The notes beneath the pieces were generated by a model, which searched no databases, was not told where the DNA came from, and saw nothing but the letters and a program-made list of their open reading frames with translations. This document shows, in pieces, positions 1-64,000 of a stretch of 64,000 bases of DNA. Position numbers and translations under genes: made by a program. Source of the DNA: Mycoplana azooxidifex. Lineage in GTDB: Bacteria > Pseudomonadota > Alphaproteobacteria > Rhizobiales > Rhizobiaceae. How positions within the stretch are numbered: position 1 is the stretch's first letter; every line of letters starts with the position of its first letter. The stretch spans positions 124,001 through 188,000 of the forward strand of contig NZ_JACIEE010000010.1 of assembly GCF_014196765.1 (NCBI RefSeq), written 5' to 3'.

Positions 1-581
1 TTGCCCTTGGCATAGAGTTCGCGCTTGGGATGGAACAGGATCTCGCAGGTGGGCGCGAAGGGCTCGACCGGCTTCTCTTCGCCGCCGAAATCGTCGAAGG
101 AGAACGGGATCGGCTGGAAGCCTTCGTCGTCTGCTACCGGGGTGGCAACCAGCGCGGGGGCCGGCTTTGCCGCCGGCGCCTCGCTTGCAGCTGGCATTTC
201 GCCGTTGGCGAGCGCCTCGAGTTCGCGGATCAGCTGCTTGCTGCGCGCTTCGTCGACACCGCCGCCGTCGCGTGCAGCGTTGGTCAGGTCGGCCAGGACG
301 TCGGCCGACTTGAGCATCACCTTCAGGACGTCCTGGTTCGGATCGAGCTTGTTGGATCGAACGCAATCAAGCGTGGTCTCGAAGACGTGGGCGAAGGACA
401 CGAGATCGTCCAGGCCGAAGGCACCTGCCCCGCCCTTGATCGAGTGCACCGCGCGGAACACCGCGTTGACGGTCTCCGGGTCGCGATCGCCATCGTTCAG
501 CTTCAAGAGACCGGATTCCAGTTCAGCGAGCTGTTCCTCGCATTCCTGGAAGAAAATCTCCTTGATTTCGTTCATATCCAT
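1..581 (-). CDS. cheA: Chemotaxis histidine kinase CheA, N-terminal part (runs off the left edge)
   Basis: The first 193 or so residues of CheA are encoded here; the rest lies beyond position 1. CheA receives signals from receptor arrays through CheW and phosphorylates CheY. The P1 (HPt) domain is visible, with the phospho-accepting histidine at residue 46 in FRAVHSIKGGAGAFG. An alanine/proline-rich linker leads towards P2. The start ATG at 581 follows a purine-rich AGG on the minus strand and gives MDMNEIKEIFF; an in-frame ATG two codons later is possible. It lies 16 bp downstream of cheY in the same operon. Assignment to the family is firm; the kinase core cannot be checked because it is outside the window. 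Confidence 0.95.
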   Translation of the reverse strand, partial: MDMNEIKEIFFQECEEQLAELESGLLKLNDGDRDPETVNAVFRAVHSIKGGAGAFGLDDLVSFAHVFETTLDCVRSNKLDPNQDVLKVMLKSADVLADLTNAARDGGGVDEARSKQLIRELEALANGEMPAASEAPAAKPAPALVATPVADDEGFQPIPFSFDDFGGEEKPVEPFAPTCEILFHPKRELYAKG

Positions 582-597
582 CGGGAGGAACCTCGAT

Positions 598-963
598 TTA
601 GGCGGTCACGCGCTCGATTGCATCGATGAGTTTGGTGGGGTCGAACGGCTTGACGATCCAGCCGGTCGCACCGGCCTGGCGGGCGCGGTTCTTCTTTTCC
701 GCATCGCTTTCGGTCGTCAGGACGAGGATGGGGATCGCACGGTACTTCTCGTTGCGGCGCACGCCCTCGATGAAGCCGAAGCCGTCGAGGCGGGGCATGT
801 TGATGTCGGTGACGATGACGTCGGGATTGGCCTCTTCCAGGACTTCCAGTCCCTCGACACCGTCCTCGGCCTGGATCGTCTCGAATCCGGCATTGTTCAG
901 TGTCACCAGAAGCATGTTCCGGATCGTCCGTGAATCATCCACGGTAAGCACCTTCTTTTTCAT
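598..963 (-). CDS. cheY: Response regulator CheY (CheY1-like)
   Basis: A single-domain receiver of 121 residues, the usual CheY length. The signature residues are all present: acidic pair D9/D10, phospho-acceptor D53 in VTDINMP, T83 in VLTTES, and K105 in IVKPFD. Phosphorylated by CheA, it either acts on the flagellar motor or serves as a phosphate sink. In Sinorhizobium the cheY placed directly before cheA is CheY1, the sink, and the position here matches that. Its ATG overlaps the stop of the upstream STAS gene (ATGA), which points to translational coupling. The CheY1 role is inferred from gene order only. Confidence 0.95.
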   Translation of the reverse strand: MKKKVLTVDDSRTIRNMLLVTLNNAGFETIQAEDGVEGLEVLEEANPDVIVTDINMPRLDGFGFIEGVRRNEKYRAIPILVLTTESDAEKKNRARQAGATGWIVKPFDPTKLIDAIERVTA

Positions 964-1259
964 CGCTGAATCTCCTTGGCCAGCAGGTGTTCAATGTTGA
1001 CGCCGATGAGTTGCATCGTCTTGAGGAAAGGCTCCGATGCCTTGGCGAACGTGTAGCTGCGCTTGTCGGCTTCCCATGTCTTGGCGGCTGCCATGAGGAC
1101 CTGGGCGCACAGCGCGCCGACGCGCTCGACGGCAGACGCGTCGATCGCCAGGTCGCTGCCCTTGAGCGCCATCAGCTTGTCGCGAAGTGCTGTCGCCTCG
1201 TTGAGATCCAGCACGGGTGCCAGGCTCAGGCTTTTCTGAGCGGCCTTCTTGCTCGCCAT
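960..1259 (-). CDS. cheS: STAS-domain chemotaxis protein, CheS-like
   Basis: A 99-residue protein with the layout of a STAS (anti-sigma antagonist-like) domain. Its position between the soluble receptor and cheY equals that of CheS in Sinorhizobium meliloti, a CheA-binding protein known to speed dephosphorylation of CheY1. The usual STAS phospho-serine position reads DASAVERVGALCAQVL, so it may not be phosphorylated. The ATG at 1259 has AAGGA about 8 bp upstream; a GTG directly before it is an alternative start. Its stop overlaps the cheY ATG. Function is taken from synteny and fold. Confidence 0.8.
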   Translation of the reverse strand: MASKKAAQKSLSLAPVLDLNEATALRDKLMALKGSDLAIDASAVERVGALCAQVLMAAAKTWEADKRSYTFAKASEPFLKTMQLIGVNIEHLLAKEIQR

Positions 1260-1386
1260 CACTGCGTTCCTTGTCTGCTTGTGTCAGTGTTGATTGTCCG
1301 AAAGGTCGGTTCGGGCGCAAACCAGCCGTCGCCTTCGCGCCGGCTGCGTCGCGATGAGAATTCGTGGCAGGGCCGCTCCTGTCGCA

Positions 1387-2976
1387 TCATCGACCCCCAT
1401 ATCCGACTGCGCGAACGGGCGCCGGGGCCGGTGCAGGCGCATCAGAGACCTGCCGGGCCACGTCGGCCTGGCGCGCAGCCGAAGGCTGCGGCTGGCGGAC
1501 ATGAAACTGGCGGATGGTCTGTCCGAGTTCGAGGATGACGGTGTGGAGATCGCCGCCGGCGCGATCGAGGCCTTCGGCCAGATCGACATCGGCGCGGGCC
1601 TGGGCGCTGATGCGACCGAGATCGGCGCCTACCGCATCGAGCCTGCCGACGCCCTCGTCGCTGGCCCGTGCGATGCCGGCGATCGCATCGTTGATGCCCG
1701 TCACCTGCACGACAATGCTGCCGATCGCATCCTGGGTGCGGTTGACGTGGTCGACGCCTGCCTCGACCTGCGCCTTGGTGCCGCTGACCAATTGCTTGAT
1801 CTCGCGGGCCGCATCGGCCGAACGCTGCGCCAGCGCGCGCACTTCCTGCGCGACCACCGCAAAGCCGCGGCCGCTGTCGCCGGCGCGCGCGGCCTCGATG
1901 CCGGCGTTCAGCGCCAGCAAGTTGGTCTGGAATGCGATCTCGTCGATGACGCCGATGATCTGGCCGATCTTTTCGGCGGACGCCTCGATGTCGGCCATCG
2001 CCGACATGGCCTCGCCGACGATCCGGCCGCTCTTTTCGGCCGATTGGCGGGTCGACTGCGCGGCGGCCTCGGCCTTGCGCGTCTCGGCAAGGTTCAGCTT
2101 GAGGCGGTCGGCGATCTCGATCATGGTCGAGGCCGTGTCTGCGAGCTCGGAAGACTGCGCCTTCGAGCGCTCGGCAAGACGGCCGGCCTGGTCGGACAGG
2201 GACTGCACCATCGCGCCCGAAACCTCGCCGCGCTCGAGGGCGGATCCGAGATGGCGCTCGACCTCTTCCAGCGCGGTATCGAGCGTGCCGGCCAGCGCAC
2301 GCCAGTCTTCCGGCATCTGCTCCCCGGTCCTGTGGGTGAAATCGAGATTGGCAAGGCTGCCGATCACCTCACCGAAGGCGAGCTCAAATGCGCCATGGTC
2401 GGCCTTGCGCTGTTCGCCCAGCGCCCGGTGATGGGTGTGGCGGAGCTCGTTGAAACGCAGCGAGACGCCGATCTCCGCATCGACCATGGCGACGCGGACG
2501 AAGGCGGTGAGAAGCTCCGAAAGTTCCTTGCGGCGGGCGTTCTTCGCGCCCGACAGGATGGACTTCGGCCAGTATTCCTCCAGTAGTCCGTCGACGACGT
2601 GTTCCATAACGATGGTGTGGCCGGAAAGGCGCCAGCGCGGATCAAGGCCCATCTGGCTCTCGGCGTCCGCCAGGACCTTCACCCGCTCCGCATAGAGGCT
2701 GTCGAAGCGCGCGTCGGTCAGGACGCTCCAGTGGGAGGCATGGAGATCATGCAGGCGATCGATCGCGCGTTCGCTCTGGAACTGCCGGGAGGCGTCGGGA
2801 AAGGTCTGGAAGCGCTGGAAGAGATCGCGAAGGGCACCTTCGACATGGCGCTCGAGGGTCTGGCGATGGTCGCGGAGGATGTCGCCGTGCGCGGGTTCCA
2901 GGCCAGCAAATCTCAGCCGGTCGCGAAGGCTTGTCGCCTGCCCCGTCTGAGCCTGTTCTGCTGGCGTCTCCTGCAC
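1387..2976 (-). CDS. Soluble globin-coupled methyl-accepting chemotaxis protein (IcpA/McpE-like)
   Basis: A 529-residue receptor without membrane segments. Residues about 15-175 form a protoglobin-type sensor (GLDPRW motif near residue 112). A helical region follows, then the hairpin tip of the signalling domain at about 335-395, including [20 protein letters not shown]. It should feed a cytoplasmic signal to CheA. The normal heme-ligating histidine of globin-coupled sensors is replaced by E106 in ADAESQMGL, so heme binding is doubtful. The gene begins with GTG after GGGGA and heads the che operon, as icpA/mcpE does in Sinorhizobium. There is no CheR/CheB-binding pentapeptide at the C-terminus. 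Confidence 0.9.
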
Positions 2977-3462
2977 TTTTCATCCCCATGCACAAATGCA
3001 GTATCCCGGCCATTGCTGGCCAAGCCGGTGAATTCGCCCATGGGGGAGGCAACGTCCTGCGGTTTTCGTGTTCCCGCACGGCGTCGATCGCGCGTCGGGC
3101 CGAATCCGCCCTTCGCCTGTCCATGGTCAATTTCGGTGAAGCTTGATACCGGGTCGAAACCGGTACGGGCGGTACGGCATCATGCCTGAGTGGGAAATGG
3201 TGAGTTTGCCCATTCCGACGCGTGGGACCATGTTTATGGTTAATTCCTTGCCTGAAGGTTAATGCGCTGCGGCATGGCTGTACTTTCACGGGACCGCGGC
3301 CCCGGCCGCCCACGCGTTTGCGCGCCTTTCGGCCGTGCTGCGGCCGCCATATCCCTAGAATTCGCTAGGCCGGGCGGTGTCTGGGCCAATATTTGGCAAG
3401 GCAAAAGCAAGCTTCGGGTGCTAGAAGTGCTTTCCAGACGATGATGTCCTTGGGAATGAGCA
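2977..3462. other. 486 bp gene-free stretch upstream of the chemotaxis operon
   Basis: No convincing gene lies between the receptor gene and the small open reading frame at 3463. The stretch should hold the che operon promoter. It contains two GGTTAA hexamers 19 bp apart, described separately. Confidence 0.5.
3236..3262 (-). promoter_or_regulatory. Possible CtrA-type site: TTAACCAT half-site plus second TTAACC
   Basis: Read on the minus strand, TTAACCTTCAGGC is followed after a short gap by TTAACCAT. TTAACCAT is a known CtrA half-site in alphaproteobacteria. The spacing between the two TTAA elements (15 bp) is not the canonical 7 bp, so this is a weak call. The site is about 260 bp upstream of the receptor gene that opens the che operon. 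Confidence 0.25.
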
Positions 3463-3576
3463 ATGATTGTTCTTTGGTTGAGTGCATTGATCTTGACTGT
3501 CGCAACGCTAGCAGCGGTCGCAACGCTGATCGGCTTAGACCGCCGCCAGCCCGTCCGGGCAACGGCGATTTTCTGA
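3463..3576 (+). CDS. Possible 37-residue single-pass membrane protein
   Basis: A short frame reading MIVLWLSALILTVATL and so on, ending in a basic tail (GLDRRQPVRATAIF). Residues 2-24 form one hydrophobic helix, followed by arginines, giving the look of a small inner-membrane protein. GGGA lies about 8 bp before the ATG. There is no neighbour it clearly belongs with: the che operon and rhaK are both on the other strand and point away from it or end beside it. The hydrophobic pattern and ribosome site are visible; no function can be assigned and the frame could be chance. Confidence 0.35.
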   Translation: MIVLWLSALILTVATLAAVATLIGLDRRQPVRATAIF

Positions 3577-3620
3577 TCTGAAATCTTTGGCCGGCCACGG
3601 ATCGGGGTGCCCACGGCGCC

Positions 3621-4997
3621 TCAATCGCCAGCGAGGCTGCGCCATTTTTCGACATAGGCCGCCGCAGCCTCGGGCAGCGGCGGCTCCACCGGCCGCAAGC
3701 GCGGTCTCGGCACCCCTTCCACAGCCAGGCAGGCGGCACCGACACTGGTGCCCGTGGCGCTTTCACCCACAAGCACGCGCCTGCCCGTGGCCGCCTCCAG
3801 CATCGCCAGATATCGACTGTTGCCCGAAAACGGCCCCTCGACGATGACGGGCCCGTCCGCGCCGATCAGCGACAGACAGGTCGCGCTCATGAGGGCGAGA
3901 TAGAACGCGATCACGACCTGGGCTTCGTCCTCCGTGAGTTGTCCCCGGTCGATCGTCCAGCGCGCCTGCCGACCCGGAAAGGGACCGGAATCGTCGGGAA
4001 TGGACGGCAGGATCATCGCCTGCCGCGCCAGGACGGAGGCGACTGCGTCGTCGCCGACGGGCGCATTCCTGCCGCCGAGGAGCGAGAAGGCGCGGCCGCC
4101 CATGAAGCGGGCGGACGGAACCGGGTCTCCCAGCGCATTGACGTTGACGAGCGTATCGCGCCGCTCGTCCAGTTCGCAGTGCCGGGCGCCCATCGCCATG
4201 CAGACGACCCAGGTGCCGGTCGAGACGACCGCATAGGGCGAAGGCGTGGTCAGGACATAGGGCAGGAGCGAGGCATTGGAATCGTGGATACCGCAATGGA
4301 CGGGCGTCTCCGCATCCAGTCCGGTCACGGCCGCAAGCTCTGGCAGGAGCGGCCCGAGCACGTCGGAGGCCTTGCGCAGAGGCGGCATCAGCCGGCTCCA
4401 GCCCTGTCCGGTCACCAGCGTGGAATAGCGGCGGTTCACCGGCTCCCACAGGTCGGCGTGGCAGCCGAGCGAGGTGACCTCGCCGGACAGCACGCCGGTC
4501 AACCGATACGACCAGTACTGCGCATACATCAGGATGGCGGCGGCCCGCCCGAACGCCTCGGGAAAACGGCGTGACTGCCAATAAAGCTGCATGCCGGCGT
4601 TCAGGCCGACGGGCAGCCTCGGCGTTCCCGTCTCTGAGAAGGCCGGGCGAACGGCTTCGTACTCTGCGAGCAACTCCTGGGGACCCGCATGCTCATAGTC
4701 CAGTACCGGCAGGGCCAGAGCGCCGTTTTCGTCCACCAGAGCCGCAGTCGCGCCGTGCGTCGTGACAGATATGCGATCTATCCGGCGCTCGGTGTTCAGC
4801 GCTTTCAGGCTGTCGAGAATGAAGGCCCAGAGCCGTTCGGTGTCGAAATGCGGATAGGGCGGCGCGTCCACGACGCCGTTGGGCGTGGTGCGTACGGCAA
4901 TCTCGCCGAAGCTCTCGCCATCGACGAGCGCGACCTTGGCATTCGTCTTGCCGATGTCGATGACGGCGATCGTGCGGGCCATGGGCTTGCTGCTCAT
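3621..4997 (-). CDS. rhaK: L-rhamnulose kinase of the FGGY family (RhaK)
   Basis: A 458-residue FGGY-type carbohydrate kinase. The N-terminal phosphate-binding loop reads [16 protein letters not shown], the catalytic region [13 protein letters not shown] contains the general-base aspartate, and the C-terminal ATP-binding part includes VVSTGTWVV and EGPFSGNS. It phosphorylates rhamnulose after uptake; in R. leguminosarum this protein is also needed for rhamnose transport. The ATG at 4997 overlaps the stop of rhaU (ATGA), and a second ATG five codons later is possible. It is the last gene of the rhaSTPQUK run. The role rests on synteny with the R. leguminosarum locus plus family motifs. Confidence 0.93.
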
Positions 4998-5308
4998 TCC
5001 ATGTGGAAGACGGTGCGGAGTGGAACGGCGACCGGTTCGTTGTCCGGCCTCGTCTCCATGATGTCGGCCATGTGCGCCCACCAGCGCTTCATCACCGGGT
5101 GCTGCGGGAGGCTGTCCATCGTGTGATCGTCGCGCCGCCAGAGCACGCCGAAGAGAATATCGGTCTCCTCGTCCAGATGGATGGAGTAGTCGGAGATGCC
5201 GGCCTCCTTCAGCAAGGCCGCAAGCTCCGGCCAGATCGCGTCGTGCCGCGCCTTGTATTCCTCGGCCATGCCGGGGTTGAGGCGCATGCGGAAGGCAACC
5301 TTTTCCAT
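4994..5308 (-). CDS. rhaU: L-rhamnose mutarotase (RhaU/RhaM)
   Basis: A 104-residue protein of the RhaM family, which interconverts the alpha and beta anomers of L-rhamnose. Typical features are the opening [18 protein letters not shown], the stretch [25 protein letters not shown] with its catalytic histidine, and the C-terminal [16 protein letters not shown]. Length matches the family. It follows rhaQ by 7 bp and overlaps rhaK by 4 bp, so the three are co-translated. Acts in the cytoplasm, supplying the anomer preferred by the isomerase. Confidence 0.93.
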
Positions 5309-5315
5309 CAGACCC

Positions 5316-6320
5316 TCAGTGCGCCATGCGCCGCTTCAGGCGCGTATAGAGGATCGGCAGCGCGATCACAGAGATCAGCAGCAGGCCGATGAAGATCGAC
5401 ATGACGATGCCGGGCACGTTGAGCAGGCCGAAGCCGAAGGTGACCATGCCCATGATGAAGGCCGCCAGCACCACGCCGCCGATCGTGCCGGAGCCGCCGA
5501 GGATGCTGACGCCGCCGAGCACCACCATCGTCACCACTTCCAGCTCCCAGCCGAGCGCGATCGAGGGGCGGGTCGAGCCGAGCCGCGAGGTCAGGCAGAT
5601 CGAGGCGACCGCCGACATCAGGCCAGTGAGCAGGAACAGGGTGAACTTCACCCGCGCCACCCGCACGCCGGAGAAGAGTGCTGCCGTCTGGTTGTTGCCG
5701 ATCGCATAGACTGCGCGGCCGAAGTTCGTCATGTGCAGGATCACCGCGTAGACGACGGCGAAGCCCAGGAACAGGCAGAACTCGAACGAGAACACCCACC
5801 AGACGTAGCCCTGCCCAAACCAGGCAAAGCTTGCCGGATACTCGGTGAAGGCCTGGTCGCCGAGGATGATGAAGGCAATGCCGCGGAACAGGCTCATGGT
5901 GCCGATCGTGACGACGATCGAGGGCAGCCCGAGCCGGGTCACGAGCAGGCCGTTGACGGCGCCGCAGGCAAGGCCCACCGCCAGGCCGACCGCCACCAGC
6001 GCCGGCGTGCCGAGGCCCTGGCTTGCGGCATAGCCCATGGCGGTCGAGGTCAGCGCCACGATCGAAGCGACCGAGAGATCGATCTCGCCGGCAATGATGA
6101 CGAGCGCCATGGCAAAGGCGATCATCGCCTTTTCGGTGAAGTTGAAGGTCGCGTCGGACAGGTTCCAGGGGTCGAGGAAATAGGGGGACGCCAGAGAATT
6201 GGCGACGAAGATCAGGAGCGCCACCACCACCAGCAGGCTCTCCCAGCTCTTCAGCAGGCGGGATCCCCGGCTCTGCAGCCGGTCGGGGATATGGCGGATC
6301 TGGACATGTGCCTCGGCCAT
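5316..6320 (-). CDS. rhaQ: Rhamnose ABC transporter permease RhaQ
   Basis: A 334-residue inner-membrane permease of the ribose/rhamnose (BPD_transp_2) family with eight to ten hydrophobic segments. The family motif is seen as [19 protein letters not shown] near residue 75, and the loop [19 protein letters not shown] is the ATPase-contact region. The start at 6320 ([13 protein letters not shown]) was chosen because it overlaps the rhaP stop as TGATG; the longer upstream frame is only a shadow of rhaP. It pairs with RhaP to form the membrane channel. Confidence 0.92.
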
Positions 6321-7297
6321 CAGTGTGCCTCCGCCTTCTTGAGAATGACCCTGCCCTTGCGCCGTTCGGCGCGCGCATTGACGGCGACGGCGATGATGAT
6401 GACCATGCCGGAGATCGCCATCTGGGCGAAGGGCGAGATGTTGATGACCGGCAGCGCGTTCTTGATGATGCCGAGGAAGAGAGCGCCAAGGACCGCACCC
6501 GGCACCGAGCCGATGCCGCCGGCGATCGAGATGCCGCCGATCACGCAGGCGGCGATGATATCGAGTTCGAAGCCGAGCGCGATGTCGACATAGGCGACCG
6601 CGTAGCGCGACACCCAGAGATAGCCGGAAAGGCCGGCCAGCGCGCCGGAAAGGCAATAGGCGAGGAAGCGGGTGCGGCCGACATCGATGCCGGTATAGAC
6701 CGCGGCATGCGGATTGCCGCCGACGGCGAAGAAGGCCCGGCCCGTCGCGGTGCGGGTCATCACGACGAACATGAGAGCGACGATGAGGACCGAGAACCAG
6801 GAGAGCGCGGGGATGCCGAAGAGATCGGCCCGCGGCAGGCCCTTGAAGGCTGCGCTCATCTGGTGGGCATTGATCCACTGGCCGCCGGTCAGCAGGAAGA
6901 TCGTGCCGCGGAAGATCGTCAGCGTCCCGAGCGTCACCACGATCGGCGGGATGTTCAGCTTCCAGACGAGCAGGCCGTTGATCGAGCCAAGGGCCGCACC
7001 CAAAGCTACCACCGCGACGATCACCAGCGGGATCGGCAGGCCGGGAAAGGCGACGTTAATAAGGCCCGCGACCATGCCGCACAGCGCAAGGTTCGCCGCC
7101 ATCGACAGGTCGATGCAGCGGGTGAGGATCACCGCCATCTGGCCGAGCGCCAGGATGATCAGGATCGAGGTGTCGTTGTAGACGCGACCGAGATTGGCGG
7201 GGGCGATGAAGCCGGGAAAGCGCAGCGTGATCAGCGCGACCAGCGCCAGGATCGCCACGACCAGCAGCGCTTCGCGGTTCTTCAGAAGCATGTTCAT
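6320..7297 (-). CDS. rhaP: Rhamnose ABC transporter permease RhaP
   Basis: A 325-residue permease of the same family as RhaQ, its heterodimer partner. It has several membrane helices, the segment AVILTRCIDLSMAANLAL equivalent to the GEIDLS motif, and CVIGGISIAGGIGSVPGAVL before the last helices. The start MNMLLKNREALL at 7297 overlaps the rhaT stop (ATGA) and its stop overlaps the rhaQ start, so translation is probably coupled through the importer genes. Confidence 0.92.
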   Translation of the reverse strand: MNMLLKNREALLVVAILALVALITLRFPGFIAPANLGRVYNDTSILIILALGQMAVILTRCIDLSMAANLALCGMVAGLINVAFPGLPIPLVIVAVVALGAALGSINGLLVWKLNIPPIVVTLGTLTIFRGTIFLLTGGQWINAHQMSAAFKGLPRADLFGIPALSWFSVLIVALMFVVMTRTATGRAFFAVGGNPHAAVYTGIDVGRTRFLAYCLSGALAGLSGYLWVSRYAVAYVDIALGFELDIIAACVIGGISIAGGIGSVPGAVLGALFLGIIKNALPVINISPFAQMAISGMVIIIAVAVNARAERRKGRVILKKAEAH

Positions 7298-8793
7298 GGC
7301 GCTATCTCCGAAATGCCTGCGGCAGCGCGAACCAGCTTCTCCGCCGAAAGCTCGGCGCGCTCGAACTGGCCGACCATCCTGCCCTCGCGCATGACGATGA
7401 CGCGATCCGACATGCCCATGATCTCGGGGATCTCCGAGGAGACCATGATGACGCTGAGACCCTGGGCAGCCAGTTCGCTCATGAAGGCGTGGACAGCGGC
7501 TTTCGAGCCGATGTCGATGCCCTTGGTCGGCTCGTCGAGGATGATCACCTTCGGCTTCGTCGCCAGCCACTTGGCGATGACGACCTTCTGCTGGTTGCCG
7601 CCCGACAGCGTGCCGACGTCCTGGTCGAGGGAGGCGGCGCGCAGGTCCAATCGCGAGGTGTATTCGCGCGCCAGCCGGAATTCCTCGGCCATGCGCAGGA
7701 AGCCGGAACGCGACGTGCGGGTCAAGGACGGCAGCGTGACGTTCTGGAAGATCGGCATGCCGATGATCGCGCCCTGCCGGCCGCGCTCTTCCGGGACGTA
7801 GACGATGCCCGCCTCGATTGCTTCAGCCGGCGAACGGATGACCAGGACCTTTCCATCCAGCCGCACGGCGCCGGCGGACGGGCGGGTGATGCCGATCAGC
7901 GACTGCATGAACTCCGAGCGCCCGGCGCCGACGAGGCCGTAGAAACCGAGGATCTCGCCGCGGCGCAGTTCGAAATTGATGTCCTCGAATTCGGTCGGAT
8001 GGCGGTAGCCGGAAACGGTCAGGACCGGCTCGCCGATCGCCACTTCCTGCTTGGGGAAGACTTGCCCGACGTCACGACCGACCATCATGCGCACGAGGTC
8101 GTCCTGCGTCGTCTCGCCGATCAGTCCCTCGCCCACCATGCGGCCATCCCGGAAGACGGTGTAGCGGTCGGCGATGCGGAAGATCTCGTCGAACTTGTGG
8201 CTGATGAAGAGGATCGCCTTGCCGTCGGCCTTGAGCCGGTCGATCAGTTCGTAGAGTTCGTGGATCTCCTTGTAGGAGAGTGCTGCGGTCGGCTCGTCCA
8301 TGATGACCACGCGGGCATCGATCGAGAGCGCGCGCGCGATCGCCACCAGATGCTTGCTGGCGATGCCGAGATCGCGCAGGCGGATCGAGGGCTCGAGACT
8401 CGCGCCGACCCGTTCCAGAAGCGTGCGGGCATCGGCGTTCATCCTTGCCCAGTCGATCAGGCCGAACCGAGTGCGCGGGGCATGGCCGAGGAAGATGTTC
8501 TCGGCGACGGAAAGCTCGTCGAAGAGCACCGTCTCCTGGTGGATCGCGGTGACGCCGGCCTTGGCGGCAGCACTTGCGGCCGCAAAGTGCGTCTCGACAC
8601 CGTCGACGCGGATGGTGCCGCCGTCCGGCTGGTAGATACCCGTAAGGATCTTCACCAGCGTCGACTTGCCGGCGCCGTTCTCGCCGACCAGGGCGGTCAC
8701 GGAGCCCGGATAGAGCGACAGCGAGACGTCGGCGAGCGCCTGCACGCCGGGAAAGGACTTGGATATCCCCTCCAGCGCGATCGCCGGCTTCAT
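7294..8793 (-). CDS. rhaT: Rhamnose ABC transporter ATPase RhaT (two ABC domains)
   Basis: A duplicated sugar-importer ATPase of about 500 residues. Domain one has Walker A GENGAGKST and Walker B VVIMDEPTAAL. Domain two has the usual degenerate loop GLVGAGRSE, signature LSGGNQQK and Walker B VIILDEPTKG. This is the RbsA/MglA pattern. The chosen start, MKPAIALEGISK at 8793, fits the family; a GTG at 8832 would add 13 residues and has a weak purine stretch, so the start is uncertain. A mosaic repeat separates it from rhaS. Confidence 0.92.
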   Translation of the reverse strand: MKPAIALEGISKSFPGVQALADVSLSLYPGSVTALVGENGAGKSTLVKILTGIYQPDGGTIRVDGVETHFAAASAAAKAGVTAIHQETVLFDELSVAENIFLGHAPRTRFGLIDWARMNADARTLLERVGASLEPSIRLRDLGIASKHLVAIARALSIDARVVIMDEPTAALSYKEIHELYELIDRLKADGKAILFISHKFDEIFRIADRYTVFRDGRMVGEGLIGETTQDDLVRMMVGRDVGQVFPKQEVAIGEPVLTVSGYRHPTEFEDINFELRRGEILGFYGLVGAGRSEFMQSLIGITRPSAGAVRLDGKVLVIRSPAEAIEAGIVYVPEERGRQGAIIGMPIFQNVTLPSLTRTSRSGFLRMAEEFRLAREYTSRLDLRAASLDQDVGTLSGGNQQKVVIAKWLATKPKVIILDEPTKGIDIGSKAAVHAFMSELAAQGLSVIMVSSEIPEIMGMSDRVIVMREGRMVGQFERAELSAEKLVRAAAGISEIAP

Positions 8794-8880
8794 CCGCGAT
8801 GTGGTCGTGTCCTGCAGCAAGGCTGGGCCCACTTCTCAGTTTTCGAAACGAATATCGACGCGGTCGCGCGACCGCGTTGT

Positions 8881-9008
8881 CCTCTTCTCCCCAGCGGGGA
8901 GAAGTGCCGAGCGTAGGCGAGGCGATGAGGGGGTTGTCCGGCACAGAGTCCGCGGCTTCCCCCTCATCCGGCCTTCGGCCACCTTCTTCCCGAGGGGAGA
9001 AGGGGACA
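8881..9008. repeat. Paired-arm palindromic mosaic repeat between rhaS and rhaT
   Basis: Two inverted arms, each with a CTTCTCCCC..GGGGAGAAG hairpin and a GATGAGGGG or CCCCTCATC edge, flank a short spacer. The same arms recur at 13191-13393, 14730-14838, 14938-15087 and, in a variant form, 25586-25787. This resembles the intergenic mosaic elements of rhizobia. Sitting just after the binding-protein gene, it may stabilise the 3' end of the rhaS message. Confidence 0.85.
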
Positions 9009-9015
9009 TCTCCCA

Positions 9016-10008
9016 TCAGAAGATCTTGGCGAATTCCTCGACGTTCGAGGCGTCGTAGACGAACGGATCGGCCATGGCGCCTTCGTTCTTGTCGTCCAGC
9101 TTGACCTTGCCCATGCGGCCCATGTTCAGTTCGGCGCCGGGCTTGGCTTCCGCGCCGTCGATCAGGTCATTGGCGATCATGGTGGCGGAATAACCGAGGT
9201 CGATCGGGTTCCAGATCGCGAACGACTTGGACGCGCCGGACTTCACGTGGCCGGCCATTTCGGATGGAAGGCCGAGGCCGGTCACGTTGATCTGGCCGGT
9301 CTTGCCTGCATCCGAGACGGCCTGGGCGGCGGCCACGATGCCGACGGAGGTCGGCGCGATGATCGCCTTCAGGTCCGGATAGGACTGAATGAGCCCTTGC
9401 GTCTCGCGGTAGGACTTGTCGGCCAGGTCGTCGCCATAGACGGTGGTGACGATGTTGACGCCCGGATAGTTCGGCAGGACCTTCTTCATCTCCTCGATCC
9501 AGACGTTCTGGTTGGTCGAGGTTGCCGTTGCCGACAGGATCGCCACGTCGCCCTTGCCCTCGGGCAAGTGGTCGGCGGCCATCTTGACGCACATGTTGCC
9601 GATCAGCGCGCTGGAAGACGGGTTCAGGTGCATCGAGCGGCCTTCCGGAGCAACGCCGGAATCCCAGGAGATCACCTTGATGCCGCGGTCCATCGCCTTC
9701 TTCAGCGCCGGCACCAGCGCGTCGGTGTCGTTGGCCGAGACCGCGATCGCGTCGACCTTCTGGGCGATCAGCGAGTTGATCACCTCGATCTGCCCTTCGG
9801 CCGTGGTCGTCGTCGGGCCCGTATAGATCACCTCGACGTTGCCGAGTTCCTTCGCCGCTTCCTGCGCGCCCTTGTTGGCGGCCTCGAAGAAGCCGATGCC
9901 GAGCGCCTTCACCACGAGCGCGATCTTCTTGTCCGCCGCGTTGGCGACGTTTCCGACGAGCGCTGTCGAAACAGCCGCTGCGACGAGCAATGCTTTCCAG
10001 ATCTTCAT
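9016..10008 (-). CDS. rhaS: Rhamnose-binding periplasmic protein RhaS
   Basis: A 330-residue periplasmic binding protein of the ribose/autoinducer-2 type (Peripla_BP_4). It starts with a signal peptide (MKIWKALLVAAAVSTALVG, cleavage after ANA at about residue 24). The mature protein begins ADKKIALVVKALG and shows the family's ligand segments, for example ISWDSGVAP and the hinge region IIAPTSVGIVAAAQ. It delivers L-rhamnose to RhaPQ/RhaT. It is the first gene of the importer operon, 44 bp after rhaR on the same strand, so it may be transcribed with or separately from the regulator. Confidence 0.93.
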   Translation of the reverse strand: MKIWKALLVAAAVSTALVGNVANAADKKIALVVKALGIGFFEAANKGAQEAAKELGNVEVIYTGPTTTTAEGQIEVINSLIAQKVDAIAVSANDTDALVPALKKAMDRGIKVISWDSGVAPEGRSMHLNPSSSALIGNMCVKMAADHLPEGKGDVAILSATATSTNQNVWIEEMKKVLPNYPGVNIVTTVYGDDLADKSYRETQGLIQSYPDLKAIIAPTSVGIVAAAQAVSDAGKTGQINVTGLGLPSEMAGHVKSGASKSFAIWNPIDLGYSATMIANDLIDGAEAKPGAELNMGRMGKVKLDDKNEGAMADPFVYDASNVEEFAKIF

Positions 10009-10052
10009 GTCCTAGTCCTCCCTGACTGGTTCCATCCCCTCCCCGACCGGCT

Positions 10053-10865
10053 CTATGCCTGCGAGGGAGCATTCTCCACCGGAACAGCCGCCCGAACGTC
10101 CGCGACGATCAGGCTGACGCCGGCATTCTCCAGCATCGAGGCTTCCCTGTCCTCGATGCCCGAATCCGTGATCACCGTTGCGATACGCTTCAACCCGCAC
10201 AGGATGAGGCTGGAGCGCTTCTTGAATTTCGAGGAATCGACCAGCACGACTAGATCGTCTGCCTGGTCGATCAGTTTCTGCTCGGCCTGGATCAGGAGCG
10301 GATCGGCCTCCATCAGGCCCAGCGGCCCGAGCCCCTGCGCGCCCATGAACATGCGCCGCGCATAGAAGTTGCGCGTGACGTCATTCTCGAACGGGCTCAG
10401 GATGATGTTCTGCTCGCGATAGATCGTGCCGCCGGAGAGCATCACCGTGTTTTTCGAATGCTTCAGCAGGTGCTCGGCGATCGGAAAGGAATTGGTGAAC
10501 ACCTGCATGCGCCGGTTCGCCAGGAAATGCACCATCTGGAAGGTGGTCGTGCCGCCATTGATGATGATCGGCTCGCCATCCTGGCAGAGCGCCACTGCCT
10601 CCTTGGCAATCGCCTGCTTCTGCCTTGCGTTCAGCGCCTCGTTGACGCTGAACGGACGGCCGGCAAGACCGACGAACTGCGGCGGATTGATCGCTTCGGC
10701 ACCACCGCGCACGCGGCGCAGACGTTTCTGCACGTGCAGGGCTGCGATATCCCGACGGATCGTCGCTTCGGAGCTATCGGTCAGGTCCACCAGTTCCTGC
10801 ACCGTGGCGACGGGCTTGTCCTGGACGGCCGACAGAATGATCCGATGTCTTTCCTTCTCGTGCAT
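10053..10865 (-). CDS. rhaR: DeoR-family regulator of rhamnose catabolism (RhaR)
   Basis: A 270-residue DeoR-type repressor. The N-terminal helix-turn-helix covers roughly residues 5-55, with recognition region LTDSSEATIRRDIAALHVQ followed by VRGGAEA. The C-terminal sugar-phosphate sensor domain holds the GGTTTFQM motif. It probably controls both its own operon and the divergent rhaDI genes. The start at 10865 (MHEKERHRI) is preceded by GGGAGGAG; an upstream ATG would add 11 residues with no better ribosome site. Family is clear; the control role is inferred from position and from R. leguminosarum RhaR. Confidence 0.92.
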   Translation of the reverse strand: MHEKERHRIILSAVQDKPVATVQELVDLTDSSEATIRRDIAALHVQKRLRRVRGGAEAINPPQFVGLAGRPFSVNEALNARQKQAIAKEAVALCQDGEPIIINGGTTTFQMVHFLANRRMQVFTNSFPIAEHLLKHSKNTVMLSGGTIYREQNIILSPFENDVTRNFYARRMFMGAQGLGPLGLMEADPLLIQAEQKLIDQADDLVVLVDSSKFKKRSSLILCGLKRIATVITDSGIEDREASMLENAGVSLIVADVRAAVPVENAPSQA

Positions 10866-11077
10866 GGCTCCTCCCAACTGATCGCATGCTTCCATCACGA
10901 TCGCGCAATGTCAATCATGATTGATCATATTTTTTCATTGTGCAGCGCAGTATGACTGTTTTTGATCGTTTGTGATTGACACGGTTGCCGCATCCGTGAG
11001 ATTTGAATCCCCGAACTGGAGGTGCGGCCCCGATATTGCCCGAGGGTCGCGACATGGAAGACCGGGAGGAAATGCCG
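10866..11077. promoter_or_regulatory. Divergent rhaR/rhaD control region with palindromic operator
   Basis: The 212 bp between the divergent genes is AT-richer than its surroundings. It contains a perfect 14 bp palindrome TCAATCATGATTGA at 10911-10924, and the half-like element TGATTGAC recurs at 10972-10979 with further TGATC/GATCG motifs between. This is the expected place for RhaR binding and for both promoters. Binding by RhaR is inferred. Confidence 0.6.
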
Positions 11078-13171
11078 ATGCTCGACAAGCAACAAGGGTC
11101 GCGCCTTGCCAATCTCTGGGACGAGGCGAAAGCGGCCGCAATGAGCGAGTCCGAACGCCTGCTCTATCGCTCGAACCTTCTCGGCTCGGACAAGCGCATC
11201 ACCAACTATGGCGGCGGTAACACCTCTGCCAAGGTGATGGAGAAGGATCCGCTCGGCGGCGGCACGGTCGAGGTGCTCTGGGTCAAAGGCTCGGGCGGCG
11301 ACGTCGGCACTATCAAGATGGACGGGTTTTCCACCCTCTACATGGACAAGCTGCAGGCGCTGAAGGGCCTCTACCGGGGGCTCGAACACGAGGACGAGAT
11401 GGTGGGCTACCTCCCCCACTGCACCTTCAACCTCAATCCGCGCGCAGCGTCCATCGACACGCCGCTGCACGCCTACGTGCCGCGCACGCATGTGGACCAT
11501 ATGCACCCCGACGCGATCATCGCGATCGCCGCTTCTAAGAACAGCCGCGAACTGACGCACCAGATCTTCGGCGACGACATCGGCTGGCTGCCTTGGAAGC
11601 GTCCCGGCTACGAGCTGGGTCTGTGGCTGAAAAAGTTCTGCACGGAAAACCCGAAGGCGCGCGGCGTCGTGCTCGAAAGCCACGGCCTGTTCACCTGGGC
11701 GGGCACGGCGAAGGAATGCTACGAGACGACGATCGAGATCATCAACAAGGCGATCGCCTGGTTCGAGGCAAACAATGTGGCGCCTGCCTTCGGTGGCGCC
11801 GTCCAGCCCGTACTCCCTGCCGATGAGCGCCGCGCGGTCGCGCAGAAGCTGATGCCCGTCATCCGCGGCCTGATCGGCGCGGAGGAAAGCAAGGTCGGCC
11901 ATTTCGACGACAGCGCGGCCGTGCTCGACTTCGTGACCTCGAAGAACCTGGCGCCGCTTGCAGCACTGGGCACCAGTTGCCCGGACCATTTCCTGCGCAC
12001 CAAGATCCGCCCGCTGGTGATCGACTTCGATCCGGCCACGCCCGACATCGACGCCACGCTCGCGGGCCTTGCCGATGCGATCGCAGCCTACCGTGCTGAC
12101 TATGCCGCCTACTACGAGCGCTGCAAGCACGATAACAGTCCGGCGATTCGCGATCCGAACGCGATCGTCTATCTCGTTCCCGGCGTCGGCATGATCACCT
12201 TTGCCAAGGACAAGGCGACAGCGCGCATCTCGGCGGAGTTCTACGTCAACGCCATCAACGTCATGCGCGGCGCGTCGGGCGTCTCGACCTATGTCGGGCT
12301 GCCGGAACAGGAAGCCTTCGACATCGAGTACTGGCTGCTGGAGGAAGCGAAGCTGCAGCGCATGCCGAAGCCCAAGAGCCTCGCCGGGCGCATTGCGCTC
12401 GTCACCGGCGGTGCCGGCGGGATCGGCAAGGCAACGGCACACCGGCTGATGGCCGAGGGGGCCTGCGTCGTGCTGGCCGACATCGATGCGGAGGCGTTGG
12501 CCAACGCCCAGTCGGAACTGGCGGCCCGCTACGGCAAGGACTTCGTCCGCTCCGTCACCATGAACGTCACCGACGAGGCGCTCGTGGAAAAGAGCTTCGC
12601 CGACACGCTCGTCGACTTCGGCGGCCTCGACATCCTCGTTTCCAATGCCGGACTCGCCTCATCCGCACCGATCGAGGAGACCACGCTTTCGCTCTGGAAC
12701 AAGAACATCGACATTCTCGCCACCGGCTATTTCCTCGTCTCGCGCGAGGCGTTCAGGATCTTCCGCAGGCAGAAGGCCGGCGGCAACGTCGTCTTCGTCG
12801 CCTCCAAGAACGGCCTCGCGGCATCGCCGGGTGCGGCCGCCTACTGCACCGCCAAGGCAGCCGAGATCCATCTCGCGCGCTGCCTGGCGCTGGAGGGTGC
12901 GTCCGAGCAGATCCGCGTCAACGTCGTCAATCCGGATGCGGTCCTGCGCGGCTCGAAGATCTGGACCGGCGAATGGAAGGAGCAGCGGGCCGCGACCTAC
13001 AAGACCGACGACCTGGAGGCGCATTACCGCGAGCGTTCCATGCTGAAGCGCAGCGTCTTTCCGGAGGACATCGCCGAGGCGATCTATTTCCTCGCCTCCG
13101 ACATGTCGGCCAAGTCGACCGGCAACATCATCAACGTGGACGCCGGCAACGCCCAGTCGTTCACGCGATGA
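11078..13171 (+). CDS. rhaD: Bifunctional rhamnulose-1-phosphate aldolase / alcohol dehydrogenase RhaD
   Basis: A 697-residue fusion. Residues about 1-420 are a class II aldolase-type domain (NYGGGNTSAK phosphate-binding loop near residue 45; metal-ligand histidines in THVDHMHPDA). Residues about 435-697 are a short-chain dehydrogenase with nucleotide motif TGGAGGIGKATA and catalytic Y-x-x-x-K in AAYCTAKAAE. It splits rhamnulose 1-phosphate to DHAP and L-lactaldehyde and then oxidises or reduces the lactaldehyde. The start MLDKQQGSRL at 11078 has GGGAGGA seven bases upstream; longer starts are disfavoured. First gene on the plus strand, opposite rhaR. Confidence 0.93.
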   Translation: MLDKQQGSRLANLWDEAKAAAMSESERLLYRSNLLGSDKRITNYGGGNTSAKVMEKDPLGGGTVEVLWVKGSGGDVGTIKMDGFSTLYMDKLQALKGLYRGLEHEDEMVGYLPHCTFNLNPRAASIDTPLHAYVPRTHVDHMHPDAIIAIAASKNSRELTHQIFGDDIGWLPWKRPGYELGLWLKKFCTENPKARGVVLESHGLFTWAGTAKECYETTIEIINKAIAWFEANNVAPAFGGAVQPVLPADERRAVAQKLMPVIRGLIGAEESKVGHFDDSAAVLDFVTSKNLAPLAALGTSCPDHFLRTKIRPLVIDFDPATPDIDATLAGLADAIAAYRADYAAYYERCKHDNSPAIRDPNAIVYLVPGVGMITFAKDKATARISAEFYVNAINVMRGASGVSTYVGLPEQEAFDIEYWLLEEAKLQRMPKPKSLAGRIALVTGGAGGIGKATAHRLMAEGACVVLADIDAEALANAQSELAARYGKDFVRSVTMNVTDEALVEKSFADTLVDFGGLDILVSNAGLASSAPIEETTLSLWNKNIDILATGYFLVSREAFRIFRRQKAGGNVVFVASKNGLAASPGAAAYCTAKAAEIHLARCLALEGASEQIRVNVVNPDAVLRGSKIWTGEWKEQRAATYKTDDLEAHYRERSMLKRSVFPEDIAEAIYFLASDMSAKSTGNIINVDAGNAQSFTR

Positions 13172-13190
13172 CGGCTGAACGCGGTAAAAG

Positions 13191-13393
13191 CCCCCTCATC
13201 CGGCCTTCGGCCACCTTCTCCCCGCTGGGGAGAAGAGGGGGTTCCCTACACTGCGGCAAGAGCCGCTATGGTACGGATCAGGCGCTTCGGTGAGGACGTT
13301 TTAGATTAGGCGCCTGCGTTCGGGCGATGCGGTACGGCGCGTTCCCTCTTCTCCCCCACGGGGAGAAGGTGGCCGAAGGCCGGATGAGGGGGG
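13191..13393. repeat. Large inverted mosaic repeat between rhaD and rhaI
   Basis: The left arm (13191-13245) and right arm (13341-13393) are near-identical inverted copies of about 53 bp, separated by about 95 bp. Each arm contains CGGCCTTCGGCC and a TTCTCCCC..GGGGAGAA hairpin. It lies within the presumed rhaD-rhaI transcript, ending about 35 bp before the rhaI start. Confidence 0.85.
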
Positions 13394-13428
13394 CCATCTC
13401 AACGCAAGCTATTTTGGGAGGACGAAGC

Positions 13429-14718
13429 ATGAACATCATTTCAAAAGACGTGATCGCGGCCGAGAACGCGAAGCAGGCGCACGCGCTTGCCAGCGACTAT
13501 GCCCATCTCGGCGAGCAGCTTGCCCGGCGCGGCATCGACATCGACGCCGTCAAGCGCAGGGTCGCGAACTACGCCGTCGCCGTTCCCTCCTGGGGCGTCG
13601 GCACAGGCGGCACGCGCTTTGCCCGCTTCCCGGGCGAAGGCGAGCCGCGCAACATCTTCGACAAGCTCGAGGACTGCGCCGTCATCCACGAACTGACGCG
13701 GGCCACGCCGACCGTTTCGCTGCATATTCCCTGGGACAAGGTCAGCGACCTCTCGGCGCTGAAAGAAAAGGGCGCGGCGCTGGGCCTCGGCTTCGACGCG
13801 ATGAACTCCAACACCTTTTCCGACGCCCCGCAGCAGGAGCATTCCTACAAATACGGCTCGCTCTCGCATGCGAACGCGGCAACGCGCCGGCAGGCGATCG
13901 AGCACAACATCGAATGCATCGAGATCGGCCGCAAACTCGGTTCGAAAGCGCTGACGGTGTGGATCGGCGACGGCACGAACTTCCCCGGACAGGCCGACTT
14001 CACGCGCAGCTTCGAGCGCTATCTCGAGGCGATGAAGGCGATCTACAAGCATCTGCCCGACGACTGGCGCATCTTTTCCGAACACAAGATGTACGAGCCG
14101 GCCTTCTATTCCACCGTCGTCCAGGACTGGGGCACCAACTACCTGATCGCCAAGGAACTGGGCGACAAGGCCTATTGCCTCGTGGACCTCGGCCACCATG
14201 CGCCGAACGTGAATATCGAGATGATCGTCGCCCGGCTGATCCAGTTCGGCAAGCTCGGCGGCTTCCACTTCAACGATTCCAAGTATGGCGACGACGACCT
14301 CGACACCGGCTCGATCGATCCCTACCGGCTGTTCCTCGTCTTCAACGAGCTGGTGAACGCCGAGGAGCGCAAGGCGGAAGGGTTCGCGCCGGCGCACATG
14401 CTGGACCAGAGCCACAACGTCACCGACCCGATCGAGAGCCTGATGCGCAGCGCCACTGAAGTGTGCCGCGCCTATGCGCAGGGCCTGCTCGTCGATCGGG
14501 CAGCACTCGCCGGCTACCAGGAGGAGCATGACGCGCTGATGGCATCCGAGACGCTCAAGACCGCGTTCCGCACCGACGTCGAGCCGATCCTGGCGATGGC
14601 CCGCCACGAGGGCGGCGGCGCGATCGACCCGGTCGCAACGTATCGGGCAGCGGGGTATCGGGCGAAGGTGGCGGCGGACCGTCCAGCGGTTGCGGGCGGA
14701 AGCGGCGGGATCGTTTGA
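13429..14718 (+). CDS. rhaI: L-rhamnose isomerase of the Rhizobium type (RhaI)
   Basis: A 429-residue sugar isomerase of the xylose-isomerase-like TIM-barrel group found in rhizobial and Pseudomonas-type rhamnose pathways. Metal-site segments are visible: FSEHKMYEPAFY, VDLGHHAPNVN and GGFHFNDSKYGDDDLDTGS. It converts L-rhamnose to L-rhamnulose for RhaK. The start MNIISKDVIA at 13429 has TTGGGAGGA about 7 bp upstream. The longer upstream frame translates the mosaic repeat and was discarded. Downstream of rhaD on the same strand, 257 bp away. Confidence 0.93.
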   Translation: MNIISKDVIAAENAKQAHALASDYAHLGEQLARRGIDIDAVKRRVANYAVAVPSWGVGTGGTRFARFPGEGEPRNIFDKLEDCAVIHELTRATPTVSLHIPWDKVSDLSALKEKGAALGLGFDAMNSNTFSDAPQQEHSYKYGSLSHANAATRRQAIEHNIECIEIGRKLGSKALTVWIGDGTNFPGQADFTRSFERYLEAMKAIYKHLPDDWRIFSEHKMYEPAFYSTVVQDWGTNYLIAKELGDKAYCLVDLGHHAPNVNIEMIVARLIQFGKLGGFHFNDSKYGDDDLDTGSIDPYRLFLVFNELVNAEERKAEGFAPAHMLDQSHNVTDPIESLMRSATEVCRAYAQGLLVDRAALAGYQEEHDALMASETLKTAFRTDVEPILAMARHEGGGAIDPVATYRAAGYRAKVAADRPAVAGGSGGIV

Positions 14719-14729
14719 GGGCGCCCGGC

Positions 14730-14838
14730 CCCTCACCCTAACCCTCTCCCCGCAAGCGGGGAGAGGGGACTGGAAACGTCGCGGCACTCGTCCTTCTCCC
14801 CGCCCGCGGGGAGAAGGTGCTGGCAAGCGGATGAGGGG
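14730..14838. repeat. Mosaic palindromic repeat after rhaI
   Basis: Contains CCTCTCCCCGCAAGCGGGGAGAGG and CCTTCTCCCCGCCCGCGGGGAGAAGG hairpins ending in GGATGAGGGG, the same building blocks as the other copies. Lies between the convergent genes rhaI and pncB, where it could also end transcription. Confidence 0.8.
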
Positions 14839-14937
14839 CTCGCTCCCAAGGAGCACAAAAGGCGGACGAGGCCAGTTTCTTCGTTCGACGTGAAGAGAGA
14901 ATCCGCACGAAGCCGGAGGTCCGAGGGCACAACGATC

Positions 14938-15087
14938 TCCCTCTTCTCCCCTGCGGGGAGAAGGTGGCGCGCAGCGCCGGATGAGGGGGCGCGGCTGGCT
15001 GAGCGTGTACGATCTGACAGAAGCGACGAAGAGGCTCCCCCCTCATCGCCTCACTGCGTTCGGCACTTCTCCCCGAGGAGAGAAGAC
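14938..15087. repeat. Second mosaic palindromic repeat between rhaI and pncB
   Basis: The left arm (CTCTTCTCCCCTGCGGGGAG.. then CGGATGAGGGGG) and right arm (CCCCCCTCATCGCCTCACTGCGTTC..CTTCTCCCC) are inverted relative to each other with a spacer of about 50 bp. With the previous element it fills most of the 404 bp convergent gap; no gene is seen there. Confidence 0.8.
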
Positions 15088-15122
15088 GGCTTCGCCGCGG
15101 CCGTCATGCGGACAGCTAGCCC

Positions 15123-16427
15123 CTACACCTTCACCGCCTGCTCGACGAAGTCCTCCGTCCCGAAGAACTTGAGGTAGCGTTCGACCTCCGCCGGATCGCC
15201 GGTCGCCTTGCGCGGGTTGTCGGAGAGCTTCACGGCCGGGCGGCCGCCGGCGTCCGTGACCTTGCAGACGACGGAGATCGGATCCAGCCCGCGGAAGGGC
15301 TGCGGGGCGCAACCGACGAAGTCGTTGGTGAGGTTCGTGCCCCAGCCGAAGCTCATGCGCACCCGGCCCTTGAAATGCTCGTAGGTCCTGATGATGGTGT
15401 CGACGTCGAGACCGTCGGAGAAGATCAGCAGCTTCTCGCGCGGATCGCGACCCATCTTCTTCCACCAGGCAATGATCTTCTCGCCGCCTTCGATCGGCGG
15501 CGCGCTGTCGGGGCGGAAGCCGGTCCAGTCGGCCACCCAGTCCGGCGCGTTCTTCAAGAATGCAGCCGTGCCGAAGGCGTCGGGAAGCACGATCAGGAGG
15601 TTGCCGCCATAGAGCTGGTTCCAGTCCTGCAACACCTTGTAGGGCGCATCTGCCAGTTCGGCGTCGTTTCGCGCCAGTGCCGCCGCCACCATCGGCAGTT
15701 CATGGGCATTGGTGCCGAGCGCTTCGAGATCCGTGTCCATGGCCAGCAGCACGTTGCTGGTTCCAGAGAACGAATGGCCGATCCCCTCCTTCAGCGCCTC
15801 CACGCACCAGCGCTGCCACAGGAAGGAGTGCCGGCGGCGGGTGCCGAAATCGGAGATGCGCAGCTGGGGGTGGGCGCTGAGCTGTTCGACCTTGGACCAC
15901 ATCTTTGCTTTTGCGCGTGCATAGAGCACGTCGAGCGCAAACGGCCCCATATCCTTCATGGCAGTGCGGGAGCGCAATTCGTTGATGATCGCAAGGGCCG
16001 GGATCTCCCACATCGTCGTGTGCGACCACTTGCCCGGGAAGGTAAGCTCATACTGACCTTCCTTGCGTGCCAGGTGATATTCCGGCAGCTGGAAATCGGC
16101 CAGCCAGGCGAGGAATTCGGGCGAGAAGATCTGCTTGCGGCCATAGAAGCTGTTGCCGGCGAGCCAGATCATTTCCTTCTTGGTAAAGCGCAGCGTGCGG
16201 ACAAAATCCAGCTGGTCGCGCAGTTCCTGTTCGTCGATCTCGTCGGCGAGGCGCACCGTCTTCGTGCGGTTGATCAGCGAGAAGGTGGCATCGACATCCG
16301 GATAGAGCTTCCAGATCATCTGCAGCATCAGGAGCTTGTAGAAATCCGTATCCAGCAGGCTGCGCACGACCGGGTCGAGCTTCCAGGCATTGTCGTATAC
16401 GCGACGGGCAATATCCGTCTTGGTCAT
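15123..16427 (-). CDS. pncB: Nicotinate phosphoribosyltransferase
   Basis: A 434-residue enzyme that joins nicotinate to PRPP in the NAD salvage pathway. Family segments include the N-terminal [17 protein letters not shown], the conserved [14 protein letters not shown], and the phosphate-binding SDGLDVDTI near the C-terminus. Length fits bacterial PncB. The start [13 protein letters not shown] at 16427 follows GGTGGGAG at short spacing; the longer frame upstream lacks support. Monocistronic, divergent from the small membrane protein gene at 16670. Confidence 0.95.
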
Positions 16428-16669
16428 AACTCCCACCTCGCTGCACTGCATTTTCCGCCGACCGAAAATTCGGAGATCGGGATGGTGCCGGCGACGGTTG
16501 CGCTCCCAGGTCCGTCGCACTCTTCGCATGCCCCCCGCCCGGCCGCAAGACACGCCGGCTGGGGAACAGTGCGCGCAATCCGCGCAGAGGCGAAGATAAG
16601 GTCTTGTAATCTCTTCGCCTTCAATCAATGCTCGCAGGTGTTTCCAATCCGCGCTCGGGAGGCGTGCAC

Positions 16670-16924
16670 ATGGGTATCGAGAGCATCATTGTCTTTCTTA
16701 TCGTCGGCGCAATTGCAGGGTGGCTCGCGGGCCTGATCGTATCCGGCTTCGGATTCGGCCTGCTCGGCAACATCGTCATCGGCATCGTCGGAGCCTTCAT
16801 CGCCGGCTTCCTTTTGCCACGGCTCGGAATAGGCGTGGGCGGCGGCATCCTCTGGGCGATCATCCATGCGACGATCGGGGCCATCATCCTGCTGTTGCTG
16901 ATCAAGGTGATCAAGCGGGCCTGA
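16670..16924 (+). CDS. GlsB/YeaQ/YmgE family membrane protein
   Basis: An 84-residue, glycine-rich protein with three predicted membrane helices ([46 protein letters not shown]), the layout of the transglycosylase-associated/GlsB family linked to general stress. GGGAGG lies 7 bp before the ATG at 16670; the longer frame from 16628 adds a non-hydrophobic extension and is unlikely. It stands alone between pncB and the dhaK-type gene, and the biochemical role of the family is unknown. Confidence 0.85.
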
Positions 16925-17022
16925 AACGCGGCGCCCCCGCCTTACAGGACGCAAGCGCAAACGGACGGCGGCCGCAATCGACCGCCGTCCTTGCAAGATG
17001 AGGAAATGCCAGACGCTCGCGC

Positions 17023-18021
17023 TCAGACGCCCCAGCGCAGCGCGGCCGTGGAGACCGTGGCATCCCATAGGCGCGCACGCTGCTCGTCGAGCAGCGAGAC
17101 GGTAATCGAAAGCCCGGCCATGTCGAGCGAGGTCACGTAGGTGCCGACGAGCGAGCGGGCGACCTGAAGGCCGCCTCGTTCCAGCCGTACGCGGGCAAGG
17201 CCGTACATCAGATAGAGTTCGGACGCCGGCGTGCCACCGAAGCCGTTGACGAAGAGCAGCACGGATGCTTCGGCGGGCGCCGCCAGATCGGCGAGGATTT
17301 CAGCGCACAGCAGGTCCGCGATTCTGTCGGCCGGCTCAAATGCGGCGCGCGTGCGCCCGGGTTCGCCGTGAATGCCGACGCCGACCTCCATTTCTTCCGA
17401 CGAAAGCGTGAAGGCGGCGCGGCCGGAGGCAGGCACGGTGGCGCCCCGGATGGCGACGCCCATGCTGCGGGTGGCAGCGACCGTCCGCTCGCCCAGGGCC
17501 TTAAGCCCGGCGAGCACCATGCCGGCTTCGGCCGCCGCGCCGACGATCTTCTCCACCACGAGCGTGCCGGCGACGCCGCGCCGGCCGGAACTGCGCGGGG
17601 CGGCATGGGTGGCGATATCGTCGTTGACGATCACCGTCTCGACCTTGTGGCCCGATGCGGTCGCCATCTCCGCGGCCATCTCGAAATTCATGACGTCGCC
17701 GTCGTAGTTCTTGACGACGAGCAGCACGCCGGCACCCGTGTCGCACTCGACGATCGCGGCATGGATCTGATCGGGCGTGGCCGAGGTGAAGATATGGCCG
17801 ACGCAGGCTGCGTCGAGCATGCCGGGGCCGACGAAGCCGATATGCATCGGCTCGTGCCCGGCTCCGCCGCCGGAGATGACCGCCACTTTTCCGGGCCGCA
17901 ATTCGCGGCGGCGTATGTTGCGGGCCCCGGTTCCAAACACGACGGATTCCTCGTGCGCCCCAACGAAGCCCTCGAGGCTGTCGGCGACGATCCGATCCGC
18001 CGTGTTCATGAATTTCTTCAT
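17023..18021 (-). CDS. dhaK: Dihydroxyacetone kinase subunit DhaK
   Basis: A 332-residue stand-alone DhaK (DAK1) domain that binds the ketose covalently. The substrate loop VISGGGAGHEPMHIGFVG and the histidine that forms the hemiaminal in VGVGIHGEPG are both present. It works with a DhaL subunit and the PEP-driven chain DhaM/HPr/EI encoded just upstream. It is the last gene of the long minus-strand operon, 98 bp after the hypothetical protein at 18120. Because many DhaK relatives act on erythrulose or other short ketoses, the exact substrate is open. Confidence 0.9.
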   Translation of the reverse strand: MKKFMNTADRIVADSLEGFVGAHEESVVFGTGARNIRRRELRPGKVAVISGGGAGHEPMHIGFVGPGMLDAACVGHIFTSATPDQIHAAIVECDTGAGVLLVVKNYDGDVMNFEMAAEMATASGHKVETVIVNDDIATHAAPRSSGRRGVAGTLVVEKIVGAAAEAGMVLAGLKALGERTVAATRSMGVAIRGATVPASGRAAFTLSSEEMEVGVGIHGEPGRTRAAFEPADRIADLLCAEILADLAAPAEASVLLFVNGFGGTPASELYLMYGLARVRLERGGLQVARSLVGTYVTSLDMAGLSITVSLLDEQRARLWDATVSTAALRWGV

Positions 18022-18119
18022 GCTCCTCCTCCGCCCGGCACGATCCTAGTTCATGCCGGGAACATCCCTCAAGTCCGTTCCGTACTGTTCGTTTCGGCCC
18101 GGATTGCAGACGCAGTGCA

Positions 18120-18518
18120 TCAGAGCAGCGCCGAGAGCTTCGCCACGAACTCCGACACGGCCTCGTCGAACTGGCGGTTCTTCTGCTCGTCGCCGAAATC
18201 GGGAACGTTCAACGCCAGAGCCCGCTGGCCATCGGTCGGGGCCAGGTCCGGCAGCTTGCCGGGATGAGCCTTCTCATAGGCGTTCAGGAAGCGCTCCTGC
18301 TCCATCGCGCTCATGTGGCACACGCGGAATATCGTCGCGAGGTGGCGCGACGGCAGCGGGGTCGCATAGGTCGGGCTGGTGATCTGGGTGACGAAGCTGC
18401 GGTGCTTGCCGAGTGCTGTGGCAAGGCGCTGGCGCGTACCCGACGGCCGATTGTCGATGATGTCCGCAAGGATCGTCTTGTAGGCGACCGTCGCCTCTTC
18501 GCCTGCCTCGCGTGCCAT
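18120..18518 (-). CDS. Conserved hypothetical protein with helix-turn-helix-like N-terminus
   Basis: A 132-residue protein not assigned to a named family. Residues about 15-60 (ADIIDNRPSGTRQRLATAL, then KHRSFVTQITSPTYATPLP) look like a lambda-repressor-type helix-turn-helix; the C-terminal half is helical and acidic. The ATG at 18518 lies one base after the stop of the EI-like gene, so it is co-translated with the PEP-dependent kinase genes. It might sense or control the operon, by analogy with other sugar operons that encode a small regulator, but this is inference. Confidence 0.65.
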   Translation of the reverse strand: MAREAGEEATVAYKTILADIIDNRPSGTRQRLATALGKHRSFVTQITSPTYATPLPSRHLATIFRVCHMSAMEQERFLNAYEKAHPGKLPDLAPTDGQRALALNVPDFGDEQKNRQFDEAVSEFVAKLSALL

Positions 18519-18519
18519 T

Positions 18520-20130
18520 TCAGCCTCTTGCCTCGCTGCCGTCGGCGTTCAAGCGCGAAAGGGCCGCGCGCGCAAGCGTCATTCGCCGCGGCGCCATGGA
18601 AAAATCCCGAAAGCCGCAGGAAAGGAGTGCGGGAAGTGCTGTGGGATCGCCTGCGAGGTCGCCGCAGATGCCGACGGATCTGCCCGTGGCCGCCACCAGC
18701 GGCACTGTCATCGCCAGAAACCGCAGGACGGCTGCACGCGCGGCCGCGTAGAGCGGCGATACGGCTGCGTTGTCGCGGGCGCTGGCGGACAGATACTGGG
18801 CGAGATCATTGGTGCCGAAGGAGAAGAACTCGGCCGCGAAGGCCTCCGGCATCAAGGCTGCGGCCGGGACCTCGACCATGAGGCCGAGCGGGGGCATGGC
18901 GTGCGAGACGCCACGGGCGGAAAGCCGCGCGGCCTCCTCGGCAAAGACGGCGCGCGTCTGCTCGACTTCCGATGGCGCCGTCACCATCGGCAGGAGCACG
19001 CGCAGCCGCCCGGCGGGGGCCGCGCGCAGGAGCGCGCGCACCTGCGTGCGCAGCATGTCCGGGCGTGCGAGCAGCAGCCGAATGCCGCGCAGGCCGAGGA
19101 AGGAGGAGGGATCGGTGGCTTCGCCGGGCGGCGGCTTGTCGGCGCCGAAGTCGAGGAGGCGGATCGTCACCGGGAGGCCACCGGCCCAGGCGAGCATTTC
19201 GGTGTAGATTGCGACCTGCCGCTCTTCGTCGGCCAGATCGGCCGGCGAAGCCATCAGGTACTCGGTCCTGAACAGCCCGATTCCATCCACGTTGGTGGGG
19301 GAAAGATGCCGAAGCTCCGAGGGATGGTCGATGTTGGCCTGCAGGGTCAGCCGGATGCCGTCGGCCGTGCTCAAGGGAAATTCATCGGCCGCCACGGCCG
19401 GTTCGCCAATGGGCACCGGGATGCCGGAAGCCCGACCGGCAGCGAGCGCAGACGCGGGAACCGCGCTGCCGTCCTCGACCACGCCGTCGTCGCCATCGAC
19501 CACCAGTTCCATTCCGGTCTCGATCTCGGCGCTGGGCACGCCGACCACCATCGGCACGCCGCGGCTGCGGGCGAGCGTCGCCACATGGCTCGCGACGCTG
19601 CCCCCGAAAAGCGCAATGCCGCCGCCCCGCGACCAGTCGTGCGACAGAAACAGGCTCGGGGCGATATCGCGGCCGACCAGAATCGAGCCCTGGGGGAAAT
19701 CCGGCGGACGCTCGCCATGCAGCGCCCGGAGCACCTGCTGGCGGATGTCCATCATGTCTGCACCGCGCGCACGAATATGCTCGTCCTCGGCCTCCTCGAA
19801 GGAGGCGACGTAGGCGTCCATGGTGGCCGCCCAGGCCACGCCCGCTTCGGCTCCGCGGTGCATTCGCTCGAGGCTCGGCTCGAGAAGGGCCGGGTCGCGC
19901 AGCATTTCGATCTGGAATTCCAGGATCGCGGCACTTTCCAGGTCCGAGCGTCCGGCGAGGTCCCGCAGATCCTCGACCGCGCGATCGACCGCTTCGGCAA
20001 GCCGTGCGGCATCGCTTCCATTCGCACGGACACCCCTGGCGCGGCCATCCTCCGGCGCCATCACATAGGCCGGTCCGCGGGCAATTCCCGGAGAGGCCCC
20101 CTGCCCTTTCAGCCTAAGCGCTTCGGGCAT
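18520..20130 (-). CDS. PEP-protein phosphotransferase (enzyme I-like) of the dihydroxyacetone system
   Basis: A 536-residue EI-type enzyme. The N-terminal domain opens GQGASPGIARGPAYV. The phospho-histidine region appears as FGGSVASHVATLARSRGVPMVVG, and the PEP-binding barrel includes GLFRTEYLMA and FFSFGTNDLAQYLSA. It takes phosphate from PEP and passes it to HPr. In E. coli this activity comes from general EI and from a domain fused to DhaM; here it is a separate gene next to HPr- and DhaM-like genes. The ATG at 20130 overlaps the HPr-like gene by 17 bp. Confidence 0.88.
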   Translation of the reverse strand: MPEALRLKGQGASPGIARGPAYVMAPEDGRARGVRANGSDAARLAEAVDRAVEDLRDLAGRSDLESAAILEFQIEMLRDPALLEPSLERMHRGAEAGVAWAATMDAYVASFEEAEDEHIRARGADMMDIRQQVLRALHGERPPDFPQGSILVGRDIAPSLFLSHDWSRGGGIALFGGSVASHVATLARSRGVPMVVGVPSAEIETGMELVVDGDDGVVEDGSAVPASALAAGRASGIPVPIGEPAVAADEFPLSTADGIRLTLQANIDHPSELRHLSPTNVDGIGLFRTEYLMASPADLADEERQVAIYTEMLAWAGGLPVTIRLLDFGADKPPPGEATDPSSFLGLRGIRLLLARPDMLRTQVRALLRAAPAGRLRVLLPMVTAPSEVEQTRAVFAEEAARLSARGVSHAMPPLGLMVEVPAAALMPEAFAAEFFSFGTNDLAQYLSASARDNAAVSPLYAAARAAVLRFLAMTVPLVAATGRSVGICGDLAGDPTALPALLSCGFRDFSMAPRRMTLARAALSRLNADGSEARG

Positions 20131-20458
20131 GGCTCTTCTCTTCGTCGAAATTCCGCTCGACCAGGGTGCGAAGTGCTGCGACAGCCTCGGCCGCCGCCGC
20201 ACCTTCGGCCCGGATCGAAAGAACGAAGCCCTTTCTGATGCGCGCGCCCATGATCTTGACGATGCTCTTGCCGTTCAGCCAGACGCCGTCGCCGTTCACC
20301 TCGACGCCGATCGCGCAGGGGAAGGACTTGGCGAGCCGGGTGAAGACCACCGATGGCCGGGCATGAAGGCCGATGTCGTGCGTGACCTCGACCGTCGCCA
20401 AGGCGACGGCTGAAGCCGCATCTTGCGGCCGGTCGGCAATGGGACGCTGATCGTTCAC
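20114..20458 (-). CDS. HPr-like phosphocarrier of the dihydroxyacetone system
   Basis: A 114-residue protein with an HPr domain at about residues 22-108. The phospho-histidine lies in HDIGLHARPSVVFTRLA and the C-terminal part reads SIVKIMGARIRKGFVLSI. Starts with GTG at 20458, overlapping the DhaM stop (GTGA). It should relay phosphate from the EI-like protein to DhaM. The N-terminal 20 residues (NDQRPIADRPQDAASA) are a non-HPr extension. Confidence 0.88.
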   Translation of the reverse strand: MNDQRPIADRPQDAASAVALATVEVTHDIGLHARPSVVFTRLAKSFPCAIGVEVNGDGVWLNGKSIVKIMGARIRKGFVLSIRAEGAAAAEAVAALRTLVERNFDEEKSHARSA

Positions 20459-20853
20459 GGGGAAAGCTCCTCCGCCGTTGCCACCACCTTCGACAGGGTC
20501 GCGCCGCCGGAAGCCTCGGCAGCGGCGATCACCGCGCCTTCGACGACCGGGGCATTGCAGATCGCGACGCGGCGCGCGCGCGAAGGTTCCAGCATTTCGA
20601 TCGCCATCTCGCTGTTGGTCTCCGCCCCGCCGAGGTCCACGAAAACCGCCACGCCCGCCTCCGACCAGGCGGCGCCGATCGCAGCCAGGATGTCCCTTGC
20701 GCTGGTGCCGAGGCCACCCTCGGCGTTGCCGCCGCACCACGAGAGCGGCACGCTGTCGCCCACCATCTGGCGGATCATGTCGGCCGTGCCGCGGGCGATC
20801 AGGGGTGAATGCGACACGATGACGATCCCGACATTTGCGCCATTGGCCTTCAT
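20455..20853 (-). CDS. dhaM: DhaM, EIIA-Man-like phosphotransfer subunit
   Basis: A 132-residue EIIA domain of the mannose type. The phospho-histidine is in VIVSHSPLIARGTADMIRQM, and the central segment AVFVDLGGAETNSEMAIEML is characteristic of DhaM. It hands phosphate to ADP held on DhaL. E. coli DhaM is a three-domain fusion; here only the EIIA part is present, with HPr and EI as the next two genes. Start overlaps the DhaL stop and its stop overlaps the HPr start. Confidence 0.9.
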   Translation of the reverse strand: MKANGANVGIVIVSHSPLIARGTADMIRQMVGDSVPLSWCGGNAEGGLGTSARDILAAIGAAWSEAGVAVFVDLGGAETNSEMAIEMLEPSRARRVAICNAPVVEGAVIAAAEASGGATLSKVVATAEELSP

Positions 20854-21470
20854 GCTCCTTCCAACTCCCCAAGGTAGCGACAGATCGCGTCCGTCAGCAG
20901 GGCGCAGCTGCAGGCGCCCGGATCCATATGCCCGATCGAACGGTCGCCGAGAAAGGACGCCCGCCCGCGCCCGGCCTTCATCGCAACGGTGCGTTCGGCC
21001 GCGGCCTGCGCCTCGGTGGCGATGCTATCGAGCGTGGACTGCATTCGCACCTCCGCCTGCACGGGGTAAAGCACGTCCAGCAAAGTTTTTTCGCCGGCTC
21101 CCGATCGGCCGCGCCGCGCCACGGCATCGACTGCCCGCGACAGGGCGGAAGAAAAATCCTGCCGCGCGCCGGGCTCTTCTCCGGCCAAGCCCCGGCCAAG
21201 CTCCACCAGCAGGGTCCCATAGAGCGGGCCGGATGCGCCGCCAACCGACATCACCAGCGTCATGCCGACCCGTTCCAGCGCCTGCGGCAGCGGAAGGCCC
21301 GCCAGCATTTCCCGCTCCTCGAACACCGCCTCGCAGCCGCGCCGCATGTTGGTTCCGTGGTCGCCGTCGCCGATCTCCTGGTCCAGCAGGCAGAGGCGAT
21401 CGGCATTGAGCGCAATCACCGCGCTGCATGCCGCGATCAGGCCCGGAAGGAAGGATTGGCCGGCTTCCAC
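20850..21470 (-). CDS. dhaL: Dihydroxyacetone kinase ADP-binding subunit DhaL
   Basis: A 206-residue DAK2 domain. The Mg-ADP-binding segment reads LLDQEIGDGDHGTNMRRG, followed by VGGASGPLYGTLL and the C-terminal GRASFLGDRSIGHMDPGA. It holds ADP permanently; DhaM rephosphorylates it. The GTG at 21470 after AGCAGGA was chosen because the longer frame runs into the preceding kinase gene. Together with DhaK at 17023 and DhaM this makes a full PEP-dependent set. Confidence 0.9.
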   Translation of the reverse strand: MEAGQSFLPGLIAACSAVIALNADRLCLLDQEIGDGDHGTNMRRGCEAVFEEREMLAGLPLPQALERVGMTLVMSVGGASGPLYGTLLVELGRGLAGEEPGARQDFSSALSRAVDAVARRGRSGAGEKTLLDVLYPVQAEVRMQSTLDSIATEAQAAAERTVAMKAGRGRASFLGDRSIGHMDPGACSCALLTDAICRYLGELEGA

Positions 21471-21495
21471 GTTCCTGCTCTCCTCATTTTCCCGC

Positions 21496-23154
21496 TCAGC
21501 CCATCGTCGCAGCAGCGGTCTCGAAGACCGCCGCGACGGCCTCGGCGCCGGGATCGGGAATGCCTTCGAGATCGCGCGCACCGAGATAGGACGAACGGCC
21601 GGCCTTGGCCCGCGTCATGCCGCCGGTCGCAGCCGCACCCGCGCGCGCCGCCTTCGCGGCTGCGGCGATGCCCTCCTTCGCCAGCGCTGCGAGCGCCGGC
21701 GCGAGCGCATCGACCATGGTCCGGTCGCCGGGTACAGCACCTCCGTAGAACGTCATCCGCTCGAGGCCGGCTGCGAGCGCTGCGGGAAGATCACCGCCGG
21801 CGCCGTGTTTCTGCGCCGCGGCGGTGAAGAAGATCGACAACAGGACACCGCTGGAGCCGCCCATGCTGGTCCCTAGCGTCTCGCCGATCACTGCCATCGT
21901 CGCTGCCGGATCTGCAAGCGGGAGCTTCGACTTCAGCGCCAGCACGCTTCGGGCCCCGGTCGCGGCCGTCGAGCCGGTGTCGCCGTCGCCGGTGCGCGCG
22001 TCGAGCCGGTTCAACTCGTTTTCCATCGCCACGAGCCGGTTGCAGATGGCTTCGAGAAGGGCGCCGGCCGCGGCCGGGTCGACCGTCGCCCGCGCCTCGC
22101 CCACCTTTGCAGGGGTCCGAGCACCAGCGGTGTTCGGTGCGGGGACGACGGAGATCGGGTGACGTTCGACGGGTGCGATCCAGGCGCGCGGGCCGACGCC
22201 GGAAGCCAAGGCCGCCGCCCTCTCCTCGTCGAGCCGCAACAGAGAAAGCGAGAAGCCGTTCATGTTCAGCGCCGTCATCAGCGGCGCCGGGCCGATGACG
22301 AGCCTGACCCGTTCGGCCAGCGGCGACGTCAGCACGGCACGGGCGATCAGGCCCATCTCCAGCGGCGGCACGGACCCGAGATTGTTGATCAGAAGCGCAT
22401 GGTCGCCACCGGGTTTCATCGCCGCCGAAAGGCGCTCGGCCATGGTCACGACGATCGCGGCCGCCTCCTGCAGGGCGATGCGCTCGGCGCCCGGCTCGCC
22501 ATGGATGCCGAGGCCGAGCTCGCCCTCGCCTGGGCCCAGCCGGTCCTCGTGCGCTTGCCCGGGAATGGAGCAGGTCGACAGCGACATGCCGAGCGAGACG
22601 ATGTCTGCTGCGGCCGCGCGCGCCGCCGCCGCGACTGCCTCGAGGCGTTGCCCGGAACCGGCGAGATGCCCGGCGATCTTGTGGACGAAGAGGGTGCCGG
22701 CGACGCCGCGCGGCTGGGGAAGGTCGGGAAGGGCGATGTCGTCGGCGACGATCACCATCTCCACCTTGTAGCCCTCGGCGCGGGCCTTTTCCGCAGCCAG
22801 GCCGAAGTTCAGCCGGTCGCCGGTGTAGTTCTTCACCACCAGCAGGCAGCCGGGCGCGCCCGTCACCGCACGGATCGCCGTCAGCACGGCATCGACGCTC
22901 GGCGAGGCGAAGATCTCGCCGGAAACGGCCGCCGTCAGCATGCCATAGCCGACGAAGCCGGCATGGGAGGGTTCGTGGCCGGCGCCGCCGCCGGAGATGA
23001 CCGCGACCTTCGACTTGTCCCAGTCGGCGCGCACGATCACTTTGATCGCCGGGTAGGTATCAAGCCGCGCCAGCTGTCCCTGTGGGGTCGAGAGAAGCAG
23101 GCCGTCGAGTGCCTCGGTGACGATGTCTTCCCTGCGGTTGAAGAAATGCTTCAT
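21496..23154 (-). CDS. ATP-type dihydroxyacetone kinase, DhaK-DhaL fusion
   Basis: A 552-residue protein with DAK1 (about 1-330) and DAK2 (about 355-552) domains. DAK1 carries VISGGGAGHEPSHAGFVG and the substrate-binding histidine in LGLGIHGEPG; DAK2 carries LDARTGDGDTGSTAATG and YLGARDLEGIPDPGA. Such single-chain enzymes use ATP directly. The start MKHFFNRREDIVTE at 23154 fits the family; an ATG at 23163 would add three residues. It follows the ABC ATPase genes after 94 bp. The substrate may be dihydroxyacetone, erythrulose or another short ketose. Confidence 0.9.
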   Translation of the reverse strand: MKHFFNRREDIVTEALDGLLLSTPQGQLARLDTYPAIKVIVRADWDKSKVAVISGGGAGHEPSHAGFVGYGMLTAAVSGEIFASPSVDAVLTAIRAVTGAPGCLLVVKNYTGDRLNFGLAAEKARAEGYKVEMVIVADDIALPDLPQPRGVAGTLFVHKIAGHLAGSGQRLEAVAAAARAAAADIVSLGMSLSTCSIPGQAHEDRLGPGEGELGLGIHGEPGAERIALQEAAAIVVTMAERLSAAMKPGGDHALLINNLGSVPPLEMGLIARAVLTSPLAERVRLVIGPAPLMTALNMNGFSLSLLRLDEERAAALASGVGPRAWIAPVERHPISVVPAPNTAGARTPAKVGEARATVDPAAAGALLEAICNRLVAMENELNRLDARTGDGDTGSTAATGARSVLALKSKLPLADPAATMAVIGETLGTSMGGSSGVLLSIFFTAAAQKHGAGGDLPAALAAGLERMTFYGGAVPGDRTMVDALAPALAALAKEGIAAAAKAARAGAAATGGMTRAKAGRSSYLGARDLEGIPDPGAEAVAAVFETAAATMG

Positions 23155-23248
23155 CCTGACCATCCCGTCCTGTCGTTCGTTGCCCGGCCCGAACGCGGGA
23201 CCGTGCCGAAAATTCAATTCACAGGGCCGCGCCTTGCTGCCCGCGCCG

Positions 23249-24256
23249 TCACGTCAGCCTCTGCCCCCCGGCGTCGAAATAGAGCGGATTGCGAAGCTTC
23301 AAGTCGATCCGGTCACCCCGACCGATGGCAAGATAGGGATCGGCGAGCGTCACCAGCTTGTGCTGGCCGACCTTGATGTGCAGGTGGTTCTGGTCGCCCA
23401 GGTGTTCAATCCAGTCGATCTCCGCATTGCCCTGCCCCGAACGCACGATCTCCAGATGCTCGGTGCGGGCACCGATCGTCTTCGTGCCCTTGGGCGTACT
23501 GCCGCCGGGAAGCAAGCCCTCCGGGATCAGGTTGATGTGCGGCTGGCCGAGCCGGGCGGCGACGTGGAGATTGGCCGGGTTGCTGTAGATTTCCCGGGGC
23601 GTACCGATCTGCGCCAGCCTTCCCTCCGCCAGGATGCCGATCCGGTCGGCCATCGTCATCGCCTCGACCTGGTCGTGGGTGACGTAGAGCAACGTCGAGC
23701 CGATCTCGTTCTGGATGCGCTTCAACTCCAGCCGCAGTTCGGCGCGCAGCTTGGCATCGAGCGAGGAGAGCGGCTCGTCCATCAGGTAGATCGCGGGCTT
23801 GCGCACCAATGCCCGGCCGATCGCCACGCGCTGCATCTCGCCGCCCGACAGTCTGGTGGAGCGGTTCTCAAGTTTGTGGTCGATGCGGACCATCTTCGCC
23901 ACCTCGCGCACGCGCCGGTCGATCTCGCCAGTCGCAAGGCGACGGGCGGGCGAGCGCAGCGGGAAAGCGAGGTTCTCGTAGACCGTCAGATGGGGATAGA
24001 GCGAATACTGCTGGAAGACAAAGGCAACGTCGCGGCTGGCCGGCGCCTCGCCGACCACGTCGCGGCCGGCAATGGTCACGCGGCCGGAATCGGGCTTTTC
24101 CAGGCCTGCGATCAGCCGCAGCGTCGTCGTCTTGCCGGAGCCGGTCGGGCCGAGCAGAACGACGAATTCTCCGTCGCGGACGGTCAGGCTGACGTTGCTG
24201 ACGGCCTGCGTTTCGCCGAAGGCCTTGCTGATGCCGGCGAGGGTGACTTCAGCCAT
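23249..24256 (-). CDS. ABC transporter ATPase, MalK/UgpC type (second)
   Basis: A 335-residue ATPase with Walker A GPTGSGKTT, signature LSGGEMQR, Walker B IYLMDEPLSSLD and the H-loop VTHDQVEAM, followed by a C-terminal TOBE-like regulatory domain. It overlaps the preceding ATPase gene by 8 bp, so the two are made together and probably form a heterodimer on the importer. The order binding protein, two permeases, small membrane protein and two ATPases resembles the rhizobial glycerol/polyol importers (GlpSTPQV). Confidence 0.9.
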   Translation of the reverse strand: MAEVTLAGISKAFGETQAVSNVSLTVRDGEFVVLLGPTGSGKTTTLRLIAGLEKPDSGRVTIAGRDVVGEAPASRDVAFVFQQYSLYPHLTVYENLAFPLRSPARRLATGEIDRRVREVAKMVRIDHKLENRSTRLSGGEMQRVAIGRALVRKPAIYLMDEPLSSLDAKLRAELRLELKRIQNEIGSTLLYVTHDQVEAMTMADRIGILAEGRLAQIGTPREIYSNPANLHVAARLGQPHINLIPEGLLPGGSTPKGTKTIGARTEHLEIVRSGQGNAEIDWIEHLGDQNHLHIKVGQHKLVTLADPYLAIGRGDRIDLKLRNPLYFDAGGQRLT

Positions 24257-25346
24257 GACGGGCCTCCGCGTAGAGGGACGAAGGAACGGCCTTGCCCGAT
24301 GCGCAATCGAACAGCGAGAGCTTGTCGCTGTTCAGATCGAGCCCGACCGTCTCGCCGATGGTGAAATTCAGGTCCGCCGGGACACGCGCCTTGACCATGC
24401 CCTGCGCCGTCTCAACCGAGACGATCTGGTTGGTGCCGAGATACTCGCTGCCGTAGACGGCACCGCGCAGGGGTGCCGTATCGCTGAAGCGCACGTGCTC
24501 GGGACGCACACCGAGCGCCAGTTCACCGGGCTCCCGCACGGCATGGACTTCCGGAACACTGATCGGCACGTCGCCAAGGCGAATTGTCGTGGCTCCGCTT
24601 TCGAGCCCTGACTGGAACTTAAGGAAATTCATCGGCGGCGAGCCGATGAAATCGGCGACATACATCGAGGCGGGGCGGTTGTAGACCTCCTGCGGCGTGC
24701 CGTACTGCTCGATGATACCGTGGTTCATCACCGCAATCTTGTCGGCCATCGCCATCGCCTCGTGCTGGTCGTGAGTGACGTAGACGGTGGTCGCGTGGAT
24801 GCGGTTGTGCAGCTCGCGCAGTTCGTGGACCATCACCTCACGGAACTCGGCATCCAGCGTGCCAAGCGGCTCGTCCATCAGGAAGCACTTCGGCCGGCGC
24901 ACGATCGCGCGCCCGAGCGCCACGCGCTGGCGATCGCCGCCGGCGAGACCGGAGACCGAGCGGTCGAGGATATGACCGATCTGCAGGAGCCGGGCCGTCT
25001 CCTCGACGCGCTTTCTGATCTCCGCCTTCGCCACGCCCTGCGACAGCAGTGGAAAGCCGATGTTCTTGCGCACGTTCATGTGCGGATAGAGCGCGAAGAG
25101 CTGGAAGACGAAGGCGATGTCGCGGGCGCTCGCGCGGTTGAAGGTGACGTCCTCGTCGTCGAGCAGGATCTTGCCGCTGGTCGGCAATTCCAGCCCGGCG
25201 ATCATCCGCAGCGTCGTCGTCTTGCCGCAGCCGGAGGGCCCCAGCAGCGCCAGGAACTCGCCGTCGTGCACCGTGAACGAGGAATCCTCGACCGCTGTGA
25301 AATCGCCGAACTGCTTGCGCAGGTTTTCAACCCTGATCTCCGCCAT
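24249..25346 (-). CDS. ABC transporter ATPase, MalK/UgpC type (first)
   Basis: A 365-residue ATPase with Walker A GPSGCGKTT and Walker B CFLMDEPLGTLD. The signature loop is unusual: SGLAGGDRQR instead of LSGGQQQR, so one site of a heterodimer with the next gene may be weak. The H-loop is VTHDQHEAMAMAD, and a TOBE-like C-terminal domain is present. It begins 2 bp after the stop of the 67-residue membrane protein gene. Confidence 0.9.
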   Translation of the reverse strand: MAEIRVENLRKQFGDFTAVEDSSFTVHDGEFLALLGPSGCGKTTTLRMIAGLELPTSGKILLDDEDVTFNRASARDIAFVFQLFALYPHMNVRKNIGFPLLSQGVAKAEIRKRVEETARLLQIGHILDRSVSGLAGGDRQRVALGRAIVRRPKCFLMDEPLGTLDAEFREVMVHELRELHNRIHATTVYVTHDQHEAMAMADKIAVMNHGIIEQYGTPQEVYNRPASMYVADFIGSPPMNFLKFQSGLESGATTIRLGDVPISVPEVHAVREPGELALGVRPEHVRFSDTAPLRGAVYGSEYLGTNQIVSVETAQGMVKARVPADLNFTIGETVGLDLNSDKLSLFDCASGKAVPSSLYAEARHG

Positions 25347-25348
25347 GG

Positions 25349-25552
25349 CTACTCCGGAAATTTCGAGACGACGATGAACATCACGGTGCCGGCGAGCAGC
25401 GTCACCAGCGACCAGGTGTAGAGCACCAGCGCGAACGGCTGGAACAGCATGAGGAAGCCGAGCGCGATCAGGCCGGTGGCGATATTCTCCATCGGCCCGC
25501 GGCGGAAGAAGAAGGGGCGCTTGCGCTTAATGGGTTCGGACTGTGCGGTCAT
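25349..25552 (-). CDS. Small membrane protein of the ABC transporter operon
   Basis: A 67-residue protein with a basic N-terminus (EPIKRKRPFFFRRGP) and two predicted membrane helices (IATGLIALGFLMLFQPFALV, WSLVTLLAGTVMFIVV). Its tight spacing to the ATPase gene makes co-expression likely. Small membrane proteins sit at this place in rhizobial glycerol-type importers, but their role is not known to me. Separated from the permease gene by a mosaic repeat. Confidence 0.75.
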   Translation of the reverse strand: MTAQSEPIKRKRPFFFRRGPMENIATGLIALGFLMLFQPFALVLYTWSLVTLLAGTVMFIVVSKFPE

Positions 25553-25585
25553 CGCGTGTTGCCCTCCTCAATGTTTCGGGGTGCC

Positions 25586-25787
25586 GCCCCCTCACCCGGC
25601 CTCCGCTGCGCTTGGCCACCCTCTCCCCGGTGGGGAGAGGAGTACCGCAAGGGCTGCGTCGCCCCGGAAAGACGAGCAGGAACGAAAGCGTCCATGCGCC
25701 ATCGAGGCCGGATCGCCGGCGCCGATGGACCTCCTCTCCCCCGCGGGGAGAGGGTGGCCGAGCGAAGCGGAGGCCGGGTGAGGGGGA
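25586..25787. repeat. Mosaic palindromic repeat inside the ABC transporter operon
   Basis: The left arm (25586-25640, CCCCTCACCCGGCCTCCGC..CCTCTCCCCGG) and right arm (25731-25787, CCTCTCCCCCGCGGGGAGAGG..CCGGGTGAGGGG) are inverted copies with a 90 bp spacer. This variant uses CTCTCCCC instead of the CTTCTCCCC hairpin seen in the rha copies. It fills the gap between permease and small membrane protein genes. Confidence 0.8.
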
Positions 25788-25811
25788 CGCCGCGGAAAAG
25801 ACGCAACCGGA

Positions 25812-26765
25812 TCATTTGCGGACCGCCCCGAAGGTGATGCCGCGTAGCAGCTGTTTGCGCAACAGGATGGTGAAGACGAGGATCGGCACGAGGAAGATCG
25901 TGGTGCCGGCGGCGACGGCAGGCCAGTCCATCCCGCCCTCGCCTATGATCGTCGGGATGAAGGGCGGTGCGGTCTGGGCCGTGCCGGAGGTCAGGAGAAC
26001 GGCGAAGGCATATTCGTTCCAGGCGAAGATCAGGCAGAAGATGGCAGTGGCCGCGATCCCCGTCGTCGCCTGCGGCAGCACGACCTTGCGGAAGGCCTGC
26101 AGGCGCGTGTAGCCGTCGATCATCGCCGCCTCCTCGTACTCGCGCGGGATCTCGTCCATGAAACCCTTGAGCAGCCAGACCGCGAGCGAGACGTTGACGG
26201 CGGTATAGAGCAGGATCATCCCGAGTGCGGTGTCGGACAGGCCGAGCTCGCGATACATCAGGTAGATCGGGATCGCGACGGCAATGGGCGGCATCATCCG
26301 CGTCGACAGGATGAAGAACAGAAGGTCGTCGGCGAGCGGCACGCGGAAGCGCGAGAAGCCGTAGGCCGCGAGCGTGCCGAGGAAGACGGCGAGGAAGGTC
26401 GAGCCGAAGGCGATCACCATGGAATTGGTGAAGCGCGGCCAATAGTTCGAGGGGCCGGCGATCACCATGTTGCGGCTGCGGGTGATCTCGTCGCAGGTCG
26501 ACTGCGGCGGCCCGAGCGACTGGATGTATTCCGGCGTCTGCCGGGTGCGGGTCGTGAAGAGGTTGCAATAGCCCTCGAGCGTCGGCGTGAAGACGAGCTT
26601 CGGCGGATAGCTGATCGAATCCGGCGGCGACTTGAAGCTGGTCATGAAGATCCAGGCCAGCGGAACCATTGTGATGATCGCATAGAGCACGACAATGATG
26701 CCGGCGATGCGCTTGGTCGTGGTACTCGGCTCGACGACGGAATGGGCGGAGGTGGCGTTGCTCAT
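25812..26765 (-). CDS. ABC transporter permease, MalG type
   Basis: A 317-residue inner-membrane protein with six predicted helices. The ATPase-contact motif EYEEAAMIDGYTRLQAF (EAA loop) is near residue 220. A long loop between helices one and two (about residues 45-110) contains two cysteines. The ATG at 26765 overlaps the stop of the partner permease (ATGA). It forms the channel together with the upstream permease. Confidence 0.9.
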   Translation of the reverse strand: MSNATSAHSVVEPSTTTKRIAGIIVVLYAIITMVPLAWIFMTSFKSPPDSISYPPKLVFTPTLEGYCNLFTTRTRQTPEYIQSLGPPQSTCDEITRSRNMVIAGPSNYWPRFTNSMVIAFGSTFLAVFLGTLAAYGFSRFRVPLADDLLFFILSTRMMPPIAVAIPIYLMYRELGLSDTALGMILLYTAVNVSLAVWLLKGFMDEIPREYEEAAMIDGYTRLQAFRKVVLPQATTGIAATAIFCLIFAWNEYAFAVLLTSGTAQTAPPFIPTIIGEGGMDWPAVAAGTTIFLVPILVFTILLRKQLLRGITFGAVRK

Positions 26766-27736
26766 CTCTGCTTCACCCTGTTCAGTGCCTTGACGTAGAT
26801 GTTGGCGAGCCCGAAGACGGCGACGAAGAGGATGATGGCGAAGGCCGAGGCGCGCCCCGTCCGCCAGCTCTCGAAGGCCTCGCGCTTGAGCGTGATCGAG
26901 GCGACCTCGGTGGTCGAGCCGGGTCCGCCGCCGGTGAGCAGCATCACCATGTCGAACATCTTGAAGTTCTCGATGCCGCGGAAAAGCACCGCCAGCATGA
27001 TGAAGGGCAGCGCCATCGGGATGGTGATCGACCAGAACTGGCGCCAGGCCGACGCCCGATCCACCTCGGCCGCCTCGTAGATGTAGTCGGGAATGGAGCG
27101 AAGCCCTGCGAGGCAGATCAGCATCACATAGGGCGTCCACATCCAGGTATCGACGATGATGATCGACCACGGCGCCAGCGAAACCGAGCCCAGCATCTCG
27201 AAGGAGGACGGCGGCACGCCGGTGACGTAGGAGACGATGTAGTTGAACAGCCCGATCTGCGGCTGGTAGAGGAAGCGCCAGAAGTTGCCGACGACCGCCG
27301 GCGACAGCATCATCGGGATGAGGATGACGGTCGTCCAGAAGGCGTGGCCGCGGAACTTGCGGTCGATCAGATAGGCCAGCGCAAAGCCGATCAGCGTCTG
27401 CAGCACGATCGTCCAGAGAACGAAATGCGCCGTCGTCTGCATGGCGATCCAGATGTCGCTATCGGTCAGCACGCGCTGGTAGTTCTGCAAGCCCACGCTT
27501 TCCACCACCGCATTCGGCCGGTTGGCGCGGTAGTTGGTGAAAGACAGCCGCACCGCCCAGATCAGCGGGAAGATGTTGATGGCGAGAAGCAGCGCGATCG
27601 TCGGCGTGATGAAGAGCCAGGCGATGGCGCGGTCGGAGAGGCCGCCGATGCGCCGGGCGAGCGAAGCCGGCCTCGAGGTCGCGGCCCGTTCCGGCTCCTT
27701 TTCCAGTATGGTCGTATCGGAATTGATCACGGACAT
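26762..27736 (-). CDS. ABC transporter permease, MalF type
   Basis: A 324-residue permease with six predicted helices and the contact loop YIYEAAEVDRASAWRQF. The N-terminus up to about residue 40 is cytoplasmic and charged. The start MSVINSDTTILEKEP at 27736 with AAGG directly upstream is preferred; the longer frame would enter the region of the binding-protein gene. It lies 73 bp after that gene. Confidence 0.9.
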   Translation of the reverse strand: MSVINSDTTILEKEPERAATSRPASLARRIGGLSDRAIAWLFITPTIALLLAINIFPLIWAVRLSFTNYRANRPNAVVESVGLQNYQRVLTDSDIWIAMQTTAHFVLWTIVLQTLIGFALAYLIDRKFRGHAFWTTVILIPMMLSPAVVGNFWRFLYQPQIGLFNYIVSYVTGVPPSSFEMLGSVSLAPWSIIIVDTWMWTPYVMLICLAGLRSIPDYIYEAAEVDRASAWRQFWSITIPMALPFIMLAVLFRGIENFKMFDMVMLLTGGGPGSTTEVASITLKREAFESWRTGRASAFAIILFVAVFGLANIYVKALNRVKQR

Positions 27737-27809
27737 TACCTTGAGGCTTGGAGGAACGCGCTTGCGGCGGGCCGCCCGGACAGGCGCCGGACGACCCGCC
27801 GGGAGGAAA

Positions 27810-29135
27810 TCAGAGTTTCCCTTCGTCCTCGAAGATCTCGGTCCAGTCCTTGACCAGCCCGTCGAGCGCCTCCTTGGCGGTGCCCTGGTCAGCCACCACA
27901 TAGTCGTGGAACCGCTTCTGCGCGGCCTGCAGCAGGATGGCGTAGGACGGTTCCTGCCAGAAGTCCTGCACCTGATTCATGGCCACGAGGAAGTCGGCCG
28001 CAAAGGGCTGGCTATCCTTGAAGGAGGGATCGTTCAGCACAGAGTTATGCACGGCGTAGCCGCCGAGCTGCCACCACTTCTTCTGGACCTCGGGCTGGGC
28101 GAACCATTTCACGTAGGCCAGCGCGCCGTCCATATTGTCGGTATTGGCGATGACGGAGATGCCCTGGCCGCCGAGCGTCGAGGCCGCCGTCGCCTCCTTC
28201 GGGTTGACGAAGAAGCCGATCTTGTCGCCGCCGACATTCTCATCCTTGGCAAGGCCGGGGAAGAAGGCGAACCAGTTCATGGCCATCGCAGCCTGGCCGG
28301 ATTTGAACGCGTCCAGCGTCTCGCCCATGTAGGCGTCGGTGTAGCCCGGAGGCGTGCAGCACTTGTAGAGCTCCTTGTAGGCCTCCAGTCCCTTGACGGC
28401 GCCCTCGGAGTTCACGGCACCGTCCATGTCATACTTGCCGGTGGTGTTCTCGTACTTGAAGCCGTAGGGGTAGAGTGCCTGCGTCGCGCCCATGGTGATG
28501 CCTTCCGAGGCCCGCTCGGTGAAGATCGCCGCACCATAGACCTTCTTGCCGTCGATCTCCTTGCCGTTGAAGAACTTGGCGGTCTCCAGCAGTTCGTCCC
28601 AGGTAGTGGGCGGGGCCAGGTCGCGGCCGGTGGCGGCCTTGAACTCGGCCTGGATCTCGGGCTTGCTGAACCAGTCCTTGCGATAGAACCAGGCGTTGGC
28701 GTCGCCCATCGCCGGCAGCGCCCAGTAGTTCGGCGTGCCCTTCGGCCAGGTCGAATAGGCATTGACGGCGGCTTCGGCGAAGTCGCTCATCTTGATGCCT
28801 TCCTTGTCGAAGAAGTCGTTCAGCTTGACGTAGTAGCCGTTCTCCGCCGAGCCGCCGATCCACTGGCTGTCGCCGATCAGAAGATCGCAGAGCTTGCCGC
28901 CCGAGTTCAGTTCATTGAGGATGCGGTCGGCAAAGTTCGGCCAGGGCACGAACTCGAACTTCATCTGCGTGCCGCTCTGCGCGGTGAAGTCCTTGGAGAG
29001 TTCTACCAGCGCGTTGGCCGGGTCCCAGGCGGCCCAGCACAGCGTCAGTTCGTCGGCCTGCGCGAGTGTCGGCAAGGCCGTCGAAAGGCCAAGCGCCATC
29101 GTTACCCCGAGAAGGGGTCTGCACATCGTTTTCAT
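27810..29135 (-). CDS. ABC transporter substrate-binding protein (polyol/glycerol-type)
   Basis: A 441-residue periplasmic binding protein of the large SBP_bac_1 class. A signal peptide covers about residues 1-27 (LLGVTMALGLSTALPTLAQA), then the mature start DELTLCWAAWDPANALVELS, where the aromatic WAAWDPAN is typical of polyol/glycerol-type binders. Two cysteines stand side by side in ELYKCCTPPG. First gene of the 12 kb importer and kinase operon. The operon content suggests a short ketose, its polyol or glycerol as cargo, but this is inference. Confidence 0.88.
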   Translation of the reverse strand: MKTMCRPLLGVTMALGLSTALPTLAQADELTLCWAAWDPANALVELSKDFTAQSGTQMKFEFVPWPNFADRILNELNSGGKLCDLLIGDSQWIGGSAENGYYVKLNDFFDKEGIKMSDFAEAAVNAYSTWPKGTPNYWALPAMGDANAWFYRKDWFSKPEIQAEFKAATGRDLAPPTTWDELLETAKFFNGKEIDGKKVYGAAIFTERASEGITMGATQALYPYGFKYENTTGKYDMDGAVNSEGAVKGLEAYKELYKCCTPPGYTDAYMGETLDAFKSGQAAMAMNWFAFFPGLAKDENVGGDKIGFFVNPKEATAASTLGGQGISVIANTDNMDGALAYVKWFAQPEVQKKWWQLGGYAVHNSVLNDPSFKDSQPFAADFLVAMNQVQDFWQEPSYAILLQAAQKRFHDYVVADQGTAKEALDGLVKDWTEIFEDEGKL

Positions 29136-29530
29136 GAAATCCTCCCAGATTCGAAAGGAAGCCCCACGCCACCCTTCGGAAAACTCCCTGCATGGTCATG
29201 CCCGGCACGGCCCTCATTCCGCCATGTTGAGCAACGTGTTTAGTGATACGCAAATCACTCAACATATCAAGGGGCATTCGTCGCTGCATTGCAGCAGAGA
29301 CTTCCCGGAACTCAGGGGTTTTTCACCGCATGCGCGAACACGCCGATGTTCAGTGGCGCAAAAGCGGCATTCGCGAAGGTGGGACGGCAATCACGTGCCA
29401 TTATTGTCCCGCGTCAGGTGGGGCGGATGCGGGTGGTACACGGATCGAGAACGTCCAGAACGGCAAAAAGAGATTTTTCAAGAAATACTCGAACCAGCCC
29501 GAAGGGCAATGGTTCGCAATCGAAACATAT
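29136..29530. other. 395 bp intergenic stretch upstream of the transporter operon
   Basis: Holds the probable operator described at 29225-29264. The rest shows no convincing gene. Confidence 0.5.
29225..29264. promoter_or_regulatory. Nested inverted repeats upstream of the binding-protein gene
   Basis: An outer pair TGTTGAG (29225-29231) and CTCAACA (29258-29264) encloses an inner pair GTGAT (29243-29247) and ATCAC (29254-29258). The element is about 90 bp before the first gene of the importer/kinase operon and is a candidate operator for a regulator not encoded in this window. Confidence 0.5.
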
Positions 29531-31168
29531 CTAGATGCGGAAAGGCAGATCCAGCTCTTTGAGCCACGCGTATGCGCCAAGAATACGGCAGGCTGTAGCC
29601 TCTGTGCGGGCTGAAACACGTGGCCCTTTAGCCTGCACAATGACTTTCCTTGTCTCTTCGACATCGAACACGGATGAGAGAGTTTCAAAGTTTCGATCTC
29701 TTGCCTGAAAGTCTTCGACTATTTCTTTGACCGTTGCTCTCCGATTGGCGTTGGCGTTCTTGACTTTCACTGACGATTCCGCGCGATTTTTCAAGAGGGA
29801 GCCTTCTGTGACAGGCGCAGGTGGATGGCTGTGCAGCAATGGCGACCAGGAATTTTCGGCAAATGGGATATCCGTGAGCCGGGGGCACAGGAGATTCATA
29901 AGATCGAAGCCGACGCGATTGTTAATCCGTTCCTCATCTGGAAGTGCAAAAGCAGCCTTTATCGCCGAGGGGCTGTAGAGTGGATGAAACTTTCGCCTCG
30001 CGGAAGCTGCCCACCAGACCCCAAAATGGTATCGTGTCCTGGCCTTGAGATACAGGAAATGGCCGGCATGTTCCGGTCGAATGCCCGAACTGACCGCGTC
30101 AATTCCGAATTGGGCAATGTCGCGCTGCTGGCGGTGAGCAACGGTTTTTCTCAGTACGCCCGACCGTTTCTGCATCGTCGAAACAATGGATTGAAGGGGG
30201 GTGTTCAGTTCGCCGCCTGCCGGTCTGGACGGCCAGAAGTGCCGCATGAGTTCTCCCAGTCCACCGCCAAACGATAGATCGTTCGAATTCTCTTCGTCAT
30301 AGCGGCCGACAACATAGTTCATCGAAAAGAGACCACCGACGCGGGCAACGGTGCGGCAAAGCTCCTCGAATGGGGAAGCGGGCATCAACGTAGCGACCTT
30401 GCCCCTGGCGCTGGCGAGCCCAAACTCCTGCCGCAAGAATTCGGCTACGTTCACGTCCGGACTATCGCGTCCTCCCGTTGTGTGAAACATGAACCTGTCT
30501 CGCTCGCCGAGGTTCAAGATCGCCGCCAGCACCGTGCGGCTGTCCATTCCACCGGTAAGATCGCAAATACGAAATCGGAAGTCGCCGCCGGACAGAGCGC
30601 GTACGTTGCCTAGGATTTCGCTGGCTGCCTCATCAAGCAGTTCACGGTATGGCCGGTCAGAATATAGAAGACTGGGCGCATCGACCTTTTCCAAGGTAAG
30701 CCGAAGATCTTTCGTGACGGAAATCCTCGACCCCACCTCAAGTAATTTCACCTCGTCATAGCCGGTGCAATCCAGCGCCCCACTGCCCTGAGTTACAAAA
30801 TAACCAAAGACATCAATGCTGCGCTTGAGGTATATTTCGTTTCTTTTCAACGCCTCCACAAGGAGATAAATATTGTTCGATACACAAAATACATTTCTCT
30901 GGTTGTAAATATATAATGGATATTGCCCCAGCGGGTCTGTTGAAATATCGGCACTTCCATCTGCTTTGTGACGCGCGATCATGTAGTTTCCACGACCTTG
31001 CCATGCGTCGGCACGTGGAACTGCCGGGGATCGGCAGAGGCTGCCGTCGAACACGCCGATCCCATCGAAAAAATCTCCGGGTGCCGATGTCCCGACCAGT
31101 TCAATTTTGGTCGAGTCTAATATTAAGAATCGCTTGGTTCTGCTTCCGAAGAAAAGATAGTCCGACAA
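29531..31168 (-). CDS. Asparagine-synthetase-like protein lacking the glutaminase cysteine
   Basis: A 545-residue protein with an AsnB-like layout. Residues about 1-170 resemble the N-terminal domain (GISTDPLGQYPLYIY-type strand at about 74-88), and the ATP pyrophosphatase loop CDLTGGMDSRTVLAAIL is at about 202-218. The N-terminus is MSDYLFFG, without the Cys2 nucleophile, so it cannot be a normal glutamine-using synthetase. Such proteins occur in surface polysaccharide or peptide-modification clusters. It faces a truncated GSCFA gene. Base composition is lower in GC than the operon to its left, suggesting transfer. Function unknown. Confidence 0.7.
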   Translation of the reverse strand: MSDYLFFGSRTKRFLILDSTKIELVGTSAPGDFFDGIGVFDGSLCRSPAVPRADAWQGRGNYMIARHKADGSADISTDPLGQYPLYIYNQRNVFCVSNNIYLLVEALKRNEIYLKRSIDVFGYFVTQGSGALDCTGYDEVKLLEVGSRISVTKDLRLTLEKVDAPSLLYSDRPYRELLDEAASEILGNVRALSGGDFRFRICDLTGGMDSRTVLAAILNLGERDRFMFHTTGGRDSPDVNVAEFLRQEFGLASARGKVATLMPASPFEELCRTVARVGGLFSMNYVVGRYDEENSNDLSFGGGLGELMRHFWPSRPAGGELNTPLQSIVSTMQKRSGVLRKTVAHRQQRDIAQFGIDAVSSGIRPEHAGHFLYLKARTRYHFGVWWAASARRKFHPLYSPSAIKAAFALPDEERINNRVGFDLMNLLCPRLTDIPFAENSWSPLLHSHPPAPVTEGSLLKNRAESSVKVKNANANRRATVKEIVEDFQARDRNFETLSSVFDVEETRKVIVQAKGPRVSARTEATACRILGAYAWLKELDLPFRI

Positions 31169-31462
31169 TGCCCGCCACCGCGATTTTCAGCCTTCACAAC
31201 TCCTTTTGGCAAGAGCCGGAGAAACGATCAATCCTGCGACGCACAAAACCTATGGCTGTGCACAGCCATATCTGAGAATGCCCTAATGTGTTCGAGACTA
31301 CCCGATCGGCAGCCCGGCAATACTAGTGGCGTCGCTTAGGGGGCGCAGGGCGTACGAGGAGGCTGGAGCGGCGGGTGGCAGGTCAAGTCTTGTCATGCTG
31401 AGGCGACTTGTGCTTTTGTCCCGGCAACTCGTTGTCGGAGACAATCACCGCCATGCCGAACT

Positions 31463-31768
31463 ATGCAGTGCCCGGCTTCTGTTGCCGTAGCAACCAGAAA
31501 GAACAATCCCTACTCAGGGTGGGATGCCCGCGGCCCCTCCAGCCGCGTTGAACCGATCGCGATACCGGCGATCGATGCGGGCGGGTTGACGTTGAAGCAT
31601 GGCGAGAAGGTCTTCACGATCGGCTCCTGTTTCGCCAGAAACGTCGAGACGGAGTTGATGAAGGTCGGCTTTGACGTGCCGGTTCGGCGCGTTCTTCACG
31701 ATCTGGGACTCGGCTCCGAGGTCATCAACAACTTTGGTACGCCGTCGATCTACAACGAAATGGCCTAG
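31463..31768 (+). pseudogene. GSCFA-family protein, truncated N-terminal fragment
   Basis: Encodes 101 residues ending in a stop just after INNFGTPSIYNEMA. The stretch KHGEKVFTIGSCFARNVETE contains the motif after which the GSCFA family is named, but the family is normally more than 300 residues, and nothing downstream continues it in any frame that I can see. The break coincides with the left edge of the defence island, so the gene was probably cut by an insertion or deletion. Members of the family occur with polysaccharide genes. Confidence 0.7.
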
Positions 31769-32460
31769 TCCGCGGAAAATTGCCGCACTTTACCCGCCGT
31801 CCCGGCCACAGGTACTTGTTGCTCTCGACCCGGCGATACTCAGGGCATCTGAATGCGGGCCACCATGCGGACGGCTGGCTCAGGTGGGCGGCGTAGTGCG
31901 CAATAGGCCGAACGAACTCCGGCAGCTACAGGACTTCATCGGCTTGGGAGTGCTGGTGTAACCCGTGCCACAACAGGATGCACGCGAGTGTCCAGGCTCG
32001 CAGTGATGCATGTTTGTTCCGGTCTAGTGACTTGGCATTTCAGTGGAAATGCCTGAATTTTCAGGCGGTAAATGGTGCTGCTAGAGAGATTTGAAATCGC
32101 ACATGATCCAAACAAATCATATAGTTACATACATATTTGTAACATTGTAACGGCCCGAGTTTTGTTGTGAATTGAGCCCGCAAAAGAGGGCTCAAGGCTT
32201 TTAGCGGCGACAAAGTAGCCTTCTGAGCACTGCTGAAAATTTGACCCCGCGGTGATAATGATCACCGATGGCGGGAGCACGTCGCCACTACGCCAAGCGG
32301 CCATCAAGGCAGGATCGCGGACGAGGCTTGTTGCGCAGGGTTTTTGAGGGCCTTGTCGCAGCCAAGGCACCTCACAGGCTCGTATAGACGCCCTCCACTC
32401 GCTTTGGACGCCCATGATCTGTTGGGGTGACCCTACGACGCCTTCCAGTGTCGGCATATG
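31769..32460. other. 692 bp gene-free junction at the left edge of the defence island
   Basis: No supported gene. It contains AT-rich DNA at about 32085-32150, a short inverted repeat GGTGATaatgATCACC at about 32250-32266, and fragments that could be scars of an insertion sequence, though no terminal repeats or transposase could be recognised. Confidence 0.4.
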
Positions 32461-34587
32461 CTATTCCCGTGCTCCAGCCTCATACCTCCTGGCGCCGGCT
32501 GTGCGGAAAATATCGACCTTCGTTTCCAAGCACTTGCGCAAGGTCAGATCGTGCGACCCTACTTCGAACCATCCGCCGGGTTTCTGATGGAAGTCGAGAC
32601 CACGGCCAATCTTAACGACCCATCCGTTGTCGATCCGGATTTCCCGGTCATGCAGATTGGCGTTGAGATTGATTTCAAGCACAACATCAAGCTCTAGCAG
32701 GCTCTGTTTGAGCTCTTCGAGCTTCTCGGAGATGTCGGCGAACTGCGTCTTGTCATCGTAGCCGGTTATCAGCGTAATCTTCTTCGCGACGCTGTGGCGG
32801 AGAACTGTTTCGCAGAACCTGACGAAGTTCTGAATTTGATGCGGCATCCGAATGTAGGGATCTTCGATGACCACCGCCTTCGCGCCACGCAGATATGGGC
32901 CAAGGATAGACTCGTAACTATGGCCTGTGTCGCCATAGAGGATTGTGAAATGCTGCTCCCTCAACTCGGAGGCAGCTATATCGGGCGCGGGCGACGGCAC
33001 ATTCGTCAGATCGATCGACGGCGGCGGGCTCTCTGACGCAGCAGGTGTACTCGGCACCTGACTCTCGGCCCCCGCGTCTTCCCCGTTCTGCCGCAGGCGG
33101 CGTCGCGCGGGCTGCTGGGTTGCCTCAGCGTTCTTAGATTCAGGGCAATAAACGACAACCTCGTTTCCGGCTGCATCGAAATAGGAAAGTCCGATTTTGG
33201 CAAACTCGTCATCCGGTTTGCGCTTGTTCATCTGCTCCTTAACTCGGCGCCGGCATTCAACCGCATAGGAGACGTATTCATCGAACTCCTTGTCCGTCGG
33301 CGGGCCGTTGGGATGCAGAATTTTGAGGAAGGCGCAGATTGTTTTCTTGATGCCCTTCTCATCGCGCCCTTCCACGGCCTTGCCTAAACGAACGCGGCGG
33401 CTGACTTCCTCGTACCGATTTGTATGTTTGAACTGGTAGTGGAAAGCCTCCGCCAGGTAGTCGGTAATGAAGCCATACCGGCTGGTCAGAAATGAGCTGC
33501 TATTCTTGGGCATTTCCCAGCCAGGAATGTAGGCAGCAAAACGGTCCATAACGGCGAGATCGAGCTCAGGCGGCAACGGCTGGAACAGATCATACTCCGT
33601 TGAATTCACGACCTGCTGCACCGATAGATCGATGTTCCCGACAAAGCTGAGGCTTGCATCGGCGATTACTTCAGCGCCGCGCGAGAAGCGACCGTTCGCC
33701 ATGAAGTCCTTCATGATCTGGATGGTGTCAGGGTCACGGACCTTGATGCCGCCAACCTCGTCAAAAGCGACGGTGTCCCAGTAACCTACCAAACCTACTT
33801 TGCGGCGGGCGTTATTGTAGAACAGCGTCGCTTTGGTTGCCTGACCGCCCGAGATAAGCGTGGCGTACGGGGAAAATTCGCTGAAGAAATACGATTTGCC
33901 CGTCCCGCGGGGCCCTAGCTCAATATAGTTGTAGTTCGGCTCCACCAGCGCAGCCAGTCGCGCGATGAAATGCATCTTCACGCGATGATCGAGTTTGGAA
34001 GGCTCCAAGCCGACTGAGCGCATGATGGCATCAATCCATTCGTCGCGTGTGAAGCCGTTCCGTCCCTCGGCGTAGCGAGCGAAATCAAACCGCGACAACT
34101 GAATTGGACGCAAATCCTCGATGTAGAAGGCGTAATTATCTTCCTCGATATCGTTATGGGTGAGCGTGACCTCCGCCCAGATCCCGCCTTCGAGTAGCCG
34201 GTCATTGTCGCGATAGAACTTTTCGCCAATCGCGATGCGCTGAGAATTGAAATTCTCCAGGGATGCCCAGTGCCGCTTCTCTTTCTCGACGTAGCGCACA
34301 TGCACCTTGTCGATGAAACGGTGGCTCCCTTTTGTAGCGACCTTCGACTGCGCGGCATTCGCCTCATCGGGACGCACATAGTTATCCTGCAGCGTCGCGA
34401 GTACGGCTTCCATGCCAGCATCGATCTCGGCCTGGCTATCGCTGGCGCAGAAGCGGGCGAGCAAAAATTCCAGAACGAACGTGGGCACGTTCGTTCCCTT
34501 CTTGATCCGATGCAGGAGATCTTTGCGGACCACCTTTCCATCGAATGCAGCAAGAAGCTTCGTATCGAGTTGGTCGTGCTCGCTCAT
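32461..34587 (-). CDS. brxL: BREX protein BrxL, AAA+ ATPase with C-terminal MIT_C-like domain
   Basis: A 708-residue BrxL-type protein. Residues about 1-210 are the N-terminal region, the AAA+ core has Walker A ELGPRGTGKSYFF at about 223-235, and FVGNIDLS and the following segment belong to the same core. A proline/serine-rich linker at about 490-550 leads to a C-terminal domain with LHDREIRIDNGWVVKIGRGL, closely matching the MIT_C (phospholipase-D-like, non-catalytic) domain of MITD1. I see no Lon-type Ser-Lys protease domain. BrxL is needed for phage restriction in BREX. ATG overlaps the pglZ stop; last gene of the operon. Confidence 0.92.
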   Translation of the reverse strand: MSEHDQLDTKLLAAFDGKVVRKDLLHRIKKGTNVPTFVLEFLLARFCASDSQAEIDAGMEAVLATLQDNYVRPDEANAAQSKVATKGSHRFIDKVHVRYVEKEKRHWASLENFNSQRIAIGEKFYRDNDRLLEGGIWAEVTLTHNDIEEDNYAFYIEDLRPIQLSRFDFARYAEGRNGFTRDEWIDAIMRSVGLEPSKLDHRVKMHFIARLAALVEPNYNYIELGPRGTGKSYFFSEFSPYATLISGGQATKATLFYNNARRKVGLVGYWDTVAFDEVGGIKVRDPDTIQIMKDFMANGRFSRGAEVIADASLSFVGNIDLSVQQVVNSTEYDLFQPLPPELDLAVMDRFAAYIPGWEMPKNSSSFLTSRYGFITDYLAEAFHYQFKHTNRYEEVSRRVRLGKAVEGRDEKGIKKTICAFLKILHPNGPPTDKEFDEYVSYAVECRRRVKEQMNKRKPDDEFAKIGLSYFDAAGNEVVVYCPESKNAEATQQPARRRLRQNGEDAGAESQVPSTPAASESPPPSIDLTNVPSPAPDIAASELREQHFTILYGDTGHSYESILGPYLRGAKAVVIEDPYIRMPHQIQNFVRFCETVLRHSVAKKITLITGYDDKTQFADISEKLEELKQSLLELDVVLEINLNANLHDREIRIDNGWVVKIGRGLDFHQKPGGWFEVGSHDLTLRKCLETKVDIFRTAGARRYEAGARE

Positions 34588-37112
34588 ACGGTGTAGTCCG
34601 TCTCAAGAGTCAGGATGAAGAAGCTGGCCAGCGTCGTCGGGTTTAAGGCCTTGACCACGAACTTTCCCTCATATTCGCGGTCCATGCCCAGAGCGATCTG
34701 CTTACGATCTCCGGGCTTAAGCGTGATGGTGTGGGTGGCGGGATTCACCTCTACGTTCGGCCGCGGCTCACCGACAACCCGGCCCTTCGCATCCTGGGCC
34801 TCCAGCAGGATTTCAACGCTGACGTCGCGCGAGAACATATCGTCCGAATTCAGCGCCACCTCGATGACCGGCACGCGAGTTGTGATGCGGGTAGTGCCAT
34901 TGCGATAGCTCAGCTCCACGGAAGACCGAGATACAACAGCTTGCTGACCAGAATCGAGGCGCGCAACGAGAACAGGAACCACGGCCTCAGCCAGCGAGGC
35001 ACCGCCATGAAAGTAAAGATGACCGCTGCTGTAAGGGGCCATGCTCCTTGGCAGCGCTGCTTGCGGTGCGTTAGTGCGGATACCAACCCGCTCTGCCGGC
35101 ACGACGAGATTGTTGCTGTCCTCGTTACCCGTACCCAGAAGCATGCGGTCATGTGCATTGACCGCCCACTTTCCTAGAGGCTTGGCGCAGACATCACCAT
35201 GATCGGCCTGTGCATTCAGGAAGAATCCGTGGTCCGTCACGATCACAGCGTCGTTGAAGCCCATGCCCTTCAATTTATGGAGCGCGTTGCGGACGAACTT
35301 GAGCGTTGACGGAATCAACCCCAGGGTCGTCTCCGGATTGTTCTCAAGCTGGCTGTCGATCTCTGTCGACCGCAGCACCAATAAATCGACGGTAGCCGGA
35401 ATTTGGGTGTTCCGCCGAACAAAATCGCCGAGGAGCATTTCGCTAAAGCGATCACCGAATTTCCGCCGAAGGACGTCCATCCGGGCGCCAACATTCGCAA
35501 TCGCCACGCCACCGAGCTTAGGGACGAGCGCCTCGCTTTCTGTCGAAAGCGTCAGCTGCGATCTGGCATCCGGCAGCAAGCTGGCCATGCCGACCGGAGT
35601 AATGGTTGGCAACTGCGCGTAAGCAGCATGCAGCTCAACCGGCCCGTCTTCAGCTAGCATCTTCTCCAAGGCGACGCCGAGCTCATAACGAAGAGCGTCA
35701 ACCAAAATATAGGCCACCCGGCGTCCAGAATCCTTGAGACGCGAACCGACAAAGCGGTCGAAGGTCTCCGCATTGGCAAGTCGCTCAGCCGGGGGCCAAC
35801 CGCTCAACGCGAGATGCTTCATAAAGATGGTCTGCACTTTCTCAGCCAATCGGCGATAGCGCTGGCGAGATTGCTGAATGACCTCATGCATCATGTCATG
35901 GGGATCGATAAACTCTCCGACCGCTTGCTCGAACTCGCGATGCAGACGGTCAACTTCACGCAGCGTGGTCACATAGAAATCGATTAGATCCGCCTGCGTG
36001 CGCGCACGATTAGGAAGTTGCCGCTCATAGTCGTCGCAAGCCTCGATAAGATTGAGACCCGAGCGGACCAACTCCCATTGCGCCTGGCTCTCACCCTTGC
36101 CGAGCCAAACAGAGTTCTTGTGCCGAGCCAAAACCTTACGCGCTGCATCGAGATCGCCCTTGGTGATGCCTTTGATGGCCACGCTGAGATAAGTACGCTC
36201 TTCAAACGGAAAGGTGTCGCGCTCCCCGAGATCCTCAATCGAGGCGCATTGCTTCTGCAAATCTAGCTCTGCTTCTATGGTCTCGGCACGCTCAATATAT
36301 GCCGACCGCCATCGCGGGTCATTGCGGAGCCGCTCACAGACATCCTCAACGACGGGCCGCGCCTCGACAGGAGCATGAGGAACGCCTTTGATGGACTCCG
36401 GCAGTGCGCCGGGCAGATCGAAAACAAACTCACTGAACAGCACAAAACGCCAGAGCTCATCGGCCAGGGGGCTCCAGGTCTTACCCCGCGTCTTTACGGT
36501 CATCGACAGCGTCGCCCGCAGGAACTCCCGCGCCTCGTCGGACCAACCCTCCTGCCGCTTCAGCTCAGCTGCCTGCTTCTCATTGGGCACAAGAAGTACC
36601 GTCAGGATTTCCCGGCCCGACTCCACCCCTAACGCCGACCGAAGATGGGGCCAGCTAGCGCCGCCACCGATGGCATCGATGACGGAGAATGCCGGGCCTG
36701 ACGGCGTAGCAGCAAATGCCTTCCTGATCTCAGTGGTATGGTCTGGACGAGCCCGGAGACACAGGCTCAGATACTCATCGCCATCATCTTGCGGAAAGAC
36801 CGCCCCGCACTTCGAATATATGGAAAACGGGTCAACCTGCATCGCCTCGTCAGTATCCGGCTTGCGAGCAGGTACATAGATCAGCACCCCCTCAACAGCC
36901 GGTTCCGGTTTGCCCATTTCAACGAGAGCCTTAAGGGCTGCCTCACGCGCCTCAATTCCACCTTCGGAGGCATCCACGACAACGACCTGGTCGCCTGCCA
37001 AGCTAAGGCATTGATCGCGATAGCGATGCTCTGGATCATAGACGACCATGCACCCCGCCCGCCGAAGGCGCGGAAGAAGGATTTGCTCCTTGATGAAATG
37101 TGAAATGCTCAT
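34584..37112 (-). CDS. pglZ: BREX alkaline-phosphatase-like protein PglZ (type A)
   Basis: An 842-residue PglZ. The alkaline phosphatase-type core is seen in the C-terminal half, with the metal-ligand aspartate in VAYILVDALRYELG and a second metal site in AVIVTDHGFFLNAQADHG. The N-terminal 450 residues are helical. It follows the second pglX half after 102 bp and overlaps brxL by 4 bp. In BREX it is a core component needed for both methylation and defence. Confidence 0.93.
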   Translation of the reverse strand: MSISHFIKEQILLPRLRRAGCMVVYDPEHRYRDQCLSLAGDQVVVVDASEGGIEAREAALKALVEMGKPEPAVEGVLIYVPARKPDTDEAMQVDPFSIYSKCGAVFPQDDGDEYLSLCLRARPDHTTEIRKAFAATPSGPAFSVIDAIGGGASWPHLRSALGVESGREILTVLLVPNEKQAAELKRQEGWSDEAREFLRATLSMTVKTRGKTWSPLADELWRFVLFSEFVFDLPGALPESIKGVPHAPVEARPVVEDVCERLRNDPRWRSAYIERAETIEAELDLQKQCASIEDLGERDTFPFEERTYLSVAIKGITKGDLDAARKVLARHKNSVWLGKGESQAQWELVRSGLNLIEACDDYERQLPNRARTQADLIDFYVTTLREVDRLHREFEQAVGEFIDPHDMMHEVIQQSRQRYRRLAEKVQTIFMKHLALSGWPPAERLANAETFDRFVGSRLKDSGRRVAYILVDALRYELGVALEKMLAEDGPVELHAAYAQLPTITPVGMASLLPDARSQLTLSTESEALVPKLGGVAIANVGARMDVLRRKFGDRFSEMLLGDFVRRNTQIPATVDLLVLRSTEIDSQLENNPETTLGLIPSTLKFVRNALHKLKGMGFNDAVIVTDHGFFLNAQADHGDVCAKPLGKWAVNAHDRMLLGTGNEDSNNLVVPAERVGIRTNAPQAALPRSMAPYSSGHLYFHGGASLAEAVVPVLVARLDSGQQAVVSRSSVELSYRNGTTRITTRVPVIEVALNSDDMFSRDVSVEILLEAQDAKGRVVGEPRPNVEVNPATHTITLKPGDRKQIALGMDREYEGKFVVKALNPTTLASFFILTLETDYTV

Positions 37113-37214
37113 CAGCTCAAATCTCTTCTAAATATCCATAATCACAAGCAATATATTCGGCATAGCTCGAAGAGTGAAAGAAACAACAGGGCGCCGCAAC
37201 ACTATATTGCATCC

Positions 37215-39140
37215 TCATTCTACGCCTCCTTTCTTCTTCCGTTTGCCAGCCGCCGCCAATGAACTGGGCTCATAGAGCTGTTCCAGGTCGTGGGCTATGG
37301 CGAGCGACTTGTCATTCTTACATTTCTCGCGCACGCGATCCGGCCAATAGGCCATGGCGAGGTGAGCCCAGTCGTAATCCCCCTTCTCCAGCTTCGTCCA
37401 CGTGTCCTTCAACACCTTCTGCCAGGGCTTGTGCTGGAACAGCTGCCACAGCGACGCAGCAGTGATCTGAACGCCGTCATCATGGTTCGGACGATAGGTG
37501 GGAGCGATCCGCAGCAGGGTGTCGCGCAGCTCGATCAGTTCCAGCTCTAAGCTCTGCAGCGCCTCGAAGGCCTTCTCGTCATCACGTGACCGGCCACTTC
37601 CCTTCTCACGCAGAGCAGCGGCATCGCGAGCAACCTGCTTCAACTTCGGCTCCACGAAGTCATTGACGGCGGTATAGAGCGTCTGAGTGGTCAGACTCGG
37701 GTAATAGACCCACAGAGTGTAGCTATCCGAACTGGTCGAGAGCGGCCAATAGATCGGAGCCTTACGGCGGCTTTTGCTGTACTGCTTCAGGTGCAGCGAG
37801 AAAAAGTCGCGCTGCAGCCAGCGGCGCACGTCGCCGGGCACTTCCGCCTGAACTCGGGCGAGAACTTCTTCGATCAGCCGCGCCAAATCATGCGGGTGGC
37901 CCTGGTCGTCCACTAGGATGCCGCCGTGGTTATGGAACGGTGCTGCGCCGTCGGGCAGCATGCCGGGGCTCTTGGCGGGAAGCGGATCGAACGGGTCTGG
38001 CTCGGGCGGGGCCTCGCGCTCGCCCGTCGCGAGGCGCCAGTCAAAGCGACCGAAGGCGACGCCAATGCTCCAGCTGAGTAGAGCATCGGTCTGGTCTATT
38101 GCCTCGATAACATCATCGTCTTCACTATTGTCTGTTTCCTCAGTTTCCTCAGTTGCGCCACTCGAATCCTCGTCCGTCAAACTGGTTACCCCGAGCGCGG
38201 CGGCGCGGTCTCCGTCACTGAACCCGTAGAGGTTGAAGGCGATGTGGTCGATCTCTGCCTGGATCTCGGCCAGCTCAGCTCCAATAGACCCTGGGTCGTA
38301 GTCGCCTAGGCGTCCGCGCAAGGCCGCGGGCAAGCAAAATGCATGCGAAAGCTCATTAACCGTATCGAGTGTCCTCTTAAGTGACCAAGCTCTTCCAACG
38401 GTTGAGGCAAGATGCCCCTCTTGTTCTGCTGAAAGCATTGGTACGGGGGTGTTTTGGATTACGCCCACTTCATAGGAAACAGATGCCATCTGCAAAGATA
38501 CAAGCTGTCGAAACGGTGCCGACACTAGGATCGCTAGCAAGGAAAGAGACCTACTGGAATCTCCGTTTCCGACAAGAACTGCGGGACCCTTGCTGGAGAA
38601 TATGCAACCCGCGGGCATAACGCGCATCCCAAGACCACTTAATGTTCTACTGGGCCACGTCAGACCAGGCATTCCATAGTTGCACTCTCGATGTAAAACC
38701 CAGTTTGCAGAGTTTCCAAGATATGGATACTTATGCAGCAACGCAGCTTCTAGTTCACGCGCATCATGTTGCCAATTTACCGTAAGGAATACATCAGAGT
38801 AGAAGAGCGAGTACGAACCGCCTTTCGCGAAAGGAATCCAGCGCTCCGCTATATTATCTGTGGTTTCAATCCAGAGGCGCACAAAGCGAAAATCGTCCTT
38901 GGTTGAGCCTCCGTGTTGAGCGACCCTGTCTTCACTCTCCAAGGGCTGTAGACGTTGGAACATCGCCAGTACATAGGGACGTACCCAGTACGAGAAAGGG
39001 GCGCCAGGAACCGAACGGAAAAGAATTGGATCGATCTCAAACTTCCTCGGATCAGGGCTTCCCTCTCGCAGTGACGCACAGCATTCGAAGAGGGCTTTAG
39101 CTTTATCCTGGTCAGAAATGACCCTAAGGAAGCTCGTCAT
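37215..39140 (-). CDS. pglX: BREX PglX, C-terminal (specificity) half encoded separately
   Basis: A 641-residue protein that matches the C-terminal part of a usual PglX of about 1,200 residues. Residues about 1-300 correspond to the target-recognition region (YSLFYSDVFLTVNW, TWPSRTLSGLGMRVMPAGCIFS). An acidic insert (EETEETDNSEDDD) follows near 330, then a helical end with a basic tail KRKKKGG. No methyltransferase motifs. Its ATG overlaps the stop of the N-terminal half (ATGA) in a different reading frame. It could be a natural two-subunit PglX or the result of a one-base frameshift. Confidence 0.85.
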   Translation of the reverse strand: MTSFLRVISDQDKAKALFECCASLREGSPDPRKFEIDPILFRSVPGAPFSYWVRPYVLAMFQRLQPLESEDRVAQHGGSTKDDFRFVRLWIETTDNIAERWIPFAKGGSYSLFYSDVFLTVNWQHDARELEAALLHKYPYLGNSANWVLHRECNYGMPGLTWPSRTLSGLGMRVMPAGCIFSSKGPAVLVGNGDSSRSLSLLAILVSAPFRQLVSLQMASVSYEVGVIQNTPVPMLSAEQEGHLASTVGRAWSLKRTLDTVNELSHAFCLPAALRGRLGDYDPGSIGAELAEIQAEIDHIAFNLYGFSDGDRAAALGVTSLTDEDSSGATEETEETDNSEDDDVIEAIDQTDALLSWSIGVAFGRFDWRLATGEREAPPEPDPFDPLPAKSPGMLPDGAAPFHNHGGILVDDQGHPHDLARLIEEVLARVQAEVPGDVRRWLQRDFFSLHLKQYSKSRRKAPIYWPLSTSSDSYTLWVYYPSLTTQTLYTAVNDFVEPKLKQVARDAAALREKGSGRSRDDEKAFEALQSLELELIELRDTLLRIAPTYRPNHDDGVQITAASLWQLFQHKPWQKVLKDTWTKLEKGDYDWAHLAMAYWPDRVREKCKNDKSLAIAHDLEQLYEPSSLAAAGKRKKKGGVE

Positions 39141-41026
39141 GCTTGCTTCTCCAGAACATACGCCGCAGCCTCAACCATTGCGTCGTCCATCACGCCAAAA
39201 CCCAAGTCGGCCATGACTTCAGGACGCGCTGTGCCGAGCACAACTTTCTCACGCCAATTTCTGTAACTCGATAAGAATAAACAAGTTCGAGAAGTTATCG
39301 CTCCAATCCGCGAGCCCTTCCGCATTAGCTCTAACCCGCGCTCCACAAATATTGCGAGAAGATCGTTCTTGCTTATTGGGTAAGCTTTACTGAGTTGTCC
39401 TTTAGTCCCCGCTACCAGCGCGCCGAAAGGCGGATTCATCACGACGACATCGAACCTTTCACGGCAGTGGTCGATCATTCGCAGCCCTTGCAGCGCGTCT
39501 TCGGCAAACAGCCGCCCCTGATAGGTGGACCGCACTGCGCGGGCGTAATCCGTCAGCGCCTCGCGAAGCCGCGCCTCGGCCTTCTGCCAATGCGCCATGT
39601 CTTCGGTACGGAAGAGCACACCATGTTCGCCAAAGACCTTGCGGATCAGCGCGGGCAGCTCCTTCTCGACCTGCAATAGCACCCCTAGCTCGGGTAAGCC
39701 CTTGAGCATGAACAGCGTCTGCTCGAATAGCTCGGCATCTAGTGGATCGAGTTCCTCCATGAACCGATCGCGCAGATCCACCTCGGCAGGGGGCGCCACC
39801 GCCGCCACTACGTGCCCCTTTCCGACCTGCGGCCGGTCCTTGGCCTTCACCCCCGCCTGGTGCCAGGCCCGCTGCGCCCGTAGCCACAATGCCAGAGACG
39901 CGATCTGTGCCGCCCGCGGGTCGATATCGACACCGTAGATATTGCGCTCGATGATCAGCCGCGGCACATCCCGCAGGAAGCTATCCTGATCGGGATAGGT
40001 CTCCGAGAGCGGCTTCAGATTACGGTTACCGCCGGTTTCTCGATCCAGCGCGCCGGGGCCATGGGCCTGCTCCCACGCCCATGCTTCGCGGTAGATCTCT
40101 TCGAACAGGTCGAAGGCATAAAGTCCAAAATGCATCGAGCCACAGGCAGGGTCGAGCAACTTGATGGTTCTCGGGTCGCGCAGGCATTTTGCCGCCTCAG
40201 GCTGCTCGTCTGGCTTCGCTAGGAGGTATCGGCAACGGTCCCGCAGCATCGTTCGCCCGCCAGTCCAGTTGAACCAGAGCCGCCCGAGCGTATTGTCAAC
40301 CAGGAACTCCACCACATAGCGCGGGGTGAAGAACTGGTTGCGCACGGCGAGCTCGCGGCTGTTGCGTGGTGCTTGCGAGGCCTCGCGCATCGCTTTGCGC
40401 TCTTCCTTTGAATTGAAGTACTGATAGATCCAGCCAATCGTCTCGTCTTCGGCCCACAGAGGGTCGATTTCACCGTGATTGATCAGAGACAGAACCTGAA
40501 CAAGCGCTGTCTCGCGAGGGAACAGACGCCCTTGCGGCGAATAGCGATCAAAGAGGGTCGGCAAGTCCTGAGATAACTCGTCAAAGACGCTCAGAAGATA
40601 GGCCCGATAAGCATCGCCTGTTTCACCAAGCCCAGCGCCCGCCAGGCGGGAATAAAGCTGAAAACCCTTTGCCTGATAGCCGTTACCAACCGACTCAATT
40701 AGCAGTCCGCGCGCCTCGGCCATCCGCAGCGCCGCCAGGCGATTGAGAATGGTGAAAGCTTGCTCACGTACAATCCGGTCGAGGCCAGCGGTCGCGTCCG
40801 TCCCCGGGCTCGCGCAATAATGCGCCAGCGTGTCACGTAGGATGCGCGCCGTTTCCCGCTGCGCGTCTGTCAGATGACGCAGGTTTTCGATAGGCGTCAC
40901 TATCCCGGACGCCGGATCAAGCCCGTAATCGAGCTGCAGCTGGCGGGTAAACTCCTCTTCGAGTGCTTTGCGCGCCTCATTCACAAACCGCTGCAAGCGA
41001 TTGCGCGTCGCCTGATCGAAAGCCAT
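39137..41026 (-). CDS. pglX: BREX PglX, N-terminal adenine methyltransferase half
   Basis: A 629-residue protein with the catalytic half of PglX. SAM-binding motif I is LLDPACGSMHFGLYAFD near residue 295, and motif IV NPPF is in VVMNPPFGALVAG near 530; both mark an N6-adenine methyltransferase. It ends at EAAAYVLEKQA, the point where intact PglX proteins continue into the recognition domain. It starts 8 bp after brxC. In BREX it marks the host chromosome; here the specificity part is supplied by the next gene. Confidence 0.9.
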   Translation of the reverse strand: MAFDQATRNRLQRFVNEARKALEEEFTRQLQLDYGLDPASGIVTPIENLRHLTDAQRETARILRDTLAHYCASPGTDATAGLDRIVREQAFTILNRLAALRMAEARGLLIESVGNGYQAKGFQLYSRLAGAGLGETGDAYRAYLLSVFDELSQDLPTLFDRYSPQGRLFPRETALVQVLSLINHGEIDPLWAEDETIGWIYQYFNSKEERKAMREASQAPRNSRELAVRNQFFTPRYVVEFLVDNTLGRLWFNWTGGRTMLRDRCRYLLAKPDEQPEAAKCLRDPRTIKLLDPACGSMHFGLYAFDLFEEIYREAWAWEQAHGPGALDRETGGNRNLKPLSETYPDQDSFLRDVPRLIIERNIYGVDIDPRAAQIASLALWLRAQRAWHQAGVKAKDRPQVGKGHVVAAVAPPAEVDLRDRFMEELDPLDAELFEQTLFMLKGLPELGVLLQVEKELPALIRKVFGEHGVLFRTEDMAHWQKAEARLREALTDYARAVRSTYQGRLFAEDALQGLRMIDHCRERFDVVVMNPPFGALVAGTKGQLSKAYPISKNDLLAIFVERGLELMRKGSRIGAITSRTCLFLSSYRNWREKVVLGTARPEVMADLGFGVMDDAMVEAAAYVLEKQA

Positions 41027-41034
41027 GATTACTT

Positions 41035-44000
41035 CTATCCCTCAATGATGAGCGAGAGCTCGACATCCTGATAAGCCGAGAACTGACCGCGAAGTTGGTT
41101 CAGGCGTTGAATCAACGACTCCAGGTCGGCGAGTGTCGTTAGCTTTGCAGGCAGCGGCACCGCTTCGGTCAGCTTCTTGGGACCATCCTCAGCCATCCCC
41201 TTCTGCTGCTGCTCGATGCGCTGTAGAACACGCTCGTGCCCCTGCCGCTGGATCGAGCGGCGCAGCTCATCGATGGTGCTGTTGATATCATAGTCGCGGG
41301 TTAAGAGCCGCTTCAGACCCGCCAGGTCGTGCCCCACGCTGATCTCCAGGCCATCCAGCCTTGCGGCAACATTGCTCTTCTCCTCTTGCGTCAGCTCGCT
41401 CCATTCAGGAACACGGTGCAGGTCATCGAGGCCGTCCTTGAGGCGCTGCTTTTGCTGCTCCGCCAGAGTGGCAACAGCGTCCCTGACGCGCCCCTTTGTC
41501 TCTGTAAGCTGGGTGCTGAAATCCGCCGCATGACGATAGAACTCATCGGTCGCGAGCCGCTCCGCGACAGATTTCAGGGCATCGTCAGAATCGCGCCGAA
41601 GGTCGCCCGGTATCCCGGTGTCAGGCAGCTGAGCGATCTCTAGGCAGTGATCTTGAAGCTCGCGCAGGGTAGTTTCGAGACCATTGTCGAGCGCACGCTT
41701 GACCTCCTGGGCCCACTTCAAATTGTTGTAGATCGACGAGTCTTCAGCCCCTAACCGCTGCGGAGCATCAGATGCATCGGTGAACAGGATATCAGCGATC
41801 TCCTGATTCATCCCCTTCACACGGTCGCTACCGCCGAGCCCGAGGCGGCTCAGCCGTTCAGAAAGCGTCCCATATTCCAGCTGGAATTGCGTAAAGTGCT
41901 TGGCTGTCGCCTTGCTGATCTCCTGCTCTAGCGGGATGACAACATCGCCAACGAGGTCGGTCAACCGCTGTGCGGCTCTGCCCAGGGTTTCATTAGAAGG
42001 CCGCTCATGACGGAGGGAAACACCGACTTGGCGGAATGAGTTGTTAGTCTTAAGCGCTTCGATCGCCTGGGGGCCAGCCGCTGTAACTTCGCGTCCCGAC
42101 ACGGTGAGTTTGATTTCACCGGCCATAAGCATGGCTGCAAGGATGTAACGGGTCGTGTCAGGCGACCAACCGAACGGGTCGCTTGAGAAATCATCCAGCA
42201 AGCGCTTCCCATTCGCGATGCCATGGCGATCTATGTAGTCGCGGATGCTGGTCATCGCGCGGTGGTCTGTGCGGAAGCTGGCTTTTCCAGCAACTGTCTG
42301 AACCAGCCCCAAGGGATCAAGACTGCTCGCAAGGGCGGCGGGATTCGCCACCTTGAGGAATTTTTCTGCGTTTTCCATCGGGACGCGAACAGGGGCTTCT
42401 ACGTACCGATCGAAAACCTCCGCCGCCACTTTGCCGAGCAGCTTCTTTGCGGCCTCTAAGAGGTCCGGCTCAAGCGCTGCGACAGCAGTTGCTTCCCCGC
42501 GGAATACGAAAGACCCAGCCTGTAGCGCCTGCTTTATTTTGCTCTGAAGCTGGAGCCCCAACTTGGCTGCGCGCTCCATTTGCCCGGCGCAGTAGTCCCT
42601 AATTTCTTGCTCGGGATCGTTGCGATGAAGTTCCGCTATGCGCTGACAACGGTAAATTTCTCCGTTTAGCTCATCGAGCTCTGGATTGGTCCGCGCGACT
42701 AAGCCGATCACATTGCGGTTCTGACGTCCGCGAGAGTCATCGAGCATACGTGTACGGGCCGTCTCCGCATCATCGGGCTTAACGAACTCGACAACCGTCT
42801 GGATGGCGTTCTGGTCGCCAGCTACGCTTGTCACAGCGCTGCCGGACTGAAGCTTCAGTCCTGTAGCGACGGCCATCGTTCCGTGGAGGGTGTTGCGCGG
42901 CAGCGGGTCGAATACCTCGCGCAAGTTTGCAGCAAAGATGCTCTTCAGATCGACGGTTCTGAGGGCGATGCCGCCCCGCTCTTCCTCGATATCGCGCAGG
43001 CGTTCGCTCAAAAAGACGAGATTGCCGTCTTTTTCGCCAAGGGGCACGCGCACGTTGGCAAGCATCTCATCGACGGCTTTTCTTACCTCTTCAAGCCGCG
43101 AAGGCGCCGTTATACTCGGCTGCATCAAGGCAGCAACGTTTTGGACTGCCACCGGCAGGTTCCCCAGGATCTGGAGAATGGCTATGGTCTTAGCCACCTC
43201 CAAGTGGAGATCGCTGCCGAAGTACTCGATTTTTACTTTATCGACTGATTGATAGATGGACGGGAACGCGCGGCGGATGTCTTTTTCCAGATCGTCAAAG
43301 AGCGTAACGGTTGTGGCAAGCCAGCCGACCGGCTGGTCGGCCATCGGCTTCGAGCCGCCTTCACCCTTAAGGACGTCTTGAATAACTTTGATGGCTGAGC
43401 GCAGACCGATGCCGCCTGTCGACTTGGCCAACGCTCCCAACAGATGGAGCAGGATATCGAAGTGAGCCGGCAAGAACGGGTAGAGGTTTATGAAGCTCTC
43501 ACGGCTGAAATCGGCATCGTAGTACTTGGCGTCCTGCAGCTTTGTGTTGTGGCGCAATGCCTGGCCGTGCGCGTCAAACATTTTGCCTAGCTCGGCTGAA
43601 CCGGAAGCGGATTTTCCCAGGAGACGCCGATAGCAGATTTCCTTGATATCGTTTGACTCAAGATCGATTTGGATCGGGAAACGGTCCTTCAGTTTAAAGA
43701 GCTTCTCCGAGTTTAGCGCAGCTCGGGGATCATCTTCCGTCAGGGTTTGCTGGGCAGTTGATATGATCCAGACCTTGCCATCACCCAGGCGCTTCAGATT
43801 CTTTGCGAGGCCGTCAAGGTTGAGAATCAGATTGTCGCGCGACGCAACATACTGACCTACCTCGTCGACAATAAAGATAATGTTCTCTTTGCCGCTCTTC
43901 TCGCGGACGATATCGATCATCTCTTGAACGCGCTGATCTTCAAATACAATGAAGTCATTGGTGCTTGACGAGAAGGATTTGGCTTCCGGAAACAACGCCG

Positions 44001-44661
44001 GATACATTTCGTGGGCTATCTTGGGAATTAGCCCGTCGATGGCGAGAGGGTTGTTCTGGACCCGAGCCCAATTTGCTCCCTTGAACGCACGAGCTACGTG
44101 ATCTTCCAATTCATGCATTCGGCCATCTTTTTCGACCATGCGCTCGAATGCGGCGACCTTTAGGTTGCGAGAGTAGCCGGCCCATTGAAGGACTTTGAAA
44201 TAGAGAACTGTTGAGACGTCCTCCATTGTGGCCCCAGCGAGCATCTCGCTCGCGAGGTCGAGCATCACGACGGCAGCCGGAAACCGCTTTGCGAGCGTCG
44301 CAAGCAGCGCTTTCGTCTGCGCCTTGTTGAGACGGTCCTGCAAATGATTGATGAAGGGCGTTCCATCGACAGTGCGCTTGTCATCAAACGCCATGCCAAG
44401 ATACTTGGTGAAAGAGCTCTTACCAGACCCGTAGAAGCCGGAAACCCAGACGCCGATCTCGTTCTCGCCCCCGGCTTCCATGGCCAGTTGCATACGGTCC
44501 AGCAGCTTACGGAACTGCTCTTCGATGCTATCCGTAACTACATATTCAGAAATTTCCGCTTTGAGGCGGTTTTCCTGAGAAGCGCCATAGCTAATGACCT
44601 TCTCAATGTTTCTTTGAATGTCTTTGCTTGGGTCAAAAAGCGCACGGATCGCCATGTTCAT
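41035..44661 (-). CDS. brxC: BREX P-loop ATPase BrxC
   Basis: A 1,208-residue ATPase, the usual BrxC size. Walker A GFYGSGKSSFT is at about residues 75-85 and Walker B IIFIVDEVGQYV near 260. The rest is largely helical, consistent with an assembly scaffold. It starts 18 bp after brxB; an in-frame ATG two codons later is an alternative start. Core BREX gene. Confidence 0.95.
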   Translation of the reverse strand: MNMAIRALFDPSKDIQRNIEKVISYGASQENRLKAEISEYVVTDSIEEQFRKLLDRMQLAMEAGGENEIGVWVSGFYGSGKSSFTKYLGMAFDDKRTVDGTPFINHLQDRLNKAQTKALLATLAKRFPAAVVMLDLASEMLAGATMEDVSTVLYFKVLQWAGYSRNLKVAAFERMVEKDGRMHELEDHVARAFKGANWARVQNNPLAIDGLIPKIAHEMYPALFPEAKSFSSSTNDFIVFEDQRVQEMIDIVREKSGKENIIFIVDEVGQYVASRDNLILNLDGLAKNLKRLGDGKVWIISTAQQTLTEDDPRAALNSEKLFKLKDRFPIQIDLESNDIKEICYRRLLGKSASGSAELGKMFDAHGQALRHNTKLQDAKYYDADFSRESFINLYPFLPAHFDILLHLLGALAKSTGGIGLRSAIKVIQDVLKGEGGSKPMADQPVGWLATTVTLFDDLEKDIRRAFPSIYQSVDKVKIEYFGSDLHLEVAKTIAILQILGNLPVAVQNVAALMQPSITAPSRLEEVRKAVDEMLANVRVPLGEKDGNLVFLSERLRDIEEERGGIALRTVDLKSIFAANLREVFDPLPRNTLHGTMAVATGLKLQSGSAVTSVAGDQNAIQTVVEFVKPDDAETARTRMLDDSRGRQNRNVIGLVARTNPELDELNGEIYRCQRIAELHRNDPEQEIRDYCAGQMERAAKLGLQLQSKIKQALQAGSFVFRGEATAVAALEPDLLEAAKKLLGKVAAEVFDRYVEAPVRVPMENAEKFLKVANPAALASSLDPLGLVQTVAGKASFRTDHRAMTSIRDYIDRHGIANGKRLLDDFSSDPFGWSPDTTRYILAAMLMAGEIKLTVSGREVTAAGPQAIEALKTNNSFRQVGVSLRHERPSNETLGRAAQRLTDLVGDVVIPLEQEISKATAKHFTQFQLEYGTLSERLSRLGLGGSDRVKGMNQEIADILFTDASDAPQRLGAEDSSIYNNLKWAQEVKRALDNGLETTLRELQDHCLEIAQLPDTGIPGDLRRDSDDALKSVAERLATDEFYRHAADFSTQLTETKGRVRDAVATLAEQQKQRLKDGLDDLHRVPEWSELTQEEKSNVAARLDGLEISVGHDLAGLKRLLTRDYDINSTIDELRRSIQRQGHERVLQRIEQQQKGMAEDGPKKLTEAVPLPAKLTTLADLESLIQRLNQLRGQFSAYQDVELSLIIEG

Positions 44662-44679
44662 CTCACTACATTAGTTTTT

Positions 44680-45255
44680 TCACCCGCCCACATGGACGGA
44701 GCGGTAATTGCCATCTTCAGGGTAGAAGCCCAGAAACTTCAGTCGCGTCTTGCCGGTCCTCACTCCGGGATAGAGGAAGACGGTAGGCACATGAAATCTC
44801 CCCTGAAGCTGGCTCTCAATCGCGCCAATGCGCATGAATGGATGCAGCGCTTCCAGGTCCGTGACCAGGACAAGCGTACTAGCTTTGCCCTCATGTTCGG
44901 CCAGAACGGCCTCAAGTCGGGATAGCAGCCCGTTGCCTGTAGCAATGATATCGGCAAGGGCTTTGTTTGAGCGCTCCCATTCAAGGGGAGCCGACTTGTC
45001 TTCGGCCACGCAAAGATCCCAGAACGGATCGTCTTTCAAAAGCGCCCACAAGTGCTCAGCAATGGAGAAGACTTCGACTTCCCATTGATCCTGACGAAGC
45101 TTGGAAAGCCAAGCAGGGGTCTGCCGTTTGACGTCCAGAATTTGTTCCGGCGGGAAAACGAGGTAAAAAATAGGCTCGAAGCTGGCGTGGCCGAGTTCTC
45201 GACCTTGCTTTATGCGCTCACGCAGCTCGTCAAAATCAGCTCTTAGAGAAGACAT
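44680..45255 (-). CDS. brxB: BREX protein BrxB (DUF1788)
   Basis: A 191-residue DUF1788 protein. Recognisable segments are EPIFYLVFPPEQILDVKRQ near the N-terminus, the middle strand TLVLVTDLEALHPFMRIGAIE and the end VPTVFLYPGVRTGKTRLKFLG. The start MSSLRADFDELRERI at 45255 lies inside the end of brxA (20 bp overlap) and fits the family; the longer frame adds 12 residues. Small core BREX protein of unknown biochemical role. Confidence 0.93.
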   Translation of the reverse strand: MSSLRADFDELRERIKQGRELGHASFEPIFYLVFPPEQILDVKRQTPAWLSKLRQDQWEVEVFSIAEHLWALLKDDPFWDLCVAEDKSAPLEWERSNKALADIIATGNGLLSRLEAVLAEHEGKASTLVLVTDLEALHPFMRIGAIESQLQGRFHVPTVFLYPGVRTGKTRLKFLGFYPEDGNYRSVHVGG

Positions 45256-46021
45256 CGCAGAGCGCCTCCATGCTTTGGTGTTTCCAGCCAATACGCACGA
45301 CGTCGCCAGCTGCTTGAACGATGAGATGGCCTTTCAGGGACAGGCGCTTCAGTTCATCGATCACATCGTCCCTGCTCATTCCAAAGAGCTGCCAATCCTG
45401 GTGCGTCAGAATGGCATTGTCTCCCAGACCCTTCAGGTGCAGGTCATAGGCAAGGTAGGCTGAAGCCGTCGGCGTAACGCGGTACGGAAGGATGCGTCTA
45501 TTTGACTTGAGCCCCTTTTCCAGGAGGCCGTAGTCGGCGCAGCAACCTGTGAGATAGGCTGCAACTCTCCGGACGGTCGTCTCTGACCAGCGTTTCGACG
45601 TGCGACCATCATCGATCGCGCGCTCAACAAACGCGCGTGCATCGTCGTTGCTAATCTGCTGATAGCCGCCCGCATATCGTGCCCAATAGATCTCTCTTAT
45701 GAAGTCTCCCAGGATAGGGTTTGCTCTGCTTGTGAACAGCAACATTAACTGCATGAGATCAGCTACCGGCACGGATGCTGCCAGCATTTTAAGGTGGGTG
45801 GCCGGGGATGCATCTGATACGAGGTAGCGCGGCGCAAAACACTCGGTGACGATATTGCGCAGCCTACGGGCAGTGATCATCGGGAAGCTTCCGGACTCTC
45901 GTGCAATGTCCTGCAATTGTCCCGTGCTCATCCCTGGAGCCCATAAGTCCAGCAGGGCCTTGGTCTCTGTCACCAAGCCCAACCCTGCCTGAAGCTGCGT
46001 TGTGTAATTTGCGCTGGTCAC
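45236..46021 (-). CDS. brxA: BREX protein BrxA (DUF1819)
   Basis: A 261-residue DUF1819 protein, helical and NusB-like in known structures, with DNA-binding activity reported for a relative. Visible family segments are LNIVTECFAPRYLV-type text near residue 60 (RRLRNIVTECFAPRYLVSD) and SETTVRRVAAYLTGCCADYG near 140. Begins with GTG one base after the brxE stop. Core BREX gene. Confidence 0.93.
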   Translation of the reverse strand: MTSANYTTQLQAGLGLVTETKALLDLWAPGMSTGQLQDIARESGSFPMITARRLRNIVTECFAPRYLVSDASPATHLKMLAASVPVADLMQLMLLFTSRANPILGDFIREIYWARYAGGYQQISNDDARAFVERAIDDGRTSKRWSETTVRRVAAYLTGCCADYGLLEKGLKSNRRILPYRVTPTASAYLAYDLHLKGLGDNAILTHQDWQLFGMSRDDVIDELKRLSLKGHLIVQAAGDVVRIGWKHQSMEALCDVFSKS

Positions 46022-46022
46022 A

Positions 46023-46532
46023 TCAGGCTCGCGTCAAATAGGGGAAGGCCTTGCCTCCCCGCTCAAATGCGGACGCATAAATGCCTGCCATCTGCGCAAT
46101 GGCATTTGACGTGCGCACACCGTCAATCTCTCCCAACGAAACGGGGCCATCTGCAGAGGATTTGGATGCCGCACCTATCGCGCGGAGCACATTTAAAGCA
46201 GCATCTTTGCTTTGTATGAATTCATCTTGGGTTGCTCTGCCTTCATCCCCAGCCAGAGCCGTGTGCAGATCATGCTCCAGCTCTTCTGGCAGTCGAAACA
46301 GATGATACGAACCGACACTTAAGCTCTCGTCATGAACGAGCCGCGCTGCCTCAGCCACGCCGTGGTATTTCGCTACATGGCTGGTTCGCGGGAAAACAGG
46401 TTCGAGAAACGCCTGGCTTGCGGGCTGGTAGAACGCGGTTTTCCACCAACCAAATTGATCTATCTCACCGAGATAGCCGACAAGCAGCCGGACTTTCAGC
46501 AGATCACGCAACGGGTCATTCTGCACTGCCAT
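46023..46532 (-). CDS. brxE: BrxE-family protein at the head of the BREX operon
   Basis: A 169-residue protein with the BrxE pattern: RLLVGYLGEIDQFGWWKTAF at the N-terminus, EPVFPRTSHVAKYHGVAEAA in the middle and VGSYHLFRLPEELEHDLH. BrxE is described as the first gene of BREX type 6, where it precedes brxA. Here it precedes a type 1-like set (A, B, C, X, Z, L). It is adjacent to brxA with one base between. Function unknown. Confidence 0.85.
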   Translation of the reverse strand: MAVQNDPLRDLLKVRLLVGYLGEIDQFGWWKTAFYQPASQAFLEPVFPRTSHVAKYHGVAEAARLVHDESLSVGSYHLFRLPEELEHDLHTALAGDEGRATQDEFIQSKDAALNVLRAIGAASKSSADGPVSLGEIDGVRTSNAIAQMAGIYASAFERGGKAFPYLTRA

Positions 46533-46638
46533 CTCCCTAAAGGCACAGATGGCGAGCGTCGCGAGACAAGCGCGTGCGCCTCAATCTACCATCGATTTTA
46601 GTCGCTTTCATCGCCTTGCCCCCCTTAACAAATCGCCC

Positions 46639-46830
46639 TCAGCTTTCGACCGAGCTCTTGCGCGTAGACCTCTCCGTATCCTGCCGCCGATTCAATCGCT
46701 CGAATTCCTCGACACTCAAAACCACCACGACAGGCCGCCCGTGCTTTTCGACCGTGACAGGCTCAGCTCGCGCCGTGTCAAGTAACAGCCCAAACGCGTT
46801 CTTTGCGTCCTTCGCCGACATAGATTTCAT
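46639..46830 (-). CDS. Phd/YefM-type antitoxin without a visible toxin
   Basis: A 63-residue antitoxin-like protein. The Phd/YefM pattern is clear: SAKDAKNAFGLLLDTARAEP, then VTVEKHGRPVVVVLSVEEFE. The C-terminal tail (QDTERSTRKSSVES) would be the toxin-binding part. No RelE, Doc or PIN toxin gene lies on either side in this strand: brxE follows after 106 bp and 379 bp without a gene precede it. It could be an orphan that represses the BREX promoter, or the rest of a lost module. Confidence 0.8.
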   Translation of the reverse strand: MKSMSAKDAKNAFGLLLDTARAEPVTVEKHGRPVVVVLSVEEFERLNRRQDTERSTRKSSVES

Positions 46831-47209
46831 AATGCTGGCCCAGCGTGGAATCGGTCCATAATGGCTATTTCAGCCAAGGCCCGCAACCGCAAAGCGGTGA
46901 GGTTTTCCGTAAGATATCAACCGTCCACGAATTATTTCGCCTGCTTCGTCTGGAGCCGTCCGTCGCACTCACAAAGCTGAGGGGCAACGGCGGAGCCTGC
47001 GGAGCAAGGCGCCTGCTTTGGGGGTGGTCTCCCGAGCCGTCCTCACTTCCGCAAGGGATCGACAATGCTCGTTGCTTGTACCGTCGCCCATTCCCACCAG
47101 GGCGACTCTTTGGCGCGTTTGGCACGTCGACCGCTGTGATGCAACGCCAGAACGCTCGGTGCCAGCCAGTGAGCGACCGTGAGTCAACCACGAGCATTCC
47201 GGCCAGCAA
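46831..47209. other. 379 bp gene-free stretch between antitoxin and NYN gene
   Basis: No supported gene. Frames on both strands are arginine- and serine-rich without a recognisable motif. Likely holds the promoter of the antitoxin/BREX operon. Confidence 0.4.
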
Positions 47210-47953
47210 TCAAGACTTCTTCTTTGGCCCTGGCTGTTTGACCCGGATCCGGAGTGGCTTACCCTCGAGCTGGTCGACGTCGAAGGCGCCGGTCTTTCGG
47301 ACAAGGTCACTAAGTTTGCGGAATCCATAGGTGCGCGGGTCGAAGTCCGACGCCAAGTTGGCAAGCTGGTTTCCGACGGCCCCGAGCGGCACCCAGCCGT
47401 CCTCGGATTCCATCTGGCCGATGACCTTCTTGATGATCGGCGTCGCGGCGCTCGGCGGCTGAAGCGATTTCTGCGTGGTGGTCGCATCGCTCTCGTTGGA
47501 GGTCGCGGCTGGGAGTAGGTTCTCGGTGTAGACGAACCTGCGGCATGCCTGCCGAAAGCTCTCCGGGGTCTTCTGCTCGCCAAAGCCGAAGACGTCCACA
47601 CCCTGCTCACGGATCCGCGAAGCGAGGCGAGTAAAATCACTGTCAGAAGACACCAGGCAGAAGCCGTCGAAGCGTCCGCTGTGCAGCAGATCCATCGCGT
47701 CGATGACGAGCGTTATGTCGGAGGCGTTCTTGCCAGTCGTGTAGACGAACTGCTGCTGTGGAATGATCGCATGCTTGGCGAGCACCTCAATCCAGGCCTT
47801 CGAGCGTGCGCTCGCGAAATCGCCATAGATCCGCCGGACGCTCGCCTCTCCGATCTTCGCGATCTCCTCGAACAGACCGTCGACGATCTTTGCCGAGGCG
47901 TTGTCGGCGTCGATGAGGACGGCAAGACGCGGCGATCGAGGTTCAGCTGGCAT
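47210..47953 (-). CDS. NYN-domain (LabA/PIN-like) protein with C-terminal LOTUS/OST-HTH domain
   Basis: A 247-residue protein. Residues about 8-150 form a NYN domain, a PIN-like fold that usually cuts RNA. The acidic catalytic positions are visible in AVLIDADNAS, ASDITLVIDAMDLL and LVSSDSDFTRLASRIREQG. Residues about 170-235 (IKKVIGQMESEDGWVPLG..LASDFDPRTYGFRKLSDLV) match the OST-HTH/LOTUS RNA-binding domain. The start at 47953 overlaps the upstream DUF429 gene by 11 bp. Similar proteins are known in bacteria, but targets are unknown. Confidence 0.88.
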   Translation of the reverse strand: MPAEPRSPRLAVLIDADNASAKIVDGLFEEIAKIGEASVRRIYGDFASARSKAWIEVLAKHAIIPQQQFVYTTGKNASDITLVIDAMDLLHSGRFDGFCLVSSDSDFTRLASRIREQGVDVFGFGEQKTPESFRQACRRFVYTENLLPAATSNESDATTTQKSLQPPSAATPIIKKVIGQMESEDGWVPLGAVGNQLANLASDFDPRTYGFRKLSDLVRKTGAFDVDQLEGKPLRIRVKQPGPKKKS

Positions 47954-48728
47954 ATCTCTGTCTCCGCAATTCGGTCATGTTGTGGGCGAATGCATCGCGA
48001 GCCCATTGAGTCCAGAGACTTGTGGGCGGCAGCCAAAACCACCCGCCGATGTCGTCGCCGACGACCTCTGATTTTCCAGTCGCAGCGCAAGCTGCCGTAA
48101 GTAGACAAATCCAGGCGGCTCGCTTCTCGTGATCCGTCTCGGCCAACACGGCATCTATCAGCTCGAGATTCAGCCACCCGATCGTGTGAAACAGGTTCTC
48201 GAGAACGCCGCTATCGACAGCGTGATCATAGAGCCAGTCGAATTTCTTGCGCTTACTCGCTGCCGGCATGGCGAAGCGCGCCTCGGGCAAGAGAACACCC
48301 AAGAATGCGTTGGGGAATGCCTCGACGATCGAGGCGCCATTTCGAATGGTCTTTTCTACCAAAACATTCCGGTCGGCTAGATGAACGACCTGCGCCGCCG
48401 TCTCTGCAGCGGCACGTCTCAAATCGCGGCCATATCCGATATGGCTCAAGCCAGGCTTGCAACGAGCCTGAAACAAGCCCCGGATGAAGATCCGCTCGCA
48501 TAGCCGATGGAGACTGTCATCGGAACCGGGAGGTACGAGCGGGCCATCGATCGCGATCACAGAGAATGTTGTCGCAGCGGGGATGTGCTGACTGCGGCGC
48601 TGCCAGTCCGTATGGGTTTTGGCGACCTCGAACATTCCACCTTTGCTCCAGGCGATGCCAGTTGTCGGTTTGGAACTCGAGAAGCCCACGTCAACACCGA
48701 GCAGCGGCACACCGTCTAGATCTATCAT
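47943..48728 (-). CDS. DUF429 protein, predicted RNase H-fold nuclease-like
   Basis: A 261-residue DUF429-type protein. It opens with LLGVDVGFSSSKPTTGIAW (an RNase H-like first strand with aspartate), followed by FSVIAIDGPLVPPG with a second acidic position and a region EAFPNAFLGVLLPEARF. The start MIDLDGVPLLG at 48728 is preferred because AAAGG precedes it; an upstream ATG at 48758 would add ten residues. Its 3' end overlaps the NYN gene, so the two are translated together. Biochemical activity unknown. Confidence 0.75.
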   Translation of the reverse strand: MIDLDGVPLLGVDVGFSSSKPTTGIAWSKGGMFEVAKTHTDWQRRSQHIPAATTFSVIAIDGPLVPPGSDDSLHRLCERIFIRGLFQARCKPGLSHIGYGRDLRRAAAETAAQVVHLADRNVLVEKTIRNGASIVEAFPNAFLGVLLPEARFAMPAASKRKKFDWLYDHAVDSGVLENLFHTIGWLNLELIDAVLAETDHEKRAAWICLLTAACAATGKSEVVGDDIGGWFWLPPTSLWTQWARDAFAHNMTELRRQRYAS

Positions 48729-48943
48729 CGCCTTTCCCCCCGCAGCGTTCTCATCCATCTAAGATCAGGCCGTGACTTCGACGAATAGCCAGTTCCTTCA
48801 AATTCGGGCCCGCGAACTCTGCGGCTAGTCGCCGTCCCCCGTTGCGGAAGCCGTCCATTGTGGCTGAAAAGACACATATTTCAATGCATTCGCTCAAGGC
48901 TGAGCGCTATACTGCAAGTATCACTTTGATGGAGAACTGAGCG

Positions 48944-49033
48944 ATGGTGGAGCAGAAGAACGAGTCGGCATCAGCCATGGAGGGCCAGACCCGGTCGAAT
49001 ACGCCAGGCTTCTGGCATCGTGCCAGACCTTAG
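48944..49033 (+). CDS. Possible 29-residue leader frame before the first paralogue
   Basis: A short frame starting MVEQKNESASAMEGQTR with GGAG about ten bases upstream, ending 19 bp before the gene at 49053. It may be a leader peptide or chance. No homology recognised. Confidence 0.2.
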   Translation: MVEQKNESASAMEGQTRSNTPGFWHRARP

Positions 49034-49052
49034 CATTCGACAGGATAACAAC

Positions 49053-49478
49053 ATGTCTGAACTTTTCGTTCCCAATATGAACTGCGCCAACCTCATCCTT
49101 CCCTACCCGGAAGAAATCGCAAAGAAGACGGGCTCTTCAGGAATGATTGTCTCGATCCGCGAGATTTATCTGCTCCTCGCTCGTCAGGTCGATGATAGTG
49201 ACCCTCAGGAAGCTGCAGCGCTCCGTGAAATCGCCGACTACTACCCTGACATTTACCGTGGAGAGCTCATGGAGCGCGATAGCCGCGGCAACTGGGTCGG
49301 TGACGCGAATGATTGGGACGAACTGACTGACGAGGAGAAGATCCACCGCGGCAATGCCAACGCTGCAATTGCCGCACTCGACTGGCTTCGCCATCAGCTG
49401 GAAGGCGCAGCGTACGATTATAGCACCGTTGAAGACGTAACTCGCGTTCGGCGTGAGCTCTCGGCAATCGCCATCTGA
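49053..49478 (+). CDS. Unknown protein, paralogue of the gene at 51857
   Basis: A 141-residue acidic protein of no family known to me. Shared with the protein at 51857: PYPEEIAKKTG, GMIVSIREIYLLLARQ, a segment DPQEAAALREIADYYPD, ERDSRGNWVGDANDWDELT, EEKIHRGNANAAIAALDWL. The ATG at 49053 has AGGA about 8 bp before it. No signal peptide or membrane segment, so it is probably cytoplasmic. A strong hairpin follows the stop. Confidence 0.7.
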   Translation: MSELFVPNMNCANLILPYPEEIAKKTGSSGMIVSIREIYLLLARQVDDSDPQEAAALREIADYYPDIYRGELMERDSRGNWVGDANDWDELTDEEKIHRGNANAAIAALDWLRHQLEGAAYDYSTVEDVTRVRRELSAIAI

Positions 49479-49488
49479 TCGCATTTAG

Positions 49489-49511
49489 CTGGCCGGCTCT
49501 ATGCCGGCCAG
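49489..49511 (+). terminator. GC-rich hairpin after the first paralogue
   Basis: Perfect 9 bp arms CTGGCCGGC and GCCGGCCAG with loop TCTAT, 10 bp after the stop codon of the gene at 49053. Only a short TTCCC follows, so it is a weak intrinsic terminator or a 3'-end stabiliser. Confidence 0.55.
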
Positions 49512-49791
49512 TTCCCTGAGGGCAATTGACGGAACCCCACCGGATAAGTGCAGTTGTTTCCGGAATGCATCCTTGGTGCCGCCACCGCGACCAACCGGCT
49601 GATTGGCTTTATGGCGCGCTTCCTGCAAAGTGTGGCACTGGAGCTCGACTTGCAAGTTTTTCCCGCAGAAAAGTCAAAGTCTGCGATGAACCAGATACTC
49701 AGCTCGAGAAGAGCTGGCTTATCGTTGAAGTCATGACCTAATAACTTGTCTATGACCCTCTCACCCTTCACAAGCTACTCCTTTCTCTTCC

Positions 49792-51012
49792 CTACACACC
49801 CATCTCTCCCCTTACACGCCTCTGCAATTCAGCCAGCGCCCGCTCGACCATCCGCGAAAGCTCCTCATACGCAACCATCGTCCCGTAGTCGCCGGCGCCG
49901 GTCCGATTTGTCGGAGGCATCTTGCTTCCCAACAACCTGTGTCTGCGCTTAATGGTTGGCAGATTAGCGTGCCTGAGTTCGCGCCGCGCATCTTCTCGAA
50001 TCTGCAAGCCGAGCACTCCGGCGTTCAGGAACCTTTGCCTTCTGAAATCCTCAACCTTCTGTCTCACGGCCATGGACGCCACTCCTGCGCTTCCCGGTCG
50101 AATGATCGCGAACGTAGGCTTCATGAACTGAAAGAAGCGCTTCTGTAGATTCGTGAACTTCAAAGTTCGAAGGTCTTCGAATGTACAAAGCCCGATCTCC
50201 CGGCAGTCATGGTCTCCGAGTGTGACCTCAATACGGATCCTCTTCTCCGCGTCTGACAGTTCCTCAAACGTGCCAGCTGCAATGTTCTGCCGATCAATCA
50301 CCTTGTTCTGAATTCTCCAAAAAGCTCTTGGATCGTTCCGTTCGCCCACATAGTAGGTTGAGCCGTAGCACGGCGCCTGGTCCATCCCGGGGGACATGCG
50401 TGCCCCAAGGTCAAGGCTCTCGTCCTTTTCGTTTCGACTGACCGTATAGTCTGTGTCCTTGGTCAATCCTGGCATGAACCTCGGCCATGTGCGGTTCGTC
50501 CGGAGCACGCGCGTCGTGGGAAAGAAATGGCGCACCAGCACGCCGTGCATTCTTGCCCGGTCGTCCTCTCCTGGCACTCGTGGGTAGAAGTCAATGCTTA
50601 CCTCGATACCGACAATGCTAGGTGCTGCTGCAAATCCGTAGGCGTCTTCTAAGTTGCTTAACAGCGTCCGGACGGCTTGGAACTTCGGTTCTTGTAAACG
50701 TATCCGGAACTCGGCTGTCGCCCCACCCGAACCTGCACCGGCGGGTTCAACAAATGCTTTGCGACCGTGCGCCCCTTCTATTCGCTCGTTTATCCACCAA
50801 TGCTGACTGGGACGATCGAGCCTAATATGGATATCGATCCAATCGACCACAGCGCGACACTGAAAGGCTTCCAGATCAATCTGAGGGGTAAGGACTCTCC
50901 GGTCATCAAAGCGAGCCTGCGCCTTTCTGAGAGTCTCCTCGACGTAGTGCAGTTCGACTGCGCCGTCACGCTTACTGCTACGATAGATGATCACAATGTT
51001 ACGATGACTCAT
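49792..51012 (-). CDS. Unknown 406-residue protein, possibly replication-initiator-like
   Basis: Not assigned to a named family. The opening MSHRNIVIIYRSS is followed by a segment AVVDWIDIHIRLDRPSQHW and, further on, SIVGIEVSIDFYPRVPG. These beta-strand and aspartate pairings recall the start of small plasmid or phage replication initiators, but no HUH or catalytic tyrosine motif could be fixed. The C-terminal third is very arginine-rich (RRQRFLNAGVLGLQIREDAR). The start at 51012 has AGG about 11 bases upstream; a longer frame starts at 51042. Flanked by the two paralogues on the other strand. Confidence 0.6.
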   Translation of the reverse strand: MSHRNIVIIYRSSKRDGAVELHYVEETLRKAQARFDDRRVLTPQIDLEAFQCRAVVDWIDIHIRLDRPSQHWWINERIEGAHGRKAFVEPAGAGSGGATAEFRIRLQEPKFQAVRTLLSNLEDAYGFAAAPSIVGIEVSIDFYPRVPGEDDRARMHGVLVRHFFPTTRVLRTNRTWPRFMPGLTKDTDYTVSRNEKDESLDLGARMSPGMDQAPCYGSTYYVGERNDPRAFWRIQNKVIDRQNIAAGTFEELSDAEKRIRIEVTLGDHDCREIGLCTFEDLRTLKFTNLQKRFFQFMKPTFAIIRPGSAGVASMAVRQKVEDFRRQRFLNAGVLGLQIREDARRELRHANLPTIKRRHRLLGSKMPPTNRTGAGDYGTMVAYEELSRMVERALAELQRRVRGEMGV

Positions 51013-51312
51013 TGAGCTTGCCTGACCGGTCTTGGGACACATGGACGTTCGCAGTGCCCGATAACAGATTCGTCCGGTGGTATAGAGATCGGCCTAAAGG
51101 GCCGCGGGATAACGAAACAGCTGCTCGTTGCAAGAAAGCCACAACTTTCGATGCGCTGCCATCCGGTCCAGCGCTATAAAGCAGGTAACAGTGATGAGGC
51201 GAAAGGCTAGTGAGAATGGACTTGAACGATATCGCCAATGCACCGGAAACCGATTTGGTGAACGACCGTCAACTCAGCCGCCATCCCGGCGGCCCCTGAC
51301 TTAAGGAAGAGA

Positions 51313-51600
51313 ATGTTGATGAGTTCACCCATGCCCGCCAATGACAACTTCGACTTCGACGGCACCGTTGCATTGGATGGCGCATCCATCGCACAGCATC
51401 ATGACGATGGCCCCAACATCGCCGGCCCGCGGAAGGAGTTTTACGTTCGCTTTTCGGATCAAGACGCTGAAAGGCTCGGATTCGAGAGCAACACTGTGAC
51501 CGTGGACTATTTGTTATACCTTCTCAGCGGCCAGGTAGCCGAAGAGGATCAAGCCGCGGCCGACCTGCTTGAGGAAATGAGCGAGCCCTATTGCCATTAA
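51313..51600 (+). CDS. Small acidic hypothetical protein
   Basis: A 95-residue acidic protein. AAGGAAGAGA lies directly before the ATG. The C-terminal half (YVRFSDQDAERLGFESNTVT, YLLYLLSGQVAEEDQAAADL) is probably helical and acidic, a look shared with DNA-mimic or anti-toxin proteins, but there is no specific evidence. It lies 256 bp before the second paralogue on the same strand. Confidence 0.6.
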   Translation: MLMSSPMPANDNFDFDGTVALDGASIAQHHDDGPNIAGPRKEFYVRFSDQDAERLGFESNTVTVDYLLYLLSGQVAEEDQAAADLLEEMSEPYCH

Positions 51601-51856
51601 GATTCTGGGCTGCAGAAGAGGTTCTACCCTGAAGGCCCCCGCCACCAGGGTAGGACAAATGCAGGAGAAAATGATCTTCTCAAAGCATTACACAAATTCG
51701 TTATTACTTTGAGAATCGTAGCTCATTAGCCGCTCTACTCAGTATATGTTCGCAGTAAGGAAAATGTAGACCAATGAACATATTTACTCACAAAGTTCTT
51801 CTCCACATGAAATAGGCCCGGCTGGACGCCGGACCTTGTTCACAAGGAGATTTGCA

Positions 51857-52294
51857 ATGGAAAATACCTTCACCCATTATGGCAACGATGCATGCTTCTC
51901 TTTTCCTTACCCGGAAGAAATCACGAAGAAGAGCGGTTTGCATGGCATGACGATGTCGATCCGTGATTTTTGGGAAACGGTGGCGAGAGATATGGAGAAG
52001 TCTGACCCCAAGTCTGCTGCGTTCTATCGCGAGGTAGCGTCGCACTACCCGCAGTGTGATAACTCTGGAATGGCGATCGAGCGTGGCAGTCGTGGTGCCA
52101 TTCTTGTCGACTTCGATGACTGGGATGACCTGACGGTCGAAGAAAAGCTTACTCGGGGCAATATCAACGCCACGATCGCTGCGCTGGATCGTTTGCGCGC
52201 TGACCTCGAGTTGATGAATGACGATCCGAGCAACAATGATGAAATTGACGAAATTCGCAGGGCACTTGGAGCCATTCTCGAAAATCGCTATTAA
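51857..52294 (+). CDS. Unknown protein, paralogue of the gene at 49053
   Basis: A 145-residue protein sharing PYPEEITKKSG, GMTMSIRDFWETVARD, AAFYREVASHYP, ERGSRGAILVDFDDWDDLT and GNINATIAALDRL with the protein at 49053, aligned end to end. The N-terminal region differs (ENTFTHYGNDACFSF). AAGGAG lies 7 bp before the ATG. Duplicated within 3 kb, which suggests a family subject to local selection or a two-part system. A perfect long hairpin follows. Confidence 0.7.
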   Translation: MENTFTHYGNDACFSFPYPEEITKKSGLHGMTMSIRDFWETVARDMEKSDPKSAAFYREVASHYPQCDNSGMAIERGSRGAILVDFDDWDDLTVEEKLTRGNINATIAALDRLRADLELMNDDPSNNDEIDEIRRALGAILENRY

Positions 52295-52309
52295 CAGCTT
52301 TTAGTTGCA

Positions 52310-52341
52310 CAGAGAACGCAGCCTGACGGCTGCGTTCTCTG
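52310..52341 (+). terminator. Long perfect hairpin between paralogue and nuclease gene
   Basis: Arms CAGAGAACGCAGCC (52310-52323) and GGCTGCGTTCTCTG (52328-52341), 14 bp each and fully complementary, with loop TGAC. It begins 15 bp after the stop of the gene at 51857 and ends 27 bp before the next ATG. No T-run follows, so it may act as an attenuator or a processing/stability element as well as a terminator. Confidence 0.65.
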
Positions 52342-52368
52342 CACTCAGGATAAGGACGTCAGGATAGA

Positions 52369-53592
52369 ATGAGCAGACAACACGCTACACCACTCATCAT
52401 CACGCCTGATGGAACGACAATTCACGCAGCAACACCGTTGGGACTTGGGTCGACCGGCCATGGGCTGAATGAGGCGGCTATTCAAGATCTAGTTCAACGC
52501 CACCCGTCATGCCTTCCGATCGCAGAGATCGACCCAATGTTTGTTGGCCCGGTGGCCATTTGCCGGGAATTGACGACCCCAGCCGGATCAATCGACAATC
52601 TACTTGTGACACCCACTGGATTGCCGGTTCTAGTCGAATGCAAGCTATGGCGAAATCCGGAGGGCCGTCGTGAAGTCATCGGCCAAATCCTGGACTATTC
52701 AAAAGAACTGACGAAGTGGTCGGCATCCGATCTGCAGCGAGAAGCAAGCCGCCGCTTAGGCAGAAAGGGGAATGTCCTCGTTAAAGAGGCAGGCTATGAG
52801 GTTGATGAGGTAGCATTCAACGATGCCCTTACATTCAACCTCCGTCGCGGGCGGTTTTTGCTACTCATCGTCGGGGATGGCATCCGAGAGGGTGTCGAGG
52901 CCATCACTGAATACCTACAGGCGCACGCTGGACTTCACTTCACGCTCGGCCTCGTCGAATTACCAATCTACTCAGCGCCCGATGGCTCCAAGATTGTTGT
53001 GCCTAGAGTCCTGGCGAAGACGCTAACGATCGCCAGGAACGTCATATCGGTGCCCGAGGGCATGATGCTCGAAGAACTTGACGAGAGTGATGACGCCACC
53101 GGACTACCTGACACTCCTGAGAAAATTGCTGATCGTGCGCGGCGACGCGAAATCAGACATCAGTTCTGGTCTGAGTTTCTCGACGGCTTGCGCCTCGACG
53201 ATCCAGAGCAGATGCTACCCTCCCCTTCCCTGGGCGGACATATTGTCTTCAAGTTCGGAGCGCCGGGAGGCTCTAGTTGGCTAACAGTCTTTCGTGATGT
53301 CCGCTACAACGCCGTCGGCTTAGCGCTGTCATCAAATGTCGGTTCTCCTGGAGAAAAGGCCTCCATGATGCTGGTTGATCAAGCCAACGAGATATCGACC
53401 GAGTTAGAAGGTGCGACAGTTGACTTCTCCCAGCCACGTCCGGACATCTCACAGCGCTACTTGGTACAGAACCTCAATGACCCTAAGGATCGCCAACGCG
53501 CCATCAATTGGCTTCAGGACAGGACAAACGCCTTCATCAATTGCTTACGCCCGCGAATAAGATCCGCTTTGCTCGAAATGGGTAATGACTGA
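52369..53592 (+). CDS. PD-(D/E)XK nuclease-like protein
   Basis: A 407-residue protein. A restriction-endonuclease-type core is visible at about residues 70-110: SIDNLLVTPTGLPVLVECKLW with D76 and E90-C-K92, then GQILDYS with a helix glutamine Q106. This is the PD-(D/E)XK arrangement. The C-terminal part (about 265-400) has RRREIRHQFWSEFLDGLRL and looks like a separate helical/beta domain of unknown family. It lies in the island between the paralogues and the repeat-rich stretch. Likely a DNA- or RNA-cutting effector; target unknown. Confidence 0.75.
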   Translation: MSRQHATPLIITPDGTTIHAATPLGLGSTGHGLNEAAIQDLVQRHPSCLPIAEIDPMFVGPVAICRELTTPAGSIDNLLVTPTGLPVLVECKLWRNPEGRREVIGQILDYSKELTKWSASDLQREASRRLGRKGNVLVKEAGYEVDEVAFNDALTFNLRRGRFLLLIVGDGIREGVEAITEYLQAHAGLHFTLGLVELPIYSAPDGSKIVVPRVLAKTLTIARNVISVPEGMMLEELDESDDATGLPDTPEKIADRARRREIRHQFWSEFLDGLRLDDPEQMLPSPSLGGHIVFKFGAPGGSSWLTVFRDVRYNAVGLALSSNVGSPGEKASMMLVDQANEISTELEGATVDFSQPRPDISQRYLVQNLNDPKDRQRAINWLQDRTNAFINCLRPRIRSALLEMGND

Positions 53593-54614
53593 TTAGGGAC
53601 GATCCGGAGCCGAGTAGCGTAAAGGAGGAAAACCGAGCGGGGACGTGGCGCCAAATCTCGCTCGCGCTGCCCCTTGCCTCCTACCTGGTATCGGAAATCT
53701 GAAGACATCGTCCGTCTACAAGGGCCGGCATTCATCGTTACCAGCTACACGTATCTCAGAACGACGCATTTCACTCGATGTGGTGATGCCAAGGATGTCT
53801 AACTGCAGGTGCCGTCGAAATATGTTTTCCCCACTGACCTGCCGCATCTTTGGGCGCTCTCAGTTCTCGTTGTTGGATGAATTCGTTGTAGCCAATGAAG
53901 AACGTAGCTCTTTAGACGTGATCTACAGTTTACCTGCTCATCCATTTTTTAATGTCATCCGGCGCTTATGTTGTCGCTTTTGAGAAAAAGCTGATTTCTA
54001 GTCAAATCTGTCAACTTAATGGAAACTTAGTGTTACATTTCGGCGGTTTTTACCGCGGAATGTTGACGGTTACACTAGTTAACGTGGTCGAAAAGTTGGC
54101 ATTTGGACGCCTGAAAGGGTCAAAAGTTTACGTTTTTGACCGTCAATTCGGTTGCATGTAAACTTTGCGCAACCAACTACTGGTTTTACCCTTGAGCCTC
54201 GTTCGAGCTACAGCGGTGATATGGGAGGTTCCGTGCCCGGATATCGGTGGACGCAAAAGGCATCCCCATAACCGCAATTCAACCGATCTAGGACTTCATA
54301 ATTTCTCTAGCGTCGACGTGACAGATGTTTCTGTACGTGATCGGCCAAATGCCTTTCGGGACCGACCTTCACGTTCTCTTGATCGCCGGACGTTCCGTCT
54401 CATCTTTGTAGGCAGGAAAAGCGCGTGAATGAAACGATCTCACTAGCCAAATACTGAAATCAGTATTTCAGTATAAGTACCAAAAGCAGTCATACATATT
54501 GAAATATCATTTCCGAACATCGTAGTTTTCCACAGAAAATTCGAAGTAAACGTTTGCTTGCACGGGGGCAAGCGTGATTATTAATTGGCTCACCTGAAGT
54601 CGAGGGGGCTGTAA
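53593..54614. other. 1 kb gene-free stretch rich in inverted repeats
   Basis: AT-rich and without a supported gene. It contains several inverted repeats: GCGGT..ACCGC (54043-54047/54052-54056), GTCAAAA..TTTTGAC (54119-54125/54134-54140), GGTTGC..GCAACC (54150-54155/54169-54174) and the strong palindrome at 54451-54474. Possible roles are multi-site operators, a non-coding RNA or an origin/att-like region. Confidence 0.55.
54451..54474. promoter_or_regulatory. Perfect 10-4-10 inverted repeat
   Basis: ATACTGAAAT and ATTTCAGTAT separated by CAGT, 140 bp before the DUF2293-like gene. It looks like a dimeric regulator operator, possibly for the XRE protein at 54949. Confidence 0.55.
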
Positions 54615-54962
54615 ATGTCAAAATTTACGTACGATATTGCTGCTGAACACATCCGGAGAAAGCATCCAGGCTGCCCGGATTTCGTGGTCCATTACTTCGC
54701 CACTGAAATCGCCACCAGGAGTTGGCAGCGCGCCAGTCTCGGCAAGGCTGTTGGCATCACCATGCAGAATTATCTTCGTCACTATATGACCGACTATGAT
54801 GGGCTGTTGCTATCAGGCTTGGGGCGAAAGGAAGCACGGGCGCGTGTTCAACCCCTCGTCCATGCGATGCTTGCCATTTGGAAAAGAGAACCCACACTTC
54901 ACACCGACCGGCTAGGCGACGATGCGCACGGCCGCGCGGGGATCTCCAATGATCCCGAATAG
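54615..54962 (+). CDS. DUF2293-like protein
   Basis: A 115-residue protein. The stretch SWQRASLGKAVGITMQNYLR followed by HYMTDYDGLLLSGL and EARARVQPLVHAMLAIWKRE fits the DUF2293 pattern, a small family common in rhizobia with unknown role. The N-terminus (IRRKHPGCPDFVVHYF) also carries a conserved look. The gene overlaps the XRE gene by 14 bp. GAGGGGGC precedes the ATG. Confidence 0.7.
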   Translation: MSKFTYDIAAEHIRRKHPGCPDFVVHYFATEIATRSWQRASLGKAVGITMQNYLRHYMTDYDGLLLSGLGRKEARARVQPLVHAMLAIWKREPTLHTDRLGDDAHGRAGISNDPE

Positions 54963-55338
54963 CGAAAACTGGCAGTACATGGGGCATGCTATCCGAACGC
55001 GGATGCAGGAACTTGAATTGACGCGCGACGACGTCATGAGAGGCGCAGGACTTCCAAATCGGACGATCGTGACCAGCCTCATGCAAGGGCGAGCGCGGCT
55101 TGAGTTGAAGTTCGTGGCCGGGCTTGCTCGCGTATTGCAGATCAACGAGCATCAACTCATGCTCAGTGCTATGCAAGGCTTTCTCAGTCAGGACGACGTC
55201 GAATTCCTGAAGCCATTCTTACCCTCCGCGGATGAAATAGCCCTTATGGAGTCGCTCCGTGAGGATGGCGCCCAATCGATCGCGGCAGCGATAAAGACAC
55301 TCTCGCAAGTAGACGTGATACTGAAGAAGCGGCGCTGA
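54949..55338 (+). CDS. XRE-family helix-turn-helix regulator
   Basis: A 129-residue protein with an N-terminal helix-turn-helix (MQELELTRDDVMRGAGLP, NRTIVTSLMQGRARLELKFV) at about residues 17-60 and a helical C-terminal region. Start chosen at 54949 (MIPNSENWQYMGH); an ATG at 54979 is also possible. Translated in overlap with the DUF2293-like gene. It may control that pair or the divergent operon; nothing in the sequence fixes the target. Confidence 0.75.
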   Translation: MIPNSENWQYMGHAIRTRMQELELTRDDVMRGAGLPNRTIVTSLMQGRARLELKFVAGLARVLQINEHQLMLSAMQGFLSQDDVEFLKPFLPSADEIALMESLREDGAQSIAAAIKTLSQVDVILKKRR

Positions 55339-55527
55339 TTTCCTGGGAATTCGAACGCACATGATCACCAATCGTTGGTATTTCGTCCTGACCGGTCGTG
55401 GGCGTCGGCACGCGGCAGAAGCACTAGTCCTAGTCGGCGAGCTTCGAAAGTTGCAAGGTGCGCGCAGCACATGCACGGGGGCTAAGCCCGTGCGGGGCGA
55501 CAGACGTGCAAGTCGCCTATTTTCCGG

Positions 55528-57150
55528 TTAGCAGTAATCCTTGCTGTCAGCGTAGTTGACCGCACCGGGGGGGACCCACTGGCGGGGCTTTTCGGCTTCG
55601 CCGAACTGGCTTGGCAAGCCTATGTCAGGCCCCTCCCCGAAGGGGAACGACAGGCCGTAAGAGATGGCGAAGCGAATGAACTCATCGGCGCTGCCTTTCG
55701 GCGCGATGAAGTCTTTGGGCCGGGGAACCTCCACCAGCTTGTATGGCGGGACTCCCGCGTTGTGGTGCTTGAAGGCCCTATAGGTGGACTCGATCGAATT
55801 CTTGTACCACTCGGACTTCGAGCCGCCTCCGCCGATGAAAACGATCAGCGGGCGCATGCGGGAAGTCGATAGCTTGCCGATGAACTTTCTCTCATAGTCA
55901 GCATTCTGAAAGGCGTCTTCCTGCCAGTTCCGGCCGTCTTTTAGACGTGCCGTCATAATGACGTAGGCCACGACCTTGCGAATTCGCAAAACGAGCTCCG
56001 CGAGAACCGATTGCGAACAAGCTTTCAGCAGTTTCTCTAGTCTCACAGCATCAATATCACCTGAAGTGCCTTGCGCGAGCGAAGCTCCGATCGCGGAGAT
56101 GCCAAGTGGCTCGACCTTGCCGGAATAGAAGTTGATGCGGCGCTCCCCCAAGATATTCCGATAGTTAAACGCGACGCCATCAACCGTGCCGCCGCCAACG
56201 TCGAAATAAACATAGATGCCCGCCACGGCTTCACGGGACATGACGAACGATTGCACCGCCGCCGCAATTTCCGGCACTGCATGAAAGTCCGTAACCTCGG
56301 CCACAAGGCGCGGCTGGGTGACCCGGTAAGAAGGCAGCGCCTCCTGGAGCGTTTTCGGCACCAGATCGTCCTTGACCCACAGCCAGGCGATGCCAAGCAC
56401 TTCCTCAAATGTCGCAAGCGCTTGGGAATCGTAGTGCTCGACAGGAACACCGACATTTGCCGACCAGACCGCAACGCGGTTCTTCAGCCTGTCGGCCTCA
56501 TGGACTGCAAGCCATTGCTGGCTGCGCTGGATCACCGACGCAAGAAACCACGCGGCAAGCGCCCTGACGGATTCGGCCTTGTTCAGGTCGATCCCCTCGA
56601 ACTCGGGCAGTCGTTCGCCGATCGGCCCGCCCGCAAGGCGCATCTTCAGGTAAGGAACGATGACTGCGGATTGCTTGCCAGAAACGCTGTCGCCAAGAAA
56701 CAGCCGTCCATCGGAACCGATTGCGACTATCGAGGGCACAAGCGCTTCCTTGCCGCCCTTGCCGGCAGCAACAGTTCCCGATACCTCACTGCCGAGGTCG
56801 CGAAAGCAGACTTTCGTGAAGCTAGTGCCAAAATCAATGCCGAGATTGATGGCAAGCGGCCTTGCCTTGGGCGTGCTCCGTGGCGGAGTGTCATTCGATG
56901 CGACCGCCGCCCGCTTAGCCTGTGTCTTGACGGTTGCCGGAGCTTTGCGCGTAGGGACTCTTGCTCGAACTGCGGGCGCATTCTCCGCAACGACTGGCGC
57001 GCCCTGCGCAAAATCGGGAGGCTCCGTCACGCCGGGCCGTTTGTCGTCTGATGCCGCGCTTACATCCGGCTCGGAAGAGGTTGGCGGAACTTCCGCCCTG
57101 CCAAACACGCGCTCGTGAAGCGATCTAAGCCTGTCACGCCAGCTTGCCAT
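55528..57150 (-). CDS. Actin/Hsp70-fold ATPase of the SbcCD-helicase cassette
   Basis: A 540-residue protein. The first 95 residues are a proline/alanine-rich low-complexity region. The actin-like nucleotide fold follows: phosphate 1 INLGIDFGTSFTKVCF near 100, phosphate 2 YFDVGGGTVDGVAFN near 310, adenosine site IVFIGGGGSKSEWY near 430. It lacks a substrate-binding domain typical of DnaK. The start at 57150 (MASWRDRLRSLHERV) lies one base after the helicase stop, so the two are coupled; a TTG at 57159 is an alternative start. Role unknown. Confidence 0.8.
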   Translation of the reverse strand: MASWRDRLRSLHERVFGRAEVPPTSSEPDVSAASDDKRPGVTEPPDFAQGAPVVAENAPAVRARVPTRKAPATVKTQAKRAAVASNDTPPRSTPKARPLAINLGIDFGTSFTKVCFRDLGSEVSGTVAAGKGGKEALVPSIVAIGSDGRLFLGDSVSGKQSAVIVPYLKMRLAGGPIGERLPEFEGIDLNKAESVRALAAWFLASVIQRSQQWLAVHEADRLKNRVAVWSANVGVPVEHYDSQALATFEEVLGIAWLWVKDDLVPKTLQEALPSYRVTQPRLVAEVTDFHAVPEIAAAVQSFVMSREAVAGIYVYFDVGGGTVDGVAFNYRNILGERRINFYSGKVEPLGISAIGASLAQGTSGDIDAVRLEKLLKACSQSVLAELVLRIRKVVAYVIMTARLKDGRNWQEDAFQNADYERKFIGKLSTSRMRPLIVFIGGGGSKSEWYKNSIESTYRAFKHHNAGVPPYKLVEVPRPKDFIAPKGSADEFIRFAISYGLSFPFGEGPDIGLPSQFGEAEKPRQWVPPGAVNYADSKDYC

Positions 57151-57151
57151 G

Positions 57152-60100
57152 TCAGACAACCCTCACAACGCCCGCCGCAAGCGGTATCATGGTCGGATCG
57201 ACCTGTTGGCGCCGTGAAACGCGATCAAGCTTAGTCTTCAACTGCTCCTCCTCTTTCCTGATGAGACCTTCCGTCATCGCAACGGGGCGCAGATTCCCTT
57301 CCGCGCGAAACCGGGCGATGCGGGCCTTCAAGCCTTCGATGCGGCGGCTAGCGAGCTTTTCGGCGCTGGTACGCTGCTGATCGCATCGTACTGTGTTCTC
57401 CGCCTCAAAATCGGAAAGGCGCTCCGAAAATGCGTCCCCCAGCGCTTCTTCGCATTCGACGGCAGCCTCGCAGATGAACTCAATGTCCGGGAGCACGTTG
57501 ACCGCGTTCGGCAGCTTCTCGCCCGCGCGCGAGGCAACGGTAATCAACGCTTCGGCCTCCGAGGCCCCAAGCGTGCGGCCGCTTCCCAGCGGCTTCACCC
57601 TGAAAGCAAGTGACTGATCGGATTTCAGGCCGTTGAATGACCAGCGGTGGGCGCTAAACACATAGTCGCCAGGAGGGACACCGGCATCCTGCGCCGGGAC
57701 TTTTATCGCGGTGACGCGATGGAGCTGACTTTCGTCGTCCTCGTAGCTGAAGCGTATCCATTGTATGAGGGGATGGCTTGGCTCGATGAACTCCGCTTCG
57801 GCGGAAACCTCGTCGGCGCGGCGCGGGTCGAAAATGCAAAGGATTGGCCTGCCGCTTCGATGAAGCTGCGTTCTCGTCGATGGCCGTGCCTCCGATATGA
57901 AGTAACCCAGCGAGCGCCGCGCTTCCTCCGAGAGAGTAATGCGCAGGGCATATTCCGCGCCCGCGACAGCGTCGAATTTGGTGCCGGGGAAATTGCGCGC
58001 GAAGAAGTCTTCCACGAGGGACTGAAGCTCGCTTGCGCTCAGCCACCTGCCCTTTTCGCGGCTATCGCTGATATGGTCGAGGATGTAGTCGGAAAATCCG
58101 ACAAGGTTGACCGCCTCTTCCTCCAGGCGCTGCTGCTCCCGCTGCGTATTGCAGATTGCAAGTTCCGCCTCGACTGATTTTCGCTCGCGCTCCTCGTCCG
58201 TCAGGGTCGGATCGAGCAGGTTGACGAGCAGTTGCTCCGTCACTTCCCCGAGAATGTCTTCGAGATCGCCGATGCTCTCGCGGAACACGTTGATGCGATC
58301 ATACAGCCTCATCAGGATGCGGTCTTCGATGGTGTTCTCGACGACCATGTTGATGATCGAGATGCGTTCCGCTTTCTGCCCCAATCGGTCGAGTCGGCCG
58401 ATCCGTTGCTCCACCCTCATGGGGTTCCATGGAAGATCGTAGTTCACGATAAAGCGGCAGAATTGAAGGTCGATGCCCTCGCTGCCGACTTCGGAAGAGA
58501 GCAGGACTGACGGCCCGTCGGGTCGGGCGAAGGCGCGGATCAGATCGTCCTTTTCTTTGCCCATGTCCCCCATGATCAGCGCCGCATTGATCCCGTCAGC
58601 CTTCAGACGGCGCGCGAGGTATTTGAGGGTACCGCGATAGAAGGCGAAGATGACGAACTTCTCGCGCGGATTCCGTTTCAGCTCATTCGCAAGAAAGTGC
58701 TGGAGCGCTCGGTACTTTTCATCGCCCTTTTCCAGCGCGCCCAGCTCGTGCTTGAGGCCCATATCGGGCGGGGCGTCATCGACCGCATCGTCGCCATCTT
58801 TATTGCCCTGCGGCTCTGAACGGAGCTGCGGCGAAATCCCGAAGTCTTCCCACAGAAGCTCTTCGATGAGGCCCTTGTCGCCCCAGCTTTCCAGCGCGCC
58901 GACAATCGAACTCGCCATTTGTCTCTGCCGCGCGATAAGCGAGAATAGCGACACGCCGGTTTTGCCCGCCGCTTCATCGCGCAGGCGGCTGGTAACATGG
59001 TCGTAGAGCTGCTTTTCCTCCGCACTGAACCTGACGCTGAGAACCTGGGGCGCCCGCTCGACGCGGCGCTCCAGAACTTCGCGCTTCCTGCTTCGGGTCA
59101 TGTATTGGGAAAGAAGCGAGCGCGATTCCAGAAGCCGAAGAATCTCCACGCGACGTTCGGCATCGGTGGCGTCATCGCGAAGATGCGCCTTGATGCGGGC
59201 AAGGACGGCGTCATTCTTGAAATAATCGGACGTCTCCGCCTCGGAAATCGCCTTCAGCGCTTCGGGAACATCGGCCGGCTGCTGCCATAGTGCCCTCTGC
59301 GCGCGCACTATGCAGGAGTTCGCCGAGAGCATTTCCCCAAAGAGAAATGAATCGTAGAACTGATCGGGATCGATAAGGCGCAGAAGCTGGTAAAGGTTGT
59401 CGCTGCCGATCTGGATCGGCGTTGCGGTCAGCAGCACAAAGTGATGCGATGCCTCCCTTAGCAGGCGGGCAAGCCGGTTGTTGGCGGTTGATGGGTTTCT
59501 GAGATAGTGGGCCTCGTCGATAACGACGTGATCGAAGAGGGCGAACTCCTCGCTGGCCGTGTTCTGGTCTAGAATGCGGGCAAATTGCGCCCTGACGCCG
59601 CCGACATTCTCGTCGTCGTAATTAGCGGGAGGACGCAGTCCCTCCAGGCTGGTGATATAGACGAACGACTCCGCGCTCCTGTAGCTGGCGATGTCCTTGA
59701 CGCGCTCATAAAGGGTGCTCGCGGAAACGATTTCGCCGGTTATGTTGAAACGCTTGCGCAGATCCTCGCGCCACTTCTCGCGCAACATGGCGGGACAGAT
59801 GATCAGCAGCCGCCTGGCCGAATGACGGGCCTGTATCTCCTTCCAGATATAAGTTGCTTCAATGGTTTTCCCGAGGCCGACTTCGTCGGCGATCAGCATC
59901 CGGCCGATCGGGGATTCGATAAACCGCATGACCGGCTTGAACTGGTGCGGATAGAAGTCCGTGTTGCTGGCTTCCATCGAATAGAAGACGTTGGTCAATT
60001 CACCTTTGATCTTCTCAAATGTCAAAACGCGCCTGAGGTCGCTCGGGCCGCCGAATGAGCCTCCCTCAAGCAGATCGAAAATCTGCACCTCGTCCGCGAT

Positions 60101-60298
60101 GGGCTCCAGCAGCTCGTAGCGCTTGTATTGCTTTTCGTTGGGGCCGAAATCCACTTCGACCAACAGGAAAGTGCCTGCCTTCTTGACCCTTCCGGTCGTC
60201 GTTCCCTGCCTGCCCGGATTATCGCGGAGCCGAACGCGCGTCCCGCTCGCTTCCGGGTTCCAGCCGGCCGGCTCTTCTTCCTGTATTGCGCCCGTCAT
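57152..60298 (-). CDS. SNF2/RapA-like helicase
   Basis: A 1,048-residue SF2 helicase. Q/I motif region LIADEVGLGKTIEATYIWKE, motif II DHVVIDEAHYLRN, motif III LLTATPIQIG, and the C-terminal helicase domain with SSEVGSEGIDLQFCRFIVNY and VEQRIGRLDRLGQ, which is the RapA-type pattern. A long C-terminal region of about 350 residues contains coiled-coil segments. The start at 60298 (MTGAIQEEEP) follows GAGGGG; the frame from 60328 is less likely. 160 bp separate it from sbcC. Confidence 0.88.
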   Translation of the reverse strand: MTGAIQEEEPAGWNPEASGTRVRLRDNPGRQGTTTGRVKKAGTFLLVEVDFGPNEKQYKRYELLEPIADEVQIFDLLEGGSFGGPSDLRRVLTFEKIKGELTNVFYSMEASNTDFYPHQFKPVMRFIESPIGRMLIADEVGLGKTIEATYIWKEIQARHSARRLLIICPAMLREKWREDLRKRFNITGEIVSASTLYERVKDIASYRSAESFVYITSLEGLRPPANYDDENVGGVRAQFARILDQNTASEEFALFDHVVIDEAHYLRNPSTANNRLARLLREASHHFVLLTATPIQIGSDNLYQLLRLIDPDQFYDSFLFGEMLSANSCIVRAQRALWQQPADVPEALKAISEAETSDYFKNDAVLARIKAHLRDDATDAERRVEILRLLESRSLLSQYMTRSRKREVLERRVERAPQVLSVRFSAEEKQLYDHVTSRLRDEAAGKTGVSLFSLIARQRQMASSIVGALESWGDKGLIEELLWEDFGISPQLRSEPQGNKDGDDAVDDAPPDMGLKHELGALEKGDEKYRALQHFLANELKRNPREKFVIFAFYRGTLKYLARRLKADGINAALIMGDMGKEKDDLIRAFARPDGPSVLLSSEVGSEGIDLQFCRFIVNYDLPWNPMRVEQRIGRLDRLGQKAERISIINMVVENTIEDRILMRLYDRINVFRESIGDLEDILGEVTEQLLVNLLDPTLTDEERERKSVEAELAICNTQREQQRLEEEAVNLVGFSDYILDHISDSREKGRWLSASELQSLVEDFFARNFPGTKFDAVAGAEYALRITLSEEARRSLGYFISEARPSTRTQLHRSGRPILCIFDPRRADEVSAEAEFIEPSHPLIQWIRFSYEDDESQLHRVTAIKVPAQDAGVPPGDYVFSAHRWSFNGLKSDQSLAFRVKPLGSGRTLGASEAEALITVASRAGEKLPNAVNVLPDIEFICEAAVECEEALGDAFSERLSDFEAENTVRCDQQRTSAEKLASRRIEGLKARIARFRAEGNLRPVAMTEGLIRKEEEQLKTKLDRVSRRQQVDPTMIPLAAGVVRVV

Positions 60299-60458
60299 AG
60301 TGCCCCTCGCACAGTATTCCACGAACAACTTAAGTAACTACAATATCCATGTGGGAGTTTCCACATTTTTACTTATTTGTATTTCAGCTTCATCTTATAA
60401 GGCTCCCCCTGGCCGACGATGTTAGCCCGCGTGCATTTTATCGCAACTCCTTGTTTGG

Positions 60459-63400
60459 CTACGCAACGCGTTGGCTGATATGGCTGCCGCCCGTCGTCTT
60501 GCTGATCTGGAACCCGAACGGAATCGCCTGCTGGACAAGTTCGACGTGCGAGATGAGCCCTACCGCCCGGCTCTCGCCGACAATGTCCTGAAGGGTCTGT
60601 AGCGCCTGATCCAGCGTCTCCGTGTCGAGCGTTCCGAAACCCTCGTCGATAAAGATCGTGTTGAGATGAACGCCCCCGTTTACGCTCTCCACCACGTCGG
60701 AAAGCCCGAGGGCCAGCGCCAGCGCCGCCATGAAGGTCTCGCCCCCCGAAAGGGTCGCCGTTGCGCGAGTCCGGCCCGTATGCACGTCATGTACGACGAT
60801 GCCGAGCCCCTTCTTGCCGGCGCCTTTGGCAACCTCCTGTTCGCGCTCCAGGCTGTAGCGCCCCCCGCTCATCGGCTTGAATCTTGCGTTTGCCGAAGCA
60901 AGCACCAGATCGAACATGGCGGCGATGGCGAAAGCCTCCAGCTCCATATTCGCATTGTTCCTGCCGCTGAATGCGTGAGCGACTGCCGCGAGCGGCGCAT
61001 AGGCGTCCTCTGCCTTCTTGATGTCGCTCAATGCAGCTGCAATGCTTTCGGCCAGCTTTGCCAGAGAGTCTGCGCGGGAAGCTGCATTGGCTTCCTTCCG
61101 AAAGGCCTCGTCCCTGACCCGCGTCGCTTCTTCGCTTGCGGCGCCAAGCCCGGCAAGATCAGGACGATCCTTCCCTTCGACATTGGCGCCGGCACGGGCG
61201 GCCCTGTCGCGGGCTGCATGGAGATCTTGACCAAACCGCTCGATAGAAGCCTGCAACTCCTCGATGCGGCCGATATTCGCCTTGTGGGCTTCGTATTGCT
61301 CCCGGGTGAGTCCGTTCGCGGCAAGCCGGCCGCCGAACCCTTCTTCCGCCTCTTGCAGCGTGGCGCGCGCAGCATCGCGGATATTCGCCGCGCTTTCCTC
61401 GTCCTTACGCGCGGCAATCTGCTTCTCCCCGGCCTCACGCTCGGACTTGACCGTCTGCTCAAAAGCAAGATCGCGCCTTCTAAGCTCGTCGTCGGCAGCG
61501 GCAATCGCGGCCTCAAGCGCCTCCGTCGTCCTGAGACCTTCGGGAACCGGTGCGAGCGCGTTCTCCAGCGCCTGCGCTGCAAGGGCATGGCCGGTGACTG
61601 CCTGATCGCGGCTTGTGCGCGCAGCCTCTACGGCTGCGCCCGCTTCCGGCAACCTGCTCTCGACCCGATCCAATGCGCCACGCAACGCTTCAAGATCGAC
61701 CGCAGGGCCTAACGCCTGAATATCGCCCTGAACCTTGGCGCTATGCGCCTGAAGTTCAGCGGCAGTGTTCTCCGGCTTCGCCAATTCCGCAAGAAGAGCT
61801 TCCCTTTCCGAAAGCGTCGCCTCTTTCGCGGCACGGATCTGGCCGCTGCCAGTGCTTGCACTTCGGGCGCTATCAAGCGCCTCGCGGGCAGCGGTAAAGG
61901 CATCGTTGCGCCCCGCGCTTTCCGCCCGCCCCTGGGCAGGCGCCGGATGGTCGTGCGAACCGCAAACAGGGCAAGCCTCTCCCGGCCGCAGCTTTTCGGC
62001 AAGATGCTGCGCCTGCGCCCCCGCCAATGCCGCCTCTGCCTCGTCAAAGCCGCCCTGCGCTGCTTCCTGCGCCCGGAGATTCCTCTCGTGAACCTCCCGA
62101 GCGCCGGCAACGTCACCCCGCGCATCGTTGACCGCCTTGACCGCCCGGTCATGGCCGAGCGCCGCCTCGAGCTTTGATTTCAGCTCCTGGGCCGCAGCCG
62201 ACAGTGCCGCCCGCTGCCCGGCCATCGTTTCCGCCTCCTTGATCTGCGCAGCTATGGCGGCTTGTTCGCGAACGAGCGCGCTATGGCTGTTGTGCGCCGT
62301 CTCGAAGATCGTCGCCGCATTGCGCGCGTTACGCGCAGCCTCCTCCGTGGCCGCCTTCTTTTTCTCGGCGAGAGCCAGCGTATCGCGATGACGCTTCAGG
62401 GCCGCGCCCTGCTCCCGCATGATCTCGGTCTCGCCGCGTTTTGCCTGTTCCGCCGCCAGCAAATCGGCTGCTTTCCCCATCGCGTCCTCGGCCGCCGCGC
62501 GCGCGGCTTGCGCCTCTACACAGGTCTCGTTTGCGTTGGACAGATCGGTGCGCGCGCGCTGCATCACGACATCGACATCGCGCAAGCCCTGGGCCACGAG
62601 TGCCCCACTCAGGACAGCCCTGTCTTCTTCGATTTCCTTGCGCTTGGCCTCCATCGATCCCAGTGCCAGCGCCGCCGCGTCGTTCTCGGCAAAAGCTTTC
62701 TCTACTTCCTGGGCAGCAGCCAGCGTCTGTCCGGCCAGCGCCGCATGACCCTTTGCCGCCTCGGCCGCAGCAGCCTCGGTTTTGTGTTCTTCCTGCGCCT
62801 GCTGCGCTCCCGCCGAAAGCTCTTCCAGCGTCGCGAAGCCTTCCTGCTCCAGCCTGCTAGTGCATAGCTGGCGATCGGCCCTGATTTTTTCCTCGGCGGC
62901 TTTCGCCTCGTCCTTCATCTTCTGGGTCAGCCGTTTGTAGAGCGACACATCGAAGAGTTCGCGCAGGATCGCGAGGCGGTCGTTGGTTTTCGCCGCCAGA
63001 AACTTCTCGAAGCGCCCCTGGGGCAGGAGCACGATCTGCCGGAACTGCTCAGGCCCGTAGCCTAGCCTGCGCTCAAGCTCTTCCGCTACTGCGGAGACTT
63101 TCTTCTCCGCGATCGGCGTACCATGGTTCTCGGCGGTGATTTCATCGAGGGGAATGCCGGTGACATCGAAAAGCCACGCGCAATGCGCCTCCTTCGTGTC
63201 CTTGCCCCCACGCAGGGCCGGCCGTACCTGTTCGGGCCTGCGCCGCACAAGGTATCTCTGTGCGCCGAGCTCGAAGATGAGTTCGACCTCTGTCAGGCAA
63301 TCCGGGCTCGCGTGATCCGACCTCAAGCTCGATGCATCCTGGTCGTCCCGGGCGGGCTCGCCGAACAATGCAAACGAAATCGCGCTGAATATCGATGACT

Positions 63401-63521
63401 TCCCCGATCCAGTCGGGCCATAGATACCGAACAGCCCCGCACCGATCGCCTCCCTGAAATCGACAACCTGCTCGCCCGCGTAAGGGCCGAAGGCCCGAAG
63501 TGTAAGCCGCAACGGTCTCAT
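60459..63521 (-). CDS. sbcC: Exonuclease subunit SbcC (Rad50-like)
   Basis: A 1,020-residue SMC/Rad50-type ATPase. Walker A IYGPTGSGKSSIFSA is near residue 36, the coiled-coil arms are interrupted by the zinc-hook CPVCGSHDHP (C516/C519), and the C-terminal part has TLSGGETFMAALALALGLS and FIDEGFGTLDTETL. With SbcD it cleaves hairpins and DNA ends. The start overlaps the sbcD stop (ATGA). In this window it heads a run into the helicase and actin-like genes. Confidence 0.93.
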   Translation of the reverse strand: MRPLRLTLRAFGPYAGEQVVDFREAIGAGLFGIYGPTGSGKSSIFSAISFALFGEPARDDQDASSLRSDHASPDCLTEVELIFELGAQRYLVRRRPEQVRPALRGGKDTKEAHCAWLFDVTGIPLDEITAENHGTPIAEKKVSAVAEELERRLGYGPEQFRQIVLLPQGRFEKFLAAKTNDRLAILRELFDVSLYKRLTQKMKDEAKAAEEKIRADRQLCTSRLEQEGFATLEELSAGAQQAQEEHKTEAAAAEAAKGHAALAGQTLAAAQEVEKAFAENDAAALALGSMEAKRKEIEEDRAVLSGALVAQGLRDVDVVMQRARTDLSNANETCVEAQAARAAAEDAMGKAADLLAAEQAKRGETEIMREQGAALKRHRDTLALAEKKKAATEEAARNARNAATIFETAHNSHSALVREQAAIAAQIKEAETMAGQRAALSAAAQELKSKLEAALGHDRAVKAVNDARGDVAGAREVHERNLRAQEAAQGGFDEAEAALAGAQAQHLAEKLRPGEACPVCGSHDHPAPAQGRAESAGRNDAFTAAREALDSARSASTGSGQIRAAKEATLSEREALLAELAKPENTAAELQAHSAKVQGDIQALGPAVDLEALRGALDRVESRLPEAGAAVEAARTSRDQAVTGHALAAQALENALAPVPEGLRTTEALEAAIAAADDELRRRDLAFEQTVKSEREAGEKQIAARKDEESAANIRDAARATLQEAEEGFGGRLAANGLTREQYEAHKANIGRIEELQASIERFGQDLHAARDRAARAGANVEGKDRPDLAGLGAASEEATRVRDEAFRKEANAASRADSLAKLAESIAAALSDIKKAEDAYAPLAAVAHAFSGRNNANMELEAFAIAAMFDLVLASANARFKPMSGGRYSLEREQEVAKGAGKKGLGIVVHDVHTGRTRATATLSGGETFMAALALALGLSDVVESVNGGVHLNTIFIDEGFGTLDTETLDQALQTLQDIVGESRAVGLISHVELVQQAIPFGFQISKTTGGSHISQRVA

Positions 63522-64000
63522 GCCCGCTCCTCCACGTTATTCAGTTGCCTCAGGGCGGAGCCCACCAGTGCCATCTCGTCATCCGTCCCGTCCTCGCCGC
63601 GCACCTGGCTCAAAAATTCCCCAACAACGGCGATCGGATCGTCGAGCTTGGCCTGGGAGCTGCCGCGCAACAAAATCGGTTCCGCGCTCTCATCACGCTC
63701 GTAGGTGAGCGCAAGCGCGTTGGGATAATGCTCCCTGATCCTGCCCATCGGATCGATCAGGAGCTTCTTGTCGGTCAGCACGAGCTTGATGAAATCCTCC
63801 GACGGCTCGCGGCCGCCTTTGTCCAGAAGCTCCTCTAACTCCCCTTTCAGGACGCGAACGGCGCGAGGCGGATTGATCGGCAGCTGCTGAAGCGTCACCG
63901 ATCCGTCGTGGGCAAGATCAACCATGGTAAGCGATTTGGCGCTGCCGGCTTCGTCAAAGCCGAACGCCAGCGGCGAGCCGCTATAGCGAATATGTTCGCC
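63518..64000 (-). CDS. sbcD: Exonuclease subunit SbcD, C-terminal part (runs off the right edge)
   Basis: The last 160 residues of an SbcD nuclease. The frame continues upstream beyond 64000 and starts here within EHIRYSGSPLAFGFDEAGSA, the conserved end of the phosphoesterase domain; the C-terminal capping region follows (DLAHDGSVTLQQLPINPPRA). The metal-binding motifs lie outside the window. Stop overlaps the sbcC start. Confidence 0.88.
   Translation of the reverse strand, partial: GEHIRYSGSPLAFGFDEAGSAKSLTMVDLAHDGSVTLQQLPINPPRAVRVLKGELEELLDKGGREPSEDFIKLVLTDKKLLIDPMGRIREHYPNALALTYERDESAEPILLRGSSQAKLDDPIAVVGEFLSQVRGEDGTDDEMALVGSALRQLNNVEERA

Follow-up and report, generated by a model that had tools for sequence, protein, structure and literature searches.

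SNF2 or RapA-like motors occur in several restriction systems. Zorya combines the membrane proteins ZorAB with the SNF2 protein ZorD. The HMA systems are centred on DUF499 and related to BREX (available part of PMC12839542). In CoCoNuT and McrBC systems, an Hsp70-like domain is fused to McrB or McrC, according to the accessible passages of PMC11090510. Divergent WYL regulators of the CapW/BrxR type control defence operons (available passages of PMC9122588); searching that paper and PMC9122601 for the term SbcC found no mention.

We analysed a 64,000-nucleotide stretch of Mycoplana azooxidifex DNA (the window), which ends in four genes: sbcD, sbcC and the genes of a helicase (HEL) and an ATPase (ACT). 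By their sequences and surroundings, they look like two independent modules, sbcDC and HEL-ACT, standing next to each other in the neighbourhood of a BREX system. Each module resembles described systems in part. HEL shares an SNF2 core with the DrmD protein of class 1 DISARM and with BrxHII/RapA-type helicases, RapA being its nearest relative of solved structure; unlike DrmD, it falls under the NCBI cut-off, is paired with ACT and coexists with a true DrmD in one locus (L097). HEL-ACT directly follows HmaB and HmaC in three loci (L014-L016), yet HEL is distinct from HmaA (175 bits, against 975 for PADLOC model PDLC02623), and PADLOC detected neither HmaB nor HmaC among the window neighbours scanned. 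With CoCoNuT it shares an Hsp70-like domain in the company of McrBC, which adjoins HEL-ACT in L116, L117 and pAA03; the Hsp70-like part of CoCoNuT is described as fused, whereas ACT has its own gene, coupled to that of an SNF2 helicase. By analogy, Zorya may also be compared: HEL is likewise an SNF2 motor, and its partner shows, in most cyanobacterial copies, a hydrophobic N-terminal part with coiled coils; however, ACT is Hsp70-like and has no PADLOC match, and the ZorD model gives HEL no more than 57 bits. Finally, as in CapW- and BrxR-regulated operons, a divergent WYL regulator lies upstream of a defence-type operon, but the operon here is sbcDC.

Results

Organization of the locus

Four open reading frames, all on the minus strand, were called at the end of the window. 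ACT (55528..57150; ATG start, alternative TTG at 57159) encodes a predicted ATPase of the Hsp70/actin superfamily, and HEL (57152..60298; ATG start, alternative TTG at 60328) an SNF2/RapA-type helicase. Upstream lie sbcC (60459..63521), for an SbcC/Rad50-like ATPase of 1020 aa, and sbcD, for an SbcD/Mre11-like nuclease, which extends from 63518 to 64000 and past the window edge. The ORFs bear out a preliminary description in that the four genes share one strand, sbcD and sbcC overlap by ATGA, and a single base separates the HEL stop from the ACT ATG. As it also stated, the 5' end lies beyond the window: the DNA to the right of position 64000 placed the sbcD start 666 bases outside, which completes an ORF of 382 aa (8518-9666 of record L009), and contained a divergent CapW/BrxR-like WYL gene 73 bp upstream of sbcD (9740-10597 of the same record). 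A tRNA search of the window and of the 32 kb to its right had no hits.

The BREX system that the same description had placed beside the four genes was borne out by PADLOC and Pfam scans, which identified all of its components, BrxL, PglZ, PglX (in two ORFs), BrxC, BrxB and BrxA, at 32461..46021 on the minus strand. About 9.5 kb separates its end from ACT; it is a neighbour and belongs to neither the sbcDC nor the HEL-ACT module.

sbcC ends 160 bp ahead of the HEL ATG. HEL-ACT forms a discrete 4.9-kb cassette that is, at the DNA level, about 92.6% identical to sequence from two other rhizobia; the identity begins 27 bp past the sbcC stop and stops with ACT, and a different gene lies upstream there. 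The DNA immediately upstream of HEL (60299..60431, minus strand) is common to L011 and L012, where it also lies below another gene, and is absent from L013 and L031. It contains a palindrome, ATGTGG-N6-CCACAT (60349..60366), which is likewise present in L011 and L012, is the sole exact site in the 5.88-Mb assembly and may be regarded as a putative operator. Because of the 160-bp gap, and because the upstream DNA of HEL-ACT recurs below another gene, a single operon is doubtful. The cassette border suggests that HEL-ACT is most likely a transferable two-gene cassette, moving on its own.

HEL and ACT form a close to obligate pair

HEL contains the Pfam domains SNF2 (91 bits) and Helicase_C (70 bits), with SNF2 motifs I, II, III, V and VI at residues 137, 261, 291, 602 and 631; it is classed as a DrmD/RapA-like SNF2 helicase. 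ACT matched nothing in four family libraries (Pfam, NCBIfam, PADLOC and PHROGs), in agreement with the earlier view that what is new here is the helicase/ATPase pair. The best PADLOC model of HEL is PDLC02623 ("DrmD", 975 bits); with the NCBIfam DrmD model NF038317 it scores 443 bits, under the cut-off of 610. No nuclease domain was recognized in either protein.

The phosphate-1, phosphate-2 and adenosine motifs are present in ACT, and residues D9, T12, K16, K72, E197, D220 and G344-346 (core numbering) are invariant in 25 of 25 aligned relatives. We take D10, K71, E175 and D199 of Hsc70 to be the matching catalytic residues, the equivalence of positions being judged by eye. Profile A3 retrieved Hsp70 from the PDB at E 0.004, profile A4 retrieved nothing at E<=1, and hhalign gave a probability of 16% with DnaK; kinship with Hsp70 is thus weak by profile. 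In most cyanobacterial copies, ACT carries an N-terminal hydrophobic stretch and coiled coils.

The two genes travel together. ACT was found in 5 of 398 genomes of Pseudomonadota and HEL in the identical five; on plasmids, both queries returned the same six records. Among the matches listed for cyanobacteria, HEL occurs in 22 of 291 genomes, all within the 23 that have ACT, and the remaining genome has fragments of both. The genes adjoin each other in 18 of 19 genome loci (L027 having just an N-terminal piece of HEL), in all five plasmid loci examined (the sixth, Sphingobium CAP-1, lay outside the sample) and in all 23 cyanobacterial ACT loci. HEL and ACT distances are strongly correlated (Mantel r 0.965, reached in 0 of 2000 permutations), over 36 rows that include duplicate loci and with rough trimming of ACT. 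The 40 HEL-ACT locus records used below also contain duplicates: each of the pairs L032/L099, L033/L100, L021/L106, L026/L101 and L011/G301 is a single locus, and L034/L109 overlap. Both genes are under selection: over 15 pairs, of which several have saturated dS, the dN/dS of HEL is 0.07-0.18, and that of ACT is 0.14-0.22 in 10 of 15 pairs, the other five having no computable dS.

The cyanobacterial count rests on profile A1, which matched 143 of the 291 genomes. We retained the 23 whose listed match was to the ATPase core and set aside the other 120, because the N-terminal coiled-coil columns of A1 attracted unrelated coiled-coil proteins; tblastn found HEL or ACT in none of seven dropped loci checked. 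The A1 matches reached about E 1e-11, and short core pieces may be absent from the 23. The ACT of L116 was found by profile A3, not by A4 or tblastn. Viral contigs and phage records yielded no ACT.

sbcDC and its divergent WYL regulator

SbcD (Metallophos and SbcD_C) and SbcC (AAA_23 and SbcC_Walker_B) match Pfam above gathering scores, and the WYL regulator is similar to CapW (E 2e-28) and BrxR (E 1.3e-27). Homologues of sbcDC occur in 41 plasmid records, 17 of them typed conjugative. At ten of these loci, chosen and not random, a divergent WYL homologue was always present and HEL and ACT always absent. A TTGAC motif recurs in 14 of 14 WYL-sbcD intergenic regions. sbcDC with its divergent WYL gene is a separate module; the literature searched yielded no paper on it. 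A housekeeping SbcCD was considered and rejected for the genus, because the window SbcC has no match in six of six congeners at E<=0.001; moreover, of 297 genomes in the order, with two candidates scored each, 13 had a match at E<=1e-30, and no second SbcD was found in the genome itself.

Genomic neighbourhoods of HEL-ACT

Outside cyanobacteria, HEL-ACT usually lies amid restriction or defence genes. Of the three loci in which it follows HmaB and HmaC, L016 was scanned (1222 and 955 bits, respectively, plus PDC-S68) and L014 and L015 were assigned by clustering. McrC accompanies the pair in L116 and L117, with homologues on pAA03; a PLD-SNF2 protein is present in L117 and, with DUF4391, in L011. 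Recognizable defence neighbours were missing in 4 of 14 non-cyanobacterial loci (L013, L018, L031, L035), a count that excludes L017, which has an ACT fragment and no HEL. A protein annotated as GIY-YIG lies near HEL-ACT in L035.

Among cyanobacteria, PADLOC scans detected defence genes near HEL-ACT in L097, L101, L104, L107 and L108. In L097, a class 1 DISARM operon (DrmD, DrmMI, DrmA) encloses the pair, and the DrmD next to it is a separate, true one (1142 bits with PDLC02621, 123 with PDLC02623). In L101, the pair lies between DrmMI and a DrmA piece, with a short pAgo and an HNH protein; L107 has SspH (1694 bits). Six of 15 wide loci gave no PADLOC match for the one neighbour scanned in each (L094, L096, L098, L103, L105, L106), and the sole match in L095, that of a desulfurase to DndA, has no diagnostic value.

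Discussion

The reading we favour, with moderate confidence and from sequence comparison, is that the region holds two modules: a WYL-controlled SbcDC nuclease and a mobile HEL-ACT motor/switch that would be used with restriction nucleases. The earlier reading of a single four-gene operon, in which HEL-ACT would direct the SbcCD nuclease and set its timing, is favoured by the common strand and order in the window, by SbcD-like genes close to the pair in L024 and pAA03, and by the other nucleases that occupy the neighbouring place elsewhere. Nevertheless, the SbcC profile had no match in the 40 HEL-ACT records, and the SbcD profile found distant relatives in only those two; a loose link to SbcD may exist. 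Conversely, HEL and ACT are absent from the ten plasmid sbcDC loci, and neither lies next to sbcC in 11 other genomes of the order whose flanks were seen (three of them for <=1.5 kb). HEL-ACT beside sbcDC is thus rare elsewhere, the outcome that the preliminary description had itself set as a refutation, and with the cassette border between sbcC and HEL this pattern of co-occurrence led us to reject the four-gene operon, which we consider very improbable.

Alternatively, HEL and ACT might be a RapA-like pair of transcription or repair, in which HEL would remodel protein-DNA complexes or recycle stalled polymerase, ACT would act as chaperone to HEL, and neither would have a role in immunity. 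RapA indeed supplies the best solved relatives of HEL, and several cyanobacterial copies have no defence neighbour among the proteins scanned; but the distribution is patchy and mobile (5/398, 23/291 among the matches listed, plasmids) and restriction or defence partners recur in both proteobacteria and cyanobacteria, so that we think this explanation unlikely. HEL-ACT is scarcely likely to be a class 1 DISARM remnant or accessory. The "DrmD" score of 975 bits and the positions of the pair in L097 and L101 would favour it; however, L097 has its own DrmD besides HEL, and DISARM genes were seen at these two loci only, the others having HMA, McrBC or none. For the window itself we rejected DISARM membership, given the sub-cut-off DrmD score and the lack of DISARM genes (DrmA, DrmB and DrmMI) among the neighbours scanned with PADLOC, a subset of the ORFs.

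Under the two-module reading, both sbcDC and HEL-ACT are probably defensive. We infer the defence role, the mechanism and, at this locus, the nuclease partner of HEL-ACT. A repressor, CapW/BrxR-like by its family, would keep the shared divergent promoter closed; a damage or infection signal would release sbcDC, and SbcDC might then attack DNA ends. HEL could track along duplex DNA as a RapA/DrmD-type SNF2 translocase, while the nucleotide state of ACT would load, hold or release it. We propose HEL-ACT as a helper because neither protein has a recognized nuclease domain: it may give DNA tracking or discrimination to a nearby nuclease, such as those of McrBC, HMA, DISARM, Ssp or PLD/SNF2. The hydrophobic N-terminus and coiled coils of most cyanobacterial ACT might anchor HEL-ACT at the membrane. 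More tentatively, and with some doubt, HEL-ACT might be a general immunity plug-in, an Hsp70-gated SNF2 motor horizontally transferred among at least five defence settings (HMA, McrBC, class 1 DISARM, Ssp and PLD/SNF2), whose cyanobacterial form, with its hydrophobic coiled-coil N-terminus, may stand alone, tethered to the membrane and surveying the site of DNA entry. Among the literature matches listed, no title or passage describes a pair of this type, the CoCoNuT paper (PMC11090510) being the closest.

A putatively WYL-controlled sbcDC on plasmids suggests a DNA-end nuclease for conflict, not for housekeeping repair. A constant Hsp70-like partner beside diverse restriction systems would make the control of their motor testable with two genes.

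Genes at the right end of the window

ORF calls confirmed the layout given in the preliminary description: four ORFs, all on the minus strand, extend from the right edge of the window to 55528. These are sbcD, complete only outside the window; sbcC (60459-63521), between sbcD and the next gene; an SNF2 helicase gene, hereafter HEL (ATG at 60298, stop ending at 57152); and a gene for an Hsp70/actin-like ATPase, hereafter ACT (ATG at 57150, end 55528). As described, sbcD and sbcC overlap by ATGA and HEL and ACT lie one base apart; the gap from the sbcC stop to the HEL ATG is 160 bp. Domain searches upheld the naming of sbcD, sbcC and HEL and left ACT without a match in Pfam, NCBIfam, PADLOC or PHROGs. 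The BREX neighbour was also found, about 9.5 kb to the left of HEL-ACT, with BrxA, BrxB, BrxC, a two-ORF PglX, PglZ and BrxL. The PglX ORFs (37215-41026) overlap by ATGA and together match a single PADLOC PglX model, one ORF its N-terminal and the other its C-terminal half; half-length PglX models are also in PADLOC, and split forms may be known. A NYN nuclease with a LOTUS domain (47210-47953) lies upstream of the BREX genes, and between BREX and HEL-ACT lies a protein of 407 aa (52369-53592) that PADLOC matches weakly to PDC-S11 (E 1e-5).

HEL and ACT form a mobile pair

When named genomes were searched with ACT, 19 loci were recovered, and in 18 of them HEL lies next to ACT (in L027 as an N-terminal piece only); the lone exception is a partial ACT. 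Separate ACT and HEL searches returned the same 6 plasmid records, in three of which ACT is only about 25-27% identical, and the same 5 of 398 genomes of Pseudomonadota. Among the matches listed, and after leaving out coiled-coil matches, the ACT core was found in 23/291 cyanobacterial genomes; HEL (E<=1e-120) was found in 22/291, all within these 23, and adjoins ACT in 23/23, once as a fragment. Two to four candidates were scored per genome, and extra HEL or ACT copies could be missed. The HEL profile gave at least 685 bits for the HEL clade and at most 183 for other SNF2 proteins of the same loci. HEL and ACT distances are correlated (Mantel r 0.965, from 36 loci that include some duplicates), and both genes are under purifying selection.

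Window positions 60431-55532 (4901 bp) are 92.7% and 92.6% identical in DNA to the non-cyanobacterial loci L011 and L012, respectively, a match that begins 27 bp past the sbcC stop and runs to where ACT ends. The gene preceding HEL in L011 and L012 is quite different, encoding a 1703-aa helicase fusion. In L013 and L031, the matches begin about the HEL start (60298 and 60306) and end at 55524 and 55517. HEL-ACT thus moves alone and, in the lineage of the window, L011 and L012, carries its own upstream DNA. The upstream piece common to these three contains the palindrome ATGTGG-N6-CCACAT, which has no other exact copy in the assembly. In Shinella (L031 7481-9719), HEL-ACT is preceded by a recombinase-like gene together with a small gene that, by eye, has a relative in front of HEL in L013 (5314-5718). 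The recombinase-like gene and its small companion may be a vehicle of the cassette.

ACT has the core motifs GIDFGT, DVGGGT and GGGG, and its D9, K72, E197 and D220 were identical in 25/25 aligned relatives. By eye, K72 and E197 correspond to K71 and E175 of Hsp70, which points to an active site of the Hsp70 rather than the actin type; profile support for Hsp70 is weak. A long N-terminus with a hydrophobic stretch was found in 17 of the 23 listed cyanobacterial ACT ORFs (19-residue hydropathy 1.3-1.9, a range that exceeds the customary membrane threshold only in part); two others have lower hydropathy and four lack the extension. Rhizobial ACTs have no such stretch.

Genomic neighbourhoods of HEL-ACT

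By raw count, restriction- or defence-type neighbours were found in 10 of the non-cyanobacterial loci with wide flanks, a set of 14 from which L017 and one Sphingobium plasmid were left out, and clear defence-type neighbours in 5 of 15 wide cyanobacterial loci. The former comprise BREX and sbcDC in the window; HmaB, HmaC and PDC-S68 in L014, L015 and L016 (L016 scanned, the others assigned by cluster); the helicase fusion, PDC-S68, a PLD-type SNF2 protein, DUF4391 and a type III methylase in L011 and L012 (L011 scanned); McrBC homologues and a RecB-like nuclease, with Hachiman nearby, on plasmid pAA03; McrBC in L116 and L117; and an SF1 helicase with a DUF559-type nuclease, a PLD-like protein and SNF2 in L115. 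No defence neighbour was recognised in L013, L018, L031 and L035, save an annotated GIY-YIG protein in L035.

In cyanobacteria, a class 1 DISARM operon (L097 2217-17728) runs from DrmD through HEL-ACT to DrmMI and DrmA, and so contains two SNF2 helicases. In an island of L101 (284-17845), HEL-ACT lies between pieces of DrmMI and DrmA; the island also includes PDC-M03A, a UvrD-like helicase and a short pAgo accompanied by an HNH protein. L107 has SspH (1694 bits), L108 has a helicase fusion related to that of L011, and L104 is the fifth locus. The large DpdF-like/UvrD fusion stands beside HEL-ACT in rhizobia (L011 1567-6678) and in a cyanobacterium (L108 1-5034, 597 bits). Weaker matches were MkoB in L100 (105 bits) and Fic/PDC-S04 in L102 (107 bits). 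Type I-D cas genes lie about 7 kb away in L099, and a desulfurase in L095 matches DndA, as housekeeping desulfurases would too. The one neighbour scanned in each of L094, L096, L098, L103, L105 and L106 gave no match.

A separate WYL-sbcDC module

Right of the window, where the preliminary description had advised inspection, a WYL protein gene lies divergent from sbcD, 73 bp away. Its product matches the solved regulators CapW (E 2e-28) and BrxR (E 1.3e-27). In CBASS, as PMC9122588 describes it, CapW is encoded on the opposite strand upstream of the core genes and represses them. SbcC of the window had no match in 6/6 other genomes of the genus and matched 13/297 genomes of the order at E<=1e-30, its own included; no second SbcD was found in its own genome. 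Flanks were examined in 11 other genomes of the order, reaching about 4 kb or more on a side in 8 of them and no more than 1.5 kb in the other 3: a divergent WYL gene occurs at sbcC in 3/11, HEL or ACT in 0/11. SbcD relatives occur in 41 plasmid records (E<=1e-60). In all 10 of these that were fetched, a WYL homologue (39-54% identity) is divergent to sbcD, and HEL and ACT are absent from the surrounding 6 kb or so (on one side of L147, about 4 kb); SIR2, AbiH or TIR genes are nearby in 3/10. All 14 intergenic regions between the WYL gene and sbcD contain TTGAC, along with a TA-rich stretch that is loosely conserved. The module is distributed over alphaproteobacterial plasmids (L138-L147) and some chromosomes. 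Our literature search returned no publication on it, and a term search for SbcC in two WYL-regulator papers (PMC9122588, PMC9122601) was negative. The WYL regulator and sbcDC (L009 8518-10597; L138-L147) look like a defence-type module of their own.

Mechanism and relation to known systems

HEL and ACT pair and co-vary within a bounded cassette, and both ATPase sites are conserved. HEL would move on duplex DNA, by analogy to SNF2 enzymes, the ATP cycle of ACT would set its loaded or active state, and the nuclease would come from a neighbouring gene. In this genome the partner may be BREX, SbcDC or none. Guidance of SbcCD by HEL, as first proposed, would be one special case of this partner-nuclease model, and the comparison gives it no support: 0/40 HEL-ACT locus records match the SbcC profile, and HEL and ACT are absent from the 10 fetched plasmid sbcDC loci and from the flanks examined in the 11 other genomes of the order. 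The SbcD profile found two distant relatives in the 40 records (L024, pAA03). On pAA03, an SbcD-like exonuclease and an AAA ATPase lie about 10 kb from HEL-ACT (L109 15383-20001); the part of the ATPase that was examined gave no SbcC profile match.

A PADLOC model named DrmD covers HEL; however, HEL falls below NCBI's DrmD cut-off, and in L097 a true DrmD is encoded separately, alongside HEL-ACT. In CoCoNuTs, according to PMC11090510, Hsp70-like domains are instead fused to McrB or McrC. A term search for Hsp70 in the ARMADA survey (PMC12458937) and a BREX-related survey (PMC12839542) was negative. Given the sub-threshold DrmD score, the different CoCoNuT fusions and these surveys, we regard HEL-ACT as a new arrangement built from known parts, and we keep open the bolder reading that it may be a general immune motor module.
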